64,000 bases of DNA from Methylovirgula sp. 4M-Z18 (GTDB lineage Bacteria; Pseudomonadota; Alphaproteobacteria; Rhizobiales; Beijerinckiaceae). The position numbers and the translations under genes were made by a program. The stretch covers positions 3,386,874-3,450,873 of the forward strand of contig NZ_CP149574.1 of NCBI RefSeq assembly GCF_037890675.1, read 5' to 3'. This document shows, one piece after another, positions 1 through 64,000 of the stretch (position 1 is its first letter; each line of letters begins with the position of its first letter). The notes under the pieces were generated by a model, which saw nothing but the letters and a program-made list of their open reading frames with translations, had not been told where the DNA came from and made no database searches.

Positions 1-489
1 CTCGGCGACGCCGATCGGCACATCGACATGGACGGGGCCCGGCTGGCCGTCACGCGCAATGGCAATCGCCTTGGCGATACAGGCAGCAACCGCGCCGCGC
101 GTGGCCATCAAGCTCGCCTTGACGACGGGTCGCAGCACGGCCTGATGATCGAGGATCTGATGGGTGAAGGTCTCGGCTTCAGCCGGATCGACCCGCCCGG
201 TCAGGAAAATCAGCGGCACGCGATCCTGCCAGGCATTGGCCACGACATTGATCGCATTGGTGACGCCTGGTCCCAATGTGGCGACGAGAACGCCGATCTC
301 GCCCGTCGCATGCCAGACGCCCTCGGCCATGAAACCAGCCGCGTTTTCGTGTTTGGCGAGATGAAAGGCGAGACCCGCCCGGTCGAGTGCGTCGACAAGG
401 GCCAGAACTTCGCCGCCGGGAATGCCGAACGCGTGGCGGCATCCCGCGGCGTAAAGATGCGTTGCGATAATGTCGGCGCCTGTGGTCAT
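1..489 (-). CDS. ThDP-dependent enzyme, acetolactate synthase-like (partial, N-terminus)
   Basis: This is the first ~163 residues of a thiamine-diphosphate enzyme, and the gene runs off the left edge. Translating the minus strand gives the ThDP pyrimidine-binding domain of the acetolactate synthase/benzoylformate decarboxylase family. It has a GIPGGEVL segment, a HENAAGFMAEG segment containing the conserved catalytic Glu that activates ThDP, and a TLGPGVTNAINVVANA segment. I place the start at 489 because ACGGA lies six bases upstream; in-frame ATGs at 495 and 504 are possible. The substrate cannot be told from this part: it could be a housekeeping IlvB-like enzyme or a catabolic one such as oxalyl-CoA or sulfoacetaldehyde family members. 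Confidence 0.85.
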   Translation of the reverse strand, partial: MTTGADIIATHLYAAGCRHAFGIPGGEVLALVDALDRAGLAFHLAKHENAAGFMAEGVWHATGEIGVLVATLGPGVTNAINVVANAWQDRVPLIFLTGRVDPAEAETFTHQILDHQAVLRPVVKASLMATRGAVAACIAKAIAIARDGQPGPVHVDVPIGVAE

Positions 490-594
490 CGGCATTCCGT
501 GCATGAGTCAGATGTCATCTGCCAGCATGCACGAACCGCGCCAACTTTCACATCGCAAATGCGTGAGGGAGAGCGGCCGCACCGCCCCCCGCGT

Positions 595-1104
595 TTAGGC
601 CGGCTCCAGCTCTTCGCGCAGCAGCCCGACAAGATCGAAAGGCTTGTTGAGTTCGCGCGCTTTTTCCCTGGTCATCTGGCCATCGATCCAGTCGCTCCAG
701 TAGCTCGGATCGCGGTCCCACGCGAGTTCGATGCCATTGCCGTCCGGATCGTTGAGATAGATCGCAAGATGGCTCCCGTGATCGGCGGAGCCATCGATCG
801 GATATCCCGCCTCGACCAGGCGCTGCAACGCGCGCGCAAGGTCCTTGCGGGTCGGATAGTTGAGCGCGAAATGGTAGAGGCCGACACCCGGTCCGCGCCG
901 AGGCGACGCGCCTTTGCTCTCCCACGTGTTGAGCGCGATATGATGGTGGTAGCCGCCCACCGAAAGGAAGGCGAAGCTGTCCAACTGGAAGTTGAGATCA
1001 AATCCCATCAGGTCGCGATAGAAGGCAACGGCCCGGCCGAGGTCGGCCACTTTCAAGTGAATGTGGCCGATACGCGTTTGAGCGGGAGCATGATAAGTCG
1101 ACAT
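595..1104 (-). CDS. VOC (glyoxalase/ring-cleavage dioxygenase) family protein
   Basis: 169 aa, one vicinal-oxygen-chelate module pair. The N-terminus has the typical IGHIHLKVADLGRAVAFYRD pattern, whose His is a metal ligand in this fold. A central LYHFALNY carries another His, and NGIELAWDRDP holds the usual metal-binding Glu. A catechol-2,3-dioxygenase-like or glyoxalase-like role is possible; the substrate is unknown. AAGGTG lies just before the ATG. The gene sits 9 bp downstream of the doxX-like gene on the same strand, so the two are probably co-transcribed and under control of the divergent LysR gene. Confidence 0.85.
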   Translation of the reverse strand: MSTYHAPAQTRIGHIHLKVADLGRAVAFYRDLMGFDLNFQLDSFAFLSVGGYHHHIALNTWESKGASPRRGPGVGLYHFALNYPTRKDLARALQRLVEAGYPIDGSADHGSHLAIYLNDPDGNGIELAWDRDPSYWSDWIDGQMTREKARELNKPFDLVGLLREELEPA

Positions 1105-1113
1105 GACAGCACC

Positions 1114-1539
1114 TTAAGCGGTTGCCGGACGCAAAGTCGCCGATTTGCCGGATTTCAGAGCATAGGCGCCGTCGCCGATCAGCGCGACCGCGATCAGGCC
1201 GACGATCCAGAGCGCCGGAAATTCCCAGCCACCATTCGGATTGTTGAAGAAGAACCCGGCCGCGCCATGCACGGTGAAAATCGCGCCGAGCAGGATCGGA
1301 ATGCCGGCGAGCGCTCCGACGCGTGCCCAGAGGCCGAGAATGAGCATGACCGCGACGGCGAGTTCCCACACGATCGTGACATAGGCGAGCGCCGGCGGCA
1401 GGCCGAGCGAACCGAAGAATTGCGCCGTCCCGGCGGGGGTGAAGACGAAAATCTTCAGGCCGGCATGGGCCAGAAACAGGATGCCGAGCGCGAGGCGCAG
1501 CAGCAGAGCGGCATAGGGAGCGGTACGGGTATCGACCAT
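1114..1539 (-). CDS. DoxX family membrane protein
   Basis: 141 aa, four predicted membrane segments and the DoxX signature region LLRLALGILFLAHAGLKIF near the N-terminus. A second hydrophobic stretch follows around VTIVWELAVAVMLILGLWAR. DoxX proteins are small inner-membrane proteins linked to quinone or thiol redox chemistry; the exact role is not established here. AAGGA precedes the ATG. It leads a two-gene unit with the VOC gene and is divergent from a LysR regulator. A second DoxX homologue lies at 41412-41819. Confidence 0.85.
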   Translation of the reverse strand: MVDTRTAPYAALLLRLALGILFLAHAGLKIFVFTPAGTAQFFGSLGLPPALAYVTIVWELAVAVMLILGLWARVGALAGIPILLGAIFTVHGAAGFFFNNPNGGWEFPALWIVGLIAVALIGDGAYALKSGKSATLRPATA

Positions 1540-1663
1540 GATCTTTTCCTTCCGGCGAGCGGTCTGTAGGGGCGTGCGAAAGACGGCTTCGCATCGATTT
1601 CCCGGCCACCATGCCGCAGTGCAAACAACAAAAATACTGTAATTGTTTCGAATAAAACGTTCT

Positions 1664-1678
1664 GATATTTTGAATATC
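1664..1678. promoter_or_regulatory. Palindromic LysR-type operator candidate
   Basis: A perfect 6-bp inverted repeat with a 3-bp spacer (GATATT-TTG-AATATC) ends two bases before the ATG of the LysR gene at 1680. It contains the T-N11-A spacing of LysR boxes. Its place in the doxX-lysR divergent spacer suggests autoregulation and control of doxX/VOC. This is inferred from position and symmetry only. Confidence 0.45.
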
Positions 1679-1679
1679 T

Positions 1680-2597
1680 ATGGATGCCCTGTCGCTTGAC
1701 CAATTTCTCGTCTTCGTCACGATCGCGGACGAAGGCAGCTTTGCCGCGGCCGCCCGCCGGCTGAACCGCGCCCAATCGGCAATTACCTATGCCATTCAAA
1801 AGCTTGAGGACCAGAGCGGTCTGATCCTGTTCGACCGCAGCCAATACCGCCCCACCCTCACCGAGGCGGGGGCGACGCTGCTGCCACGGGCGCGGCGCGT
1901 TTTGGACGACGTCGCCGATTACCGGCTGCAGGCGAGCGGCATCGCCAAGGGACTCGAAGCCGAATTGACGCTTTTGGCAACGGCCTATTTTCCCGGCGAA
2001 CTCCTGGCGCGGGTTCTGCGGGCCTTCAATGCCGCCTTTCCGGCCGTCCAGATCCGCCTTTCGATCGAATCCACCGATACGAGCACGGATGCGCTACGCG
2101 ACCGGCAAGCGGATCTCGCCCTCATCAACGAATTCACGCCCTTAGACGGCGCGTTCGAGCGCCGCTTTTGCACGCGCGTCGGTCTCGTCGCCGTCGCCGC
2201 GCCCGGCCATCCCCTGGCGCACCTCCCCGCCTCCTTCGGCAGCGACCTGCTGCAGGACCACACGCAGATCGTACTCGAAGCGCGCAGCGAGACTCGCGAC
2301 GGCCGCGACTTTGGCGTCCATGCCGCCAATCGCTGGCGCGTGACCGACCTCGATATGAAACATCAATTGCTGCTCGGCGGCGTCGGCTGGGGCAGCATGC
2401 CCTATCCCCGCGTCGCGGCGGATCTCGCCGCGGGCCGTCTCGTCGCGCTCAAGCCCGACCGTTGGGAAGGCTCGGACCGCATGCCGGTCTTTCCCCTAGT
2501 CATCGCCCATCTGAAGGAAACGCCGCTCGGGCCCGCCGCGCGCTGGCTTGTGCAGAAATTTGTTGAGGAAAGTGCGGCGGAGACGGCGAACGGATAG
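1680..2597 (+). CDS. LysR family transcriptional regulator
   Basis: 305 aa, full length for the family. An N-terminal winged HTH (residues ~5-65, with DEGSFAAAARRLNRAQSAITYAIQKLE) is followed by a substrate-binding effector domain. It faces away from the doxX/VOC pair and probably regulates it. The ATG follows a palindrome directly and has no clear Shine-Dalgarno sequence, so the mRNA may have a short leader. The effector is unknown. Confidence 0.9.
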   Translation: MDALSLDQFLVFVTIADEGSFAAAARRLNRAQSAITYAIQKLEDQSGLILFDRSQYRPTLTEAGATLLPRARRVLDDVADYRLQASGIAKGLEAELTLLATAYFPGELLARVLRAFNAAFPAVQIRLSIESTDTSTDALRDRQADLALINEFTPLDGAFERRFCTRVGLVAVAAPGHPLAHLPASFGSDLLQDHTQIVLEARSETRDGRDFGVHAANRWRVTDLDMKHQLLLGGVGWGSMPYPRVAADLAAGRLVALKPDRWEGSDRMPVFPLVIAHLKETPLGPAARWLVQKFVEESAAETANG

Positions 2598-2615
2598 CTT
2601 GCCGGCACCAACGCG

Positions 2616-2834
2616 CTATGCCGCCTTGCGCAGCTTCTGGAACGCCTCCAGCGCCAGCGGATCCAGCCCCTCGCCGCCCTTGGCAATATGCGCGTCCATA
2701 TCGCGCAGCATCACCGGATTCCAGAATTTCTTGAGGTGCTCGGCGATGCCCACAACTGCGTCATCATGCGGCTGCGTCCGGAAAAACGCAGTGATCTGAT
2801 TGGCCATGTAAACGAGTTTTTCGGCGCCCTTCAT
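2616..2834 (-). CDS. fdsD: Formate dehydrogenase delta subunit FdsD
   Basis: 72 aa, the usual size of the small delta subunit of soluble NAD-dependent formate dehydrogenases. Recognisable features are KLVYMANQITAFF, WNPVMLRDM and a C-terminal ALEAFQKLR. The start is set by a 4-bp ATGA overlap with the end of fdhD; longer open frames upstream are antisense or out-of-frame artefacts. FdsD is thought to act in maturation or stability of the Mo-bis-MGD enzyme. It is the last gene of the operon. Confidence 0.9.
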   Translation of the reverse strand: MKGAEKLVYMANQITAFFRTQPHDDAVVGIAEHLKKFWNPVMLRDMDAHIAKGGEGLDPLALEAFQKLRKAA

Positions 2835-3676
2835 GCGGCAAGACCTCCGGTCAGAATATTGAGTTCGCCGGTAAAGGCGATGGCGCCGTCGTGACGGGCG
2901 ACGGCGATCATAGTGAGCGCAAGATCGCGCGCCCGCTCGATGGCGAGCGAAGTCGGCGCAGAAATCGCCACCAACGTATGTGCTCCGACTGCAGCGGCCT
3001 TCTCGACCATTTCGAACGACGCGCGGCTGGAAATGACGACGAAGCCCGCCGCCGCACTGCGCTCTTTGCGCAGAAGCGCACCAACCAATTTGTCGAGCGC
3101 ATTGTGCCGACCGACATCCTCGCGCACCAGCACGAGGTCGCCCGCCACATCGGCGAAAGCCGCGGCATGCACCGCATGGGTCAGCGCGTTCAAGGGCTGC
3201 ATCGCCTCCAGTTGCTGCAAGGCACGAGAAATCGCGGCGGCGGAAACGGGCGCAGCCGGATCGAGAGCCACCCGCGCCGCCTGATCCCGCTTCAACTGCG
3301 CCAGATCTTCGATGCCACACAGGCCACACCCAGTGCGGCCCATCATGTTGCGGCTGCGGGCCAGGAGCCGCTGCATCTTGTCGGCCGCGATGCTCATGCG
3401 CGCCAGCACGGCCTTGTCTTTCGTCTCGATCTCGATGGCGCGAATGTCGTCGAGCCGATCGATGATGCCTTCGGTCAGGCTGAAGCCAACGCAAAAATCC
3501 TCGATATCCTGCGGGCTCGCCATCATCACGGCGAACGGCTGATTGCCGTAGAGAATGTTGACCGGCGTCTCGACTGGAATGGTGCGCGTGATCGGTTGCG
3601 AGGCGCCCGCGTAGGTGAAGGCGCGGGCGTTGGTTGGCATTGTGGGAGAGAGGGAAGCGGATTTATCGCTGGTCAC
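2831..3676 (-). CDS. fdhD: Formate dehydrogenase accessory sulfurtransferase FdhD
   Basis: 281 aa. FdhD carries sulfur from a cysteine desulfurase to the Mo-bis-MGD cofactor, which is needed for formate dehydrogenase activity. The conserved CxxC motif is present (C117 and C120 in TGCGLCG). So is the REDVGRHNALDKLVG segment typical of the family. The gene lies between fdsA and fdsD, overlapping fdsD by 4 bp. The 277-bp gap to fdsA is unusual for this operon and holds a palindromic repeat element. Confidence 0.95.
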   Translation of the reverse strand: MTSDKSASLSPTMPTNARAFTYAGASQPITRTIPVETPVNILYGNQPFAVMMASPQDIEDFCVGFSLTEGIIDRLDDIRAIEIETKDKAVLARMSIAADKMQRLLARSRNMMGRTGCGLCGIEDLAQLKRDQAARVALDPAAPVSAAAISRALQQLEAMQPLNALTHAVHAAAFADVAGDLVLVREDVGRHNALDKLVGALLRKERSAAAGFVVISSRASFEMVEKAAAVGAHTLVAISAPTSLAIERARDLALTMIAVARHDGAIAFTGELNILTGGLAA

Positions 3677-3731
3677 ATCTCGCCTCCCAATTCACAGCGC
3701 CTCTGTTCAGGGAAGTACGCGGGATGACTGA

Positions 3732-3898
3732 GCGCGTCTCCTTCTCCCAAAGGGAGAAGGTGGCATGCGAAGCATGACGGATGAGGGGACTCGGAACTAT
3801 CATTGGCTGGATTCTTGTCGCGGCCACTCTCGCAAGGGTGTCCCCTCATCCGACCGACTTCGTCGGCCACCTTCTCCCTTTGGGAGAAGGAGACGCGC
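3732..3898. repeat. Palindromic dispersed repeat element, copy 1 (forward)
   Basis: A ~165-bp element with long inverted ends. The left arm runs from GCGCGTCTCC through TTCTCCCAAAGGGAGAAGG; the right arm is its mirror and ends at AGACGCGC. Each arm is itself a small hairpin followed by a GATGAGGGG block. The ~50-bp centre is not symmetric, so the element has an orientation. Related copies lie at 23741-23904, 51754-51921 and 57611-57767. This copy sits inside the fds operon between fdsA and fdhD. Confidence 0.85.
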
Positions 3899-3953
3899 CG
3901 CGGCATTGATGCTATGCGCGAATCCCTTCTCGACAGAAAAGGCTTCACACGCC

Positions 3954-6782
3954 TCACTCCGCCGCCAAAATCCGCCGCCTCGTCACTTCCGTCTCGCGGT
4001 CCTCTTCCTGCCATCCTGACAGATGGTTGGTGCGCCGTACCTCCACCGCCGTCACCTTATATTCGGGGCAATTGGTGGCCCAGTCGGAATAATCGGTGGT
4101 GATCACATTCGCGCCCGTGCGCGCGTGATGGAAAGTCGTATAGACGACGCCCGGCTGCATCCGCTCCGAAATCTGCGCGCGCAGCGAAATGTCGCCCTGC
4201 CGGCTGATCAGAGCCACGAGGTCGCCATCGTTGATGCCGCGCTGTTCCGCATCGAACGGGTGAATTTCGAGCACATCTTCGTTGTGCCACACATTGTTGC
4301 TGGTGCGCCGCGTCTGCGCGCCGACATTGTACTGGCTTAAGATGCGGCCGGTGGTGAGCAGCAACGGGAAGCGCGGCCCGACCTTCTCGTCGGTCGCGAC
4401 AAATTCGGTGATCATGAATTTGCCCTTGCCGCGCACGAAATGGTCGACATGCATGATCGGCGTGCCTTGCGGCGCGGCGTCGTTGCAGGGCCATTGCACC
4501 GAGCCCATTTCGTCGATCTTCGCGAAGGACACGCCCTTGAAGGTCGGCGTCAACGCGGCGATCTCATCCATGATCTCGCTTGGATGCGCATAATGCATGG
4601 GATAGCCCCATGCCTCGGCGAGCTTCAGCGTGACTTCCCAATCCGCGTAATCGGCGAGTGGCTCGATCACCTTGCGCACGCGGCTGATGCGGCGCTCGGC
4701 ATTGGTGAAGGTGCCGTCCTTTTCGAGGAACGAGGAGCCCGGCAGGAAGACATGCGCATATTTCGCCGTCTCATTGAGGAACAGGTCCTGGACGACGACG
4801 CATTCCATCGCCGCAAGGCCGCCAGTGATGTGTTTCGTATTCGGATCGGATTGCGCAATATCCTCGCCCTGCACATAGAGGCCTAAGAACCGGCCAGCCA
4901 TTGCCTCGTCGATCATGTTGGGAATGCGCAAGCCCGGCTCGGCCGAAAGCTTGACGCCCCAGAGCGCCTCGAACATGTCGCGCGTCGCGTCATCCGAGAC
5001 GTGGCGGTAGCCGGAAAATTCGTGCGGGAAGGAGCCCATGTCGCACGAGCCCTGTACATTGTTTTGTCCGCGCAGCGGATTCACACCGACGCCGTCATGG
5101 CCGATATTGCCCGTCGCCATGGCGAGATTGGCGAGCCCCATCACCATGGTCGAGCCCTGGCTGTGCTCGGTGACGCCGAGGCCGTAGAAGATCGCCGCAT
5201 TGCCGCCCGTCGCGTAAAGCCGCGCGGCGGCGCGCACGTCGGCGGCGGGAACACCCGTGTAGGTTTCCATGGCTTCGGGCGCATTGATGTCCTGCGCCAC
5301 GAAACGCGCCCAGGATTCGAACGCCGCAAGGTCGCAACGCTCGCGCACATAATCTTCCTGCACCAAGCCTTCGGTGACGATGACATGGGCGAGCGCATTG
5401 ACCAGCGCGACATTGGTACCCGGCTTCAGCGGCAGGTGGTAGGACGCCTCAACATGCGGCGACTTCACGAGGTCGATGCGCCGCGGATCGGCGACGATCA
5501 GTTTCGCGCCCTCGCGCAAACGCTTCTTCATCCGCGAGGCAAAGACCGGATGACCGTCGGTCGGATTGGCGCCGATCACCAGCATGACATCGGCCTTGTC
5601 GACCGATTTGAAATCCTGGGTTCCGGCCGAGGTGCCAAAAGTCTGCGAGAGGCCGTAGCCGGTCGGCGAGTGGCACACGCGGGCGCAGGTATCGACATTG
5701 TTGTTGCCGAAACCGGCGCGGATCAGCTTCTGCACCAGGAACGTTTCTTCGTTCGTGCAGCGCGACGAGGTGATGCCGCCGATGGCATCGCGGCCATATT
5801 TCGCCTGAATGCGCTTGAACTCGGAAGCAGCGTAATTGATTGCCTCGTCCCAGGACACTTCCCGCCAGGGATCGGTGATCTTGGCGCGGATCATCGGCTT
5901 GGTCATGCGGTCCTTATGGGTCGCATAGCCGAAGGCGAAGCGGCCCTTCACGCAGGAATGGCCCTCATTCGCCTTACCGGCTTTGTCCGGCACCATGCGC
6001 ACGACCTTGTCGGCAATGGTTTCGGCGCGGAACGAACAGCCGACGCCGCAATAGGCGCAGGTCGTCACCGTGACCTTGGCGGGCGTGCCCATTTCGATCA
6101 CGCTCTTCTCATTGAGCGTCGCGGTGGGGCAGGCTTGCACGCAGGCGCCGCAGGAGACGCATTCGCTGCTGAGGAAGTCGAGCCCGCCGGGCGAAACCTT
6201 CGAGCCGAAGCCGCGGCCCTCGATGGTGAGCGCGAACGTCCCCTGCACTTCCTCGCACGCGCGCACGCAGAGCGAGCAGACGATGCATTTCGACGAATCG
6301 AAGGTGAAATAGGGATTGCTCTCGTCTTTGGGGCCCTGCTTATGCTTGGCGTTGTCGTAGCCGTAACGCACGTCGCGCAGACCCACGGCGCCAGCCATAT
6401 CCTGCAATTCGCAATCGCCATTGGCCGAGCAGGTGAGGCAATCGAGCGGATGGTCGGAGATGTAAAGCTCCATCACGCCCTTGCGCAATTTTTGAATGCG
6501 CTCGGACTGCGTGTGCACCACCATGCCATTTTCGGCCGGTGTCGTGCACGATGCCGGCGTGCCCTTGCGGCCATCGATTTCGACCAGACACATGCGGCAC
6601 GAGCCGAACGGCTCGACCATATCGGTGGCGCAAAGCTTGGGAATCTTTGTTCCCATCTGCATGGCCGCCGCCATGACCGACGTACCTTCGGGCACCGCGA
6701 CGGAGACGCCGTCGATGGTGAGCGTGACGGTCTTTTCGGAAACGCGGATCGGCGTGCCGGTGTCGAGTTCACGGATGAACAT
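3954..6782 (-). CDS. fdsA: NAD-dependent formate dehydrogenase alpha subunit FdsA
   Basis: 942 aa catalytic subunit oxidising formate to CO2. The N-terminal [2Fe-2S] domain has C51, C62, C65 and C79. A His-Cys3 [4Fe-4S] site follows (H111, C115, C118, C124), then a two-cluster ferredoxin module (CIVCSLCVRAC and CVSCGACVQAC) and a further [4Fe-4S] motif (CAYCGVGC, ~242-249). The molybdopterin oxidoreductase domain carries the probable Mo-ligand Cys370 followed by His371 in CARVCHSPT. It is therefore a Cys, not a selenocysteine, enzyme. It lies 45 bp downstream of fdsB. Confidence 0.97.
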   Translation of the reverse strand: MFIRELDTGTPIRVSEKTVTLTIDGVSVAVPEGTSVMAAAMQMGTKIPKLCATDMVEPFGSCRMCLVEIDGRKGTPASCTTPAENGMVVHTQSERIQKLRKGVMELYISDHPLDCLTCSANGDCELQDMAGAVGLRDVRYGYDNAKHKQGPKDESNPYFTFDSSKCIVCSLCVRACEEVQGTFALTIEGRGFGSKVSPGGLDFLSSECVSCGACVQACPTATLNEKSVIEMGTPAKVTVTTCAYCGVGCSFRAETIADKVVRMVPDKAGKANEGHSCVKGRFAFGYATHKDRMTKPMIRAKITDPWREVSWDEAINYAASEFKRIQAKYGRDAIGGITSSRCTNEETFLVQKLIRAGFGNNNVDTCARVCHSPTGYGLSQTFGTSAGTQDFKSVDKADVMLVIGANPTDGHPVFASRMKKRLREGAKLIVADPRRIDLVKSPHVEASYHLPLKPGTNVALVNALAHVIVTEGLVQEDYVRERCDLAAFESWARFVAQDINAPEAMETYTGVPAADVRAAARLYATGGNAAIFYGLGVTEHSQGSTMVMGLANLAMATGNIGHDGVGVNPLRGQNNVQGSCDMGSFPHEFSGYRHVSDDATRDMFEALWGVKLSAEPGLRIPNMIDEAMAGRFLGLYVQGEDIAQSDPNTKHITGGLAAMECVVVQDLFLNETAKYAHVFLPGSSFLEKDGTFTNAERRISRVRKVIEPLADYADWEVTLKLAEAWGYPMHYAHPSEIMDEIAALTPTFKGVSFAKIDEMGSVQWPCNDAAPQGTPIMHVDHFVRGKGKFMITEFVATDEKVGPRFPLLLTTGRILSQYNVGAQTRRTSNNVWHNEDVLEIHPFDAEQRGINDGDLVALISRQGDISLRAQISERMQPGVVYTTFHHARTGANVITTDYSDWATNCPEYKVTAVEVRRTNHLSGWQEEDRETEVTRRRILAAE

Positions 6783-6827
6783 GGAAGCGCTCCCAAACTG
6801 GATCAGAATGAACTATCCGCATGATCG

Positions 6828-8357
6828 TCACTCCGCTGCCACGGCTTTTGGCTGTGGCCCAAAGTCTTCGCCAAAGTGCTCCAGCGCGCTCATGACCGGC
6901 AAGCCGGTCAAACCGCCAAGCGCGCAGAGCGAGCCGTCGGTCATCACCGTGCAGAGATCCTTGACGAGTTCGATGTTCTTGTCACGCTCGAAGCCGAGGC
7001 GGATCTTGTCGATCGTCTCGACACCGCGGGTCGAGCCGATGCGGCACGGCGTGCATTTGCCGCAGCTTTCCGCCGCACAGAAGGCAAAGGCAAAGCGGGC
7101 TTGCGCCGCCATATCGACCGTATCGTCGAAGACGACGATGCCGCCATGCCCGAGCATGCCGCCGACGGCGAGCATGGCCTCGTAATCAAGCTTTGTATCG
7201 AGCAAACGTGACGGAAAATAGGCGCCCAGCGGCCCGCCGACCTGCACTGCACGCACGGAGCGGCCCGAGATCGTGCCGCCGCCGATATCCTCGACGACTT
7301 CACGCAAGGTAAGGCCAAAGGCGGTTTCGAAAATGCCGCCATGCTTGAGGTTACCGGCGAGCTGCAGCGGCATCGTGCCGCGCGAACGGCCCATGCCGTA
7401 ATCGGCATAAGCCTTGCCGCCGTGCTGCAAGATCCACGGGATCGCGGCAAAGGACAGAACGTTGTTGATGACCGACGGCTTGCCGAACAGGCCCTTGATC
7501 GCCGGAATCGGCGGCTTGGCCCGCACCACTCCCCGCTTGCCTTCTACGCTCTCCAGTAGCGATGTTTCCTCGCCGCAGATATAGGCGCCGGCGCCGACAC
7601 GCACATCGAGATCGAAATCCGGCATGTGGCCTGCCGCCTTGGCGAGCCGGATCGCGTCGCGCATGCGCTCCACCGCGGACGGGTATTCAGAGCGAATGTA
7701 AATCACGCCCTTCGTCGCCCCGACCGCGCGGCCCGCGATCGTCATGCCTTCGATCAGCATGTAGGGATCGTCTTCCATCACCATGCGGTCGGCGAATGTG
7801 CCGCTGTCGCCTTCATCCGCGTTGCAGACGACGTATTTCTGCGGCGAGGGAAGGCCCGCGACCGTCCGCCATTTGATGCCGGTCGGGAAGCCCGCACCGC
7901 CACGCCCGCGCAGGCCCGAGGCGACCACTTCCTCGACGATCTCGGCGGGCTGCATGGCGAGCGCTTTGGCAAGGCCCTGGAACCCGTCATGCGCCTGGTA
8001 ATCGCTGAGCGACAACGGCTCGATCACGCCGATCCGCGCGAAGGTCAGGCGCTGTTGGCGCTTCAGATAGGAAATCTCTTCCGTCAGGCCCAGGGCGAGC
8101 GGATGGCTCGTGCCGGCCAAAATCGCCTCAAGCAGCCCGGGCGCATCGGCGGGCTTCACCGGTCCGAAGGCGATGCGGCCGCGGTCGGTGGCAACCTCGA
8201 CCAGCGGCTCCAGCCAGAACATTCCGCGCGAACCGTTGCGGACGATCTCGACCTCAGCGCCGCGCTTGCCGGCCTCCTCGGCCAAGGCTTTGGCGACCCG
8301 GTCGGCCCCGACCGAGCGGGCGGCGGAATCATCGGGGACATAGAGACGGAGCGTCAT
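6828..8357 (-). CDS. fdsB: NAD-dependent formate dehydrogenase beta subunit FdsB
   Basis: 509 aa flavoprotein that passes electrons from the alpha subunit to NAD+. A thioredoxin-like N-terminal domain precedes the NuoF/HoxF-type FMN- and NAD-binding region (GLRGRGGAGFPTGIKW, then CNADEGDSGTFADR). The C-terminal [4Fe-4S] motif is CGKCTPCRIG. The start codon shares one base with the fdsG stop (TGATG), which indicates translational coupling. Confidence 0.97.
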   Translation of the reverse strand: MTLRLYVPDDSAARSVGADRVAKALAEEAGKRGAEVEIVRNGSRGMFWLEPLVEVATDRGRIAFGPVKPADAPGLLEAILAGTSHPLALGLTEEISYLKRQQRLTFARIGVIEPLSLSDYQAHDGFQGLAKALAMQPAEIVEEVVASGLRGRGGAGFPTGIKWRTVAGLPSPQKYVVCNADEGDSGTFADRMVMEDDPYMLIEGMTIAGRAVGATKGVIYIRSEYPSAVERMRDAIRLAKAAGHMPDFDLDVRVGAGAYICGEETSLLESVEGKRGVVRAKPPIPAIKGLFGKPSVINNVLSFAAIPWILQHGGKAYADYGMGRSRGTMPLQLAGNLKHGGIFETAFGLTLREVVEDIGGGTISGRSVRAVQVGGPLGAYFPSRLLDTKLDYEAMLAVGGMLGHGGIVVFDDTVDMAAQARFAFAFCAAESCGKCTPCRIGSTRGVETIDKIRLGFERDKNIELVKDLCTVMTDGSLCALGGLTGLPVMSALEHFGEDFGPQPKAVAAE

Positions 8358-8866
8358 CAGCGACCCTCCTTCGCGAGGGCGAGAACCGAATCCGCGGCCT
8401 CTTCATCGAAACGGCCGATCAACTCGTCATCCAGCATGGCCGCCGGGGAAAGGGCGCAATTGCCGAGGCAATAGACCGTTTCGATCGAAAGACGGCCATC
8501 GGCGGAGGTCGTATCGGCCTTGTGCCCGCATGCGGCGAGATGCGCGACGACGCGTTCGGCGCCCATGGATTGGCACGACTCGGCGCGGCAGATTTTCAGC
8601 ACATGCGCGCCCTGCGGCTTGTCCTTGAAATCATGATAAAAAGTCATCGCGCCGTGCACTTCGGCCTTCGACACATTCAGGCTGTCAGCAATGAGCGGAA
8701 TCACCGCGCGGTCCACATAGCCAAAGGTTTCCTGCAACGCATGGAGCATCGGCAACATCGCTGTCGCCGTCTCACCGTCTGGCCCGTAAAAGGCTATTGC
8801 CTCGGCCCGTTCCGCCGCGATCACATTTCGCGCGGACTCGACATCGAAATCCCTTTTCCCCATCAT
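8357..8866 (-). CDS. fdsG: NAD-dependent formate dehydrogenase gamma subunit FdsG
   Basis: About 169 aa NuoE-like [2Fe-2S] subunit. The four ligands are visible as CRAESC and, later, CLGNC. It is the first gene of the fds operon. I place the start at 8866 because GGGAGGG lies about eight bases upstream; an in-frame ATG at 8884 would add six residues. The 134 bp between this gene and the stop of the yeiH-like gene should hold the fds promoter. I could not assign -35/-10 boxes with confidence. Confidence 0.95.
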   Translation of the reverse strand: MMGKRDFDVESARNVIAAERAEAIAFYGPDGETATAMLPMLHALQETFGYVDRAVIPLIADSLNVSKAEVHGAMTFYHDFKDKPQGAHVLKICRAESCQSMGAERVVAHLAACGHKADTTSADGRLSIETVYCLGNCALSPAAMLDDELIGRFDEEAADSVLALAKEGR

Positions 8867-9000
8867 CCGGGGCCCTCCCGCCATGCGGCAAGTCTATTAC
8901 AATTCTAAAGTATTTTCCTCCGTGGTGGGGCGGGATGCAAATCAATTCTTCCGAAGGGTCAATAGGCTTTGCCTATCATCCGAGCCAGCGGCCCAGCGGC

Positions 9001-10053
9001 TCAAGCCACATGCAGGCCGTAGATCAACGCGAGGCTGATCGCGCCCAGCACCAGAAGCGACAGGATCACAGCGCTTGTCACACGCACGCCGGCGCGTGCC
9101 ACCATCCGCACATCGACACCAAGTCCGAGCGCCGCCATGGACACGACGGTGAGGAGGGAGGCGAGGGTCGTGACGGGGGCCGCGAGCCCGGCGGGAATCG
9201 CGCCACAGGAGCGCAACGCCGCCATGGCGAGAAAGCCGACGATGAACCAGGGCACCAGGTGGTGAACGGAAACACGCTTCGCCGACGCCGAGCCGCCGCC
9301 AAGGCGATGGCCGAACAGCGACAGCATGAGCACGACCGGGCCGAGCATCAGCACGCGCACGAGCTTGATCAGCGTGCCGACCTGATTGCTGAGCGCGCCG
9401 ACCGGCACGGTGGCCGCTAGCACCTGCGGCACAGCATAAACCGTCAGACCGGCCAACGTGCCATATTGGGTCGCGGACATGTGCAGCACCGGCACGAGCA
9501 GCGGCAATCCGAGCACCACAGCGACGCCCAGGACCGCGGTGAACGCGATCGATGACGCCACATCGCCGCTGTCGGCATCGATCACCGGCGCCACCACCGC
9601 AATGGCCGAATTGCCGCAAATGGAATTGCCGCATGCGACCAGAAGCGCCAGCTTGTGGTGCAGGCCAAGCAAGCGGCCGATCAGGTAGCTGGCGCCGATG
9701 GCGAGCACAACGACGAGCGCGATGCCGATGATCAGGGCCGGCCCCACTGCCAGCAAGGTGGAGAAACTGATCGAGGCCCCGAGCAGCACGACCGCGACTT
9801 CCAGCAGGATCTTGGCGCTGAAGGTGATTCCCGGCTGAAACCGCGCGTGCGGGGTCCACAGCGTGCGGATCGCGGTGCCGAGCAGGATTGCCAGCACCAG
9901 CGCCTCCAGCCAATCGTGACCGAAAACATAAGCTTCGACGCGTTGCAGCCCGATTGCCGCGAAGGTGACCGCGATGCACAGCAGGATGCCCGGCACATAT
10001 TTCCGAATGGGGAAGCGGCCGGCGGCGGGAGGGGAGAGCGCGATATGTGCCAT
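9001..10053 (-). CDS. YeiH-type putative sulfate/anion exporter (UPF0324 family)
   Basis: 350 aa, about ten hydrophobic membrane segments. The family hallmark GNSICGNSAI is present near residue 145, as is a conserved LPLLVPVLHMS stretch. Some family members are linked to sulfur oxyanion (sulfate or sulfite-related) or cyanate stress, but transport has been shown directly for few. A LysR gene is divergently transcribed 69 bp away, the same arrangement as yeiE-yeiH in enterobacteria. The fds operon follows on the same strand after 134 bp. Confidence 0.85.
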   Translation of the reverse strand: MAHIALSPPAAGRFPIRKYVPGILLCIAVTFAAIGLQRVEAYVFGHDWLEALVLAILLGTAIRTLWTPHARFQPGITFSAKILLEVAVVLLGASISFSTLLAVGPALIIGIALVVVLAIGASYLIGRLLGLHHKLALLVACGNSICGNSAIAVVAPVIDADSGDVASSIAFTAVLGVAVVLGLPLLVPVLHMSATQYGTLAGLTVYAVPQVLAATVPVGALSNQVGTLIKLVRVLMLGPVVLMLSLFGHRLGGGSASAKRVSVHHLVPWFIVGFLAMAALRSCGAIPAGLAAPVTTLASLLTVVSMAALGLGVDVRMVARAGVRVTSAVILSLLVLGAISLALIYGLHVA

Positions 10054-10076
10054 GAACTAGACATATCGGAGACAAA

Positions 10077-10127
10077 GGCATAACTCTAATACATCCTCCT
10101 CACTGATATATAACCAAAAGTTATGCC
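10077..10127. promoter_or_regulatory. Inverted repeat in the yeiH-lysR divergent spacer
   Basis: Two perfect 9-bp arms, GGCATAACT at 10077-10085 and AGTTATGCC at 10119-10127, flank an AT-rich 33-bp centre. The second arm overlaps the ATG of the LysR gene at 10123. The likely reading is an operator for the LysR protein controlling both itself and the exporter. The overlap with the start codon would also give strong self-repression. Function is inferred from geometry. Confidence 0.5.
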
Positions 10128-11022
10128 GCTCAATCTCCACCTGCTCCGTCTGTTCACCCATGTCGCCGAGAGCGGTAGCTTTTCGGCGGCGGCGGAGCGC
10201 CTGCACATCAGCCAGCCGGCGGTGTCGAAGGGTGTGCGGGAATTCGAGGCGCAGGTGGGCAGCCGGTTGCTGGAGCGCGGGCCTGGCGGCGTCGTGCCGA
10301 CCGGCGCCGGCGAGATGCTGCTGCGCCATGCGGCCATGCTCTTTGCCACTGAGCGGGCGGCGGAGGAGGACCTTGCCGCGCTGCGCGGCCTCACCAAGGG
10401 GAGTCTCACGGTCGGCGCCAGCACAACGATCGCGACCTATTTCCTGCCGCCGCTGCTTGGCCGCTTTCACCGCGCCCATCCGCATATCGACCTCAGCATC
10501 CGCATCGCCAACACCTCGGCGATCGCCAATCTGCTGCTGGCGCGCGAACTCGACATCGCGCTCGTCGAAGGCCCGGTCGAGGACAGCGCCATCGAGGCGC
10601 GTCCCTGGCGCGTCGACGAATTGATCGTGATCGCGCCGCCCGGCCACCGGCTGACCTACGGCACCCATAAGGCCGCGGCGCTCGCGGATGAAGTCTTCAT
10701 CGTCCGCGAGCCGGGCTCGGGCACGCGCGAAGTGGTCTGGGCCGCGCTGGCGGAGCATCACGTGACCCCACGCGCGACACTGGAAGCCGGCAACACCGAA
10801 ACGATCAAACAAATTGTGATGGCGGGCCTTGGCATCGGCATCGTGTCGCGCGCGGCGGCCGCCGATCACCTGACTCTCGGCAGATTGGTGAAGATCGACA
10901 TCGAGGGGTTTCAGGTCAGCCGCACGCTCACGCGCCTCTCCCTGCGCGGCCGTCAGCCGAGCGCGGCAGCGAAAGCATTTGAAATATTGCTCGATCCGCC
11001 CCGGAAACAATCAAAGCGTTAG
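10123..11022 (+). CDS. LysR family transcriptional regulator (YeiE-like)
   Basis: 299 aa. The HTH is at residues ~1-60 (ESGSFSAAAERLHISQPAVSKGVREFE), followed by a type-2 periplasmic-binding-like effector domain in the CysB/YeiE branch style (TLTVGAS-like entry, GSGTREVV). The divergent position next to the YeiH homologue supports a YeiE-like role; YeiE homologues have been linked to sulfite or iron-related stress. The 3' end overlaps the end of the convergent LysR gene by 12 bp. Confidence 0.88.
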   Translation: MPLNLHLLRLFTHVAESGSFSAAAERLHISQPAVSKGVREFEAQVGSRLLERGPGGVVPTGAGEMLLRHAAMLFATERAAEEDLAALRGLTKGSLTVGASTTIATYFLPPLLGRFHRAHPHIDLSIRIANTSAIANLLLARELDIALVEGPVEDSAIEARPWRVDELIVIAPPGHRLTYGTHKAAALADEVFIVREPGSGTREVVWAALAEHHVTPRATLEAGNTETIKQIVMAGLGIGIVSRAAAADHLTLGRLVKIDIEGFQVSRTLTRLSLRGRQPSAAAKAFEILLDPPRKQSKR

Positions 11023-11931
11023 CCGCTCCGGTGGGACGATGAGTTTGTGCACGTCGAGCGGCTGGCTCAAGGCGACGAGATTGCGCGCGATGGGCGAAAC
11101 CGGCTGCCGGTTGGCGATGATCAACCCGACGCTCTTGCGCACGTCCGGATGCACGAGCCGCAGCGGCTTGGTCTTTTGCGGCAGGCCGAAGAATTCGAGC
11201 AGCGGCCGCGGCACGATGCTCGACCAATGGCCGGCGCTCGTGTGCGAGCACAGGTTGAAAATCGAATTGGTTTCCATGGCCGGCACCGGCTGCTTGCCGA
11301 CGGAGCGAAAGATGCCGTCGATGATCCGCCGGTTCTGCATGTCGGGCGTCAGCAGGCACAAATGCGCCTCCGCCGCCTCCGCCCAGCCGATTTCCTCCAG
11401 CCGCGCATAGGGGCTGTCGACGGGGGTGAGGAAAACATAATCCTCGTCATAAATCGGCTTGGCCTGCACCTGCGACAGCGGCTCGTTGTCGAGATAGGTG
11501 AGGCCGGCATCGAGATCGAAACTCTCGACGCCGCGGTTGATCTCCTCGGAATTGAGCGACATCACGGTGACGATCACTTGCGGAAAGCGCGCGTAGAACG
11601 GCGCGGTGATATGGGCGACGACCGGCAGCGCCGTCGGGATCACGCCGAGGCGCAAGCGGCCGGACAGCCCCTGCCCCATCTCCTGCAAGGTCTGTTTCAT
11701 CGCCGCGGCTTCGGCCAGAATGCGCTGCGCATGATCGAGCACGCATTGCCCTTCCGCAGTCAGGCCGATGAACTTGTGGCCGCGCTCGACGATCGGAATG
11801 CCGAGTTCGTCCTCGAGCTGCTTGATCGCCGCCGACAAGGTCGGCTGCGACACATGGCACGCCGCCGCCGCGCGGCCGAAATGCCGCTCGCGCGCCAAAG
11901 TGGTGAGATAGACGAGCTGTTTGAAAATCAC
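11011..11931 (-). CDS. LysR family transcriptional regulator
   Basis: 306 aa with an N-terminal HTH (RERHFGRAAAACHVSQPTLSAAIKQLE) and a full effector domain. It is on the same strand as the fds operon and 2-3 kb upstream of it. Regulators of this type (FdsR in other bacteria) often lie near fds genes, so control of formate dehydrogenase is a fair hypothesis, but nothing in the sequence proves it. It diverges from the YbaK gene across a 99-bp spacer. Confidence 0.88.
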   Translation of the reverse strand: MIFKQLVYLTTLARERHFGRAAAACHVSQPTLSAAIKQLEDELGIPIVERGHKFIGLTAEGQCVLDHAQRILAEAAAMKQTLQEMGQGLSGRLRLGVIPTALPVVAHITAPFYARFPQVIVTVMSLNSEEINRGVESFDLDAGLTYLDNEPLSQVQAKPIYDEDYVFLTPVDSPYARLEEIGWAEAAEAHLCLLTPDMQNRRIIDGIFRSVGKQPVPAMETNSIFNLCSHTSAGHWSSIVPRPLLEFFGLPQKTKPLRLVHPDVRKSVGLIIANRQPVSPIARNLVALSQPLDVHKLIVPPERLTL

Positions 11932-12030
11932 GAATGGGAATCTCCGCCCCGACCTTACGCAGTTTTGCGGAAGAGGGAAATTTGCGCTTATCTAGCGCCG
12001 ACCTAAGTTGCCCCTTTTCCGGAGAACCCG

Positions 12031-12510
12031 ATGAAGCCCGCGAGCAGCGCCAGTGCGCTCAAAGTTCAAGCCGTGTTGGGAGGCGGTTTCAAAGTTCTCG
12101 AATTCGACGACAGCACGCGCACGGCGGCGGACGCGGCGCAAGCGGTTGGCTGCTCGGTGGGGCAAATCGCCAAATCGCTGATTTTCCGTGGCTTGCAATC
12201 GGACCGATCCGTCCTCGTCGTCGCCTCCGGAACTAATCGCGTCGACGAAAAGAAGATCGCGGCTCTGCTCGGCGAGAAGATCGTCCGGGCGGATGCGGAT
12301 TTCGTGCGCGACAAAACCGGCTTCGCCATCGGCGGCGTGCCGCCGGTCGGCCATGCCACTCCGCCGGTGACGATCCTCGATCAGGATTTGCAGCAGTTCG
12401 AGATCATTTGGGCCGCAGCCGGCACGCCCAACGCGGTCTTCGCCCTGACGCCCGCGCAGTTAAAGGATCAGACCGGCGCGGCTTTCGCGGATGTCGCAAA
12501 GGCCATTTAG
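12031..12510 (+). CDS. YbaK/EbsC (prolyl-tRNA editing-like) deacylase
   Basis: 159 aa single-domain trans-editing protein related to the INS domain of prolyl-tRNA synthetase. It probably removes mischarged amino acids (Cys or Ala) from tRNA. Conserved features are QIAKSLIF with the family Lys, DEKKIAALLG, TGFAIGGVPPVGH (substrate loop) and a C-terminal FALTPAQLKDQTGA. The stop codon overlaps the end of the adjacent insertion sequence, yet the length is normal for the family, so the protein appears intact. Confidence 0.88.
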   Translation: MKPASSASALKVQAVLGGGFKVLEFDDSTRTAADAAQAVGCSVGQIAKSLIFRGLQSDRSVLVVASGTNRVDEKKIAALLGEKIVRADADFVRDKTGFAIGGVPPVGHATPPVTILDQDLQQFEIIWAAAGTPNAVFALTPAQLKDQTGAAFADVAKAI

Positions 12511-13305
12511 GGCGTGGGCTCATTAGCGCGTAGCCAAATGCGGATTGATGCGAGCTTGATGAAGGCCAGATAGTTGGCCGCGAGTTTGTCGTAACGGATC
12601 GCGACGCGCCGACATTGCTTAATCTTGTTGAAGAACCGTTCGATCAGGTTGCGCGCGCGATACAGATACGGGCTGAAGCAGATCGGATCTTTTCGATTTC
12701 GTTTCGGCGGAATGTTCGCCCATGCTCCTTGTTGGCGGGCAAGTTCCCTGATCCAGTCCGCGTCGTATCTGCGATCCGCGAGTAACATCGTTTGAGGAAG
12801 CAAGGCGCTGAGGAAAGGCGGACACAGCCGATTGTCTTGCGCCTCGCCAGCGTGAGAGCGAGATGCACCGGCAGGCCATTGGTGTCCACCACCGCTTGAA
12901 TCTTGCTCGTCAGGCCCCTCGCGAGCGACCCATATCTTGGTGGCTGTTGTCCGCGATATAGGCGCCGCGCTGGTGCACGCGCACGACGGAGGTATCGATC
13001 ATCTGCACCGTCGCGTCATGACCGGCGGCCAGCGCATCTATGATCTGGTCCCAGACGCCAGCCCGCCGCCAGCGCACGAAGCGATTGTAACAAGTGGTGC
13101 GGGGACCATAGGTCTCTGGCAGGTCGCGCCGCGGTGCACCTGATCGCAGAACCCAAAAGATGCCATTGAGCACGCGACGGTCATTTACACGCGGAACGCC
13201 GCGCGGCTTGTTCGGCAGCATCGGTTTGACGGCGGTCCATTCATAATCGGTGAGTTCGTAGCGCATGATTCGAGGCTCCGGTTTCGGAGCTTGAATCATG
13301 TCCAC
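12507..13305 (-). pseudogene. IS5-family (IS427-like) transposase, broken by frameshifts
   Basis: Three consecutive pieces in three frames make up one transposase. The N-terminal part (13305 to 12910; TDYEWTAVKPMLPNKPRGVPRV, GPRTTCYNRFVRW, MIDTSVVRVHQ) stops just after DMGRSRG at a GGGG run near 12915. A -1 shift there continues as LTSKIQAVVDTNGLPVHLAL. The frame is lost again near 12852, where one base seems deleted before GEAQDNRLCP. It resumes as LLPQTMLLADRRYDADW to RFFNKIKQCRRVA and the C-terminal LRANEPTP. The first shift could be the programmed frameshift of this IS group; the second is damage, so the element is probably inactive. Confidence 0.85.
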
Positions 13306-13350
13306 GGCGATACGATCAAGCGGGAATGGCGCGTCGTGGATCCGCTAATG
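12507..13350 (-). mobile_element. Remnant IS5-family insertion sequence (ends uncertain)
   Basis: About 0.83-0.84 kb, the size expected for IS427-type elements. CATTAGCG at 12521-12528 is matched in inverted orientation by CGCTAATG at 13343-13350, which may be part of the terminal repeats. The match does not extend further and no clean target duplication is visible, so the boundaries are approximate. It abuts the YbaK stop codon. Confidence 0.55.
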
Positions 13351-13560
13351 CTTTGAGTTGACTTCCGCTTTCGGCAGCATCGCGGGCATGGCCGGACCTG
13401 CCGCTGGTTCGACCCGGTCGCGAATGACCCAGAGCAGACCTTCACGAATTAAACAGCACTTGATTTATTAATTAATATTTGATCCATTTAACCAAATGAA
13501 TGCATTTAAATCTTCTTAGCGGAAAGCGTTGGCCCTTTCCATCCAAGGGAGCACGATCAA

Positions 13561-14424
13561 ATGCTTCAATCCGCTCTCCGTTACTGTTTGAACCACCCGG
13601 TACGGGCCGCCTACACATTGGCGTCCGAGCCACTCGAGGTTTTGACAGCATTCCAGGAGAGATTGGTCGCAAGTCGCGAACGGCCCGTCCCCCCCGACCT
13701 GTACCAGGCCGACGACAACTGGGAATGCCGGATGCATGAACTGCTTGGCGTCCCGCAGCCGTGCTCCGCAACTCGAGAGTTCTGGGCGTTGTGGCCGGAA
13801 GTCATGAGAGAACTGAGAGATAAGGGCATTCGGGTCGGTCCACAAAGTTTCAAGGGATGGAATGACGGTGATGCTGGGCTCGTGCGGGCGATTTGGTGTC
13901 TCACCCGTCATCTCCGGCCCAGCAATGTTGTTGAGACCGGCGTCGCTCACGGCGTTTCGTCACGTTTCATCCTTGAGGCGCTTGAACGCAACGGGGTTGG
14001 TCATCTATGGAGCGTTGACCATCCACCGCTAGAGCATGTGTGGCGTGAACAAATTGGCATAGCGGTCGGCGGCCGATATTCAACTCGCTGGTCCTATATC
14101 AGAGGATCGAGCAAACGGCGGCTTCCCACCATATTTTCCCAACTTGGCCAGATCGATCTTTTTGTTCATGATAGCCTACACAGTGAACATAACGTTCGCT
14201 TTGAGATAGACCGCGCCTGGGCATCGCTGCGGCCGGGCGGAGCCATCGTCGTTGATGACATCGATGCCAACCGGGGCTTCAAATCATTCGTGGAGACTCA
14301 TTCAGCGCACCAGTCGCTGATTTGCGAGGCTGAGCCGCTTCGCCCCGACTTGAGGCGCTTCAACAAAAAAGGGCTGTTTGGAATCATTCTGAAGGAGCCA
14401 ACGGCACCACGCAGCGAAAATTAG
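13561..14424 (+). CDS. Class I SAM-dependent methyltransferase (Methyltransf_24-like)
   Basis: 287 aa. Motif I for SAM binding is visible at NVVETGVAHGVSSRFILEAL (residues ~121-140). Later strands include IDLFVHDSLHSEHN and GGAIVVDDIDAN, the pattern of cephalosporin-hydroxylase/Methyltransf_24-type enzymes. The N-terminal ~110 residues are specific to this protein. The gene stands alone, between an IS remnant and a 300-bp non-coding stretch. Local GC looks lower than in neighbouring genes, which suggests acquisition. Substrate unknown. Confidence 0.8.
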   Translation: MLQSALRYCLNHPVRAAYTLASEPLEVLTAFQERLVASRERPVPPDLYQADDNWECRMHELLGVPQPCSATREFWALWPEVMRELRDKGIRVGPQSFKGWNDGDAGLVRAIWCLTRHLRPSNVVETGVAHGVSSRFILEALERNGVGHLWSVDHPPLEHVWREQIGIAVGGRYSTRWSYIRGSSKRRLPTIFSQLGQIDLFVHDSLHSEHNVRFEIDRAWASLRPGGAIVVDDIDANRGFKSFVETHSAHQSLICEAEPLRPDLRRFNKKGLFGIILKEPTAPRSEN

Positions 14425-14725
14425 CCGTTACCGTCGCCACCGCATGTTCGGGTCTCGCTGCGAAGTGATGACGAACCGCGCCGACGGGATCAAAGGCCGA
14501 GATGGTGAGTTCGTGATCAAATGTTAAGATCGCCAATGCGCTCGGCCTTGCCGCTCTCGCTGACATTGCTCACGCCGCAACGATAAGGTGATCGAATTGC
14601 GGTTCCTGAATGTCGCCTGTTGGCCCATCGCGTCATTTCGCCGCGCTGCGGAATTTGGTCGCTATCGGGGCATGGCGGACTCTGGCAAGCTGTCTCCCCG
14701 GCAGATTTGGGGTTCGCGGCCTAGA
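14425..14725. other. Intergenic region with no recognised feature
   Basis: About 300 bp between the methyltransferase and the convergent TauE/SafE gene. Short open frames exist, but none has a ribosome site or recognisable product. I see no strong hairpin terminator here. Confidence 0.5.
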
Positions 14726-15466
14726 TCAGACCGGCTTCAGAAATAGTCCAACCGTCAACGCTGCGCCGATGCAGACGATGGCGATGCGCAGGATTTTTTC
14801 GTTCACCCGATGCAAGGCCCAAGCACCGCCGAGGCCGCCGGCCATGGCGCCGGCACCGAGCACGACGGCTTGCAGCCAATGGACATTCGGCGAGGTCGCG
14901 AAAATCGCCACGGCAGCCGCGTTCATGACGCCGGCGAGCGCATTTTTCGTTGCGCCGGCCGTGCGGGTCTGGACGCCCGCCAAGGTCAGCGCCGCCATCA
15001 TCAGAAAGCCGATGCCGCCGCCGAAATAACCGCCGTAGATCGCGATGCAGAATTGCGCGATGGCGGCGCCCACCGGACCGATATGGACCGCGCCGTCGGC
15101 GCTCGGCTTACGGAAGAAGCTGCCCCAGGCAAAAGTGCCGGTCGCGAACAGCACCAGCCACGGCACGAGCCGCGCAAACAGCGTGGCCGGCGTGCTGAGC
15201 AGCAGCAGGCCGCCCAAGGCGCCGCCCGCGATGCTGAGAACGAACAAAACCCAAAACGGCAATTTGCCGACGCCGGAAACCAGGCTGCGGCCGGCCAACC
15301 CGGTCGTCACCTGGCCGGGAAACAGCGCGACCGTCGAGGTGATATTGGCGGCGAGCGGCGTCATACCCGCCAAGATCAGCGCGGGCAACGTAATGAAGGA
15401 ACCGCCGCCTGCCAGGGCGTTTTGCAGGCCGGCCCAAAAGCCGGCGATCAGGACGAGAACGAGCAT
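14726..15466 (-). CDS. TauE/SafE family sulfite/organosulfonate exporter
   Basis: 246 aa with about eight membrane segments in two repeats. The first repeat holds GGGSFITLPALILAGMTPLAANITSTVALFPG and the second GGYFGGGIGFLMMAALTLAGVQT, both hallmark loops of the family. Such proteins export sulfite, sulfoacetate or related anions, though many are uncharacterised. The neighbourhood also contains CysH and, further off, a YeiH exporter, which fits sulfur anion handling. Confidence 0.85.
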   Translation of the reverse strand: MLVLVLIAGFWAGLQNALAGGGSFITLPALILAGMTPLAANITSTVALFPGQVTTGLAGRSLVSGVGKLPFWVLFVLSIAGGALGGLLLLSTPATLFARLVPWLVLFATGTFAWGSFFRKPSADGAVHIGPVGAAIAQFCIAIYGGYFGGGIGFLMMAALTLAGVQTRTAGATKNALAGVMNAAAVAIFATSPNVHWLQAVVLGAGAMAGGLGGAWALHRVNEKILRIAIVCIGAALTVGLFLKPV

Positions 15467-15707
15467 GAAGGATCAGGAAATCCGGGAGGAAACAATATCT
15501 CATTCCAAACGCCATAATTGGCTGGCAATGGCAAGGGCCCTTGTTGTCACGGCTACCCTGCGCTGGACAGTGACGCTAGCGGTCGAAATCCAACACATGG
15601 TTCCCGTGCGCGATTGGCCGCCATTGAACCTAACGTGACCCCGTGAGATGGTGAGCTCGCCAACTCAGGTTGATTGAGGCCTGCGACAGCAAGATAGGGA
15701 GGCTTAA

Positions 15708-15974
15708 ATGCCGACAATCATTGGCCACCATAACATCACAAAGGGCACGAAACATTGGCTCGACTCGCCGAAACGCAAGGAGTTGTTTGGTCCGCTTGGC
15801 GTGACCAACATTCGCACCTTCGTTGATCCAAAAGACCCGACACGGGTGGCCGTTCTCATGGACGTTCCTGACATGGACGCAATGATGAAGGCAATGCAGA
15901 GCAAGGCAGCCGCCGACGCGATGGCATTCGACGGCGTGGCGCCGGAGTCTCTGGTGATCCTGGTTGAATCGTAA
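15708..15974 (+). CDS. Small conserved protein, possible dimeric alpha/beta-barrel fold
   Basis: 88 aa, no signal peptide or membrane segment. The pattern (TIIGHHNITKGTKHWL, TNIRTFVDPKDPTRVAVLMDVPDMDAMMKAM) alternates strands and helices like small ferredoxin-like dimeric barrel proteins. I do not recognise a named family. A purine-rich AGGGAGG lies 5-11 bases before the ATG and supports translation. It stands alone between the TauE/SafE and cysH genes. Confidence 0.65.
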   Translation: MPTIIGHHNITKGTKHWLDSPKRKELFGPLGVTNIRTFVDPKDPTRVAVLMDVPDMDAMMKAMQSKAAADAMAFDGVAPESLVILVES

Positions 15975-16080
15975 CGTCACCGCCGCACGCGGCAGCGTCT
16001 GCATGACGTTATTACGCGGCTAATGTGCGACTCCGGCCTTTTCGTGGCTGGGTATCAAGCGTCAGACTTTGACCACTAGA

Positions 16081-16851
16081 TCAAATGCCCTCGCCGTCGA
16101 CCAGGACCGGCGCATGAATGCCGCATTCGGTCTTGGCGCGGCCGCGCCAGCGGCCGGCTCTTTCGTCTTCGCCGGGACGGATCTTGCTGGTGCAGGGAAT
16201 GCAGCCAATGCTCGGGTACCCTTGCGCCACGAGCGGATGGCGCGGCAGATCGTGCTGGGCGAGATAGGCTTTGATGTCGGCGCCGGTCCAGCGCACGAGC
16301 GGATTGATCTTCACCCGTCCGCTGTCGGCCTCGAACATCGGCAAGGCCGCCCGCGTCGCTGCCTGGAAGGCCTTGCGGCCGGAAATCCAAGCATCGAACC
16401 CGCGCAAGGCCTTGGCCAAAGGCAGCACCTTGCGGATGTGGCAGCAGCCATCGGGATCGCTGGCCCACAGGAAATTTTCCTCATCCTTCTGCGCGAGATC
16501 GGCCGGATCGGGCTGAATGCTGCGCACGTCGGTGAGACCAAGACGCGCGATCACCGCATCGCGATAGGCCAGCGTCTCGGGGAAAAGATGGCCGGTATCG
16601 AGGAAAATCACCGGCGTCTCGGGGGCGACCTGCGCGGCCAGATGAAGCAGCGCGACCGAATCCGCGCCAAAGCTCGACACGATGGCGACACGACCCGGAA
16701 AGATCTCGCGGATCGCCAAGCGCAAAGCCTCTTCCGCGCCCACGTCGCCGAAACGCTCCTGCAGCAGGCGCGCGTCGACGCCCTCGCCGGGAATGGCCAG
16801 GTCAACGGGGCGGATCTCTCGGCCCAAAACGGAGGAGGCATCTTGGATCAT
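16081..16851 (-). CDS. cysH: Assimilatory adenylyl-sulfate (APS) reductase CysH
   Basis: 256 aa. It reduces activated sulfate to sulfite. The catalytic motif ECGIH has Cys243. The four cysteines of a [4Fe-4S] cluster are present as C136-C137 (GCCHIRKV) and C217/C220 (GCIPCTS), which marks the APS-type rather than the cluster-free PAPS enzyme. The nucleotide-binding SSFGADSV loop is at residues 59-66. The usual partners (cysI, cysD/N) are not in the window. Confidence 0.93.
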   Translation of the reverse strand: MIQDASSVLGREIRPVDLAIPGEGVDARLLQERFGDVGAEEALRLAIREIFPGRVAIVSSFGADSVALLHLAAQVAPETPVIFLDTGHLFPETLAYRDAVIARLGLTDVRSIQPDPADLAQKDEENFLWASDPDGCCHIRKVLPLAKALRGFDAWISGRKAFQAATRAALPMFEADSGRVKINPLVRWTGADIKAYLAQHDLPRHPLVAQGYPSIGCIPCTSKIRPGEDERAGRWRGRAKTECGIHAPVLVDGEGI

Positions 16852-16868
16852 AGCCGGATTATATAGGA

Positions 16869-16883
16869 GATAATTTTATTATC
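16869..16883. promoter_or_regulatory. Perfect palindrome upstream of cysH
   Basis: GATAAT-TTT-ATTATC, a perfect 15-bp dyad 18 bp upstream of the cysH ATG on the minus strand, in a markedly AT-rich spacer. It is the kind of site bound by a dimeric regulator, and its position would occlude the promoter. The cognate protein is unknown. Confidence 0.45.
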
Positions 16884-16996
16884 CATAGCGAACTGTCTAT
16901 TATTTTAATACACATTTCATATACGTGTTTATCGGCCTTTAAGGTTTCGCTAAATCGCGGCGCTTAAAGCTGACATTCCCGCCCCCGGACCGTCCC

Positions 16997-17371
16997 ATGC
17001 CGCCACGCGCCCCTTTGCCTCGCCTCGTACTGCTTGCCGCACTCCTCGCTTGCCCTCCCCTCGCCGCGCATGCCGACGACACGGAGCCTAAGAACATTGC
17101 GTTCTTTTGTGTGGCGATCTCCTTCCAGACCCATACGGCCTATATCACCGAGCTTCTCAACGATTATCCCGGCAAGGACGATATGGAACAAAAGCTCGGC
17201 AAATTCCTCGACCAGGAATCCCTTCCCTATCAGAACGTGCAATGCCCCTTGCCGCAGGAAGGTTCGGCGGCTGTCATGGCTTGGACCGAAGCGGAAAATT
17301 TCAATCGCAAGCTCGGCAACAAAATCGTGCGGATCAGTAGCGGGCCGCAAGGGTTTCAGGTCAAGCCATAG
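16997..17371 (+). CDS. Secreted hypothetical protein
   Basis: 124 aa. A clear Sec signal peptide occupies residues ~1-26 (RLVLLAALLACPPLAAHA, cut near AHA/DD). The mature part of about 98 residues has two cysteines (C38 and C84), possibly forming one disulfide. No family recognised. It is divergent from cysH across an AT-rich 145-bp spacer; the connection to sulfur metabolism is only positional. Confidence 0.65.
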   Translation: MPPRAPLPRLVLLAALLACPPLAAHADDTEPKNIAFFCVAISFQTHTAYITELLNDYPGKDDMEQKLGKFLDQESLPYQNVQCPLPQEGSAAVMAWTEAENFNRKLGNKIVRISSGPQGFQVKP

Positions 17372-17529
17372 TCGTCGAGCTTTCTGCAACCGGCTGCGGC
17401 GCAAGATCGTCGCGATGCGCAAGCGCGCATCACAACGATCATCACAAAATTAGGCGCGACAAATCGCATTGCCCGCTTGCACCGTGTGCTCGGACTGTCG
17501 TATTTTTTGTATATACATAACAAGCGAGA

Positions 17530-19077
17530 ATGTCGGCTCGTGACGTTCTCCTGATTATCGGGAACGACATGCACAAACCTTCGCCGCACCAGACACTTCT
17601 TCTCGGCGAAGAGCCAATTTCCATTGAAACGCTGCGCCAAGTCGCACGCGACCGCCGCCGCATCACCCTCTCGCATCGTCTCGAGCGGCGCCTGCAGCAA
17701 GCACGTGCGGTGGTCGATCGCCATGTGGAGCAGAACAAGCCGGTTTACGGCCTGACTACCGGCCTCGGCGCGACCGCCGATACGCGTCTCAGCCAAGAGG
17801 ACATGATCGCCTATCAATATCGCGCCATTCCGGCCCGTGCAGTCGGCGTCGGCCCGCGCCTGCCCACCGATGCGGTCCGCGCCATGATGTTCGCGCGTCT
17901 TGCCGGCCTCGCGGCGGGCGGATCGGGTGGATCCTATACGCTCGCGGAGGCTTTGGCCGGCGCGCTGAATGCCGGTTTCCACCCCATCGTCCCGTCGATC
18001 GGCTCGATCGGTGCGGGCGATCTTGCGCCACTCGCCCATATGGGCCTGGCCATGATCGGTCAGGGCGAGGCGGAATGGGGCGGCCAGATCCTGCCGGCGG
18101 TGGAGGCGCTGCAGCGCGCCGGCCTGCAGCCGGTCGATCTGCGGCACAAGGACGGTCACGTCCTGATCGTCGCCAACAGCCTGTCGGTCGGCCGCGGCGC
18201 GCTGGCGGCCCATGACATCGACGACATGCTCAATATTTTCAATCTCGCCTGGGCGATGAGTATGGAAGCGTTCCGCGGCAATGTCAGCCCGATCGACGCA
18301 CGCGCCTGCGCCGCTCGCCCGGCGCCGGGACAGGAAAATGAAGCCGCGCGCCTGCGCGCGCTGCTGCACGGCTCGGCCTTATTTACCGTCGGCGAGGCAC
18401 GGCGCCTGCAAGACCCGCTCAGCTTTCGCTGCGCGGCACCGGTGCATGGCGCGGCGCGCTCCGCCCTCGACCTCGTGCGCGAGGCGATCGAGATCGAGCT
18501 GACCCATTCCGCCGACAATCCCATCGTCCTCACCGAGGCGGAGGCCATTCTCTCGAACGGCAATTTCGACATGACCGCCCTCTCGCTGCGGTTCGAAATG
18601 CTGGGCCAGGCACTCGCCCATGTCGGCACTCTGTCGGCGCGCCGCGCGAACAAGCTCATGGCGGCGAATTTCTCCGGCCTGCCACGTTTTCTCTCGCCGC
18701 TCGGTGCGTCCTGGCAGGGATTTCAGACCGTGCAGAAAACCATCTCGGCCTTGGAAAGCGATGTGCGCCAGCGCGCGCAGCCCGTGCCGCTCACTCTGCT
18801 GCCAGTCTCCGACAGCGTCGAGGACCATGCCGCCAACACGCCGGCGAGCGTCGCCAAAACGCACGAGATGGTCGAGCGTCTTGCCTACCTTGCCGCCATC
18901 GAGATGATCGTCGCGGCCCAGGCGATCGATATGCGTAAGCTCGACAAACTCGGCGAAGGCGCCGAACGCGGCTATCGGACCATTCGCCGCCATGTCGCGT
19001 TTCTGGAAGAGGATCGCGCGCTCGGGCCGGCTTTCGACGCGGTCGCGCAAGCGATTTTCGACGGCGCATTCGCTTAA
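17530..19077 (+). CDS. Aromatic amino acid ammonia-lyase (HutH/PAL) homologue lacking the MIO serine
   Basis: 515 aa, normal length for histidine ammonia-lyase-type enzymes. Family features are PVYGLTTGLGA (catalytic Tyr73 region), a GDLAPLAHMG segment, and SADNPIV with QDPLSFRCAAPVHGA further on. The Ala-Ser-Gly triad that cyclises to the electrophilic MIO prosthetic group reads Gly161-Ala162-Gly163 (codons GGT GCG GGC at 18010-18018). The essential Ser is therefore absent. It is probably not a conventional lyase: it may have another chemistry, another substrate, or no ammonia-lyase activity. It lies 23 bp upstream of an enolase-superfamily gene. A second ATG at 17569 is an alternative start. 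Confidence 0.8.
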   Translation: MSARDVLLIIGNDMHKPSPHQTLLLGEEPISIETLRQVARDRRRITLSHRLERRLQQARAVVDRHVEQNKPVYGLTTGLGATADTRLSQEDMIAYQYRAIPARAVGVGPRLPTDAVRAMMFARLAGLAAGGSGGSYTLAEALAGALNAGFHPIVPSIGSIGAGDLAPLAHMGLAMIGQGEAEWGGQILPAVEALQRAGLQPVDLRHKDGHVLIVANSLSVGRGALAAHDIDDMLNIFNLAWAMSMEAFRGNVSPIDARACAARPAPGQENEAARLRALLHGSALFTVGEARRLQDPLSFRCAAPVHGAARSALDLVREAIEIELTHSADNPIVLTEAEAILSNGNFDMTALSLRFEMLGQALAHVGTLSARRANKLMAANFSGLPRFLSPLGASWQGFQTVQKTISALESDVRQRAQPVPLTLLPVSDSVEDHAANTPASVAKTHEMVERLAYLAAIEMIVAAQAIDMRKLDKLGEGAERGYRTIRRHVAFLEEDRALGPAFDAVAQAIFDGAFA

Positions 19078-19100
19078 GCAAACGTCAAACGGGGAGTTGC

Positions 19101-20282
19101 ATGAAAATCACCGCCATCCGCGCCACGCCGATCAATCTCCCCATCGAAGCCCCCTATTGGTGGTCGTTCGGCTGGCTGTTCGGCTCCTCGCGCTGCGTCG
19201 TCGAGGTCGAAACGGATGAGGGCCTCACCGGCCTTGGCGAGGCGGCAAGCTGGACCGCTTGTGCCATCGTCGACAAATTGAGCCCGCGCCTCATCGGCCG
19301 CGATCCACTCGACATCAACGGCGCGGAACTCGTCTGCCTGCCGAGCTGGCGCGGCGTCTCCTCCACCATCGACTTCGCCACGATCCGCGCCTTTGCCGCC
19401 ATTGAGACCGCGCTGTGGGACATCAAGGGCAAGGCGTTCAACCAGCCGCTGTATCAGCTCTTCGGCGGCGCGGTGCGCAAGGAGATCGGCTTCACCGATT
19501 ATTTCGGCTTCCGCCTGAAGCACAACGGCAAGGGCGGCGAGCTGACGCCGGAGGCGGTGGTCGATTATTGCTTGTCGCTAAAGGAGAACCACGGCACGAC
19601 CTGGTTCGAAGGCAAGTTCTGCACCCGCGACATCAATCCGAGCGTCGAGATGTTCCGCCAATTGCGCGACGCGCTCGGACCGGATGCGATGCTGCGCATG
19701 GATTCCAACATGGCCTATTCGGTCACCGAGGCCAAACGCATCGCCGCGCGCATCGAGGACCTCGACATCCGCAATTGGGAAGAGCCGTGCGCGACCTTCG
19801 AAGAGATGGCGGAGTTGCGGCGCTTCACGGCCATCCCGTTCTCGGGCCATAATGTCGATATTCGCCGCGCCGTCGAGCTCGGCGTGCCGGATGCCCTGTG
19901 CACCGACGTCAATGCCCATGGCGGCATCGGCCGCACCTTGCGCTTCATCGGCGCCTGCGAGGCGATGGGCAAGGACTTCTGGTGCTACAGCGCCAATTGC
20001 GGCATCGGCAGCGCCATCTATCTGCATCTCGCCGCGGCGCATCAATGGATGCGCGAGCCGAGCCAGAGCCTGTTCCGCATGCAGCCGTTCGACGTCGTGG
20101 AGGACGGCCCCTTCCTGCCGAAGAACAACCACGTGCGCGTGCCGGAAGGCCCGGGCCTCGGCGTCACCCTGTCGAAGGACCGGCTCGCCTATTGCCACAA
20201 GCTCTTTACCGACAACGGCCCGCTCGACCAGCATTACGATCCGGAAGAGCCGGGCGTATACAAGCGCTTGCCGTTGCGCTGA
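19101..20282 (+). CDS. Mandelate racemase/muconate lactonizing enzyme (enolase superfamily) protein
   Basis: 393 aa. N-terminal capping domain (to ~130), then a TIM barrel. Probable Mg2+ ligands are D201 (RMDSNMAY), E227 (NWEEPC) and D269 (CTDVNAHGG); K172 (EGKFC) is in the usual general-base position. Dehydratases of sugar acids and related hydroxy acids are common in this branch, but the substrate cannot be fixed. The GGGGAG ribosome site and 23-bp gap to the lyase-like gene suggest one operon and possibly one pathway. Confidence 0.85.
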   Translation: MKITAIRATPINLPIEAPYWWSFGWLFGSSRCVVEVETDEGLTGLGEAASWTACAIVDKLSPRLIGRDPLDINGAELVCLPSWRGVSSTIDFATIRAFAAIETALWDIKGKAFNQPLYQLFGGAVRKEIGFTDYFGFRLKHNGKGGELTPEAVVDYCLSLKENHGTTWFEGKFCTRDINPSVEMFRQLRDALGPDAMLRMDSNMAYSVTEAKRIAARIEDLDIRNWEEPCATFEEMAELRRFTAIPFSGHNVDIRRAVELGVPDALCTDVNAHGGIGRTLRFIGACEAMGKDFWCYSANCGIGSAIYLHLAAAHQWMREPSQSLFRMQPFDVVEDGPFLPKNNHVRVPEGPGLGVTLSKDRLAYCHKLFTDNGPLDQHYDPEEPGVYKRLPLR

Positions 20283-20430
20283 GGACGGGCGAACGGCCGG
20301 CTGCCGCCGCGACGGCGAGTTTGCCCCCGCAAACCGTGGGGCGGGTCCGCTTGTTTTCACGCTCGCGCCGCCTACATCAACGGAGCGCTCCCATTCGCTC
20401 CGGCCGTCGCGATGACTTTTCCGCAGGCCC

Positions 20431-22677
20431 ATGGTAGATTCTCTCATGGTTTTGCACCGGTTGCCCCTTCGCTCTTTCCTCTGCGGCCTGACCCTTGCCG
20501 CCTGCCTCCTTTTGCCCGAGACGGATCCGGCCCGGGCCGCCGACAAGAATGACGTGACGCTCATCCTGCGCGGCGATGAATCGCCCGACACGATGCAAAA
20601 GGTGATGAGCGCGGCGGAGAAGGCGGGCAAGCCCGTGACCGTCAAGCTCAGCTCGCCGGACGAGAAAAAGTCCGACGGCGCATCCGTCGCCGATGCACCG
20701 CCACCGGCCAGCACCCTCGATCTGGTGGTCAACAACGTGGTCGACGGATTCGATGCGGGCAACCGCGCGATCCCCGCCGTCGTCGAATTTCCGGAGGACT
20801 GGCGCCGGGCCTGGGCCGAGGTGCGCAACGGCCAGCAAGGGCCATCCGCATTTTTGCGTCTGTTTGGCGTTTTTGCATTCGGCCTTCTCGCCGCTTTGCT
20901 GGCGCACGCAATGACCCGTCACTGGGTGGCGATCCACCGGGTGCCGGTCGACTCGAGCCCGTCCCGTCGCTTTCTGGCGAGCGCCGCAGTTTTGCTCCGC
21001 GATACATTCTTGCTCGTCGCGCTTCTCACCGCCACGCGCGCCGGCATCCGGTATTTCCTGCCCGAGGACGACCTTGTGCACGAAATTGCCCACCGCGCCA
21101 GCATCGCGGTTGGCGGCATCGGAGCCTATATGATCGTGGGCCGGTTTCTGCTCGCGCCCAATGAAAAGCCGCGCCGTCTCTTGCCGCTGCCGCGCGACGA
21201 ATTTCATTACAAGCTGCTGCTCGGCTATGGCACGCTCGGCCCCGTCTTCCTCGGCATTATCGCTGTCCTCGATTCGATCACCACCAACCGCGATGCCGTG
21301 TCCGGCGTATTCACCATCGGGAGCGCGCTGATCACGCTCTATAAGCTCGTCTGGTTCTGGCTCGGGCGACATGATTTCCAGCAATTGGTGCTGAGCGGCG
21401 TGCGCGTCGCGGGTGAGCGGCCGGGCCTCGTTCACCGCATCCTCGCCTTCCTGACACCCTACTTGCTCATGGCGAGTGCGATCTGCATCTGGATCATCGG
21501 ACGCGCCGGCGCCATCATGGCGGACGGCGATGCCTGGGGCCATGCGGCGGGCCTCACGCAGTGGATGGTGATCTCCTTACCGATCTGCGCGTATGGCGCC
21601 GGGGCCGTGACGTGCTGCTTCCTGCACCACAGGCTCAAGGACAATGACAACTCGTCGCCGCTGCTGATCGCCACGGCCGACACATTGCGCAGCCTGTCGA
21701 CCGGCATCGTCTGGATTCTCGGCATCATCCTTCTGATCTGGGTGTGGGGCAATCTGCTGATCGATATCAACGCGTCGATGCAGAATGGCTCGATCCGCCA
21801 GGCCATTGCGGTCGTCACCGTAGCGTTCTGCGGCTGGATGGCGTGGCGCTTCCTGAAAAACCTCTTCGCCGCCATCACGCCTCCGCCGATGGCGACCGTG
21901 CCGGTGCCCACAGCCGAGGACGACGCGCCGCATGAGGAATATGTGCCCTCGCGGCTCGCCACCATTCTGCCGGCGCTGCGCGGCGTGGTGCTCGCCTGCG
22001 TCGTCGGCCCGACATTTTTGATCTGCCTGTCGAAATTGGGTGTCGATATCAGCCCGCTGATCGCCGGCTTCGGCATTATGGGCCTCGCGGTTTCGTTCGG
22101 CTCGCAGGCGCTGGTCCGCGACATCGTGTCCGGCTTCTTTTTCATCATGGAAGATGCGTTCCGGGTCGGCGAATATGTGGACACCGGCAAATTGAAGGGT
22201 ACGGTCGAAAAAATCTCGCTGCGCTCGATGCAATTGCGCCACCAATCCGGCCTCGTGCACGTGATCCCCTTCGGCCAGCTCACCTCCGTCACCAATGCGA
22301 GCCGCGACTGGGCGACGGTGAAATTCAATCTGCGCCTCGACCATTCGGCCGATATCGAGAAGGCGCGCAAGACGATCAAGCGGATCGGCACCGCCATGCT
22401 GGACGATCCGGAATTCGGCAAGGACATTATCGCGCCCCTCAAAATGCAAGGGGTGAACGAAATTTCCGAAAACGCCATCGTCGTGCGGCTGAAATTCACG
22501 GCGAAGCCCGAATATGCCTCAGCGGTCCAGCGGCTCGCGCTGCGGCGCGTGCACGACGGTTTGATCGAGGCGGGCGTGCCGTTTGCCTCGAACCAGGTGA
22601 CGGTGCGCGGCAGCGACAATGCGAGCGCCGCGGCCGCCTATGCCGGCCAAGCGGCGTTAAGGCCTGCGGCAGAATGA
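20431..22677 (+). CDS. Large mechanosensitive channel, MscS family
   Basis: 748 aa. An N-terminal signal peptide (residues ~1-36, ending near DPARA) leads to a periplasmic stretch of about 100 residues, then roughly ten membrane segments. The C-terminal MscS core starts near residue 530 (GVDISPLIAGFGIMGLAVSFGSQALVRDIVSG), with the beta domain IMEDAFRVGEYVDTG following. It resembles the MscK/YbdG-type large channels rather than minimal MscS. Role: release of solutes on osmotic downshock. It ends just before a strong terminator. Confidence 0.88.
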   Translation: MVDSLMVLHRLPLRSFLCGLTLAACLLLPETDPARAADKNDVTLILRGDESPDTMQKVMSAAEKAGKPVTVKLSSPDEKKSDGASVADAPPPASTLDLVVNNVVDGFDAGNRAIPAVVEFPEDWRRAWAEVRNGQQGPSAFLRLFGVFAFGLLAALLAHAMTRHWVAIHRVPVDSSPSRRFLASAAVLLRDTFLLVALLTATRAGIRYFLPEDDLVHEIAHRASIAVGGIGAYMIVGRFLLAPNEKPRRLLPLPRDEFHYKLLLGYGTLGPVFLGIIAVLDSITTNRDAVSGVFTIGSALITLYKLVWFWLGRHDFQQLVLSGVRVAGERPGLVHRILAFLTPYLLMASAICIWIIGRAGAIMADGDAWGHAAGLTQWMVISLPICAYGAGAVTCCFLHHRLKDNDNSSPLLIATADTLRSLSTGIVWILGIILLIWVWGNLLIDINASMQNGSIRQAIAVVTVAFCGWMAWRFLKNLFAAITPPPMATVPVPTAEDDAPHEEYVPSRLATILPALRGVVLACVVGPTFLICLSKLGVDISPLIAGFGIMGLAVSFGSQALVRDIVSGFFFIMEDAFRVGEYVDTGKLKGTVEKISLRSMQLRHQSGLVHVIPFGQLTSVTNASRDWATVKFNLRLDHSADIEKARKTIKRIGTAMLDDPEFGKDIIAPLKMQGVNEISENAIVVRLKFTAKPEYASAVQRLALRRVHDGLIEAGVPFASNQVTVRGSDNASAAAAYAGQAALRPAAE

Positions 22678-22681
22678 CAAA

Positions 22682-22709
22682 GGCCGGGCGCGAAGCCCGG
22701 CCGTTTTTT
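22682..22709 (+). terminator. Rho-independent terminator after the mscS-type gene
   Basis: An 8-bp GC-only stem (GGCCGGGC / GCCCGGCC) with a GCGAA loop, then G and six Ts. It lies 5 bp after the channel stop codon and before the convergent small-protein gene. Confidence 0.85.
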
Positions 22710-22717
22710 GAAGCTGC

Positions 22718-22945
22718 TCACCAGGTGCAGATCCGGCGCGGACCCCAATAGGTGAAGCGGATCCAGCAATGCCGGACATGATAATAGCCGACAAAACCCG
22801 GGCCCCAGCCATAATGCCAGTGGTGATAGCCCCAACCGGGGCCGTGCCACCAGGCGGCGGCCGGGGTCGTCGAGGCGGTGACGCCAGCGGTCAAGCTTGC
22901 CGCAGCGACCGCGGCGAGAACCAATTTGCGGATGGACGAAGTCAT
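22718..22945 (-). CDS. Small exported Trp/Gly/His-rich protein
   Basis: 75 aa. The start at 22945 is supported by AGGAG nine bases upstream and by an immediate signal peptide (residues 1-31, ending TTPAAA). The mature 44 residues are rich in Trp, Gly, His and Tyr and end in CWIRFTYWGPRRICTW, with two cysteines spaced for a disulfide. A paralogue at 43654-43926 shares this C-terminal motif. Such proteins are common in Rhizobiales and often annotated as hypothetical or sulfur-globule-like; function unknown. Confidence 0.7.
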   Translation of the reverse strand: MTSSIRKLVLAAVAAASLTAGVTASTTPAAAWWHGPGWGYHHWHYGWGPGFVGYYHVRHCWIRFTYWGPRRICTW

Positions 22946-23253
22946 GACGATGCTCCTGTGCTGATCGCCAGAGGGCGATAGGGCAAACTCGCATAGGCTT
23001 CGACGCGACGATGTGCGGGGTCGCACGTTGTTCAAAACGGCTCTGCTGCAACTGCAAACGCATCCTGTGCAGCGCAACATAATCGCCGCGCCGCGCGTAC
23101 ACAAAAGCGATCTGAGGCGAAAAGTGCTGCGGACGATACACGTTTTCCCATAAAAATAAGCATTTTTGGGACTTTTCGCTTGTCATGATTCACGCTAGAG
23201 CTTGATTCATTGTATTATCTGCGTGCTCTTGATTCGTAAAAGGAACCTTTTTC

Positions 23254-23640
23254 ATGTGCGCTAAGAAAGTTGCTGCCCCAGCAAAGAAACCTGCCAAAGC
23301 GGCGACGAAGGCCGCTCCTGCCGCTAAGGCCGCGGCCACCAAGACCGCGAAAGCCGCATCGCCCACGACGGTGACGCTGAAGCACATCGCGGCAAAGATC
23401 GCCGAGAACCACGAAATGCCGAAGAAGCATGCGGAAGGCATTCTCGCCGAGACGGTCGAGATCGTGGTGAAGTCGCTGAAGAAGGGCGAACGCATCCGCA
23501 TCTCGGGCCTTGGCATCCTGCAGGTCAAGAAGCGCGCCGCCCGCATGGGCCGGAACCCGGCAACCGGCGAAGCCGTCAAGATCAAGGCCAGCAAGAAGGT
23601 CGCGTTCCGCGCAGCGAAAGAGCTCAAGGAAGCCGTTTAA
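23254..23640 (+). CDS. HU-family DNA-binding protein with Lys/Ala-rich N-terminal tail
   Basis: 128 aa. Residues ~1-40 are a basic low-complexity tail of AKK/KAA/PAK repeats like histone H1. Residues ~41-128 form an HU/IHF fold with ISGLGILQVKKRAARMGRNPATGE matching the DNA-bending arm. It probably compacts the nucleoid, with the tail giving extra sequence-independent DNA contacts. AAAGGA lies about ten bases before the ATG. A strong terminator follows, so it is monocistronic. Confidence 0.9.
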   Translation: MCAKKVAAPAKKPAKAATKAAPAAKAAATKTAKAASPTTVTLKHIAAKIAENHEMPKKHAEGILAETVEIVVKSLKKGERIRISGLGILQVKKRAARMGRNPATGEAVKIKASKKVAFRAAKELKEAV

Positions 23641-23661
23641 GCCGCTCCGATAGGATTTTGA

Positions 23662-23696
23662 AAGCCGCCTTGATCTTTCCTCAAGGCGGCTTTTTT
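23662..23696 (+). terminator. Rho-independent terminator of the HU gene
   Basis: A 12-bp stem (AAGCCGCCTTGA / TCAAGGCGGCTT) with a 7-base loop, followed by a run of Ts, 21 bp after the HU stop codon. Confidence 0.9.
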
Positions 23697-23740
23697 GTTT
23701 CTGGCGACAATGGTCGCAAGCTTTGAGCCACAATGATCGT

Positions 23741-23904
23741 GCGCGCCCTTCTCCCATCGGGAGAAGGTGGCCGACGAAGTCGGTCGGATGAGGGGACGCA
23801 GAATCATCATTGGCCGAAATCTTGCGGTGGCTACTCTCGCGAGAAAGCCCCCTCATCCGTCTTGCTTCGCAAGCCACCTTCTCCCTCTGGGAGAAGGACG
23901 CGCA
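23741..23904. repeat. Palindromic dispersed repeat element, copy 2 (forward)
   Basis: Same family as 3732-3898. The left end has GCGCGCCCTTCTCCC-ATC-GGGAGAAGG and the right end CCTTCTCCCTCTGGGAGAAGG and ACGCGC, with an asymmetric core containing ATCATTGGC and CTACTCTCGCGAG. It lies between the HU terminator and the stop codon of the convergent UDP-sugar dehydrogenase, 8 bp from the latter. Confidence 0.85.
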
Positions 23905-23912
23905 CAGTCGGC

Positions 23913-25283
23913 CTACGCGGCCACGATTTTCTCGCTTCTCACACCGGCCTTGCGCGTCGCGTTGCGCGTATCGACCACCAGTTTCGCCGCATCCACGAGC
24001 GCCGGCCAATCGATCCGGTCGTGGTCGGTCACGATCATCACCGCATCATAGGCCGCGACGTTCTGCGCGCTGAGCGCCACCGAGCGCAGGCCCGCGAGCT
24101 TGCCATGTTCTCGCGTCATCGGGATTTCCGGCACATGCGGGTCGTGAAAATCGACCCTGGCACCGCGCTCCTGCAGCATCTCGATGATGGTCAGCGCCGG
24201 GCTCTCGCGAATGTCGGAAATGTTTTTCTTATAGGCCGCACCGACGATCAGGATCGCAGCGCGCGACAGCGCGAGGCCCATGCGGCGGTCGAGCGCTTCG
24301 GCGAGGCGGTCGATGACCCAGCGCGGCATGTCGGAATTGATCTCGCCGGCAAGTTCGATGAAGCGCGTGTTGAGCCCATGCGCCCGCGCCTTCCACGACA
24401 GGTAGAACGGATCGATCGGGATGCAATGGCCGCCGAGCCCCGGGCCCGGATAGAACGGCATGAAGCCGAAGGGCTTGGTCTTCGCCGCATCGATCACTTC
24501 GAACACGTCAATGCCCATGTGGTGATAGATCACCTTCAGCTCGTTGACCAAGGCGATGTTGACGGCGCGGAAAATGTTCTCGGTGATTTTAACCGCCTCG
24601 GCGGTTGCGGTCGACGACACCGGCACCACATGGTCGACGAAAGCCGCGTAAAGCATCTGCGCAAGCGCGAGCGCTTCCGGTCCGTCGCCGCCGACGATCT
24701 TCGGGATCGACCGGGTCGAGAAGGAGGCATTGCCCGGGTCCTCGCGTTCCGGCGAAAAGGCAAGATAGAAATCGCGCCCCGATTGCAGGCCGCCTTGCTC
24801 CAGAATTGGCCGGCACACGTCGCTCGTCGTGCCGGGATAGGTGGTCGATTCGAGCACGATGAGCTGGCCGGGCCGGAGCGTGCCGGCAATCGCCTCGATC
24901 GTCTGCACCACATAATGCAAGTCGGGCTCGCGATGGCGCCCGAGCGGCGTCGGCACGCAGATGATGATCGCGTCCGCCTCGCCGAGCCTGGCGAAATCGC
25001 CGCTGGCCTCGAACAGGCCGGCGGCGCGCGCGGCCGCGATTTTGGCGGCTGGAATATGCTCGAGCGGTGTCCGGCCGCCGTTCAGCTCGGCCACGCGATC
25101 GGGGTTGATGTCGAAGCCGATGACCCGGAACCCTTGAGTCACGGCCGCGAGCATGAGCGGCAGGCCGACATAGCCCAATCCGATCACGGCTATCTTTGCC
25201 TGGCGTGTCTCGATTTTGGAAAAAAGCACGCTATTTTGTGCGGAGACCTGCGACACGACCCGTTCCTTTTCTAACCCGCTCAA
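23913..25283 (-). CDS. Nucleotide-sugar dehydrogenase (UDP-GlcNAc/UDP-glucose 6-dehydrogenase type)
   Basis: 456 aa. NAD-dependent oxidation of a UDP-sugar to the uronate, supplying acidic sugars for surface polysaccharide. The N-terminal Rossmann motif is VIGLGYVGLPL. The catalytic-region GHCIPIDP has its nucleophilic Cys, in GFMPFYPGPGLGGHCIPIDP (~260-280). VGAAYKKNISDIRESPA lies in the UDP-binding domain. The FYPGPG-type context is more like WbpA/WecC (UDP-HexNAc) than Ugd. It faces away from the glycosyltransferase cluster that probably uses its product. Confidence 0.92.
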   Translation of the reverse strand: MSGLEKERVVSQVSAQNSVLFSKIETRQAKIAVIGLGYVGLPLMLAAVTQGFRVIGFDINPDRVAELNGGRTPLEHIPAAKIAAARAAGLFEASGDFARLGEADAIIICVPTPLGRHREPDLHYVVQTIEAIAGTLRPGQLIVLESTTYPGTTSDVCRPILEQGGLQSGRDFYLAFSPEREDPGNASFSTRSIPKIVGGDGPEALALAQMLYAAFVDHVVPVSSTATAEAVKITENIFRAVNIALVNELKVIYHHMGIDVFEVIDAAKTKPFGFMPFYPGPGLGGHCIPIDPFYLSWKARAHGLNTRFIELAGEINSDMPRWVIDRLAEALDRRMGLALSRAAILIVGAAYKKNISDIRESPALTIIEMLQERGARVDFHDPHVPEIPMTREHGKLAGLRSVALSAQNVAAYDAVMIVTDHDRIDWPALVDAAKLVVDTRNATRKAGVRSEKIVAA

Positions 25284-25357
25284 AGATAGGACCTATCTAT
25301 AAGTCGCGGCGCGCGCTGGCAAATTTCCAAAGCAGCGGGAGGTTGTGATACCACGAC

Positions 25358-25372
25358 CTTGCCCATGGCAAG
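25358..25372. promoter_or_regulatory. Palindrome in the divergent polysaccharide promoter region
   Basis: CTTGCC-CAT-GGCAAG, a perfect dyad with 3-bp spacer, in the 130-bp spacer between the UDP-sugar dehydrogenase and the first glycosyltransferase. It may let one regulator control both directions. Evidence is symmetry and position only. Confidence 0.4.
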
Positions 25373-25413
25373 TGTCATAAATCCGGTTTATTGTAGCGGA
25401 CAGAGTTTAATCG

Positions 25414-26715
25414 ATGAATGGCATGATGCGCTGGGTCAACGAGCAGCCCGACTTTTCTTTTCCGGCTGCAGATGGGTCTTTGGTGGACGATACGGCGCAC
25501 TCGCAGGAGCGTGGCGCGAGCGTCGGCACGCGGGTCAACCGACTCGATGATATCCGCATCCTGATGTACAGCCACGACACGTTCGGCCTCGGGCATTTGC
25601 GCCGGTGCCGTACCATCGCCCATGCCCTGGTCGAGCGGTTCAAGGGCATTCATGTTCTGATTATATCGGGTTCGCAGATCGCCGGCGCCTTCGACTTTCG
25701 CGCCCGGGTCGATTTCGTCAAAGTCCCCAGCGTCATCAAGCTGTACAATGGCGAATATGCGTCCATCGTCGACCACATCGACATTCAGGAGACGCTGACC
25801 TTACGCAAATCGATGATCCTGAACGCGGCGAAAAGCTATCGGCCGCAAATCCTGATCGTCGACAAGGAGCCGATGGGCGTGCATGGCGAGCTCGAGCCGA
25901 CCCTGAGCTATCTGAAGCAGCAGGGCACGACCCTGGTGCTCGGCCTGCGCGAGGTGATGGACGCGCCGCATCTTCTGCGCCAGGAATGGGCGAAGCGCGA
26001 CATGCTCGCCAAAATCGACCATTTCTTCGACGACATCTGGATCTACGGTCCGGAAAACTTCTGGAATCCGCTGACCGGCCTCGACCTGCCGGCCTCATGG
26101 CAAAAGCGCATGTATTGGACGGGGTATTTGCGGCGCAACCTGCCGACCGCGCCCCGCACCTCGCTCGGCGCGGGCATACCGCCAGATGCGCTGCTGCTCA
26201 CGGTCGGCGGGGGCGGCGACGGCGCCCAGATGATGCGCCAGGTCCTGAGCGCCTATGAGCACGACCGCAGCTTGCAGCAGCCCGCTATCCTGGCGCTCGG
26301 GCCGTTCATGAACAATGATGAGCGCGAAGAGATCAAGCACCGCGCCTCGGCGCTGCCGCATGTGTATTTCATCGATTTCGACAACAATTTCGAAACGGTG
26401 ATCGAGGATTCCGCTGCCGTCGTCAGCATGGGCGGCTACAATACGTTCTGCGAAATCATCTCGCTCGACAAGCGTGCGCTGCTCGTCCCGCGCGTCACGC
26501 CGCGCGAGGAGCAGCTCATCCGCTCGCGCCGGGCGGCGGAGCTTGGCCTCGTCGACATGATCCATCCCGACGACGCAGACAATGCCGGCCTCATGGCCGC
26601 AGCCCTGCATCGCCTCGCCACGCGCCCCCTGCCCTCCACCTGCGGCGCCGACGCCATGCTGAACGGCCTGGAGCGCATTTGCGACTGGCTGCAAATGCGC
26701 GTGCAGCAGTTTTAA
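25414..26715 (+). CDS. MurG-like glycosyltransferase
   Basis: 433 aa. The glycine-rich donor/acceptor loop TFGLGHLRRCRTIAHAL is near residues 55-71 and a GT-B C-terminal half follows, with GGGGDGAQMM and SMGGYNTFCEI. The pattern is that of MurG/GT28-type enzymes, but the sequence is not MurG itself. The first ~45 residues precede the fold and may be dispensable; in-frame ATGs at 25423 and 25426 are other possible starts. It is first in a four-gene run with tight spacing. A homologous enzyme is encoded at 28598-29725. Confidence 0.8.
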   Translation: MNGMMRWVNEQPDFSFPAADGSLVDDTAHSQERGASVGTRVNRLDDIRILMYSHDTFGLGHLRRCRTIAHALVERFKGIHVLIISGSQIAGAFDFRARVDFVKVPSVIKLYNGEYASIVDHIDIQETLTLRKSMILNAAKSYRPQILIVDKEPMGVHGELEPTLSYLKQQGTTLVLGLREVMDAPHLLRQEWAKRDMLAKIDHFFDDIWIYGPENFWNPLTGLDLPASWQKRMYWTGYLRRNLPTAPRTSLGAGIPPDALLLTVGGGGDGAQMMRQVLSAYEHDRSLQQPAILALGPFMNNDEREEIKHRASALPHVYFIDFDNNFETVIEDSAAVVSMGGYNTFCEIISLDKRALLVPRVTPREEQLIRSRRAAELGLVDMIHPDDADNAGLMAAALHRLATRPLPSTCGADAMLNGLERICDWLQMRVQQF

Positions 26716-26724
26716 AAATTTTCG

Positions 26725-27348
26725 ATGACGTTCGCCTGCCGCCCCGCGCCCCATCCCGCCTATCGCCGCACGGTCTCGCTGTGCGATCCGCTCACGCCCA
26801 AACCGCTGTACAAAATGGAGGAAGACTGGTCGGGCCGCAGCACCACCTACGGCCAGCGCCGGGTGGAAGCCTATTTGCGCGACCATAGCCAAGCCGGACA
26901 AACCGTCTTCGTGACCGGCGTCGGCAATTCGCTGTTCGCGCAGGATTTCGCCGACCATTTTGCCGGCATCGACGGCGTCACGCTGCTGCCGAGCGAGAAG
27001 GTGCGTGCCGATGCACTCGGCATTCCGCATTATCGCGTGCGGGTCCAAAACAAATATCAGAACGGTTTGGCCGACGCGTTCGGCGGCGCTTACGATTATA
27101 TCGTCGACGTCAATCTTGCCTCCTGGGCCTGCTGCCAAACGCATGTCGCCGCGATGATGCGCGCCTACCACCGCATGCTCAAATCCGGCGGCAGCATTCT
27201 GACCGATCGCGAGGGACTGGACTGGCTCGAGAAAGGCGTCGATCCGCACTGGCGCATGGACTTTGCCGATCTGCAGATCTTGGCCGGCGAGTTCGGGTTC
27301 ACCGCGCAATCGCGCACCGACTGGGTCTACGCGTTGCACAAATCATGA
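26725..27348 (+). CDS. Class I SAM-dependent methyltransferase in the glycosyltransferase cluster
   Basis: 207 aa. FVTGVGNSLFAQDFADHF (~61-78) fits motif I. YDYIVDVNLASWACCQTHV and HRMLKSGGSILTDREG fit the later strands of a Rossmann-fold methyltransferase. It starts 9 bp after the first glycosyltransferase and overlaps the next by 4 bp. A sugar O-methyltransferase role in the same polysaccharide pathway is likely but inferred. Confidence 0.72.
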   Translation: MTFACRPAPHPAYRRTVSLCDPLTPKPLYKMEEDWSGRSTTYGQRRVEAYLRDHSQAGQTVFVTGVGNSLFAQDFADHFAGIDGVTLLPSEKVRADALGIPHYRVRVQNKYQNGLADAFGGAYDYIVDVNLASWACCQTHVAAMMRAYHRMLKSGGSILTDREGLDWLEKGVDPHWRMDFADLQILAGEFGFTAQSRTDWVYALHKS

Positions 27349-28601
27349 CCGAAGCACCGATTATCTTTCTGCTCAAAGGCTATCCGCGCCTGTCCGAGAC
27401 CTTCATCGCCCAGGAGATTCTGGGGCTCGAACAGCTCGGCCTGCCGGTCCGGATCGTCGCCATGCGCCGCCCGACCGACGATCGCATTCACCCCATTCAC
27501 CGCGAAATCAAGGCGCCCGTCTCCTATCTGCCCGAATATCTGCATCACGAGCCGATCCGCGTGTTGCGCGCGGCCTGGGCCGGCCTACGGCGCAGGCGTT
27601 TTGCCGCCGCGTGGCGCGCCGTCCGGGCCGATTTTGCGCGCGACATCAGCCGCAACCGGCTGCGGCGCTTCGGCCAGGCTTTGGTGCTCGTCCATGAAAT
27701 GCCGGACGACACAAAGCACATTCACGCCCATTTCATTCACACGCCGGCGAGCGTCGCACGCTATGCCTCGCTCCTGACCGGCGTGCGATGGACTTTGTCC
27801 GCGCATGCCAAGGACATCTGGACCTCGGCGGATTGGGACCTCAAGGACAAATTGCACGAGAGCGACTGGGCGGTCACGTGTACGGCGAGCGGCAAGGAAC
27901 GGCTCGACCGGCTCGGGCCGGCGCAAAGGCCGGTGCATTTGCAATATCACGGCCTCGACCTGCAGCGCTTTCAACCGCTCACTGCGCCGCGGCCGGCGCG
28001 CAACGGCGTGTCTGCGCGGGCCTGCGTACAGCTTCTCACCGTCGGCCGCGCGGTGCCCAAAAAGGGCCTCGACATCCTGCTCGACGCGCTCGCGCTTCTC
28101 CCCCCCGACCTCAACTGGCGCTGGACTCATATCGGCGGCGGTACGGAACTCGGCAAGTTGAAGAAACGCGCCTTGGCGCTCAAGATCGAGCAGAATCTCG
28201 TCTGGCTCGGCGCGCAGGATCAGCAAGCGGTGCTGCAGCATTATCGCGACGCCGACATCTTCGTGCTTCCCTGCCGCATCGCCAAGAATGGCGATCGCGA
28301 CGGCCTGCCGAATGTCCTGATGGAAGCGCAGAGCCAGGGCCTCGCCTGCATTTCAAGTCCGATCTCCGGCATTCCCGAACTCATCGCCGACCGCGAGACC
28401 GGCCTGCTGGTGCAGCCGGAAGATGCCGGCGCCTTGAGCGACGCCATTACATCGCTCATTCGCGATCCGGACCTGCGCCATCGCTTGGGCCGCGCAGGGC
28501 AGCAAAGGGTGCGGCAGATGTTCGATCACAAGGCCGGCATTCAGGCGCTCTATCGCATGTTCGAGCCGGATCTGGCGCGCCTGGAGGACGTCCAGTCGTG
28601 A
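27345..28601 (+). CDS. Glycosyltransferase family 4 protein
   Basis: 418 aa GT-B fold. The N-terminal domain has FLLKGYPRLSETFIAQE and HIHAHFIHTPASVARYAS. The GT4 donor-site region has LLTVGRAVPKKGLDILLDAL, DIFVLPCRI and the E(x7)E-type DGLPNVLMEAQSQGLACISS. This pattern is typical of colanic-acid/exopolysaccharide transferases such as WcaL/AmsK types. The ends overlap both neighbours by 4 bp, indicating translational coupling. Confidence 0.9.
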   Translation: MTEAPIIFLLKGYPRLSETFIAQEILGLEQLGLPVRIVAMRRPTDDRIHPIHREIKAPVSYLPEYLHHEPIRVLRAAWAGLRRRRFAAAWRAVRADFARDISRNRLRRFGQALVLVHEMPDDTKHIHAHFIHTPASVARYASLLTGVRWTLSAHAKDIWTSADWDLKDKLHESDWAVTCTASGKERLDRLGPAQRPVHLQYHGLDLQRFQPLTAPRPARNGVSARACVQLLTVGRAVPKKGLDILLDALALLPPDLNWRWTHIGGGTELGKLKKRALALKIEQNLVWLGAQDQQAVLQHYRDADIFVLPCRIAKNGDRDGLPNVLMEAQSQGLACISSPISGIPELIADRETGLLVQPEDAGALSDAITSLIRDPDLRHRLGRAGQQRVRQMFDHKAGIQALYRMFEPDLARLEDVQS

Positions 28602-29725
28602 GCCGCCGCGTTTTCTTCTATGTCCAGCATCTGCTCGGCATGGGGCATCTCGTGCGCTCCTATCGCATCGCGCGCGCCCTCGCCGCGGGCGGGATGCAGG
28701 TGACGATCGTGTCGGGCGGCGTGCCGACCAAGGGTCTCGATCATGGCGCAGCGGACCTCGTCCAATTGCCCCCCGTGAAAGCGGGCGAGCGAGGCTTTTC
28801 CGATCTCGTCCATCCCGATGGCACGATGTTCTCGAATGACGACAGAGCGAAACGGCGCGATCTTCTGTTGCAGCATTTCGATCGGCTCAATCCCGACATT
28901 CTCCTCACCGAAGCCTTTCCGTTCGGCCGGCGGCAGATGCGCTTCGAACTCATCCCGCTCCTCGAGCGCGCCCATCGCCGCGCCGCGCGGCCGCTGATCG
29001 CCGCATCGGTGCGCGATATTCTGCAGGACCAGAAGACGCCGGCACGGGCGCAGGAAATCGCCACATTTGTCGAGCAATTCTACGACGCGGTGCTGGTGCA
29101 CGGTACGCCCGAATTCATTCCCTTGACCGCGACATTTCCTCTGGCCACGGGCTTTGCCGACAAGATCCGCTATACCGGGCTCGTCGGGCCGGATGCGGCA
29201 CCACCGGCGCAAGTTCCGTCCTACGATGTCATCGTCTCGGCCGGTGGCGGCGCGGTCGGCGCACCGCTCATCGCGGCGGCGCTTGGCGCGCATAAAAGCT
29301 TTGCGCCAGAGGAACAATGGCTGATCGTCACGGGACCACACTTGCCTGAGGCGCTCGCCGCCGAAATCGAAGCGCAGGCCGCGCCTGGCCTTATCGTGAA
29401 GCGTTTCGTGCCGGATCTGCCGGACCTGCTGTGCGGCGCGCGCCTCTCGATCTCGCAAGCCGGCTACAACACCGTCGCCGATATTCTGCGCGCCGGCCGC
29501 CGCGCCGTGCTGGTGCCCTTCGCCGCGGGCGGCGAGACCGAGCAGACATTGCGTGCTGAGACAATGGCGGATCGCGGCCTCGCCGTCAGTCTCACCGAGC
29601 GCGATCTTTCCGCACAGACGCTGCGAGAAGCGATTTTGCGCGCGCGGCAATTGCCGCAGCGCGCCGCCGGCCTACCGCTGCAGGGCGCAGCCCAAACGCA
29701 CGCCATCCTGCAGGCGATGACCTAG
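28598..29725 (+). CDS. MurG-like glycosyltransferase, GTG start
   Basis: 375 aa. The GTG at 28598 overlaps the previous stop codon (GTGA), and the protein starts directly with a GT-B strand (RRVFFYVQHLLGMGHLVRSY). The upstream extension of the open frame (from 27788) is antisense-free but only shadows the GT4 gene. GMGHLVRSYRIARAL and SQAGYNTVADILRAG mirror the two motifs of the glycosyltransferase at 25414-26715, so the two are probably paralogous. It is the last gene of the cluster. Confidence 0.85.
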   Translation: MSRRVFFYVQHLLGMGHLVRSYRIARALAAGGMQVTIVSGGVPTKGLDHGAADLVQLPPVKAGERGFSDLVHPDGTMFSNDDRAKRRDLLLQHFDRLNPDILLTEAFPFGRRQMRFELIPLLERAHRRAARPLIAASVRDILQDQKTPARAQEIATFVEQFYDAVLVHGTPEFIPLTATFPLATGFADKIRYTGLVGPDAAPPAQVPSYDVIVSAGGGAVGAPLIAAALGAHKSFAPEEQWLIVTGPHLPEALAAEIEAQAAPGLIVKRFVPDLPDLLCGARLSISQAGYNTVADILRAGRRAVLVPFAAGGETEQTLRAETMADRGLAVSLTERDLSAQTLREAILRARQLPQRAAGLPLQGAAQTHAILQAMT

Positions 29726-29782
29726 AATGCGCTGCATGATGCGCTTGCCTACGCACCAACGGACATCCATCCCGCCTCACCG

Positions 29783-29948
29783 CCGTCATTGCGAGCGAAG
29801 CGAAGCAATCCATCCCCTGGCCGATATATTTTATCCCCGTCCTCAAGCGCTGATTCGCGCCTGCTCCCCGTCGCAGCTGCTCCGTTGCGGCAAGATTTTT
29901 ACGGCGGTGGATGGATTGCTTCGTCGCTTACGCTCCTCGCAATGACGG
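29783..29948. repeat. Inverted-repeat element of the CGTCATTGCGAGCGAAG type
   Basis: Left end CCGTCATTGCGAGCGAAGCG followed by AAGCAATCCATC. Right end GGATGGATTGCTTCG, then a mirrored CTCGCAATGACGG. The 160-bp unit fills the gap between the last glycosyltransferase and the convergent MscS gene. This is a different family from the four palindromic elements elsewhere in the window; similar intergenic repeats are widespread in bacteria. Confidence 0.8.
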
Positions 29949-29988
29949 CAATGAGACAGGAGTCTCTGTCAGAATAAGAAAGCGCGCA

Positions 29989-31974
29989 TCACCGCGCCGT
30001 CAGCGTATTCGGGTCGACCGTCATCAATTGCGGCATCGGATTGGCATAATGCACGCCCGCTGCTATCAGCGCCTGTTCGAGATAGCGGTAGGCCGCCGCG
30101 CGCACTTCGAATTGCTTGCCCGGCAGGGACATGAACTTGCAGCGGAACAGTTTCAGCCCCGGCTCGACCCGATAGAGCCGGCCCTTGAGCGGCTCGATGA
30201 TATAGGGGCCGAATTCCTCGTCCTGCAGCAATTCCTCGCCGACAGCCTTGATCAATTTGCGCACCATTTCGCTGTCCGTGTCGAGCGGCAGCGGAATGTT
30301 GAACTTCTCGATCACCCAATCGCGTGAATTGTTGCGCACGGCGCCGAGCACGCCATAGGGCACATAATGCAGCGGGCCGTTGTGATGCCGAAGCGCCACC
30401 GAGCGCAGCGTGATCCGCTCCACTGTGCCGCGCGTACCGGCCCCGCCTTCGATATATTCGCCCACGCGGAACACGTCTTCGAGCAGATAGAAAATGCCGG
30501 AGATGACGTCGCGCACCAAAGTCTGCGCGCCGAAGCCGATGGCAATGCCGACGACGCTCGCCCCCGCGAGCAAGGGCGCGATATCGATGCCGAGCACGGA
30601 CAGGATCGACAAGAGAAAGATGGCTGAAACGACGATCACCAGCGCCTTGCGTGCCAGCGGCAAAAGCGTCAACAGGCGCGCATTCGGACCGGGATTGCCC
30701 TCGTGCCCGACCGGCCCGACGGCACTAATCCGGCTGTCGATCGCAGCTCGCACCGCGGCAATGACTGCGTCTGCAGCCAAGAACAAGGCGATGACGCCGA
30801 GCAGCCGCACGGTCGCCTTGCCGAGCAGGCTGTCGCTGGCCGGCATTTCCATCACCGGCAGGTTCCAGATCAACGCGCAAGCCGCGAGCGCGGACATGGC
30901 GATGACGAGCCGCCCGATGCGCAGCACCACGCCGGGAAGCACCGCCAGAAAGGAAACGACCTCTTCCGGCTCCTGCTCGTGATGCGGCTCGGGCGGCGGC
31001 GCGGGCACGGCGACGGCTGGCCACAGCCGGCCGACGACCTGGCGCAACAGCCGCTCGGCCGCCAGCATCAGCGCAAGAACCGCAACGGTCCCCGCCATCG
31101 TGTCGGCGCCAATCAGCCAAAGCGCGTATGTCGCGATGATGATCGCGGTCACGAAGAAGGGCACGGGCATCTGCGGCCGCGCGATGCCCCGGATCCGCGC
31201 GCGGGCGCGGGTCATGCGCACCCACAGACCGATGACCGCGAGCAGCAGAACCGTCACGCTCGTCGCGGCGATGAAACGCACGCTGCCGGCGACATGGGCA
31301 GCATCGGCCGCATTGCGGTCGATGAGGTCGGAGAGCAGCCATCCGGCACTCAACGTGCCGGCCGTGATCACGGTCATCGCATCGAGCCAGCGCACGCGCA
31401 AATCGCTCATCGGCAACAGACGCAGGCGCGGCGCATTGGGCGCCGTCACGATTTGCAGTATGAGCGAGGCGAGCCGGACCAGGAACAGCCACAGGGTCAG
31501 GGTCAAAACCGCATCCTGCACGCCCGGCGGCCAGGCAAAACTGATGGAGAGCGCGACGACCACGATGGCAAAGAGCAGCAGCGCGAACAGCTTGATCGCG
31601 AACAGCCGGAGGCCGAAGCTCAACGCCTGCAGCGGCGAATTCGGCACGGCGGCCTCGAGCGCGCGCAGCGCGCCGAATGCGTAAGAGCGGTAGAGCCACT
31701 CGATCGACGCGCCGGCGATGATCAGAATCAGCAGATAGGCATAGGTCTTCACACCATCCGAGCTGGCGACCGCCGTTTCGAAAGCGGTAACAAGTTGCTT
31801 GGTTTGCGGAAACAGGCCCAGAAAATCGTCGAGCAAACCATGCAAATGCTGCCGCGCCGCCTGCAGAAACGCAACGATCCGGGAAAAGATATGGGTTTGC
31901 GCATAGGCCAGCTTGTCGCTGGCCGCCGCAAGCTGGGTGAGCGAGCCGCCGTCGAGTTTCGTCGGCGTGATCAT
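29989..31974 (-). CDS. Mechanosensitive channel, MscS family (coupled to a redox membrane protein)
   Basis: 661 aa. About ten membrane segments precede the MscS core, which begins near residue 490 (GIDIAPLLAGASVVGIAIGFGAQTLVRDVISGIFYLLEDVFRVGEYIEGG). A beta/alpha C-terminal vestibule follows. The start at 31974 is set by a 4-bp ATGA overlap with the upstream cytochrome/ferredoxin-like gene; the open frame extends 35 codons further but only shadows that gene. No signal peptide. The coupling to a redox protein is unusual for a channel. Confidence 0.87.
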   Translation of the reverse strand: MITPTKLDGGSLTQLAAASDKLAYAQTHIFSRIVAFLQAARQHLHGLLDDFLGLFPQTKQLVTAFETAVASSDGVKTYAYLLILIIAGASIEWLYRSYAFGALRALEAAVPNSPLQALSFGLRLFAIKLFALLLFAIVVVALSISFAWPPGVQDAVLTLTLWLFLVRLASLILQIVTAPNAPRLRLLPMSDLRVRWLDAMTVITAGTLSAGWLLSDLIDRNAADAAHVAGSVRFIAATSVTVLLLAVIGLWVRMTRARARIRGIARPQMPVPFFVTAIIIATYALWLIGADTMAGTVAVLALMLAAERLLRQVVGRLWPAVAVPAPPPEPHHEQEPEEVVSFLAVLPGVVLRIGRLVIAMSALAACALIWNLPVMEMPASDSLLGKATVRLLGVIALFLAADAVIAAVRAAIDSRISAVGPVGHEGNPGPNARLLTLLPLARKALVIVVSAIFLLSILSVLGIDIAPLLAGASVVGIAIGFGAQTLVRDVISGIFYLLEDVFRVGEYIEGGAGTRGTVERITLRSVALRHHNGPLHYVPYGVLGAVRNNSRDWVIEKFNIPLPLDTDSEMVRKLIKAVGEELLQDEEFGPYIIEPLKGRLYRVEPGLKLFRCKFMSLPGKQFEVRAAAYRYLEQALIAAGVHYANPMPQLMTVDPNTLTAR

Positions 31975-33125
31975 TGCATCACCTCTTCGGCGGGAATCGG
32001 GTTGGTCACCCATTCCTCCGGCGCTTGGGCCGCCGAGGCATCGGCATAGACCGGGACCAGACGCACCACCTTGACCCACGCGCCGATGACCTTTGCCTGG
32101 CAGGCAAGACGCGCGCCTGCCGGGGCGTGCACCGCCTGCAGCGTCAGCAGTTCCGCCTTGTCAGGCGAAGAGAGGCACTTTTGGCCGGCAAGAATCTGCA
32201 CGCGGCAGGTGCCGCAACGGCCGCGGCCGTGGCAGATATTGGCGTGCGGCACTCGATTGGCCTGGCTGACTTCCAGAATCGTCAGGCCGCGCCGCCCGCT
32301 CACCTTGCGATCGTCCTCGTATTTGACATAGGCGATCTCGCGGCGATTGAGCATCAGGCGCACGAGAAAGATCCCGATCGCGATTGCCGTGCAGATGCCG
32401 TAGACAATAAGGACCTTCGCTTGGATGCTGCCGAGCTGTGCTGTGACTGATAGGGCCTGCGCGGCCGAATGGTCCATGGCCGCCTTGAAGGCATCGTCAT
32501 GCGCGTAGCGGTCGAGCAGCACATTGCCGGCTTGCACGAACCCCAGGATGGCCAGAACCGGGACGGCCAGCAGCGCCACCAAGATCGGCCCGCCCACCTT
32601 GCGCCACCACGCATGCAAGACCATCCAGCTATAGAGGCCGATCACGCCATGCAGCCACACGATCACGAGCAGCGCCAATTGCTGATAGGCGAGCAGCGGA
32701 TGGAAGATCCAGAACGAGGAAAGAACGAACTGATAGTTCAAGTTGAAATCCTCGACGAGGCGCCACACCATGATGCTCGACACGGCGTGGTTCACGAGGA
32801 GCGGCGGCACCGCAAGACCCAGCCCGATCTGCACCGCATCGCGGATGCGCATGGTCAAGGTCCGGCGGACGGCAATTGTGTAGAAGCCAAGGCCTGAATG
32901 CACCAGCGCCGCGAGCGCCAGCGCCGTTTGCCCGACCGGGTTGGTCCAGCCGCCCATCAATATCGGCCGCCAATCTTCCGCAGTATCGGGCGACCAGAGG
33001 CTCAAGGACAGATTGGCGAGATGGTCGGCGATGAAGGCGAAAATCACCAATCCGCTCACCAGACGGAAACGCCGAATCCAGAGCGAAAGCGTCATATATT
33101 GGGGGTGAAGCGAGGTCTTTAACAT
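31971..33125 (-). CDS. Membrane cytochrome-b-like protein fused to a [2Fe-2S] ferredoxin domain
   Basis: 384 aa. Residues ~15-260 hold about six membrane segments with His residues in or at the edges of helices (H35, H76, H113, H142, H159, H171), like the haem-b anchor subunits of succinate dehydrogenase. Residues ~265-360 are a ferredoxin domain with C298, C304, C307 and C342 (C-x5-C-x2-C-x34-C, the adrenodoxin-like spacing). I start at 33125, where AAAGG lies seven bases upstream; an ATG at 33179 lacks a ribosome site. As I recall, the same N-terminal architecture precedes a nucleotide-cyclase domain in some rhizobial proteins. Here the cyclase is missing and an MscS channel is coupled by a 4-bp overlap. 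Confidence 0.75.
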   Translation of the reverse strand: MLKTSLHPQYMTLSLWIRRFRLVSGLVIFAFIADHLANLSLSLWSPDTAEDWRPILMGGWTNPVGQTALALAALVHSGLGFYTIAVRRTLTMRIRDAVQIGLGLAVPPLLVNHAVSSIMVWRLVEDFNLNYQFVLSSFWIFHPLLAYQQLALLVIVWLHGVIGLYSWMVLHAWWRKVGGPILVALLAVPVLAILGFVQAGNVLLDRYAHDDAFKAAMDHSAAQALSVTAQLGSIQAKVLIVYGICTAIAIGIFLVRLMLNRREIAYVKYEDDRKVSGRRGLTILEVSQANRVPHANICHGRGRCGTCRVQILAGQKCLSSPDKAELLTLQAVHAPAGARLACQAKVIGAWVKVVRLVPVYADASAAQAPEEWVTNPIPAEEVMQ

Positions 33126-33337
33126 CTCAGAACCTTTCCCAGTGCGATGAAACTGGGACCAAACTAAAGTTATTGTCATTTGAGATGAAAAAGGGAAGAA
33201 CTCAAGACCAAAGAACAGGTTGACCTTTTCACAATTCCGATAGGGGAATGGCCTATTTAGAGAAACGAGTCATATTGACCGGGGCAATTCCCTCCCCGAA
33301 ACTGATGTGAAGGGACAAACATATCGGGGACGATTTG

Positions 33338-35236
33338 GTGAGCGCAGGCGCTGCGGACATTCTTCGGGTCGAGAACCTGAAGATCGGATTTTTATCCCAA
33401 GGCACCGTCAATGAGGTGATCAATGACGTCTCCTTTCGCATTCCCGCCGGCAAGACCGTGGCTCTCGTCGGCGAATCAGGCTCGGGCAAATCGGTCATTT
33501 CCCAGGCGATCATGGGCTTGCTGCCGGCCAATGGCCTGATCACCGGCGGCAAGATCAAGTTTCAGGACGCCGAGCAAGGCGCCCACTGCGTCGACATCGC
33601 GCAATTGCCGCGGAACGGCGCGGCCATGCGCGAATTGCGCGGCGGACGCATCGGCATGATCTTCCAGGAGCCCATGTCGTCGCTCTCGCCGGTCCACACG
33701 ATCGGCAATCAGATCGACGAGGCTTTGCGCCTGCATCGCAAGGCCTCGCGCAAGGAAGCGCGGGAAATCACCCAGACCATGCTGCGCATGGTGGGCTTTC
33801 GCAACCCGGCGGGCGCCTACAACAAATATCCGTTCGAACTCTCGGGTGGCCTGCGCCAGCGCGCGATGATGTCGATGGCGTTGATCTGCCATCCCTCTTT
33901 GCTCATCGCCGACGAGCCGACTACCGCCCTCGACGTGACCGTGCAGGCGCAGGTGCTGAAACTGATGGGCGATCTGCAAAAGGAGATCGGCATGGCGATC
34001 CTCCTGATCACCCACGATCTTGGTGTCGTCGCCAATGTCGCCGACGAGGTCGTCGTGATCTATCACGGGCAGATCATGGAATCCGGTTCGTTGCGGCAAT
34101 GTTTCGGTGATCCGCAACACCCTTATTTGCAAGCGCTGATGCGTGCTCTGCCCAAATTCGACATGGGCGAAAACGACCGGCTTGTCGCCTTGCGCGAAGT
34201 GAAGCGCGATCCGCAAGCCCGCGCGGCGCTCTTGCGGGCGCGGCCAAACATTCATCCGAGCGGCCCGTTGTTGCGGGTGCAGAACATCTCGAAATCCTAT
34301 CTCAGAAGTGATTCCGGATTTTTCGGTTCGCCCGGCATCGAAGAGATTCGCGCAGTCGACGATGTTTCGTTTCATATTAACAAGGGCGAGTGCCTGGGGC
34401 TCGTGGGCGAAAGCGGCAGCGGCAAGACCAGCGTGAGCAAATTGATCATGCGCGCCGTCCAGGCCGACAGCGGTTCGATTCTCTATGACGACGGCGAAAT
34501 CAAGGCGGATATGTTTGCGCTCGACAAGCGCGCGCTGCGCCAGTTCCGCCCGCATGTGCAGATGATCTTTCAGGATCCGGTCAGTTCGCTGTCGCCGCGC
34601 ATGAACGTGCTCAACATCATCTGCGAACCGATGGAGATTCACGGGATCGGGACGCCGAAGAGCCGCAAGGAACGCGCGGTCGATTTGATGCGGGCGGTCG
34701 GCCTCGATCCGCGCTTTCTCAACCGCTATCCACACAGTTTCTCGGGCGGCCAGCGGCAGCGGATCGGCATCGCCCGCGCGCTTGCCCTTTCGCCGTCCCT
34801 CATCATCTGCGACGAACCCGTTTCGGCGCTCGACGTCTCCGTCCAGGCGCAGGTGTTGAACCTGTTGAAGGACCTGCAGCGCGATCTCGGCCTCGCCTAT
34901 CTGTTCATCACCCACAATCTCGCCGTGGTCGATTACATTGCGACGCGTATCGCCGTCATGGCCCGCGGCCGCATCGTGGAAATCGCGCCGCGCAGCACCT
35001 TGTTCCACGAACCGGCGCATCCCTATACGCGCGCCTTGCTGCGCTCCATCCCCTTCCCAGAGCTCGACCGGCGGCTCGATTTCGATGCCGTTTGTTCCGG
35101 CAACCCAACCGATCGGGGCGCCTGGGGCGACGGCTTCCGGCCGGACGGCGAAATCCCCTTGCACTATCTCGACCTTGGCGGCGGCCATCTGGTGCTGACG
35201 CGCGAGACACGCATTCTGCGGGGCCCATCGCTATGA
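33338..35236 (+). CDS. Peptide-type ABC transporter, fused double ATP-binding protein (YejF/DppDF-like)
   Basis: 632 aa with two complete nucleotide-binding domains. The first has Walker A GESGSGKS (~49-56), signature LSGGLRQR and Walker B LLIADEP. The second has GESGSGKT, FSGGQRQR and LIICDEP. Each ends with the oligopeptide-transporter C-terminal extension (HPYLQALMRALP and HPYTRALLRSIP). A GTG at 33338 has GGGGA eight bases upstream; a TTG one codon earlier is possible. It is the first gene of the importer operon and overlaps the next by 4 bp. Confidence 0.93.
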   Translation: MSAGAADILRVENLKIGFLSQGTVNEVINDVSFRIPAGKTVALVGESGSGKSVISQAIMGLLPANGLITGGKIKFQDAEQGAHCVDIAQLPRNGAAMRELRGGRIGMIFQEPMSSLSPVHTIGNQIDEALRLHRKASRKEAREITQTMLRMVGFRNPAGAYNKYPFELSGGLRQRAMMSMALICHPSLLIADEPTTALDVTVQAQVLKLMGDLQKEIGMAILLITHDLGVVANVADEVVVIYHGQIMESGSLRQCFGDPQHPYLQALMRALPKFDMGENDRLVALREVKRDPQARAALLRARPNIHPSGPLLRVQNISKSYLRSDSGFFGSPGIEEIRAVDDVSFHINKGECLGLVGESGSGKTSVSKLIMRAVQADSGSILYDDGEIKADMFALDKRALRQFRPHVQMIFQDPVSSLSPRMNVLNIICEPMEIHGIGTPKSRKERAVDLMRAVGLDPRFLNRYPHSFSGGQRQRIGIARALALSPSLIICDEPVSALDVSVQAQVLNLLKDLQRDLGLAYLFITHNLAVVDYIATRIAVMARGRIVEIAPRSTLFHEPAHPYTRALLRSIPFPELDRRLDFDAVCSGNPTDRGAWGDGFRPDGEIPLHYLDLGGGHLVLTRETRILRGPSL

Positions 35237-37140
35237 GCCGGTTTGCCGCCATTGTCGCCCTCTGGCTGCTGTTCATAACCTGCGGCCTCGCCCGGGCGGA
35301 CGTGCGCGAAGCGCCTTATTACGCGGCGCAAGTGCAGGCCGGCAAATTGCCGCCCGTGTATCAGCGCATTCCCGACCATCCGCGGATCGTGCCCCTCGCC
35401 GCCATGGGCCGCACGCCGGGCCGCTACGGCGGTACATTGCGCATGCTGATGAACGATCCGCGCGATATCCGCTTCGCCAACGTCTATTCCTATGCCCGGC
35501 TCGTTGCCTATGACGAGCACCAGAACCTCGTGCCGGATATTCTCGAGTCCTTCGATATCGTGGACGACCGGATTTTCACCTTTCATTTGCGCCCCGGCCA
35601 CAAATGGTCGGACGGATATCCATTCACGACGGAAGACTTCCGCTACACCTGGGAGGATTTCTACAACAACAAGGCGCTGTCGCCCGGCGGGCCGCCGCGC
35701 GAAATGATTGTCGACGGCGAGCCGCCGAAAGTCGATGTCATCGATGCCGAGACGATCCGCTATTCCTGGAGCAAGCCCAATCCGGCCTTCTTGCCGGCCC
35801 TTGCCGCCGCGCAGCCGCTCTATCTCACCATGCCGGCGCATTATCTCAGGCAATTTCACGACCGCTATGCCGATCCCAAGGCCCTGAGCGCGGCGGTGAA
35901 AACCGCGCACGTGAAGGATTGGACCGCTTTGCACGAGCGCATGTCGCGGCAATACCGGCCGGACAATCCCGATCTGCCGACGCTCGAAGCCTGGCGCAAT
36001 ACCACCAAATCGCCCAGCGAGTTTTATGTGTTCGAACGCAATCCCTATTATCACCGCGTCGACGAGAACGGCCATCAACTGCCCTATATCGACAAGATCG
36101 AAATGCCGCTCGTCTCCAGCGATCTCATTCCGAGCAAGACGGGCGGCGGCGAGAGCGATCTGCAGGCGCGCTATCTCTCCGCCAGCGACTACACGCTGCT
36201 GCAGGAAAATGCCAAGAAGTTCAATTACCACGTCTATCTCTGGCCCTCGGGTTACGGCGCGGCGATCGCGCTGCGGCCCAATCTGAATGCGGCCGATCCC
36301 GTCTGGCGCAAGCTGATGCAGGACACGCGTTTCCGCCAGGCGTTGTCGCTCGGCATCGACCGGCAGGAGATCAACGACGTCGTCTATTTCGGATTGGCCC
36401 GCCCCGTCGGCAATTCGGTGCTGCCCGAAAGCACGCTGTACGATCGCGGCGATGCGCAGGCCTATGCCAGCTATGACCCGCAGCGCGCCAATGAATTGCT
36501 CGACGAAATCGGCCTGACCCAGCGCGACGCAAACGGTGTCCGCCTCTTGAGCGACGGCCGGCCGCTGCAAATCGTGGTCGAGACCGACGGTGACAGCACG
36601 ACCGAAGACGTGATGCAGCTCGTCATCGACAAATGGCACGCGCTCGGCGTCCATGCCTATACCCATCTGTCGCCGCCCCAGGTCTTTCGCATGCGTGCCT
36701 GGTCGGGCGAGGCGCTGATGAGCGTGGGGCGCGGCTGGGATGTCGGCTTGCCAAGCTCGATCATGCCGCCGAACGAATTGTCGCCCGACAGCGACGCGGA
36801 ATTTCAATGGCCGAAATGGGGGCAATATGTCGAGAGCAGCGGCGCCGAGGGCGATGCGCCCGACCTGCCCGAGGTCAAAAAGCTTGTCGCCTTGCGCAGC
36901 CGCTGGCGCCTCTCCAGCTCGCATGAGGAGCGGCGGCAGATCTGGCAGGACATGTTGAAGATCAATGCCGAACAGGTTTATCTGATCGGCATTGTCAACG
37001 GCGCCGAACAGCCCGTCGTCGTGTCCGACCGGCTGCAGAACGTGCCGCGCCACGCGATCTACAGCTTCGCGCCCAACGCGTTTTTCGGCGTCTACATGCC
37101 GGACACGTTCTGGTTCAACGACGCACCGGCGGAGCAATGA
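35233..37140 (+). CDS. ABC transporter substrate-binding protein (SBP_bac_5, peptide/microcin C-like)
   Basis: 635 aa with an N-terminal signal peptide (residues ~1-22, ending LARA). The mature protein has the family 5 solute-binding fold (DILESFDIVDDRIFTFHLRPGHKWSDGYPFT; later LRQALSLGIDRQEIN-type region). The start is fixed by a 4-bp overlap (ATGA) with the ATPase gene. It lies between the ATPase and the permeases. The ligand is unknown; peptides or similar large solutes are likely. Confidence 0.93.
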   Translation: MSRFAAIVALWLLFITCGLARADVREAPYYAAQVQAGKLPPVYQRIPDHPRIVPLAAMGRTPGRYGGTLRMLMNDPRDIRFANVYSYARLVAYDEHQNLVPDILESFDIVDDRIFTFHLRPGHKWSDGYPFTTEDFRYTWEDFYNNKALSPGGPPREMIVDGEPPKVDVIDAETIRYSWSKPNPAFLPALAAAQPLYLTMPAHYLRQFHDRYADPKALSAAVKTAHVKDWTALHERMSRQYRPDNPDLPTLEAWRNTTKSPSEFYVFERNPYYHRVDENGHQLPYIDKIEMPLVSSDLIPSKTGGGESDLQARYLSASDYTLLQENAKKFNYHVYLWPSGYGAAIALRPNLNAADPVWRKLMQDTRFRQALSLGIDRQEINDVVYFGLARPVGNSVLPESTLYDRGDAQAYASYDPQRANELLDEIGLTQRDANGVRLLSDGRPLQIVVETDGDSTTEDVMQLVIDKWHALGVHAYTHLSPPQVFRMRAWSGEALMSVGRGWDVGLPSSIMPPNELSPDSDAEFQWPKWGQYVESSGAEGDAPDLPEVKKLVALRSRWRLSSSHEERRQIWQDMLKINAEQVYLIGIVNGAEQPVVVSDRLQNVPRHAIYSFAPNAFFGVYMPDTFWFNDAPAEQ

Positions 37141-37141
37141 C

Positions 37142-38143
37142 ATGTTATTGCGCTATATCATCCGCCGCATCCTGATCATGATCCCGACCCTGCTCGTCAC
37201 CAGCATGCTGATCTTCACGATCATCTCGCTGCCGCCGGGCAATTATTTCGACATGATGAAGGCCGAGGCTCTGGCGCAGGGCGAACATGCCGACATGAGC
37301 CAGATCGAATTCATGCAAAAGGAATATGGCTTCGATAAGCCAGCCTATATCCGCTATGGCTATTGGGTCTGGGGCCTCGTGCACGGCGACATGGGTTATT
37401 CGTTCGAATATCAGAAGCCCGTCAGCGAAGTCGTCGGCGACCGCCTGCTGCTGACCATGCTGCTGTCGTTCCTGACCATCGTCTTCACCTGGATCGTCGC
37501 CTTTCCGATCGGCATCTATTCGGCGACCCATCGCTATAGCTGGGCGGATTATGGCTTGACCTTTCTCGGCTTGATCGGTTTTGCGGTTCCCTCTTTCCTA
37601 CTCGGCCTTCTCGTTCTCTATTTCGCCCATGTCTGGTTCGGCCTCTCGTTCGGCGGCCTGATGGACACCCAATATCTTGCCCAGCCGATGAGCTGGGCCA
37701 AGTTCAAATCGGTGCTGCAGCATATCTGGGTGCCGGTCGTGATCATCGGTGCGAGCGGCACCGGCACGATGATCCGCGCCGTGCGGGCCAATCTTCTCGA
37801 TGAGCTGCAACGGCAATATGTCACGACGGCGAAAGCCAAAGGCCTCGGGCCGTTCAAGGCGCTGGTCAAATATCCCTTGCGCATGTCGCTCAACTTCTTC
37901 ATCGCCGACATCGGCACGATCCTGCCCTCGATCGTATCCGGCGGCGAGATCGTCGCGATCGTTCTGTCGCTGCCCACCACCGGCCCGCTGCTGCTGCACG
38001 CGCTGCAAACCCAGGATCTCTATCTTGCCGGCTCGTTCCTCATGTTCCTCGCGGTGATGACCATGATCGGCGTTCTGATTTCGGATATTGCGCTTGCGCT
38101 GCTCGACCCGCGCATTCGGCTGAGCGGAGGCGCCACGAAATGA
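37142..38143 (+). CDS. ABC transporter permease (OppB/YejB-like)
   Basis: 333 aa, six membrane segments. It starts MLLRYIIRRILIMIPTLL, typical of DppB/OppB subunits. The EAA-like cytoplasmic loop lies near residue 230 (YVTTAKAKGLGPFKALVKYPLR). The start is one base after the substrate-binding gene and the end overlaps the next permease by 4 bp. Confidence 0.93.
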   Translation: MLLRYIIRRILIMIPTLLVTSMLIFTIISLPPGNYFDMMKAEALAQGEHADMSQIEFMQKEYGFDKPAYIRYGYWVWGLVHGDMGYSFEYQKPVSEVVGDRLLLTMLLSFLTIVFTWIVAFPIGIYSATHRYSWADYGLTFLGLIGFAVPSFLLGLLVLYFAHVWFGLSFGGLMDTQYLAQPMSWAKFKSVLQHIWVPVVIIGASGTGTMIRAVRANLLDELQRQYVTTAKAKGLGPFKALVKYPLRMSLNFFIADIGTILPSIVSGGEIVAIVLSLPTTGPLLLHALQTQDLYLAGSFLMFLAVMTMIGVLISDIALALLDPRIRLSGGATK

Positions 38144-39309
38144 GCCTCGAACTCGACGATCAGGCATCGCATTATGTGCGCCGCGAACCATTCGATCCGC
38201 ATTCGGTGGAGCGGCTGACGCCGGCGCAAGAGCGGATTTATCTCGCCTCGCAATGGCAATTGACCTGGATGAAATTCCGCCGCCACCGTCTCGCGGTCGT
38301 ATCCGGCGTGTTTCTCATTGTCATCTATGCGAGCATTCTGATCAGCGAATGTCTCGCGCCCTACAACCTCGAGCGGCGCGATACGAAATCGATCTTCGCT
38401 CCGCCCCAGCACATCCATCTCATCCATGATGGGCATATCGTCGGGCCCTTCACCTATAATTATAAGACCCATCTCGATCCCGAGACGCTGAAACATGACT
38501 ATGACGTTGATCGGTCCACGGCCTATCCGCTGCGCTTCTTTTGCCATGGCGATCCCTATCGCTTCTGGGGCATCGTCCCCGCCGATTGGCATGTGATCTG
38601 CCCCGCGCCGGGCGCCACATTGTATCTGATGGGCACCGATCGGATGGGCCGCGACATCTTCTCGCGCATGATCTACGGCGCGCGGATCTCGCTCACTGTC
38701 GGCTTGATCGGCGTTTCGATCAGCTTCGCGCTCGGCATTCTGATCGGCGGCCTTGCCGGTTATCTCGGCGGCTGGTTCGATATGCTGGTGCAGCGGATTT
38801 CGGAGGTCATTCACGCCTTGCCGCAATTGCCGATCTGGCTGGCGCTGACCGCGATTCTGCCCGTCACCTGGAGCCCCATTCTCGTCTATTTCGGCATCAC
38901 CCTCATCCTCGGCCTGCTCGACTGGACGGGCCTCGCGCGCGCGGTCCGCTCCAAACTCCTGTCGTTGCGCGAGGAAGAATATGTGACGGCGGCGCAATTG
39001 ATGGGCGCGAACACGCCGCGCGTCATCTTCCGCCATCTGATCCCCGGTTTCTTAAGTCATCTGATCGCCAGCGCGTCGCTGAAAGTCCCGGCCATGATCT
39101 TGGGCGAAACCGCGTTGAGCTTCCTCGGCCTCGGTTTGCGGCCGCCGATCGTCTCGTGGGGCGTCATGCTGCACGAGGCGCAAAACATCAATGCCGTCGC
39201 GCTCTATTCCTGGCTGCTGCTGCCGGTCGTACCGGTCGTGCTGGTGATCCTGGCGTTCAATTTCCTCGGGGACGGATTGCGCGATGCCGCAGATCCGTAT
39301 CATCACTAG
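38140..39309 (+). CDS. ABC transporter permease (OppC/YejE-like)
   Basis: 389 aa. The long N-terminal segment (to ~75) before the first transmembrane helix and a ~100-residue periplasmic insertion are as in YejE-type permeases. The core region has GTDRMGRDIFSRMIYGARISL and the EAA loop YVTAAQLMGANTPRVIFRHLIPG. It is the last gene of the importer operon. Confidence 0.93.
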   Translation: MSLELDDQASHYVRREPFDPHSVERLTPAQERIYLASQWQLTWMKFRRHRLAVVSGVFLIVIYASILISECLAPYNLERRDTKSIFAPPQHIHLIHDGHIVGPFTYNYKTHLDPETLKHDYDVDRSTAYPLRFFCHGDPYRFWGIVPADWHVICPAPGATLYLMGTDRMGRDIFSRMIYGARISLTVGLIGVSISFALGILIGGLAGYLGGWFDMLVQRISEVIHALPQLPIWLALTAILPVTWSPILVYFGITLILGLLDWTGLARAVRSKLLSLREEEYVTAAQLMGANTPRVIFRHLIPGFLSHLIASASLKVPAMILGETALSFLGLGLRPPIVSWGVMLHEAQNINAVALYSWLLLPVVPVVLVILAFNFLGDGLRDAADPYHH

Positions 39310-39329
39310 ACAGAACGTTTTTTCGCACC

Positions 39330-40475
39330 GTGTCTCGTCCGCTCCGCATCGCCTTCTACGCCCCGTTGAAATCGCCCGACGACGCCGTGCCGTCCGGCGA
39401 CCGCCAGATGGCGCGGGCGCTAATCGAAGCACTGACACGCGCCGGTCATACGGTGACGCTGGTCTCGCGCCTGCGCAGCTTTCACAAGGTCCCCGATGCC
39501 GCTGCCTATGTCGTGCTGGACACGGCCGCACGCCGCGAGTGCCAACGCATCGCGGACGCGTGGCGCGAGGGTGCAACGCCCAATCTGTGGCTGACCTATC
39601 ACCCCTATTACAAAGCGCCCGACCTTTTGGGGCCTGAGCTCGCACAAGCCTTCGCCATCCCTTACGTGACGGCGGAAGCTTCGTACGCAAAAAAGCGCGA
39701 GAGCGGCGATTGGGCCAAATGGCAGAAGCCAGTCGGCTTGGCGTTGCGGCAGGCGACGCTGAACCTCTGTTTCACCCGCCCCGATTATCTCGGCCTCGCG
39801 CAATTTCTTGGATCGGAGCAAGGGCTCGCCTATTTTCCGCCGTTTCTCGACACGAGTGCATTTATGCCGCAGCGCCAACCTCGCGCGCACGACGCAGGGC
39901 AATCTGTACAGCTCATTTGCGTCGCGATGATGCGCCCCGGCGTCAAATTGGAAAGCTACGCATTTCTGGCTTGCGCCCTCGGCCACCTCATGCACCTCCC
40001 CTGGCATCTCACGATCGTCGGCGACGGACCGGCGCGGCCGCAGGTGGAAGCGGCTTTCAGCGCTCTGCCCGCCGAGACCTACAGCTTTCGCGGCGCGCTC
40101 GATTCGGCCCGCGTCCGCGAGGCGCTTCATGCCGCCGATCTCTTCGTCTGGCCGGGATTTGGCGAAGCCTACGGGATTGCCTATCTCGAAGCGCAAGCTG
40201 CCGGCCTTCCGGTCGTGGCGCTCAATGAGGGCGGCATTGCCAGCGTACTGAAACCCAATGAAACCGGGATTCTGGTGCAGGAGAAGACACCGGCCGCCTA
40301 TGCTGGGGCAGTCGAAGCCCTCATCAAGGACGAGACCGGGCGCGCGGTGATGGGCCGCGCCGCTGCGGCCTTTCTGCATCGCGAGCGCTCGCTCGTGAGC
40401 GCAGCACAACGGCTTGATCGATTGCTGCATGATGCTCTACAGCGCTATCAAGCAGAGGCCAAAACTCATGACTGA
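39330..40475 (+). CDS. Glycosyltransferase (GT-B fold, family 4-like), GTG start
   Basis: 381 aa. GTG at 39330 leads into RPLRIAFYAPLKSPDDAVPSG, with MARALIEALTRAGHTVTLVS next. The C-terminal half has LTIVGDGPARPQVEAAF and the donor-binding DLFVWPGFGEAYGIAYLEAQAAGLPVVA. The open frame upstream of the GTG belongs to the permease gene region and is a shadow. It overlaps the deacetylase gene by 8 bp, so the two form a polysaccharide unit rather than part of the importer. Confidence 0.85.
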   Translation: MSRPLRIAFYAPLKSPDDAVPSGDRQMARALIEALTRAGHTVTLVSRLRSFHKVPDAAAYVVLDTAARRECQRIADAWREGATPNLWLTYHPYYKAPDLLGPELAQAFAIPYVTAEASYAKKRESGDWAKWQKPVGLALRQATLNLCFTRPDYLGLAQFLGSEQGLAYFPPFLDTSAFMPQRQPRAHDAGQSVQLICVAMMRPGVKLESYAFLACALGHLMHLPWHLTIVGDGPARPQVEAAFSALPAETYSFRGALDSARVREALHAADLFVWPGFGEAYGIAYLEAQAAGLPVVALNEGGIASVLKPNETGILVQEKTPAAYAGAVEALIKDETGRAVMGRAAAAFLHRERSLVSAAQRLDRLLHDALQRYQAEAKTHD

Positions 40476-41226
40476 GACATTTCTCTGGCGCGACCTCATC
40501 CGCGCCATCGACCAACATGCAAGTGCGACCAATCGCGTGCGCTTCTGGTTGCGCGACGATGACGCGGTCGAACCGACACCGGCGCTGGATCGCCTTCGCA
40601 CGTTGTGCGAGGCGCATGACGTTCCGCTGCTGCTCGCGGTGATTCCAAAACCGGCGCAACAAAGCCTCGGCGACTACGTGCGCGACGCACCGCTGATCAC
40701 GCCCTGTCAGCACGGCTATGCTCATATCAATCACGCGGGCGAACACGGCCGCGCGCAAGAACTCGGGCTGCACCGCGGATCGGAACAGATCTTACAGGAG
40801 TTGCGCGAAGGCCAGGCGCGCATGAGCGAACTCTTCAACGGCACAGCTTTGCCCTTGCTCGTGCCGCCGTGGAATCGCATCGACCCCGCGCTCGTCGCCG
40901 AATTGCCCGGCATCGGCTTTCGCGCCCTCTCCACCTTCGGCTGGGATGTATTCGCGCCGGTCGCCCACTTGCGCCAGATCAACTCCGATGTCGACATCAT
41001 CGACTGGCGCAATGGCCGCATCGGCAAACCGATTCCCGATCTGATCGGCACATGCATCGACACCTTGACCCATCCCGCCAATGCCGACAAGCGCATCGGC
41101 ATTCTCACCCATCATCTCGCCCATGACGATGGCGCCTGGGCTTTTCTCGAAGCGCTCTTTGCCGAGACGGCTGGGCACCCGCATGTGGAATGGGTTCCGG
41201 CTGCGCATTTCATGAACGACGCGTAA
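40468..41226 (+). CDS. Polysaccharide deacetylase-like protein
   Basis: 252 aa. WLRDDDAVEPTPALDRL near residue 32 gives the Asp-Asp metal/catalytic pair of the NodB/CE4-like family. TPCQHGYAHINH (~78-90) supplies the two His metal ligands. FRALSTFGWD and HHLAHDDGAW resemble later motifs. It probably removes acetyl groups from a sugar polymer or its intermediate. The start overlaps the glycosyltransferase; an upstream open-frame extension is a shadow. Confidence 0.8.
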   Translation: MTETFLWRDLIRAIDQHASATNRVRFWLRDDDAVEPTPALDRLRTLCEAHDVPLLLAVIPKPAQQSLGDYVRDAPLITPCQHGYAHINHAGEHGRAQELGLHRGSEQILQELREGQARMSELFNGTALPLLVPPWNRIDPALVAELPGIGFRALSTFGWDVFAPVAHLRQINSDVDIIDWRNGRIGKPIPDLIGTCIDTLTHPANADKRIGILTHHLAHDDGAWAFLEALFAETAGHPHVEWVPAAHFMNDA

Positions 41227-41411
41227 ACAACTTTTCACACAGTGCCATTGTTGTTTATCACAAACGCGTGATCGCGCCGTTATCTGGGCGCCTGTTGTGC
41301 TCGTGCGATTGCAGCGTGGTGGAATCCCATCTAAGCGGGCAACAAGAGTGGAGCCGCTGGGACGGAATCGCTCTTCGCGATCAACATGAATCGGATTTGA
41401 AAGGACATATT

Positions 41412-41819
41412 ATGGGTGCCACCTTAAGCAACTTGCGAACGCACGCTTTGAGTCTGTTGCGCATTTTTACCGGCCTCTTGTTTCTGGAGCACGGCACCGG
41501 CAAATTTTTCGGCTTTCCCGCGGTCGAAATGTTCAAGGGCTTCGATGTGACGCCGAGCCTGTCGCCGCTGTGGTTCTCCGGCGTCCTCGAAATTGTCGGC
41601 GGCCTTTTTCTCATCCTCGGCCTGTTCACCCGGCCCGTTGCCTTCATCATGTCCGGCTTCATGGCGGCCGCTTATTTCATGGTGCATGAGCCAAAAGATT
41701 TCTTCCCCGTGCGCAACGGCGGCGAACTGGCCATTCTTTTCTGCTTCGTGTGTCTGTATTTGGTGGCCTCAGGTGCCGGTGCCTGGAGCATCGATCACGC
41801 CCTCGGCAAAGAGAAATAA
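41412..41819 (+). CDS. DoxX family membrane protein (second copy)
   Basis: 135 aa, four membrane segments. LLRIFTGLLFLEHGTGKFFGFP is the DoxX N-terminal signature and SGVLEIVGGLFLILGLFTRPVAF the second helix pair. AAAGGA lies upstream of the ATG. The gene is alone, with a 185-bp upstream region that must hold its promoter. Longer frames upstream are not supported. Redox-related membrane role likely but unproven. Confidence 0.88.
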   Translation: MGATLSNLRTHALSLLRIFTGLLFLEHGTGKFFGFPAVEMFKGFDVTPSLSPLWFSGVLEIVGGLFLILGLFTRPVAFIMSGFMAAAYFMVHEPKDFFPVRNGGELAILFCFVCLYLVASGAGAWSIDHALGKEK

Positions 41820-41833
41820 GTACGAGTGCCCGC

Positions 41834-42370
41834 TCACGCGGTGAGATGCGCCACGCCAACGCGCAAAATCACCGCGGCGAGCAGAGCCCAAAGCGGGTTG
41901 TTGCGGCTGTAGAACACGAACAACGCTGCCAGCAGCGTCAGCGCGCCATCAAGCAGCGTTTGATAGGCCGCCGAGGCCATCACGACACCATTGGCCAGGA
42001 GCAGCGCGACGGCGATCGGCGCGAGGCCCGCGCGCAAAATCGTAACCCATCGCGACGCACTCATGCCAGCGACCACGCGCCCGATGCCGAAGGCCAGAAT
42101 CGACGACGGCACGTTCATCGCCAAGGTCGCCGCGATGAGGCCGGAAAGTCCCGCCATATGCCAGCCGATGATGCTGATGAACATCACATTCGGTCCCGGC
42201 GCGGCCTGGGCGATCGCATAGAGGTTGGCGAATACGCTGTTGTTCATCCAACCGAGTTGATCGACCACGAACCGATGAATTTCCGGTGTCGCGGCGTTGG
42301 CGCCGCCAAAGGCTAGCACGGACACGAGCGCGAAACGGCGCACGAGCTGCCAGATCATCGGCTCATCCAT
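41834..42370 (-). CDS. Chromate transporter, second half-length CHR protein
   Basis: 178 aa, about five to six membrane segments. CHR-domain features are LVSVLAFGGANAATPEI, MNNSVFANLYAIAQAAPGPNVMFIS and IGWHMAGLSGLIAA. It pairs with the CHR protein encoded just upstream, overlapping it by 8 bp. Short-chain CHR pairs act together as a two-subunit transporter for chromate or a related anion. Start at 42370; the open frame extends upstream but only as a shadow. Confidence 0.85.
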   Translation of the reverse strand: MDEPMIWQLVRRFALVSVLAFGGANAATPEIHRFVVDQLGWMNNSVFANLYAIAQAAPGPNVMFISIIGWHMAGLSGLIAATLAMNVPSSILAFGIGRVVAGMSASRWVTILRAGLAPIAVALLLANGVVMASAAYQTLLDGALTLLAALFVFYSRNNPLWALLAAVILRVGVAHLTA

Positions 42371-42914
42371 GGCGGCTCTCCCAATAGGCGGCCAAAACGC
42401 TGAGCGGCGCGACGACGAAAACGGTCGGCGCCAGCGGCAAGTGCAACAGGCCGATAGCGGCAAATGCAATGAGGCCGAAGACCAACCCGCCCATGCTGCG
42501 CTTCAACTGCTTGCCCATTTTGAGCGCCGTGCCCATGGCAAGGCCTGCCGCGGCCGCAGCCGCGCCTTGCAGGGCCAGCGCGACATCCGGCAGTGCGGCG
42601 TAACGTTCGTAGAGGATCGCCAAGCCGATCAGGATACAGATCGGCATCGCCAACAGCCCCGACACCGAGGCTGCGGCGCCCGGAATGCCGCAGAACCGAT
42701 CGCCGATCATCACCGCCGCATTGACCGTGTTGGCGCCGGGCAGGATCTGCCCGAGACCGAGCACTTCCGCGTAATCTTTGTTGTCGAGCCATTTGCGCTC
42801 TTCCACGATCACGTGGCGGGCGCTCGCCGCGACGCCGCCAAATCCGAGCAGACCGATCTTCAAAAAACCGAGAAACAATTCGAGCGGGCGCGGCGGCGAA
42901 GCGGGCAATTTCAT
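42363..42914 (-). CDS. Chromate transporter, first half-length CHR protein
   Basis: 183 aa. FLKIGLLGFGGVAASARHVIVEERKW and YAEVLGLGQILPGANTVNAAVMIGDR are the CHR hallmarks (GFGG, and the PG in the second helix region). It forms a coupled pair with the downstream CHR gene. The physiological anion could be chromate or sulfate-like. Confidence 0.88.
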   Translation of the reverse strand: MKLPASPPRPLELFLGFLKIGLLGFGGVAASARHVIVEERKWLDNKDYAEVLGLGQILPGANTVNAAVMIGDRFCGIPGAAASVSGLLAMPICILIGLAILYERYAALPDVALALQGAAAAAAGLAMGTALKMGKQLKRSMGGLVFGLIAFAAIGLLHLPLAPTVFVVAPLSVLAAYWESRHG

Positions 42915-43088
42915 GGGTGGACTCTGTGGGTGCGAAGCCTGTTTCTCATAGGCGCGTTTCCCCTGCGGCGGAACATCAAACTGCCATATTTAACGACATT
43001 TCTGTTCCGCAATGGACGATGATGACAGGCCATGACGATGGGTCTAACCTGCTCCATTCGTCCTGTTGCGAAAACTGGACGGAAGACC

Positions 43089-43469
43089 ATGAAATTCCAT
43101 TTTGCTGCCGCACTTGCCGGCGTTGCATTGCTCACGAGCGCTTCGGCCGCATGGGCTTACGAGGCCAGCACGGCAGTCGAAACGAAACTTCGTTCGACGC
43201 CCGGCGGGCGCGCCGTGCGCACGATTCCCGAGGCCGACGACATCAACGTTCTGGGCTGCCGCAAGGGCTGGTGCCATGTGACCTATGACGGGCACGCAGG
43301 CTATATTCCGGTCGCCGCCGTCACGGGACGCGAGGGTGGCGAGGGCGACGTCATGTATGATGCCCCGCCACCGCCGCCGGACTATTATGGGCCGTATGGC
43401 CCCTATTATACCGGCCCCTACAACGGCGGCGGCGTGTATATTGGCGGATTCGGATATCACCGCTGGTGA
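43089..43469 (+). CDS. Secreted SH3-like protein with Pro/Tyr/Gly tail
   Basis: 126 aa. Signal peptide at residues 1-23 (ending AWA). A bacterial SH3 (SH3_3-like) domain follows (~25-80), with VETKLRSTPGGRAV and GCRKGWCHVTYDGHAGYIPVAAV. The last ~45 residues are low complexity (PPPPPDYYGPYGPYYTGP, then GGG repeats). Likely an exported cell-wall or envelope-binding protein. The start at 43089 has a purine-rich GACGGAAG upstream; longer frames lack the signal peptide. Confidence 0.75.
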   Translation: MKFHFAAALAGVALLTSASAAWAYEASTAVETKLRSTPGGRAVRTIPEADDINVLGCRKGWCHVTYDGHAGYIPVAAVTGREGGEGDVMYDAPPPPPDYYGPYGPYYTGPYNGGGVYIGGFGYHRW

Positions 43470-43653
43470 AGTAATATTTTGCGCGCCGCGACCATGCGTC
43501 TTGGCGCCCTTTTTCCCCGCGGTCTAAGGCGTTCACCCGCGAAATCTACCCTTGAAGGATGAAACATTCAGCTGGCGTTCAGCAAGACGGGTGTAATAAA
43601 TATTTTCAAGATCGGATTACCTGAGGAACAGGACAACAAGCGGGAGAATTTCA

Positions 43654-43926
43654 ATGGTTTCGTCGTTTAGAAAGATTGCCCTCGGCGTTGCCACCGCAGC
43701 CGTCATCGCGGGGAGCTTTGCTGCAACCTCCACGCCTGCGGAAGCGCGGTGGTGGCGTTATGGCGGTGGCTGGCATCATGGCTGGCATCATGGTTGGGGC
43801 TGGCGCGGCGGCTATGGCTGGCGCGGCGGCTATTGGGGCGGCCCGCGCGTGGTCTATGGTGGCGGCCCGTATCGCTGCTGGATCCGCTATACCTACTGGG
43901 GCCCGCGCCGGGTTTGCGGCTGGTAA
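43654..43926 (+). CDS. Small exported Gly/Trp/His-rich protein (paralogue)
   Basis: 90 aa. A signal peptide (to ~31, ending PAEA) precedes a mature part made of GWHHGWHHGW and GGYGWRGGYW repeats. It ends in CWIRYTYWGPRRVCGW. The same ending occurs in the protein at 22718-22945. The mature part is too short and repetitive for an enzyme; a structural or binding role in the envelope is possible. A terminator follows. Confidence 0.72.
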   Translation: MVSSFRKIALGVATAAVIAGSFAATSTPAEARWWRYGGGWHHGWHHGWGWRGGYGWRGGYWGGPRVVYGGGPYRCWIRYTYWGPRRVCGW

Positions 43927-43958
43927 GAACGTCCATCCGAACAGAATGATTTTGTAAG

Positions 43959-43989
43959 GCCCGCTTTGGTTTTCGAGGCGGGCTTTTTT
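43959..43989 (+). terminator. Rho-independent terminator after the Gly/Trp-rich gene
   Basis: A 6-bp stem GCCCGC / GCGGGC with a 13-base loop and then TTTTTT. It lies 33 bp after the stop codon and ends 7 bp before the convergent sensor-kinase stop. Confidence 0.8.
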
Positions 43990-43995
43990 ACGCGA

Positions 43996-45366
43996 TCAAA
44001 CAGGAATGCGCACGACGGCGCGCAGGCCGCCGAGCGGGCTCTCGCCCAGCGTGATGTCGCCGCCATGGGAGCGGGCAATATCGCGGGCGATGGCCAGGCC
44101 CAGGCCGGAGCCGCCTTCATCCTGATTGCGCGCCTCGTCGAGGCGGTAGAACGGCCGGAACACATCCTCGCGCTGATGCGCCGGAATGCCGGGCCCGTCG
44201 TCGTCGATATTGACGGTGAAAAAGCGGTCGTCGCGCGCCGCATCGATCGCGATCGCATCGCCGTACCGCTGGGCGTTGGAGATCAGGTTCAGCAGCAAGC
44301 GCCGGAACGCGTCGGGGCGCAGAATCACGAGCGGATTGCCGCGCATGCTCGCGGTGACGCGATGGCCCAAACGGGCCGCGTCGTCGCGCAAATTGTCGAG
44401 GAATTTCCTCATGTCGGTCGCCACCGCCGCTTCGCCCGTATCGCCGCGCGCGAAGGCGAGATAGGCTTCGAGCATGCCGCTCATTTCGTCGATATCGTTT
44501 TCCAATGCATCGACGTCGGGGCCGCTTTCCATCAGGGCAAGCGAGAGGCGGAAGCGGGTGAGAATGGTGCGCAGATCGTGGCTGACGCCGTTCAGCATCA
44601 TCGTCCGCTGCTCGATGTTGCGCTCGATGCGGCGGCGCATGGCGAGGAAGGCGTAACCGGCCTGTCGCACCTCGCGCGCACCGGACGGCCGATAGTCGAC
44701 ATCGCGCCCCTTGCCGAAGTTTTCCGCCGCCTCCGCCAGGCGCGAAATCGGCCGGATCTGATTGCGCAAGAAGGCCAGCGCCACCAGGATGAGCACGAGC
44801 GACGTGCCGACCATGTACAGAATGAACACATGCGAGTTCGACGCATAGGCATCGCTGCGCCGCGTGAAGACCCGCAGCACGCCGTCATCCAGCTTGATGC
44901 GGACCTCGACGAGACTCGACTGCCCGACCGTGTCGATCCAGAACGGCAGGCGGATCTGCCGGCGGATCTGGTTCGACAGGACATGGTCGAGCAGCGAGAA
45001 GAACGGTTTGGGCAGAACGGGCGGCAACGGCTCTTGCCCAAGCATTTCCACATCGACGAATTTCAACTGGTCGACGGCGATGCGCTCAAAGACCTTCTCG
45101 TCCTCGGGCTTCGGATAGGCTTTGTGCAATTCGATCAGCGCCGCAATATCGCGCGTCACCGCATCCGAAAGCCGGTAGGTGACGATCTGCCAATAGCGTT
45201 CCATGTAAAAATAGGTGACCGCCGCCTGCAAACCGACGATCGGCACGATCACGATCAGCAACGAGCGTGCAAAAAGCCCTTTCGGCATGCGCTCGGCGAC
45301 CCACCGCGCGAAAATTCGCCAAGCGAGTCGCGGACGTTCCACAAAGGAGATCAGCGGCAGCGTCAT
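43996..45366 (-). CDS. Sensor histidine kinase, EnvZ-like
   Basis: 456 aa. An N-terminal membrane helix, a periplasmic loop to about residue 160 and a second helix (HVFILYMVGTSLVLILVALAF) precede a HAMP region. The phosphoacceptor His is in VSHDLRTILTRFRL. The ATP-binding domain has N box LNLISNAQRYGD, IDDDGPGIP and GSGLGLAIARDIARSHGG. It overlaps the response-regulator gene by 4 bp. The SHDLRT-type H box and the layout fit the EnvZ/OmpR class. Confidence 0.92.
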   Translation of the reverse strand: MTLPLISFVERPRLAWRIFARWVAERMPKGLFARSLLIVIVPIVGLQAAVTYFYMERYWQIVTYRLSDAVTRDIAALIELHKAYPKPEDEKVFERIAVDQLKFVDVEMLGQEPLPPVLPKPFFSLLDHVLSNQIRRQIRLPFWIDTVGQSSLVEVRIKLDDGVLRVFTRRSDAYASNSHVFILYMVGTSLVLILVALAFLRNQIRPISRLAEAAENFGKGRDVDYRPSGAREVRQAGYAFLAMRRRIERNIEQRTMMLNGVSHDLRTILTRFRLSLALMESGPDVDALENDIDEMSGMLEAYLAFARGDTGEAAVATDMRKFLDNLRDDAARLGHRVTASMRGNPLVILRPDAFRRLLLNLISNAQRYGDAIAIDAARDDRFFTVNIDDDGPGIPAHQREDVFRPFYRLDEARNQDEGGSGLGLAIARDIARSHGGDITLGESPLGGLRAVVRIPV

Positions 45367-46100
45367 TTATCCGTCAACAAGCGATAGCCGAGGCCGCGCA
45401 CGGTTTGCAGGTGACGCGGGTTGGCGGGATCAAGTTCGATCTTGCGGCGCAGGCGGTTGACCTGCACGTCGACGGTGCGCTCGTTCGCAGCAAAGCCGAC
45501 GCCGCCCAAGGCCTCGCGCGAGACGGTTTCGCCCGGCTTTTCGGCGAGCATTTTCAGCATTTCGCGCTCCCGGTCGGTCAACCGGATGATATCGCCGTCG
45601 ATCGTCAGTTCGCCGCGCATGAGATCATAGGTGTAGGCGCCGAAGCGCACGATCTCGATCGGCGCGAGCGGCGACGGCGGCCGGGCGCGGCGCAGGATCG
45701 AGGCGATGCGCAGCACCAATTCGCGCGGGTCGAAGGGCTTGGTGAGATAATCGTCGACGCCGCGCTCGAGGCCGCTCACCCGGTCGCTCGGCTCGGCGCG
45801 CGCGGTCAGCATCAGCACCGGCACATCGGGCGCGCTCAAGCCCGTCGCGCCGGCGCGCAAGGCGGCGACGAAGTCGAGGCCGTTCTCGCCCGGCATCATG
45901 ACGTCGAGCACGATCAGGTCGAAGGCCAGATTCTTGAGCGCGGTACGCGCCTCTGCCGTATCGGCCGCGGTGGTGACGCGATAGCCATTCTTCATCATCA
46001 CGCGCGACAGCAATTCGCGGATGCGCGTGTCGTCATCGACAATCAGCAAATGGGCGGCATCGTCGGCCAGCGGCGGAAGGGCGGATGCGTCGGCGCTCAT
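45363..46100 (-). CDS. OmpR/PhoB-family response regulator
   Basis: 245 aa. The receiver domain (~18-135) has LLIVDDDTRIRELL, the phosphorylated Asp in IVLDVMMPGENG and the signal-switch Lys in YLTKPFDPREL. The C-terminal winged-helix domain is visible in LTDREREMLKMLAEKPGE and VDVQVNRLRRKIE. The start at 46100 gives the usual length; an in-frame ATG further upstream (46163) extends into the neighbouring spacer. Partner of the adjacent EnvZ-like kinase. Confidence 0.92.
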   Translation of the reverse strand: MSADASALPPLADDAAHLLIVDDDTRIRELLSRVMMKNGYRVTTAADTAEARTALKNLAFDLIVLDVMMPGENGLDFVAALRAGATGLSAPDVPVLMLTARAEPSDRVSGLERGVDDYLTKPFDPRELVLRIASILRRARPPSPLAPIEIVRFGAYTYDLMRGELTIDGDIIRLTDREREMLKMLAEKPGETVSREALGGVGFAANERTVDVQVNRLRRKIELDPANPRHLQTVRGLGYRLLTDK

Positions 46101-46176
46101 ATATCCCTCAATGCGTTTCAAGGCGAATGCAACGGGCGTGGCAACGGCAAAACTACACCGCACAGCGCGTGCTTCG

Positions 46177-46704
46177 CTACTCTTCCTGCGTTCCCGCCCC
46201 CCAAACCAATCCCGCGACCTTGGTGCGCTCGTGCGGGTCGATCATCCCCAACAGGAAATTGATGACGGCGCCGCGGGCCTGCGGCCCCATTTCCTCCATC
46301 GCGCGGGCAAAACGGGTGGACTGCAATTGCGCCAAATCGAGGGCGAGCTTCTGCCCTTGGGGCGTCAGAAAGAGGAGGCGCTGGCGCCGGTCGGTCGCCC
46401 CGGCGCGCTGCTCGACATAGGCATGGTCGAGCAGTTCCTTGAGCACCCGGTTGAGGCTCTGCTTGGTGATTTTCAAAATGTCGAGCAGTTCGGCGATGGT
46501 CAGACCCGGCTGCCGGTTGACGAAATGCAGCACGCGGTGATGGGCGCGCCCGAACTTATAGGCCTCGAGCAGCCGGTCGGCGTCGCCGACAAAATCGCGA
46601 TAGGCAAAAAAGAACAATTCGATCAGATCGTAGATCGGCGCCGTCTGGACCGGCAGGGGAGCCGGCCCTCCCCGCGACGAATTCTTTTGCCGTACTCCGT
46701 CCAT
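46177..46704 (-). CDS. MarR family transcriptional regulator
   Basis: About 175 aa. The winged HTH region is HHRVLHFVNRQPGLTIAELLDILKITKQSLNRVLKELLDHAYVEQR (given here as the span ~60-105). I place the start at 46704 because GGAG lies six bases upstream of that ATG; one codon set earlier (46716) is possible. It is divergent from the branched-chain aminotransferase gene, a common arrangement in alphaproteobacteria. Confidence 0.85.
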   Translation of the reverse strand: MDGVRQKNSSRGGPAPLPVQTAPIYDLIELFFFAYRDFVGDADRLLEAYKFGRAHHRVLHFVNRQPGLTIAELLDILKITKQSLNRVLKELLDHAYVEQRAGATDRRQRLLFLTPQGQKLALDLAQLQSTRFARAMEEMGPQARGAVINFLLGMIDPHERTKVAGLVWGAGTQEE

Positions 46705-46771
46705 CGATCGCTCCATGCCGCGCGCCGCCCGGTGCCCAGGAATCGCGCATGGCTCCTATACGTCAGCCATA

Positions 46772-46800
46772 TTGACATATTTCATGCCAATTGTTACTCG
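46772..46800 (+). promoter_or_regulatory. Candidate sigma-70 promoter for the aminotransferase gene
   Basis: TTGACA at 46772-46777 matches the -35 consensus, and a weak -10 (TACTCG, 17-bp spacing) follows. It sits in the AT-rich divergent spacer between MarR and ilvE, about 75 bp before the ilvE start codon. The MarR protein could bind here. Confidence 0.35.
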
Positions 46801-46872
46801 TCAAGCACGCTGGACGAAACAAAGGAACCTGAAACTCGCCGGCGTCTTCACAGATCTTCCAAGGAGCCCCCT

Positions 46873-47763
46873 ATGTCCATTCTGCCTTTTGATAAACGTG
46901 ACGGCGTGATCTGGCTGGATGGCAAGCTCGTACCCTGGCAGGAGGCCAAGCTGCATGTGCTCAGCCACGGCCTGCATTATGGCTCTTCGGTGTTCGAGGG
47001 CGAGCGCGCCTATGGCGGCGTGATCTTCAAGTCGCGCGAACATTCCGAGCGCTTCCACCGTTCGGCCGAATTGCTCGATTTCAAAATTCCCTACACGATC
47101 GAGGAACTCGATGCCGCGAAAGCCTTGGTCGTGAAGACCAACGGCTTCGAGAGCTGCTATGTTCGCCCCGTCGCCTGGCGCGGCAGCGAGATGATGGCGG
47201 TCGCCGCGCAGAATGCGACCATTCACGTGGCGATCTGCACCTGGGATTGGCCGTCGATGTTCGACATCGCGCAAAAGATGAAGGGCATCCGCCTCGACAT
47301 CGCCGACTACCGCCGCCCCGATCCGAAGACCGCGCCGTGCCATTCGAAGGCCGCCGGCCTCTATATGATCTGCACGATCTCCAAACACATCGCCGAGCGC
47401 AAAGGCTATGCCGATGCGATGATGCTCGACTGGCAGGGCCGCGTCGCCGAATGCACCGGCGCCAACATCTTCTTCACGAAGGACGGCGTCGTGCACACGC
47501 CGATCGCCGATTGCTTCCTGAACGGCATTACCCGTCAGACGGTGATCGATCTCGCCAAGCGCCGCGGCATCGATGTTATCGAGCGCCGCATCATGCCGGA
47601 GGAACTGGCGAGCTTTAACGAATGCTTCATCTGCGGCACAGGCGCGGAAGTGACGCCCGTCTCCGAGATCGGCCCGTATACATTCACGCCGGGCAATATC
47701 TCGCGCACACTGATCGAGGATTACACCGCCGAAGTGACGCCCAAGGCGGCGCAAGCTGCGTGA
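46873..47763 (+). CDS. ilvE: Branched-chain amino acid aminotransferase
   Basis: 296 aa PLP enzyme, fold type IV. The N-terminus has DGVIWLDGKLVPWQEAKLHVLSHGLHYGSSVFEGERAYGG. The catalytic Lys lies in CHSKAAGLYM (about residue 158). EC-rich DWQGRVAECTGANIFF and FICGTGAEVTPVSEIG bind the cofactor phosphate and substrate. AAGGAG lies just before the ATG, fixing the start among several upstream frames. Role: last step of Val/Leu/Ile synthesis. Confidence 0.93.
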   Translation: MSILPFDKRDGVIWLDGKLVPWQEAKLHVLSHGLHYGSSVFEGERAYGGVIFKSREHSERFHRSAELLDFKIPYTIEELDAAKALVVKTNGFESCYVRPVAWRGSEMMAVAAQNATIHVAICTWDWPSMFDIAQKMKGIRLDIADYRRPDPKTAPCHSKAAGLYMICTISKHIAERKGYADAMMLDWQGRVAECTGANIFFTKDGVVHTPIADCFLNGITRQTVIDLAKRRGIDVIERRIMPEELASFNECFICGTGAEVTPVSEIGPYTFTPGNISRTLIEDYTAEVTPKAAQAA

Positions 47764-47843
47764 TGTGTGCCACCGCACAGCCGACAAGGGGCGAAGCTGG
47801 CATCTTCTTGAACGTCAGCCCCCTCTGACACTCCCCGCACTCA

Positions 47844-47870
47844 AACGGCGCCTTCGGGCGCCGTTTTTTT
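47844..47870 (+). terminator. Rho-independent terminator after ilvE
   Basis: An ACGGCGCC / GGCGCCGT stem with a TTCG tetraloop, then seven Ts. It lies about 80 bp after the ilvE stop and before xseA. Confidence 0.88.
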
Positions 47871-47911
47871 GAGCGCTGGCTATACCCTTCAGAATCATTC
47901 ATTCTGCCGAC

Positions 47912-49468
47912 ATGACCGATGCACCGAAATCCAATGTCGCGGAATATTCCGTCTCCGAACTCTCCGGCGCGCTGAAGCGCACGATCGAGAACGAATTCGG
48001 CTTCGTGCGGGTGCGCGGTGAAATTTCCGGCTATCGCGGCCCGCATTCGTCCGGGCACGTCTATTTCTCGATCAAGGACGCGAGTGCGAAGATCGACGCG
48101 GTGATCTGGAAAGGCGTGTTCGGCCGGATGCGCGTGCGGCCGGAGGACGGGATGGAGGTCATCGCGTCCGGCAAGATCACGACCTTTCCCGGCAAATCCT
48201 CCTACCAGATCATCGTCGAGCAGATCGAACCCGCCGGCGTCGGCGCGCTCATGGCACTGTTGGAGGAGCGGCGCAAGAAGCTCGCCGCCGAGGGCCTGTT
48301 CGATACGGCCCGCAAGCGGCCGATCCCCTATCTGCCGGAGGTGATCGGCGTCGTCACTTCGCCGACCGGCGCCGTCATCCGCGACATCATTCACCGCATC
48401 CAGGACCGCTTTCCGCGCCACGTCCTGGTCTGGCCGGTGCGGGTCCAGGGCGAGGGCAGCGCCCAGGAAGTGGCTGCCGCGATTCAGGGCTTCAACGCCC
48501 TGCCCGCGGCCGGCAACATCCGCCGCCCCGACGTGATCATCGTGGCGCGCGGCGGCGGCTCGCTTGAGGATCTGTGGGGCTTCAACGACGAGGCCGTGGC
48601 ACGCGCGGCCGCGGCGAGCGACATTCCGTTGATTTCGGCGGTCGGCCACGAGACCGACTGGACCTTGATCGACCATGCCGCCGACCTGCGCGCCCCGACC
48701 CCGACCGGCGCCGCGGAAATGTGCGTGCCGGTGCGGGCGGAACTCCTCACCCAGCTTGCCGATCTGTCGCGCCGGCACGACGGCGCGATGCTGCGGCGCC
48801 TCGACCGGCTCAAGAGCGACCTGCGGGCCACCGCGCGCGCCCTGCCCTCCGGCGACGAGATCGTCGCCCTGCCGCGCCAGCGGCTGGATGCCGCGACCTC
48901 GAAGCTCGGCCACGCCCTGCGCGGCGGGCTCGACAAGCGTGCCCTGCTACTGCAGCGGGTAGGCGGACGCCTCGCCGGTCAATCGCCGCAGGTCCGCATG
49001 GCGCGGGCACGGGCGCATATGGACGGCCTCGTGCTGCGCCTGGAGCGGGCGCCGCGCCTCACCTTGCAGCAGCGCCAGGAGCGGCTCGCCACGCTCGCCG
49101 CGAGGCTCGTGACCGCCCTGCAGGCCCGGACCGCGCGGGCGAGCCTCGAAATCGGCAACCGCAGGCAGCGGCTCGACTCCGTGCAGGGCCGCCTGCACAA
49201 CGCCTTCCGCACCGCGCTGCAGCGCCGGCAGACGCAGCTCGACCACACGATGAAGCTGCTCGCCTCCTACGATTGGCGCGACGTGCTGAAGCGCGGTTAT
49301 GCGGTGGTGCGCGATGCCGAGGAAAACCCGGTGACGAGCGCGAAAACCTTGAGCGACGGCGCCCGCTTCAACGTGCAATTCGCCGACGGCCGGGTGAGCG
49401 CAGTGGCGGGTGGAAAAGGACGCCCGCACAAAGCGAAGACTGAACGCGAGCAGGGATCGCTGTTTTGA
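47912..49468 (+). CDS. xseA: Exodeoxyribonuclease VII large subunit
   Basis: 518 aa. Residues ~15-110 are the OB-fold DNA-binding domain (GFVRVRGEISGYRGPHSSGHVYFSIKD). The catalytic core follows with VVTSPTGAVIRDIIHRI and ARGGGSLEDLWGFNDE, both conserved in XseA. The C-terminal half is a long coiled coil rich in Arg/Gln. The longer-than-usual length comes from this arm. The small subunit XseB is not nearby. No strong ribosome site precedes the ATG. Confidence 0.93.
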   Translation: MTDAPKSNVAEYSVSELSGALKRTIENEFGFVRVRGEISGYRGPHSSGHVYFSIKDASAKIDAVIWKGVFGRMRVRPEDGMEVIASGKITTFPGKSSYQIIVEQIEPAGVGALMALLEERRKKLAAEGLFDTARKRPIPYLPEVIGVVTSPTGAVIRDIIHRIQDRFPRHVLVWPVRVQGEGSAQEVAAAIQGFNALPAAGNIRRPDVIIVARGGGSLEDLWGFNDEAVARAAAASDIPLISAVGHETDWTLIDHAADLRAPTPTGAAEMCVPVRAELLTQLADLSRRHDGAMLRRLDRLKSDLRATARALPSGDEIVALPRQRLDAATSKLGHALRGGLDKRALLLQRVGGRLAGQSPQVRMARARAHMDGLVLRLERAPRLTLQQRQERLATLAARLVTALQARTARASLEIGNRRQRLDSVQGRLHNAFRTALQRRQTQLDHTMKLLASYDWRDVLKRGYAVVRDAEENPVTSAKTLSDGARFNVQFADGRVSAVAGGKGRPHKAKTEREQGSLF

Positions 49469-49545
49469 ACCCCTTCTTGCCACGCTTGCTTTAGCCTGCC
49501 AAGCGTGGTGTGCTACCGCAAAACGAAATCGCGCCACGACCACGC

Positions 49546-50286
49546 ATGCTCATCGCCCTCCTCGCAGACATCCATGGCAACCGGGAAGCCTTCGACGCAT
49601 GCCTTGATGATGCTTATACGCAAGGCGCGGATCACTTCGCCTTTCTCGGCGATCTCGTCGGCTATGGCGCCGATCCGTCCTATATCGTTGATCAAGCCGC
49701 GCAGATGGTTGGGGAGGGCGCGCTCGCCATCCTCGGCAATCATGATGCGGCCGTCGATGAGGGCGGGTACGGCATGAACGAGCACGCCCGCGCCGCCATC
49801 GATTGGACCCGCGCACATCTGGACCGCGAGCAGCGCGCGTTTCTCAAAGCCTTGCCGGTGCAGCACCGCGTGAAGGACGTGCTCTATGTGCATGCGGATG
49901 CGTCCGCACCAGAGGAATGGCATTATGTGATGTCGCAGCGCGAGGCGGAGATCAGCCTGAATGCGACCGACGCGACCGTCACGTTCTGCGGCCACGTGCA
50001 TCGCCCGCAACTCTACACGATGGCGCCGCGCAAGCTGCCCTGCAGCTTCACGCCGAAAGGCAGCGTGCCGATCCCGCTTGCGGGCAACCGCAAGTGGCTC
50101 GCCGTCATGGGCGCGGTCGGCCAGCCGCGCGACGAAAACCCCGGCGCCGCTTACGGCCTGTTCGACGATGCGAAAAAGCTCCTGACGTTCCGCCGCGTCC
50201 CTTACGACATCGAGACGGCGGCGGAAAAAATCCGCCGCGCTGGCCTGCCGGCGATCTTGAGCGCGCGCCTCTTTATCGGGCGTTGA
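49546..50286 (+). CDS. Metallophosphoesterase
   Basis: 246 aa. All calcineurin-like motifs are visible: ADIHGN (residues 7-12), GDLVGYG, GNHD and CGHVHRPQ, giving a two-metal site. It belongs to the YfcE/MJ0936-type small phosphodiesterases or protein phosphatases. It starts at the internal ATG 49546; the 12 residues upstream lack support. The gene ends four bases before the protein-kinase gene, suggesting a kinase/phosphatase pair. Confidence 0.88.
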   Translation: MLIALLADIHGNREAFDACLDDAYTQGADHFAFLGDLVGYGADPSYIVDQAAQMVGEGALAILGNHDAAVDEGGYGMNEHARAAIDWTRAHLDREQRAFLKALPVQHRVKDVLYVHADASAPEEWHYVMSQREAEISLNATDATVTFCGHVHRPQLYTMAPRKLPCSFTPKGSVPIPLAGNRKWLAVMGAVGQPRDENPGAAYGLFDDAKKLLTFRRVPYDIETAAEKIRRAGLPAILSARLFIGR

Positions 50287-50290
50287 CGCG

Positions 50291-51697
50291 ATGCGTCCCT
50301 ATCAACTCGAAACCGGCGCCGAGATCGACGGCTTCCGCATCGGCAAAAAATTGCATCAAGGCGGCATGGCCAGCGTCTGGAGCGTTTCGCGCGACGACAT
50401 CGACTTTCCGATCATCATGAAAGTGCCGATCATTGCCGACGGCGACGACGCGACCAGCATCGTCGGTTTCGAAATGGAGCAGATGATCCTGCCGCATTTG
50501 CAAGGCGCGCATGTGCCGCGTTTCGTAGCGCAAGGCGATTTCACCGCCCAGCCTTATCTCGTGATGGAGCGCATCGAAGGCCCTTCGCTGCTGCCCAAGC
50601 TCGCGCATGTGCCACTGCCCGTCGCTGAGGTCACGGACATCGGCGTGCGTATCGCGACAGCGCTGTCCGATCTGCATCGCCAGCGCGTACAGCATCTCGA
50701 TTTGAAGCCGTCCAACATCATGCTGCGCCCCAGCGGCGAAGTGGTTTTCATCGATTTTGGTTTGTCGCGGCACCACGACCTGCCCGATCTGCTGCAAGAG
50801 GAATTCCGGCTGCCGATGGGCACCGGCCCGTATATCGCGCCGGAGCAACTGGCGCATGTGCGCAGCGATCCGCGCAGCGATATTTTTGCGCTCGGCGTTC
50901 TGCTCTACTTTTTCGCCACCGGCACGCGGCCCTTCGGCAACCCGCAAGGCAGCGGCGCCTTGCGGCGGCGGCTGTGGCACGATCCGGCGCCGCCGCGCGC
51001 CCTGAAAAAGGACGTTCCGCCCTATCTGCAAGAGGTCATTCTGCATTGCCTCGAAATCGAGGCCGATGACCGCTATCAGAACGCGGCGCAGATCGCATTC
51101 GACCTGTCGCATCCCGATCAATTGCAACTGACGACGCGGGCAGAACGCTTGGCGCGCAGCGGTTTTATCACGCGCTGGCAGCGCCGGGTGAAAGCCATGG
51201 GCTGGGAGCCGAAGGAACCGCTCTCGATCGAGTCGCCCGCACAATCGGCACCGATCATCCTCACGGCCGTCGATTTATCGCCCGGCATGGAGCCTTTGGC
51301 CGAGGCCATTCGCGCCATGGCGGCACGGCTCGTGAAAACCATGCCGCTCGCGCGGCTTGCCTGCATCAATATTCTGCGCACCCATCGCATCGGCATCGAC
51401 TATGTGATCGACGAACAGGGCCGCAACCTTCACGTCACCCGGCTCGTCGCGCTCAAAGGCTGGGCGCAGCCGTTGAAACTCGACACGGCGCGGATCACGT
51501 TTCATGTCTTGGAGGCGCCGGATCCGGCGGCGGCCATTATCGATTTCGCCAAGACCAATCATGTCGATCAGATCATCATCGGCGCACGCGGTTCCTCGAC
51601 CTTGCGCCGCTATCTCGGCAGCGTTTCCGCGCAGGTTGTGGCCGAAGCGCCGTGTACCGTTATTGTGGTGCGTGCGCAGGGACAGAGCGAGAGCTAA
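50291..51697 (+). CDS. Ser/Thr protein kinase fused to a universal stress protein domain
   Basis: 468 aa. Kinase domain at residues ~12-280: Gly-rich loop HQGGMASVW, Lys44 (IMKVP), catalytic-loop HLDLKPSN with Asp137 (the usual Arg is Leu, so a non-RD kinase), DFG at 155-157 and APE at 183-185. There is no transmembrane segment. After a linker, residues ~320-462 form a UspA domain with the nucleotide-binding GARGSSTLRRYLGSVS pattern. The architecture couples phosphorylation to a stress or nucleotide sensor. The adjacent phosphoesterase may oppose it. Confidence 0.87.
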   Translation: MRPYQLETGAEIDGFRIGKKLHQGGMASVWSVSRDDIDFPIIMKVPIIADGDDATSIVGFEMEQMILPHLQGAHVPRFVAQGDFTAQPYLVMERIEGPSLLPKLAHVPLPVAEVTDIGVRIATALSDLHRQRVQHLDLKPSNIMLRPSGEVVFIDFGLSRHHDLPDLLQEEFRLPMGTGPYIAPEQLAHVRSDPRSDIFALGVLLYFFATGTRPFGNPQGSGALRRRLWHDPAPPRALKKDVPPYLQEVILHCLEIEADDRYQNAAQIAFDLSHPDQLQLTTRAERLARSGFITRWQRRVKAMGWEPKEPLSIESPAQSAPIILTAVDLSPGMEPLAEAIRAMAARLVKTMPLARLACINILRTHRIGIDYVIDEQGRNLHVTRLVALKGWAQPLKLDTARITFHVLEAPDPAAAIIDFAKTNHVDQIIIGARGSSTLRRYLGSVSAQVVAEAPCTVIVVRAQGQSES

Positions 51698-51753
51698 GAC
51701 TGGCCGCGCTTGGCTCGGATCCATGACTTTTTGGAAAAATGTCCGCGATGATT

Positions 51754-51921
51754 GCGCGCGACTCCTTCTCCCAGAGGGAGAAGGTGGCTTGCGAAGCAAG
51801 ACGGATGAGGGGACCTTCTCGCGAGAGTAGCCAAAGCAAGACTCCAGCCAATGATGATTCCGAGTCCCCTCATCCGTCACGCTTTGCGTGCCACCTTCTC
51901 CCTATGGGAGAAGGACGCGCA
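51754..51921. repeat. Palindromic dispersed repeat element, copy 3 (reverse)
   Basis: Starts GCGCGCGACTCCTTCTCCC and ends CCTATGGGAGAAGGACGCGC. The asymmetric core (CTCGCGAGAGTAGCC, then CCAATGATGATTCC) is the reverse complement of the cores in copies 1 and 2, so this copy is inverted. It occupies the spacer between the kinase and gamma-glutamyltransferase genes; the rest of that 400-bp spacer has no feature I recognise. Confidence 0.85.
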
Positions 51922-52098
51922 CAATCGTTGCGGGCAAATTTCCCCAGCGGCTGTGGATCGCGTTCGGAACTACATTGCGGCCTTCTTATAGATCAAAGCT
52001 TCCATGCCCTCCGCGATTTGCCCCCGCGCGCAATTTCATATTAGGCTGGCACAGGATACCGGCGCAGAGCTGCCCGCACTCATTCCAGGGAGAGATGC

Positions 52099-53901
52099 AT
52101 GACCGACGATGCCCCGCATTCGCCGACAACAAATCCGTTGCGAAGGATGAAACACTTTCTTGCCGCCGCATGCATGATGACGCTTGCCCCAACGCTCGGC
52201 ATGGCGGCATCGGTTCCCGCTGTTGAAGCGCCGCATGGCATGGTCGTGTCGTCGCAACATCTCGCCTCCGACATCGGCGCGCAAATTCTCGCGCAAGGCG
52301 GCAATGCGATCGATGCCGCGGTCGCGGTCGGTTATGCCGAAGCGGTCACCAACTCTTGCTGCGGCAATATCGGCGGCGGCGGTTTCATGGTGATTCATAT
52401 CGCCAAGGACGATCACGACACGTTCATCAACTTCCGCGAAAAAGCTCCGGCCGCAGCGACCAAGAATATGTATCTCGATGCGCAGGGCAATGTGGTCAAG
52501 GGTTCGAGCCTGATCGGCTATCTTGCCGTCGGCGTACCGGGCACGGTGCTCGGTCTCGACACCGCGCTCACCAAATACGGCATGATGCCGCGCGACAAAG
52601 TCATGGCGCCGGCGATCAAGCTCGCGCGCGACGGCTTCGTTCTGTTGCGCGGCGACACCGACATTATCGATGCGGACGCCGCCTTTCTGAAGAACGATCC
52701 GGTGTCGACAAAAATCTTCTTCCGCCCCGACGGCTCAGCGCTGCAACCTGGCGACAGACTGGTGCAGACCGATCTCGCCGATACGCTCGAAGCCATCGCC
52801 AAGAATGGTCCCGACGCTTTCTACAAAGGCGATATCGCCAAGAAGGTCGAGGAGGCGATGAAGGCGAACGGCGGCATCATGACGGCGCAGGATTTCGCCG
52901 ATTACAATGTCACCGAAACCGATCCCGTCACCTGCACCTATCGCGGCTATAAATTCATCTCCTCGCCGCCGCCTTCGTCCGGCGGCACGACCATGTGCGA
53001 AATCCTCAACATTCTGGAAGGCTACGACCTGCACGCCATGGGCTGGCATTCGGCCGAAGCGGTGCATTACATGGTCGAGGCGATGCGGCACGCCTATATG
53101 GACCGCAACACCTATCTCGGCGATCCGGCTTTCGTGCAGAACCCGCTCGACCGGCTGCTGTCGAAGGATTACGCCGCGCAGATCCGCACCAAGATTCTCG
53201 CGGACAAGGCGACACCGTCGAAAGACGTGCAGCCTGGCGTCGCGCCGCATGAAAAGACTGAAACCACCCATTATTCGGTCGCCGATCAGGACGGCAATGC
53301 CGTCTCCGTCACCTATACGATCAACGGCCTCTTCGGCGCCAATGTGATCGCGCCCGGCACCGGCTTTTTGCTCAACGACGAAATGGACGATTTCTCGATC
53401 AAGCCGGGCGTGCCCAATCTGTTCGGGCTCGTCCAGGGCGAAGCCAATGCCGTCGCGCCGGGCAAGCGCCCGCTCTCCTCGATGTCGCCGACCCTGATCA
53501 CCAAGGACGGCCACATCATCGCGGTGCTCGGCAGTCCCGGCGGCTCGCGCATCATCACCATCACCCTGCAGACGGCGCTGAACATGATCGACTATGGCAT
53601 GCAGCCGCAGGAAGCCGTGGACGCGCCGCGCATTCATCACCAATGGCTGCCCGACGAAGTGTTCGCCGAGCCCTATGCGCTCTCGCCCGATACGGTGGAA
53701 ATCCTGCAAGGCATGGGCTACAAGATCACCCAGCAGACGCCCTGGGGGGCGGCGGAACTGATCGAACTGCCGCAAACCGCGGCAGGCGGCGGAACCGCGA
53801 GTTCCGGCAATGATTCGACCCTCGGCGGCAAGATGAAGCCCGGCTTCATGTACGGCGCCAACGACGCCCGCCGGCCGGCGGGGCTCGCGGTCGGCGAATA
53901 G
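52099..53901 (+). CDS. ggt: Gamma-glutamyltransferase
   Basis: 600 aa periplasmic enzyme that cleaves and transfers gamma-glutamyl groups from glutathione and related peptides; made as a proenzyme that self-cleaves. The signal peptide follows the N-terminal tail (MKHFLAAACMMTLAPTLGMA, starting at residue 17). The autocleavage Thr is in ETTHYSVADQDGNAVSVTYTIN (about residue 395). SSMSPTLI and GSPGGSRIITITLQ form the gamma-glutamyl site. GGGAGAG precedes the first ATG. Confidence 0.93.
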   Translation: MTDDAPHSPTTNPLRRMKHFLAAACMMTLAPTLGMAASVPAVEAPHGMVVSSQHLASDIGAQILAQGGNAIDAAVAVGYAEAVTNSCCGNIGGGGFMVIHIAKDDHDTFINFREKAPAAATKNMYLDAQGNVVKGSSLIGYLAVGVPGTVLGLDTALTKYGMMPRDKVMAPAIKLARDGFVLLRGDTDIIDADAAFLKNDPVSTKIFFRPDGSALQPGDRLVQTDLADTLEAIAKNGPDAFYKGDIAKKVEEAMKANGGIMTAQDFADYNVTETDPVTCTYRGYKFISSPPPSSGGTTMCEILNILEGYDLHAMGWHSAEAVHYMVEAMRHAYMDRNTYLGDPAFVQNPLDRLLSKDYAAQIRTKILADKATPSKDVQPGVAPHEKTETTHYSVADQDGNAVSVTYTINGLFGANVIAPGTGFLLNDEMDDFSIKPGVPNLFGLVQGEANAVAPGKRPLSSMSPTLITKDGHIIAVLGSPGGSRIITITLQTALNMIDYGMQPQEAVDAPRIHHQWLPDEVFAEPYALSPDTVEILQGMGYKITQQTPWGAAELIELPQTAAGGGTASSGNDSTLGGKMKPGFMYGANDARRPAGLAVGE

Positions 53902-54004
53902 GACGTGCAGGCGCCGGAAGGAGCAAAGTCCGTCCGGCGCGTGCCCCATTCAAGCCGCTGTACAGCCCCCATACGCACGGAGAGGGCCGTCCAACCCGCC
54001 AAAT

Positions 54005-54358
54005 TTAGCGGAAGACGTGAACATAATAGCCCGAGTAGCTAGGCGCCTTGTAGTAATACCCACCGGCTGGGGTATAGCCGTAAACGGGGCCGGTGTAGGA
54101 ATACCTAACTCCGGTGTAAGTCGGGCCGGTGTAGTGATAGCTCGGCGCCGTATAGAAATATGAGCCGGTTGACGTGTAGCCGTGAACGGGACCCGTGTAG
54201 GTGTAGCTGGGACCCGTGTAGCTATACGCGCCGCGCGTGTAGCTCGCGCCGGTGTAGGAATAGCTAGGACCGGTGTAGAGCGATCTCCCAGACGTATAGC
54301 CGTAGACAGGGCCGGTGTAGGAATAGCTGGGCCCTTTATAAACGTAAGAATTTGCCAT
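54005..54358 (-). CDS. Tyr-rich YTGP-repeat protein
   Basis: 117 aa; 30 residues are Tyr. The whole chain is made of 6-8-residue units of the form (S/T)Y-x-YTGP, such as SYSYTGP, SYTYTGP and SYHYTGP. V(Y/H)GYT units at residues 18, 58 and 92 mark a longer period of about 34-40. It ends SYSGYYVHVFR. No signal peptide, cysteine or hydrophobic helix. GGAGGG lies six bases before the ATG and the frame is clean, so expression is likely. No family recognised; it resembles intrinsically disordered adhesive or prion-like repeat proteins. Confidence 0.75.
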   Translation of the reverse strand: MANSYVYKGPSYSYTGPVYGYTSGRSLYTGPSYSYTGASYTRGAYSYTGPSYTYTGPVHGYTSTGSYFYTAPSYHYTGPTYTGVRYSYTGPVYGYTPAGGYYYKAPSYSGYYVHVFR

Positions 54359-55132
54359 GTATCCCTCCGTTCATCTCGACTGACAAAATTGGCCTTACAA
54401 CAGGTCAAAACTTCGCGATCGTAACGATTTTGCTTCAAATGCTTACATAGCATTGCCAACCGTTCGCATATTCATGGATCGCACAGAGCAAACGTTGAAA
54501 ATCTTCCGACCTTGGTTCGACATTCTCGGCGATCGTTGCACCATTGCCGTCGCCTTCAAATCGGGTGCAGCTATTCTTGCTCCGGGCACTTGAACGTAAG
54601 CTGAACGCGTGCCGTGTTTGGCCTGTGGACGTCCAACATGACCGGCCTTGCAGCACCGGCTTGGCCCTGCCCTTCCCCACCAATGCCCATGGTTGCCCCT
54701 GTTTAGCTCGGGACCACTTCGATCATTCCAGACCCGATGGCTCCGCAAAAGATTACATTTTGGTAATATTTCGACAAGAACATTACGAAAATGTAATGGC
54801 TTGGTAGCGCCGAGGGCGTGACGCGTGACGGCGCAAACCGGCAAAGGCTTGAGCTGCCGTGCCGATTTTCTGCGATTCCCGAGAATTACCGCAGCGAGAA
54901 CGATGCCCCCAACAAGAGTGCGCGTTGCCGATAAAGTCGGGCCAAAAATGGCCCTTTGCCCCCCGGATTTTGAAGGCGGCATGCCGTCGGGCGTCGAAAA
55001 ACATATGAGATGTCGACCAAGCCAGTCGAAAAACGCGTCGTTCGATTTTCCCCTTTCCTGCGGAAAATCCTGTGCCGACCCGTCATGTGACGCTTGCATT
55101 CTCGGTCCGTTACTTTTACAGGAAGCGCTGTT
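54359..55132. other. 770-bp intergenic region without a supported gene
   Basis: Open frames occur on both strands (for example the minus-strand frame 54443-55099), but none shows a ribosome site, a plausible composition or a known domain. The AT-rich start next to the YTGP gene probably holds that gene's promoter, and the end must hold the tRNA-His promoter. I see no repeat or attachment site. Confidence 0.5.
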
Positions 55133-55209
55133 GCCGCCATAGCTCAGTTGGTTAGAGCGCTAGATTGTGGATCTAGAGGTCCCCCGTTCGAGCCGGGGTG
55201 GCGGTACCA
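55133..55209 (+). tRNA. tRNA-His (anticodon GTG)
   Basis: 77 nt with encoded CCA. The anticodon stem CTAGA/TCTAG encloses TTGTGGA, giving anticodon GTG. The T arm is CCCCG-TTCGAGC-CGGGG and the acceptor pairs GCCGCCA with TGGCGGT. Position 73 is A and the base before the 5' end is T, so the usual bacterial G-1:C73 pair is absent, as described for alphaproteobacterial tRNA-His. Confidence 0.95.
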
Positions 55210-55580
55210 TTTCGAGCAAATAAAATCGATAAGTGAGCGCTCGTACGATTTCGCGCGTCGAACGGTGTTTTCGCTTGAGCCGCCACCGACTCGCCATGGG
55301 GCGAATTTTTCACAGCGGCCCGGCTCGGCGAATCGCAAACACGCCGGCGCTTTTTTGAAAGTGGAGATTGCTTCAGCGCAATCCGGCACGACGTCGGTGA
55401 TGGTCGGTGGCCATAAGAGGAATTGCAAAATCTCGAATTGAGCCTATGGTGACGACATCGACCATTGTCAGTGACGTCGCTTAAGAGCCATCGTGCTCCG
55501 TCAGATCTCCTCTCAAATAATCGATCTCACGTCGCAGGGTATCGCGGCAACCGCAATGATTGTTTCGAAAGGAAACTCTT
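55210..55580. other. Spacer between tRNA-His and the csp gene
   Basis: No gene supported. It probably carries the end of the tRNA transcript and the promoter and long leader of the csp gene. I see no clear terminator with a T run directly after the tRNA. Confidence 0.45.
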
Positions 55581-55790
55581 ATGAATTCAGGTACGGTAAA
55601 GTGGTTCAACGCCACCAAGGGTTTTGGCTTCATTCAGCCGGATGACGGCAGCACGGACGTCTTCGTCCATATCTCCGCCGTCGAGCGCGCAGGTCTGAGA
55701 GATTTGGCCGATGGCCAAAAGGTCCGTTACGACCTCGTGAAGGACAAGCGCTCGGGCAAGAGCTCGGCCGACAATCTCCAGGTGGCATGA
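55581..55790 (+). CDS. Cold-shock protein (CspA family)
   Basis: 69 aa single cold-shock domain. RNP1-like KGFGFIQ and RNP2-like VFVHISAV are both present in order. It binds single-stranded RNA/DNA. The start at 55581 follows AAAGGAAAC; an ATG seven codons earlier is less likely. The ~370 bp between tRNA-His and this gene probably include a long 5' leader, as is usual for csp genes. Terminator downstream at 55851-55880. Confidence 0.95.
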
Positions 55791-55850
55791 TTTTGCCACT
55801 CGTTCCCGTTGGCCACGGATGAACTGGCAACGGCGCTGAGTGACATAGAG

Positions 55851-55880
55851 AGGTCGGGGTCGCACCCGACCTTTTGTTTT
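55851..55880 (+). terminator. Rho-independent terminator of the csp gene
   Basis: Stem AGGTCGGG / CCCGACCT with a 6-base loop, followed by TTTGTTTT, 60 bp after the csp stop codon. Confidence 0.88.
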
Positions 55881-55964
55881 GGTGTGAAGATGTGACTGAT
55901 CATCGGCCATCGCCCGGCGCTGCCGCACATTTCGAATGGCTCGATGATCAGGCTGGCGATACGG

Positions 55965-56014
55965 GAGCATTTTTCGTTCTTTCAGGATCGAAAAATGCTC
56001 TAACTTTTTGTTTT
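55965..56014 (+). terminator. Long hairpin with T-rich tail (terminator or small-RNA end)
   Basis: A perfect 12-bp inverted repeat, GAGCATTTTTCG at 55965 and CGAAAAATGCTC at 55989, with a 12-base loop and then a TAACTTTTTGTTTT tail. It lies 85 bp beyond the csp terminator, in a 410-bp spacer with no gene. It either backs up csp termination or ends a short separate transcript. Confidence 0.55.
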
Positions 56015-56203
56015 ATATAATTTTCTTAGCCGAAAAGCCGAACAGCTTTCAGAGTGCCGCGCACTTGGAACCGCGCGGTGTCAGCACCTGTCAAAGTCAG
56101 ACGGTTAGCGGGAGATGTGTTCTAGCCCACATCGTAAAGGGCATCGTCATGCGATCGTCAAATATCGATCCGATTGGCGGAGCGTCACCCCGGGAGCAGT
56201 AGC

Positions 56204-56443
56204 ATGACTTCTCTGGAAGGCTGTGTGCCCAATGAAATCGTAGATTTTGCCGGTCGGCTCTCTACCCTTGGCGAAGTCGTTTTCGAGGTGACCGAGTTGC
56301 CTTGCATAAACCGCGCAATGCTGGCGGTATGGCGCGAAGGAAGCCCATCACCGGTACGAGCGAGCCACCTGATGCTGTTGTCAGGCCGCCAGGATTTTAA
56401 AGATTATATTGCAGACCTGAAGCGCCAGGTCGTCCTGCACTAA
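56204..56443 (+). CDS. Small hypothetical protein
   Basis: 79 aa, soluble, two cysteines (residues 7 and 34), no signal peptide. Begins MTSLEGCVPNEIVDFAGRL; GGGAG lies upstream of the ATG. No recognised domain. It lies between the csp region and the EcsC gene, inside the interval flanked by the tRNA-His 3' end and its partial copy. Reality moderate because of its shortness. Confidence 0.45.
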   Translation: MTSLEGCVPNEIVDFAGRLSTLGEVVFEVTELPCINRAMLAVWREGSPSPVRASHLMLLSGRQDFKDYIADLKRQVVLH

Positions 56444-56770
56444 AGCGTCCCCCGCTCTCCCGCCAATTCATTGCGACGCGGCACCAAAATAAGAAAAGGC
56501 TGGGGATACCCAACCTTTTCTCGAACTTCATGTGGATTTGAACCAGTGCATCCGTGGCGCAGAACCTGAAGTGCCACTGATCATAGAGCATTGTCCGCCG
56601 CCAATGGGTGAGTATTTTCACAGACTTACACTTTCGTTTAGGTACCGCTTACGGCTGATCCTGCCCAGACAACAGCGGGCTTGCGCCCCGGCCGGCCCCC
56701 ACCGTTCGGGCCGGGGTGGCGCTCCCATTTCCGGCTTCCTATATTGAGGATGGCCCCAGGGGAGCCCCTC
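56444..56770. other. Spacer with partial tRNA-His copy, otherwise empty
   Basis: Apart from the tRNA-like segment at 56702-56731 and the ribosome site of the EcsC gene near 56760, I see nothing that supports a gene. Confidence 0.45.
56702..56731 (+). repeat. Degenerate copy of the tRNA-His 3' end
   Basis: 30 bases here match 55184-55213 (T arm, acceptor 3' strand, CCA position and the following ATTTC) at 27 of 30 positions, in the same orientation. No 5' half of a tRNA is present. This is the pattern left when an element integrates at a tRNA 3' end and duplicates it. Confidence 0.55.
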
Positions 56771-57610
56771 ATGCGCGAGTCGTCGATAATTCTCGAGAGT
56801 TCCACGATGCTCACCGTCGAAGACCATGCGGCGCTGAGCAAGGCCGTCGATTTGCTCGAGCGCTCCTCGCTCACGCTGCGGCTGACCACGCTCGCCGGCA
56901 AGCAATTGGAAATGGTCGGCCGCGCCTTGCCGCAAAGGGCAACCCAGATCATCAACGGCGCCGCGGAACTCGCCATCAAGACGGCGTTGCGCGCGGCGCT
57001 CGCCACCACCTCGCATAAGATCGGGACGCCGGCCGCCAACGGCTGGCACAGGACCCTGACCGCAGCCTCCGGCGCGGCCGGTGGCGCCTTCGGCCTCGCC
57101 GCGCTCAGCGTGGAACTGCCCGTTTCGACCACGCTGATGCTGCGCTCGATCGCCCAGATCGCTCGGGCCCAAGGCGAAAATCTCGACAATCCCGAAACCG
57201 CGCTCCACCTGCTCGAAGTCTTCGCGCTCGGCGGCCGTAAGCCGGGCGAGGAAATGCTGGAAGGCGGCTATTTCGCCCTGCGCATGGTGCTGGCGAAAAG
57301 CGTGTCGGACGCTGCCCGCTTCATCGCGGCCAAAAGCGCCGGCGATCAGACCGCGCCTGTCATCGTGCGCTTGATCTCCCTCATCGCCGCCCAATTCGGC
57401 ATCGTGGTCGGCGAGAAATTGGCGGCGCAAGCGCTGCCGCTCATCGGCGCGCTCGGCGGCGCGGCGGTAAATTACGCCTTCACCCAACATTTCCAGGACA
57501 TAGCGCTCGGCCATTTCACGGTGCGGCGGCTGGAACGCATCTATGGGCCAGAGGCAGTGCGCGAAGCCTATGAGCAGATCAGGTTGAGCGGCAAATCTGT
57601 AGGACGATGA
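56771..57610 (+). CDS. EcsC family protein
   Basis: 279 aa. The EcsC domain covers most of the chain: helical N-terminal half, then a hydrophobic centre (GAAGGAFGLAALSVELPVSTTLMLRSIAQIA, within residues ~100-140) and the C-terminal QALPLIGALGGAAVNYAFTQHFQ. Proteins of this family are predicted to be membrane-associated; function unknown. I start at 56771, where AGGGGAG lies about nine bases upstream; upstream frames are unsupported. Confidence 0.85.
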   Translation: MRESSIILESSTMLTVEDHAALSKAVDLLERSSLTLRLTTLAGKQLEMVGRALPQRATQIINGAAELAIKTALRAALATTSHKIGTPAANGWHRTLTAASGAAGGAFGLAALSVELPVSTTLMLRSIAQIARAQGENLDNPETALHLLEVFALGGRKPGEEMLEGGYFALRMVLAKSVSDAARFIAAKSAGDQTAPVIVRLISLIAAQFGIVVGEKLAAQALPLIGALGGAAVNYAFTQHFQDIALGHFTVRRLERIYGPEAVREAYEQIRLSGKSVGR

Positions 57611-57767
57611 CGCGCGACTCCTTCTCCCAGAGGGAGAAGGTGGCGCGAAGCGACGGATGAGGGGACTTTGTCGCGAGAGTGGCCACCACAAGAATCCAGC
57701 TAATGATGATTCCGCGTCCCCTCATCCGTCATGCTTCGCATGCCACCTTCTCCCTGTGGGAGAAGGG
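57611..57767. repeat. Palindromic dispersed repeat element, copy 4 (reverse)
   Basis: CGCGCGACTCCTTCTCCC at the left, CCTTCTCCCTGTGGGAGAAGG at the right, and a core (GTCGCGAGAGTGGCC, then CTAATGATGATTCC) in the same orientation as copy 3. It lies just after the EcsC stop and 9 bp before the stop codon of the convergent phosphatase gene. Confidence 0.85.
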
Positions 57768-57776
57768 TTTTGCGCC

Positions 57777-58223
57777 CTACACGCTGCCCATCGCGTGCCA
57801 GCCGAGCCTTTCCTTGATGCGCTTCAGCAACGTGTCGCGTAAGGTTCGATACCCCTCCAGCATCTGGTCGCGCGTGCCGACGGCGGCGCTCGGGTCGGGG
57901 GTCGGCCAGTAGACGACGTCCACCGCCATGGTGCGCGTCATTTCCAACGCCTTGTGATGCGCTTCCGGCGAGAGCGTGATGATCAGATCGAAACTCGTGT
58001 CTTCGAGTTCCTCGAAGGAATGCGGCTTGTGTTTGGAAATATCGAGGCCCATTTCATCCATCACCGCGATGCAGAAGCCGTCGAGTTCGCCCGGCCGCAC
58101 GCCGGCCGAGGCGATATAGATCTCGCGGCCGAACAGGTACTTGGCCAAAGCCTCCGCGATGGGTGATCGCACCGCATTGTGCGAACACGCAAAGAGCACG
58201 GCTTGCGGGCGGCCGAGGTCCAA
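57777..58223 (-). CDS. Low-molecular-weight protein-tyrosine-phosphatase-like protein
   Basis: 148 aa. The phosphate-binding loop is FACSHNAVRSP, a C(X)5R motif with Cys13 and Arg19 as in LMW phosphatases and ArsC-type arsenate reductases. TPDPSAA supplies the general-acid Asp. Last gene of the DUF2948-hisD-UPF0262 group; 3 bp after UPF0262. The association with hisD is conserved in rhizobia, but the substrate is not known. Confidence 0.85.
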   Translation of the reverse strand: MDLGRPQAVLFACSHNAVRSPIAEALAKYLFGREIYIASAGVRPGELDGFCIAVMDEMGLDISKHKPHSFEELEDTSFDLIITLSPEAHHKALEMTRTMAVDVVYWPTPDPSAAVGTRDQMLEGYRTLRDTLLKRIKERLGWHAMGSV

Positions 58224-58226
58224 GCG

Positions 58227-58697
58227 TCACCCTTTCCAATGCAGGGCGGTGACGAGGGTGAACAGGCGCCGCGCCGTGTCGAAATCGACGTCGATCTTGC
58301 CGGCGAGCCGTTCGGCAAGCAATTGCGCGCCTTCGTTGTGCAAGCCCCGCCGGCCCATGTCGATCGCCTCGATCTGACTCGGGCTCGCAGTGCGGATCGC
58401 CGCATAATAGCTCTCGCACACGAGAAAATAGTCTTTCAGAATGCGGCGGAACGGCGTGAGCGAGAGCAGGTGGATCATCACCGGCTCATCCGGTTCGGTG
58501 CGAATGTCGAGCGCGAGCTTGGCATCGTGCATCGCGATGCGCAGCATATAGGGGCCGCCGTCATGCTCGGCCGGCGCGAAGGTGTTGTCTTCGACAAGAT
58601 CGTAGATCGCGATCTGCCGTTCGTGCTCCTGATCGGCATTGCCACGGCCGATCGAGGCTTCGTCGAGGGTGATGGAAATGAGTTTGCGTCGCGACAT
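58227..58697 (-). CDS. UPF0262 family protein
   Basis: 156 aa conserved alphaproteobacterial protein with no established function. Recognisable by [14 protein letters not shown] at the N-terminus and [27 protein letters not shown] in the middle. GGGGAGG lies directly before the ATG and fixes the start. It lies between hisD and the phosphatase gene, in an operon-like run. Confidence 0.88.
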
Positions 58698-58717
58698 CGC
58701 CTCCCCTTTGTCCCGGC

Positions 58718-60013
58718 TCAATCCATATTCAATCGCAGCGCAACCGAACGCGCATGAGCATCGAGCCCCTCCGCATGGCCGAGCGCAATGGCGGCCGGCC
58801 CGAGCGCACGCAACGAGTCCGTATCGCATTTGAGCAGCGACGTGCGCTTCATGAAATCGAGCACGCCGAGGCCGGACGAGAAGCGCGCCGAGCGCGCCGT
58901 CGGCAGCACGTGATTGGAGCCGCCGACATAATCGCCGATCGCCTCGGGCGTGTGGCCGCCGAGGAAGATCGCGCCGGCATTGCGTACGCGCGCCGCGAGC
59001 CGGTCGGCATCCTGCGTCATGATCTCGAGATGCTCCGGCGCAAGGCGGTCGATCAGTGCCGCCGCATCGTCGAGCTTTTCGACGAGAACGGTCGCGCCGC
59101 AATCGCGCCAGCTTGCTTCCGCGATCGCGCGGCGCGGCAGGGTCTGCAGTTGCGCCTCGACTTCGGCCGCGACCGCATCGGCAAGACCCGCGTCATCGGT
59201 GATCAGGATCGATTGCGCCGCCGTGTCATGCTCGGCCTGCGCCAGAAGGTCCGCCGCGATCCACGCCGCATTGGCATAGGCGTCCGCCGCGATCACGACT
59301 TCGGACGGGCCCGCGATCATATCGATCCCAACCTTGCCGAAGACGCGCCGCTTCGCCGCCGCCACATAGGCATTGCCGGGCCCGACGATCTTGGCGACCG
59401 GACTGATCGTCTGCGTGCCATAGGCGAGCGCGGCGATCGCCTGCGCGCCGCCAACCCGGTAGATCTCATGCACGCCGGCCAATTTTGCCGCCGCCAGCAC
59501 CAGCGGATTGATGATTCCATGCGGCGCCGGCACGACCATGACCACGCGCGGCACGCCGGCGACGATCGCCGGCACCGCATTCATCAGCACCGATGACGGA
59601 TAGCTCGCCGTACCGCCAGGCACATAAAGCCCGACCGCCTCGATCGCGCTCCAGCGCCAGCCAAGCTCGACGCCAAGCGCATCGGTAAAGAGCGTATCAC
59701 TCGGCAGCTGCCGCCGATGGAAGGCTTCGATCCGCGATTTTGCCAGCTCCAAAGCGGCAAGGGCCTTGGCGTCGCATTGCGCGACGGCCGCATCCAGCTC
59801 GGCCGCGCTCACCGCCAGGCCGAGGCGTTGCAGATCAACATGGTCGAAGCGTTGCGAATAATCGATCAGGGCCGCATCGCCCTCGTCCATCACCCGCGCA
59901 ATGATGTCGCGCGCCGCCGTATCGACATCCTCCGACACCTCGCGCTTCATGGCGAGCAGGTCGGCGAAGCGCTCGGCAAAATCTTTTTGACGCGTATCGA
60001 GCCGCAAGGGCAT
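58718..60013 (-). CDS. hisD: Histidinol dehydrogenase
   Basis: 431 aa Zn enzyme catalysing the last two steps of histidine synthesis. The signature [29 protein letters not shown] is present across residues ~205-235 and [10 protein letters not shown] supplies the zinc-ligand Gln and His. Catalytic Glu-His lie in RLAPEHLEI and the C-terminal His in [15 protein letters not shown]. Length is as in E. coli HisD. Confidence 0.95.
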
Positions 60014-60034
60014 CCTAAAAACTCCAACTCTCGT

Positions 60035-60481
60035 TCACGCAGTGTCCGGACCAAGCGGGGCCAGGTCGCTCAAGCGCGCTTCAATACATTCCACTTCGAG
60101 ACGGATCACCGCCCCATCGGAAAATTTCAGGATGACGGTGCCCGACGGTTCGCGATCGGCCCGGAACGACAGACCGATGAGATTAAGCGCGGTTTCGCGC
60201 GCCTCCTGGCGGAACCCCAAATAGGTCACGCGCGACACCCGGTCGAAATGCACGCCGGTCATACGCCGCGCGGCCGCAGTCTCTTCCCAGTCCAGCCGCG
60301 ACATCACGAACACGAAGCGCTTGGCCTGGGGCAGAAAAGCCATATCGCCGATTCTGACGATCGAATCCTGGATATGGTCGGAAATCGCCGCCAGATCCTC
60401 GGCGTCGAGCGCGATTAGCCGAAGACCGGGCGCGCCCGCATTCCCTTCCTGTTCGCCGCTCTGTGCCTTTGTATCCGCCAT
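60035..60481 (-). CDS. DUF2948 family protein
   Basis: 148 aa. Conserved features are LIALDAEDLAAISDHIQDSIVRIGDMAF and RFVFVMSRLDWE, then ALNLIGLSFR and a C-terminal FSDGAVIRLEVECIEARLSDL. Function unknown. It heads the hisD cluster 21 bp upstream, as in many alphaproteobacteria. Start at 60481, with a GGGAAAGGGA ribosome site about 11 bases upstream; the upstream frame is a shadow. Confidence 0.85.
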   Translation of the reverse strand: MADTKAQSGEQEGNAGAPGLRLIALDAEDLAAISDHIQDSIVRIGDMAFLPQAKRFVFVMSRLDWEETAAARRMTGVHFDRVSRVTYLGFRQEARETALNLIGLSFRADREPSGTVILKFSDGAVIRLEVECIEARLSDLAPLGPDTA

Positions 60482-60669
60482 GCCCGACCGTCCCTTTCCC
60501 CCTCTGTTAGCGACGGCCCGGGGCCGAAGCAATCCCTTTGCGGGCATCCGGCCGGAAACGCGGACGCTCGCGGCCATTGGCCGCGCGCTTCCTTCTCCCG
60601 CTTGAAACGCCACGGCGGCTGGTCCAATGTCGGGCACTGACATGCTACCTCTTCCCTTGGGAGATTCGT

Positions 60670-61458
60670 TTGGCTGACGCCCCGCCGCAAAAACCGATCC
60701 ATGTAGGCCTGTTCGTGACCTGCCTCGTCGATCTGATCCGCCCCAGCGTCGGCTTTGCCGCCGTGAAACTGCTGGAGGACGCGGGGTGCCGGGTCAGCGT
60801 GCCGAGTCAGACCTGCTGCGGCCAGCCGGCTTTCAATTCGGGCGACCGGCGGACGACGCGCGAGATCGCGGCCGCGGTCATCGCCGCCTTCGAAGGCTGC
60901 GATTACATCGTCGCCCCATCCGGCTCCTGCGGCGGCATGCTGGCCAAGCATTATCCCGAATTGTTCGAAGACGACCCTAATCTGGCCCGCAAGGCGCTGG
61001 ATTTCGCCAGCCGCACCTATGAACTCGTCAGCTTCCTCACCGATGTCCTTGGCGTCAAACACGTCAAGGCGCGGTTCGACGGCACCGTCACCTATCACGA
61101 TTCCTGCTCGGGCCTGCGCGAGCTCGGCATCAAGACGCAGCCACGCCAATTGCTGAGCACGGTCGAAGGTCTGTCACTGATCGAGATGAAGGACAGCGAT
61201 GTGTGCTGCGGCTTCGGCGGCACGTTCGCCGCGAAATACGGCGAGATTTCCGACGCCATCGTCAGCGAGAAGACCAAGAACATCGGCGCTGCCGAGGCGC
61301 ATACGCTGCTCGCGGGCGATCTCGGCTGTCTGATGAATATGGCGGGCAAGATGTCGCGCGAAGGCAAAAAGATCGAGGTGCGGCATGTCGCCGAAGTGCT
61401 CGCCGGCATGACCGACGAACCGCCGATCGGCGCCGCGGCGCAGGAGAAAAGGCCATGA
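60670..61458 (+). CDS. lutA: L-lactate oxidation Fe-S protein LutA
   Basis: 262 aa. Two CCG (cysteine-rich, DUF224-like) domains are visible: QTCCGQPAFN followed by APSGSCGGM, and YHDSCSGLRELGI followed by DVCCGFGGTF. Start is TTG at 60670, supported by GGGAG six bases before it; no ATG fits better. It is the first gene of lutABC, which oxidises L-lactate to pyruvate, and overlaps lutB by 4 bp. A glycolate-oxidase-type Fe-S protein is the alternative, but the lutB and lutC neighbours decide it. Confidence 0.92.
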   Translation: MADAPPQKPIHVGLFVTCLVDLIRPSVGFAAVKLLEDAGCRVSVPSQTCCGQPAFNSGDRRTTREIAAAVIAAFEGCDYIVAPSGSCGGMLAKHYPELFEDDPNLARKALDFASRTYELVSFLTDVLGVKHVKARFDGTVTYHDSCSGLRELGIKTQPRQLLSTVEGLSLIEMKDSDVCCGFGGTFAAKYGEISDAIVSEKTKNIGAAEAHTLLAGDLGCLMNMAGKMSREGKKIEVRHVAEVLAGMTDEPPIGAAAQEKRP

Positions 61459-62885
61459 GCGTCGCGACCACTTCCCCGGCCTTCAAGGAAAATGCCCACC
61501 GCGCCTTGCACGATGCGCAATTGCAGCGGGCGCTCGGCAATGTCCGTGCCGGCTTCATCGACAAGCGCGCGAAAGCGGCGGCCAAACTGCCGGAATTCGA
61601 AGCCTTGCGCGACTCGGCGCGCGACATCAAGAACCACACGCTCGCCCATCTCGATCTCTATCTCGAGGCTTACGAGAAGCAGCTTGAGGCGGCGGGCGGC
61701 AAATTGCATTTCGCCCGCAATGCCGAGGAAGCGCGCCAAGCCATTCTCGCGATCTGCCGGGCGCGCGGCGCGAAAATCGTGACCAAGGGAAAGTCGATGA
61801 TCTCGGAGGAGATCGGGCTGAACGAGGCGCTCGAAGGCGCGGGGATTCAGCCGGTCGAAACCGATCTGGGCGAATATATCATTCAGCTTCGGCATGAAAC
61901 GCCGTCGCATATCATCGCGCCGGCGGTGCATCTCAACGCGACCCAGGTGGAAGAGGACTTCCGCCGCGTTCACACCCATCTCGACGCCAAGCGCGACCTG
62001 TCGCAGCCGGTGCAGCTCCTGACCGAGGCGCGCGGGGTTTTGCGCGACCGCTTCTTGAGTGCGGATGTCGGCATCACCGGCGCCAATTTCCTGGTCGCCG
62101 AGACCGGCACGTCGATCATCGTCACCAATGAAGGCAATGGCGACCTCACCCAGACGCTGCCGAAGGTCCATATCGTCATGGCGTCGCTCGAAAAGCTCGT
62201 GCCGACCCTCGACGACGTCTCGCAATTGCTGCGCGTTCTGGCCCGCTCGGCGACCGGCCAGGAAATGTCAGTGTACACGACCCTTTCGACCGGGCCGCGC
62301 CGAACGGGCGATGTGGACGGGCCGGAAGAATATCATGTCGTGCTGCTCGACAACGGCCGCTCGGCCATGCTCGGCGGCGAATTCGAAGAGATGCTGCGCT
62401 GCATCCGCTGCGGCGCCTGCATGAACCATTGCCCGGTCTATCACGCCGTCGGCGGCCATGCTTACGGCTGGGTCTATCCCGGCCCGATGGGCGCGGTGCT
62501 GACCCCTACCTTGATCGGCGTCGACAAGGCCGGCCACCTGCCCAATGCCTCGACCTTCTGCGGCCGCTGCGAAAGCGTCTGCCCGGTGCGCATTCCCCTG
62601 CCGAAACTGATGCGCCATTGGCGCGAGCGGGAATTCGAGCGCCACCTTACCCCCGCCACCGTACGCTACGGCATCGGCTTCTGGGGCTTTTTTGCGAAAC
62701 GCCCCGCCCTCTACCGGTTCGCGACCTCGCTCGCGATGAAAGCATTGCATCTCGCCGGCAAAAGCAAGGGCCGGTTCGCATCGCTGCCTTTCGCCGGCGG
62801 CTGGACCAAATACCGCGATTTCCCGGCGCCGCAGGGGCAAACCTTTCAACAGAAATGGAAAGCGGCGAGAGGACAAAAATCATGA
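61455..62885 (+). CDS. lutB: L-lactate oxidation Fe-S protein LutB
   Basis: 476 aa. A large LUD-type domain (AEEARQAILAICRARGAKIVTKGKSM; ITGANFLVAETGTSIIVTNEG) precedes two [4Fe-4S] motifs, CIRCGACMNHCPVYH and CGRCESVCPVRIP. The start ATG overlaps the lutA stop (ATGA). It carries electrons in the LutABC lactate oxidation complex. Confidence 0.95.
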   Translation: MSVATTSPAFKENAHRALHDAQLQRALGNVRAGFIDKRAKAAAKLPEFEALRDSARDIKNHTLAHLDLYLEAYEKQLEAAGGKLHFARNAEEARQAILAICRARGAKIVTKGKSMISEEIGLNEALEGAGIQPVETDLGEYIIQLRHETPSHIIAPAVHLNATQVEEDFRRVHTHLDAKRDLSQPVQLLTEARGVLRDRFLSADVGITGANFLVAETGTSIIVTNEGNGDLTQTLPKVHIVMASLEKLVPTLDDVSQLLRVLARSATGQEMSVYTTLSTGPRRTGDVDGPEEYHVVLLDNGRSAMLGGEFEEMLRCIRCGACMNHCPVYHAVGGHAYGWVYPGPMGAVLTPTLIGVDKAGHLPNASTFCGRCESVCPVRIPLPKLMRHWREREFERHLTPATVRYGIGFWGFFAKRPALYRFATSLAMKALHLAGKSKGRFASLPFAGGWTKYRDFPAPQGQTFQQKWKAARGQKS

Positions 62886-63553
62886 GTGCCCGCGACGATA
62901 TCCTCTCCAACATCCGCCGCTCCCTCGGCGTCAGCGGCACGGAAGCGATGCGGCGGCAGACCGTCGCCGACCGTTTGGCCGCGAGTCCGCGCGGCGTGGT
63001 GCCGCAGCGCGGCCAGGGCGAGCCGGCGGCGCAGCGCGCGCTGTTCAAACAGATGGCGGAAGCGGCGCAGGCGAGCCTGAGTGAAATCGCGTCCTATGCC
63101 GACGTGCCGCAGGCCGTGGCGGAATATCTGCGCGCCAACAACCTGCCAGCCACCTTGAAAATGGGCGACGATCCACGCCTGACGGACCTCGCCTGGTCGG
63201 CAACCGCGCTTGAGGTCAGCCGCGGCCGCTCGCATGGCGACGACCTGAACGCCGTCAGCCACGCCTTTGCCGGCGTCGCCGAGAGCGGCACGCTGATCAT
63301 GGCCTCCGGCCCGGATAATCCGACGACCCTCAATTTCCTACCCGACAACCACATCGTCGTCGTCGCGGCCAAGGACATTGCCGGCGATTATGAGAGCGTG
63401 TGGACGCGCCTGCGGGAACATTTCGGCAAGGGACTCATGCCCCGCACGGTCAATATGATCACCGGCCCGTCGCGCTCCGCCGACATCGAACAGACGCTTT
63501 TGCTCGGCGCCCATGGGCCCCGCCGCTTGCATATTATCCTTGTTGGATCCTAG
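62882..63553 (+). CDS. lutC: L-lactate oxidation protein LutC
   Basis: 223 aa with a C-terminal LUD domain (SHAFAGVAESGTLIMASGPDNPTTLNFLPDNHIVVV and TGPSRSADIEQTLLLGAHGPRRLHI, spread over residues ~140-220). The ATGA overlap with lutB fixes the start. Third subunit of the LutABC system. No lactate permease or LutR regulator is in the window. Confidence 0.94.
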   Translation: MSARDDILSNIRRSLGVSGTEAMRRQTVADRLAASPRGVVPQRGQGEPAAQRALFKQMAEAAQASLSEIASYADVPQAVAEYLRANNLPATLKMGDDPRLTDLAWSATALEVSRGRSHGDDLNAVSHAFAGVAESGTLIMASGPDNPTTLNFLPDNHIVVVAAKDIAGDYESVWTRLREHFGKGLMPRTVNMITGPSRSADIEQTLLLGAHGPRRLHIILVGS

Positions 63554-63672
63554 GTCGTCACCACGATCTAAACCCGCTCTAATTTTAATTGGAAACAGCA
63601 TGAATTTTTTCACAATTTGCCCCTAGTTTGGGCCTGCTGGGCTTATCCGGCGCTGTCTGAAATGATTCGCAT

Positions 63673-64000
63673 ATGATGAAAATCCATTCGCGCGTGAGCG
63701 CGTATCCATTTGTTTTGGCATTGCTTCTCTCTGCGCCGGCGCTGGCGCAGACCCCCGATTTGTTGTCGCCCAATCCGGTGTCGAGCGGCTTGACGCCCGC
63801 CGCACCGCAACCGGTGCCGACCACGGCGCCGCTCCCGCGCAGCATGCCGGTGAAAATTCCGGAGGGCGCAAAAGCGGCCGAGGCGCCGGCAGCTGGGGCC
63901 GCCCAGGCTGCGCCGAAACCCAAGCCGAAACCCGCGCCGCCGAGCGAAACGGTCCTTTCGACCGATCCGATGCCGACCTTGATGCCGGAAACCTTCTTCG
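63673..64000 (+). CDS. Secreted Pro/Ala-rich protein (partial, right edge)
   Basis: About 109 residues visible. A signal peptide at ~1-25 (FVLALLLSAPALA, cut before QT) is followed by a low-complexity Pro/Ala segment (PTTAPLP, then APKPKPKPAPP). The C-terminal domain lies beyond the window, so no function can be given. Two adjacent ATGs at 63673 and 63676 are possible starts. Confidence 0.6.
   Translation, partial: MMKIHSRVSAYPFVLALLLSAPALAQTPDLLSPNPVSSGLTPAAPQPVPTTAPLPRSMPVKIPEGAKAAEAPAAGAAQAAPKPKPKPAPPSETVLSTDPMPTLMPETFF

Follow-up and report, generated by a model that had tools for sequence, protein, structure and literature searches.

The sensor protein described here is most closely related to the N-terminal sensor half of CyaC-type adenylate cyclases. 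In CyaC of Sinorhizobium meliloti, ubiquinone oxidises or reduces two haems B in a six-transmembrane (6TM) domain, with a resulting change in cyclase activity, and the protein also carries a [2Fe-2S] cluster (PMC10463352, citing Wissig 2019). An earlier study grouped together 30 ferredoxin-linked class IIIb cyclases from alpha- and betaproteobacteria, which resemble the cytochrome b of fumarate reductase/succinate dehydrogenase and have four spaced intramembrane histidines, with two haems predicted (PMC4821796). A redox protein partnered with an efflux system is not unprecedented either. In Escherichia coli, the quinone oxidoreductase KefF is an ancillary subunit needed for full activity of the K+ efflux system KefC, and it is encoded 5′ of kefC, overlapping it by a few bases (PMC10224563). 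The view, put forward in a preliminary description of the present DNA, that channels are rarely paired with redox proteins therefore needs qualifying, as KefF/KefC is just such a pairing (PMC10224563).

Within the window, by which we mean the whole 64,000-nucleotide stretch of Methylovirgula sp. 4M-Z18 DNA that was analysed, gene 1 (31971-33125, minus strand) encodes a protein of 384 residues with a di-haem-b type 6TM anchor and a C-terminal [2Fe-2S] ferredoxin domain, as judged from its open reading frame, Pfam, and a structural model. It is followed by gene 2 (29989-31974, minus strand), which encodes a YbiO-type MscS-family channel of 661 residues, as judged from Pfam, NCBIfam, PDB, and fold matches. 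The stop codon of gene 1 overlaps the start codon of gene 2 in the motif ATGA (31971-31974, minus strand); frames, strand, lengths, and overlap are all as the preliminary description gave them.

Like CyaC and the other ferredoxin-linked class III cyclases, gene 1 has both parts of the sensor module, namely a 6TM anchor with four invariant intramembrane histidines and a C-terminal ferredoxin domain with four invariant cysteines and an invariant H294, and it is about 30-35% identical to CyaC-type cyclases over the shared part. Unlike CyaC, it has no class III cyclase (Guanylate_cyc) domain, as judged from Pfam and the length of its frame, and it ends at residue 384, with the MscS gene following across a 4-bp overlap. 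As in KefF/KefC and KefG/KefB, the gene for the redox subunit comes first and overlaps the start of the efflux or channel gene. KefF is the closest functional parallel, by analogy and not by homology: Pfam finds only Fer2 and MS_channel domains in the pair, and KefF, unlike gene 1, is soluble, while KefC is a K+/H+ exchanger.

The sensor protein and the channel

An AlphaFold2 model of the gene 1 protein (pLDDT 89, pTM 0.84; 25 homologues) consists of six membrane helices (residues 8-43, 63-86, 94-123, 143-168, 174-209, and 228-259) and a ferredoxin fold. Translation may begin at M11 (window 33095) rather than at M1, since relatives align from M11 and residues 1-7 have pLDDT values below 50. 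The six-helix domain (residues 8-259; 32349-33104, minus strand) has an FrdC-like fold, and its membrane part matches Wolinella succinogenes FrdC with a Z score of 14.2 over 207 residues (4.4 A, 16% identity), in a comparison based on the predicted fold. Helical bundles can reach Z scores of about 13 through a common arrangement, and we therefore weighed this match jointly with the pattern of conserved histidines and not by itself. A sequence profile of the membrane part against the PDB gave the fumarate reductase entry 5xmj_C at a sub-threshold E value of 8.7, so the relation to FrdC is drawn from the fold and from the published resemblance of the cyclase sensors (PMC4821796).

Four histidines on the minus strand, each a putative haem ligand, are invariant in 25 of 25 paired proteins and in 12 cyclase-type proteins: H35 in helix 1 (33021-33023), H76 in helix 2 (32898-32900), H113 in helix 3 (32787-32789), and H159 in helix 4 (32649-32651). 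Six histidine-bearing membrane segments had been proposed; the six helices are borne out, but conserved histidines occur on helices 1-4 only, and H142, H171, H209, and H219 are absent from the conserved columns in the alignment of the 25 paired proteins. The four-histidine pattern is that of the di-haem FrdC/SdhC anchors. Unlike these anchors, gene 1 continues into a ferredoxin domain, and no conserved dehydrogenase or reductase subunit genes adjoin it.

That domain (residues 264-356; 32058-32336, minus strand) matches Pfam Fer2 with an E value of 2.4e-8 and has the cysteine pattern CX5CX2CX34C (C298, C304, C307, and C342), a spacing like that of ISC/adrenodoxin-type ferredoxins. These cysteines and H294 are invariant in the 25 paired proteins and remain so when the 12 cyclase-type relatives are added, and the C-terminal part of the model matches [2Fe-2S] ferredoxins with a Z score of 14.9 (Rhodobacter capsulatus FdC). 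The ferredoxin domain and its four cysteines had thus been correctly recognised, and the proposed architecture of a haem-b anchor joined to a ferredoxin is supported by the FrdC-like fold together with the four-histidine set. By homology, the gene 1 protein is predicted to bind two haems b in its membrane domain and a [2Fe-2S] cluster in its C-terminal domain.

The assignment of gene 2 to the MscS family, also made in the preliminary description, is upheld by Pfam MS_channel_1st and MS_channel_2nd, both above their cut-offs. The predicted layout is one of about 11 transmembrane helices with a cytosolic beta and alpha/beta domain. The core helices TM2/TM3, which would form the pore, lie at residues 432-501 (30472-30681, minus strand; Pfam and model), and the beta domain at residues 485-549 (30328-30522, minus strand; MS_channel_2nd) is one of the stretches that vary least among the paired channels. 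Among solved structures, E. coli YbiO is the best match to gene 2 both by sequence (9go3/7a46; residues 330-642, E about 3e-35) and by fold, which places gene 2 beside YbiO and other multi-TM MscS channels. It falls short of a YbiO equivalog, as its best NCBIfam match, PRK11465 (NF008542), scores 137.6 bits against a cut-off of 596, and, unlike YbiO, it has an N-terminal part without a sequence match and is encoded beside a redox protein. The term “osmotic valve” is an assumption about an MscS-family channel for which opening under tension is predicted.

The residues that set paired channels apart from unpaired paralogues lie mostly in the cytosolic domain. These residues were considered as evidence of an interface with the sensor and were discounted, because they cluster in what is also the best-conserved part of the channel.

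Conservation of the pair and its cyclase-fused relatives

The sensor-MscS pair is real and conserved. It was found in 29 distinct loci after removal of duplicates (both genes are complete in 25 of them; L100, L116, L120, and L121 are truncated, or uncertain, where a contig ends), always in the order sensor then channel, so that confinement to one genome can be ruled out and the adjacency across genomes on which the preliminary description had staked its proposal holds widely. Of the 29 loci, 28 retain the 4-bp overlap; in the exception (L121) the first start lies at +2, giving a 1-bp overlap of the TGATG type. For comparison, a hand count in two annotated Rhizobium plasmid stretches gave 4-bp overlaps in about 4 of 34 co-directional neighbours. 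An artefact of random overlap is excluded by this exactness, and the suggested translational coupling is supported by it. No fusion of the two genes in one frame was seen among the surveyed loci: three long frames (G138, G491, and G387) are cyclases with a spurious open frame upstream, and two others (G759 and G965) are cyclase frames that are broken or cut short.

In the window, the pair is an isolated unit, with a divergent upstream neighbour (33335, plus strand) and a convergent downstream glycosyltransferase gene that ends at 29725 (plus strand). A consensus scan of the region, which is a weak test, found no sigma-70 promoter near gene 1, and co-transcription of the pair is accordingly read from the layout alone. 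No other neighbouring gene is common to many of the pair loci.

Carriers of the pair are scattered soil and water bacteria. Within the Alphaproteobacteria they include Beijerinckiaceae, Alsobacter, Labrys, Rhizobium, Allorhizobium, and Lichenibacterium, along with one MAG each from the Rhodospirillales and the Rhodobacteraceae; several further MAGs are labelled Betaproteobacteria, Burkholderiales, or Nitrosomonadales (the taxon labels of MAGs being the submitters' own). The pair is uncommon: counting the window's genome each time, it occurs in 7 of 397 genomes sampled from the family, 4 of 297 from the order, and 3 of 289 from the class; the cyclase form, by contrast, occurs in a large share of sampled genomes. 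Another family of the class yielded a more divergent pair (G834, L152), and among 398 genomes across the phylum, judged by frame length, none stood out beyond that genome and the window. Scanning named genomes gave 26 loci, made up of 25 pairs and one cyclase-type protein from Methylobacterium.

In the family and order samples, stand-alone sensors separate from other relatives by score (at least 238 bits versus at most 205), and all eight besides that of the window have an MscS gene directly downstream, its start exactly one base before the sensor's stop. The fidelity is reciprocal. With a channel profile in the family sample, seven channels scored 645-1013 bits, all with the sensor upstream (divided between two contig ends in the case of Lichenibacterium G134), and the others at most 482 bits. 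In addition, the pairwise identities of the two partners correlate across 25 pairs (r = 0.91), a value as high being reached in 0 of 2000 permutations.

Within the family and order to which Methylovirgula belongs, relatives of gene 1 mostly have longer frames (560-700 residues). Among eight of these examined by Pfam, six have Fer2 and Guanylate_cyc, and the remaining two (L044 and L122) score for Fer2 alone, their tails aligning with cyclases; by sequence, the longer relatives are CyaC-type proteins. In a tree of the sensor part, 28 paired and 32 cyclase-fused sequences are split by one branch (100/99; 100% of 200 bootstraps). With cyclase sensor halves as the closest relatives of gene 1 and so clean a split, the channel stands in for the cyclase as the partner of the sensor. 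The statement in the preliminary description that some rhizobial cyclases share this N-terminal architecture is thus borne out for the CyaC family by sequence, tree, and literature. The channels of 26 pairs form a clade (100/100), but for those of the most deeply branching pairs (L119 and L152; G481) the tree gives no confident position relative to unpaired channels (66/80). For this reason, the partnership with the channel may have had a single origin or may have been renewed, whereas the sensor lineage is, on the tree, one.

Several loci depart from the usual forms. In Lichenibacterium G134, the genome of the Lichenibacterium minor locus L120, the sensor gene is split, with its N-terminal half at one contig end and the ferredoxin half, together with the channel, on another contig (L150, G134:C178, and L144, G134:C12); this is perhaps a mobile-element insertion or a break in the assembly. 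Two stand-alone frames of ~250-280 residues (L156, G460:C1:469391-469927; L159, G007:C126) consist of the haem-anchor part only and have no ferredoxin domain. The cyclase-type L122 protein (Methylobacterium nonmethylotrophicum, 5977-7722) has altered motifs in a C-terminal part that lies below Pfam detection as a cyclase, and it is possibly an inactive cyclase.

Gating and its alternatives

MscS-family proteins are numerous in bacteria, and some of them may not be pure tension valves; to our knowledge, the triggers of most members beyond E. coli MscS are not known. Strict pairing with a sensor whose cyclase-fused relative reads the quinone pool provides a concrete candidate for a non-mechanical input, and it suggests that the channel opens in response to the cell's respiration. 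If so, one respiratory sensor module would be wired to two outputs, cyclic nucleotide synthesis and membrane conductance.

That the two genes function jointly is well supported. The full mechanism, in which a redox/quinone sensor subunit gates its MscS channel in trans, is one to which we give slightly better than an even chance. By analogy with CyaC, the haems of gene 1 would exchange electrons with the quinone pool and the [2Fe-2S] domain would track the redox state. The ferredoxin domain or the last helix would then act on the cytosolic or membrane part of the channel, whose beta and lower alpha/beta domains should share the cytosolic side with the ferredoxin domain, and such contact might shift the tension threshold or open probability of the channel. 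CyaC carries sensor and output in one fused protein; in the present pair the output would be a separate, co-translated pore in the same sensor-effector order, and the 4-bp overlap suggests that the subunits are made together so as to assemble, as in operons for one complex.

The same layout could also reflect mere co-regulation, in which two envelope-stress proteins share a small operon for balanced expression and have no direct contact. Many small operons do hold functionally related yet separate proteins, but the exact overlap, the fixed order, the co-divergence of the partners at 30-45% identity, the lack of a third conserved gene, and the reciprocal fidelity of sensor and channel make this explanation unlikely. 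Alternatively, gene 1 perhaps relays electrons between quinol and an acceptor in the cytosol, in either direction, and a small solute that this reaction makes or consumes is exported or equilibrated through the MscS-type protein. Anchors of the FrdC type and ISC-like ferredoxins usually serve as electron carriers, and both cofactor sites of gene 1 are intact; yet no enzyme or reductase gene is conserved beside the pair and the nearest relatives of gene 1 are cyclase sensor domains, and we regard such a role as rather improbable.

Signalling might even run in the opposite direction, with a channel that senses tension and alters the redox protein, thereby reporting turgor to the respiratory chain. 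The sequence leaves the direction of signalling unfixed, and MscS-family proteins are tension sensors. However, the redox protein has no further effector domain (Pfam, model), and in CyaC the same module lies upstream of its output (PMC10463352), an arrangement that the gene order here mirrors; a turgor reporter of this kind is, in our view, very unlikely.

Gating of the gene 2 channel by the gene 1 protein, which we infer from these comparisons, would join parts of known kinds. As far as can be searched, the pairing of this sensor and a pore is apparently undescribed: the searchable full-text literature gave no account of such a pair, which is weak evidence of absence as subscription journals lie largely outside its scope. 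It is tempting to speculate that the channel is the first of its kind to be known and that one sensor module takes either a cyclase or a pore as output, a proposal that we hold tentatively and at somewhat less than even chances.

Genomic surroundings

The pair lies within a block (window 23913-41226) of genes for a nucleotide-sugar dehydrogenase, three glycosyltransferases, a peptide-type ABC transporter, and a polysaccharide deacetylase, which spans 23913-29725 and 33335-41226 on either side of it. The block is about 42-69% identical to blocks of R. indicum, R. etli, Mesorhizobium, Phyllobacterium, and S. meliloti, and it is largely syntenic with rhizobial plasmid clusters that carry class III cyclases, CyaC, and cyclic-nucleotide-binding proteins. 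Indeed, CyaC is part of the Rhizobium plasmid blocks (495140-496858 in R. indicum; cyaCa in R. etli CIAT 652), along with further cyclases. Labrys has two of the glycosyltransferases next to the pair and a sensor of the cyclase form about 10 kb off. Thus, in three lineages (the window, the Rhizobium plasmids, and Labrys), the sensor module, with either output, is found near envelope-polysaccharide genes of the same type. Most other pair loci have no such block within the flanks examined, and we therefore take the block to be context and not part of the unit. Two of its genes are named redA/redB in R. etli CIAT 652.

The window contains another MscS-family gene, one without a redox partner (20431-22677, plus strand; 748 residues), about 7 kb away from where the pair ends and, seen from it, beyond the nucleotide-sugar dehydrogenase and glycosyltransferase genes. 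Blocks in the Rhodobacterales (Sulfitobacter indolifex and Tritonibacter) contain an MscS gene that is closer to this gene than to gene 2. The Sulfitobacter and Tritonibacter channels were considered as orthologues of gene 2 and rejected, as they have no redox partner and better match the 20431-22677 gene.

At the end of gene 2 is a terminator-like hairpin (29981-29998, minus strand), by consensus match only. The intergenic stretch at window 29760-29970, which lies between gene 2 and the glycosyltransferase gene convergent with it, contains inverted-repeat-like arms (TCATTGCGAGCGAAGCGAAGCAATCCATC ... GGATTGCTTCGTCGCTTACGCTCCTCGCAATGA).
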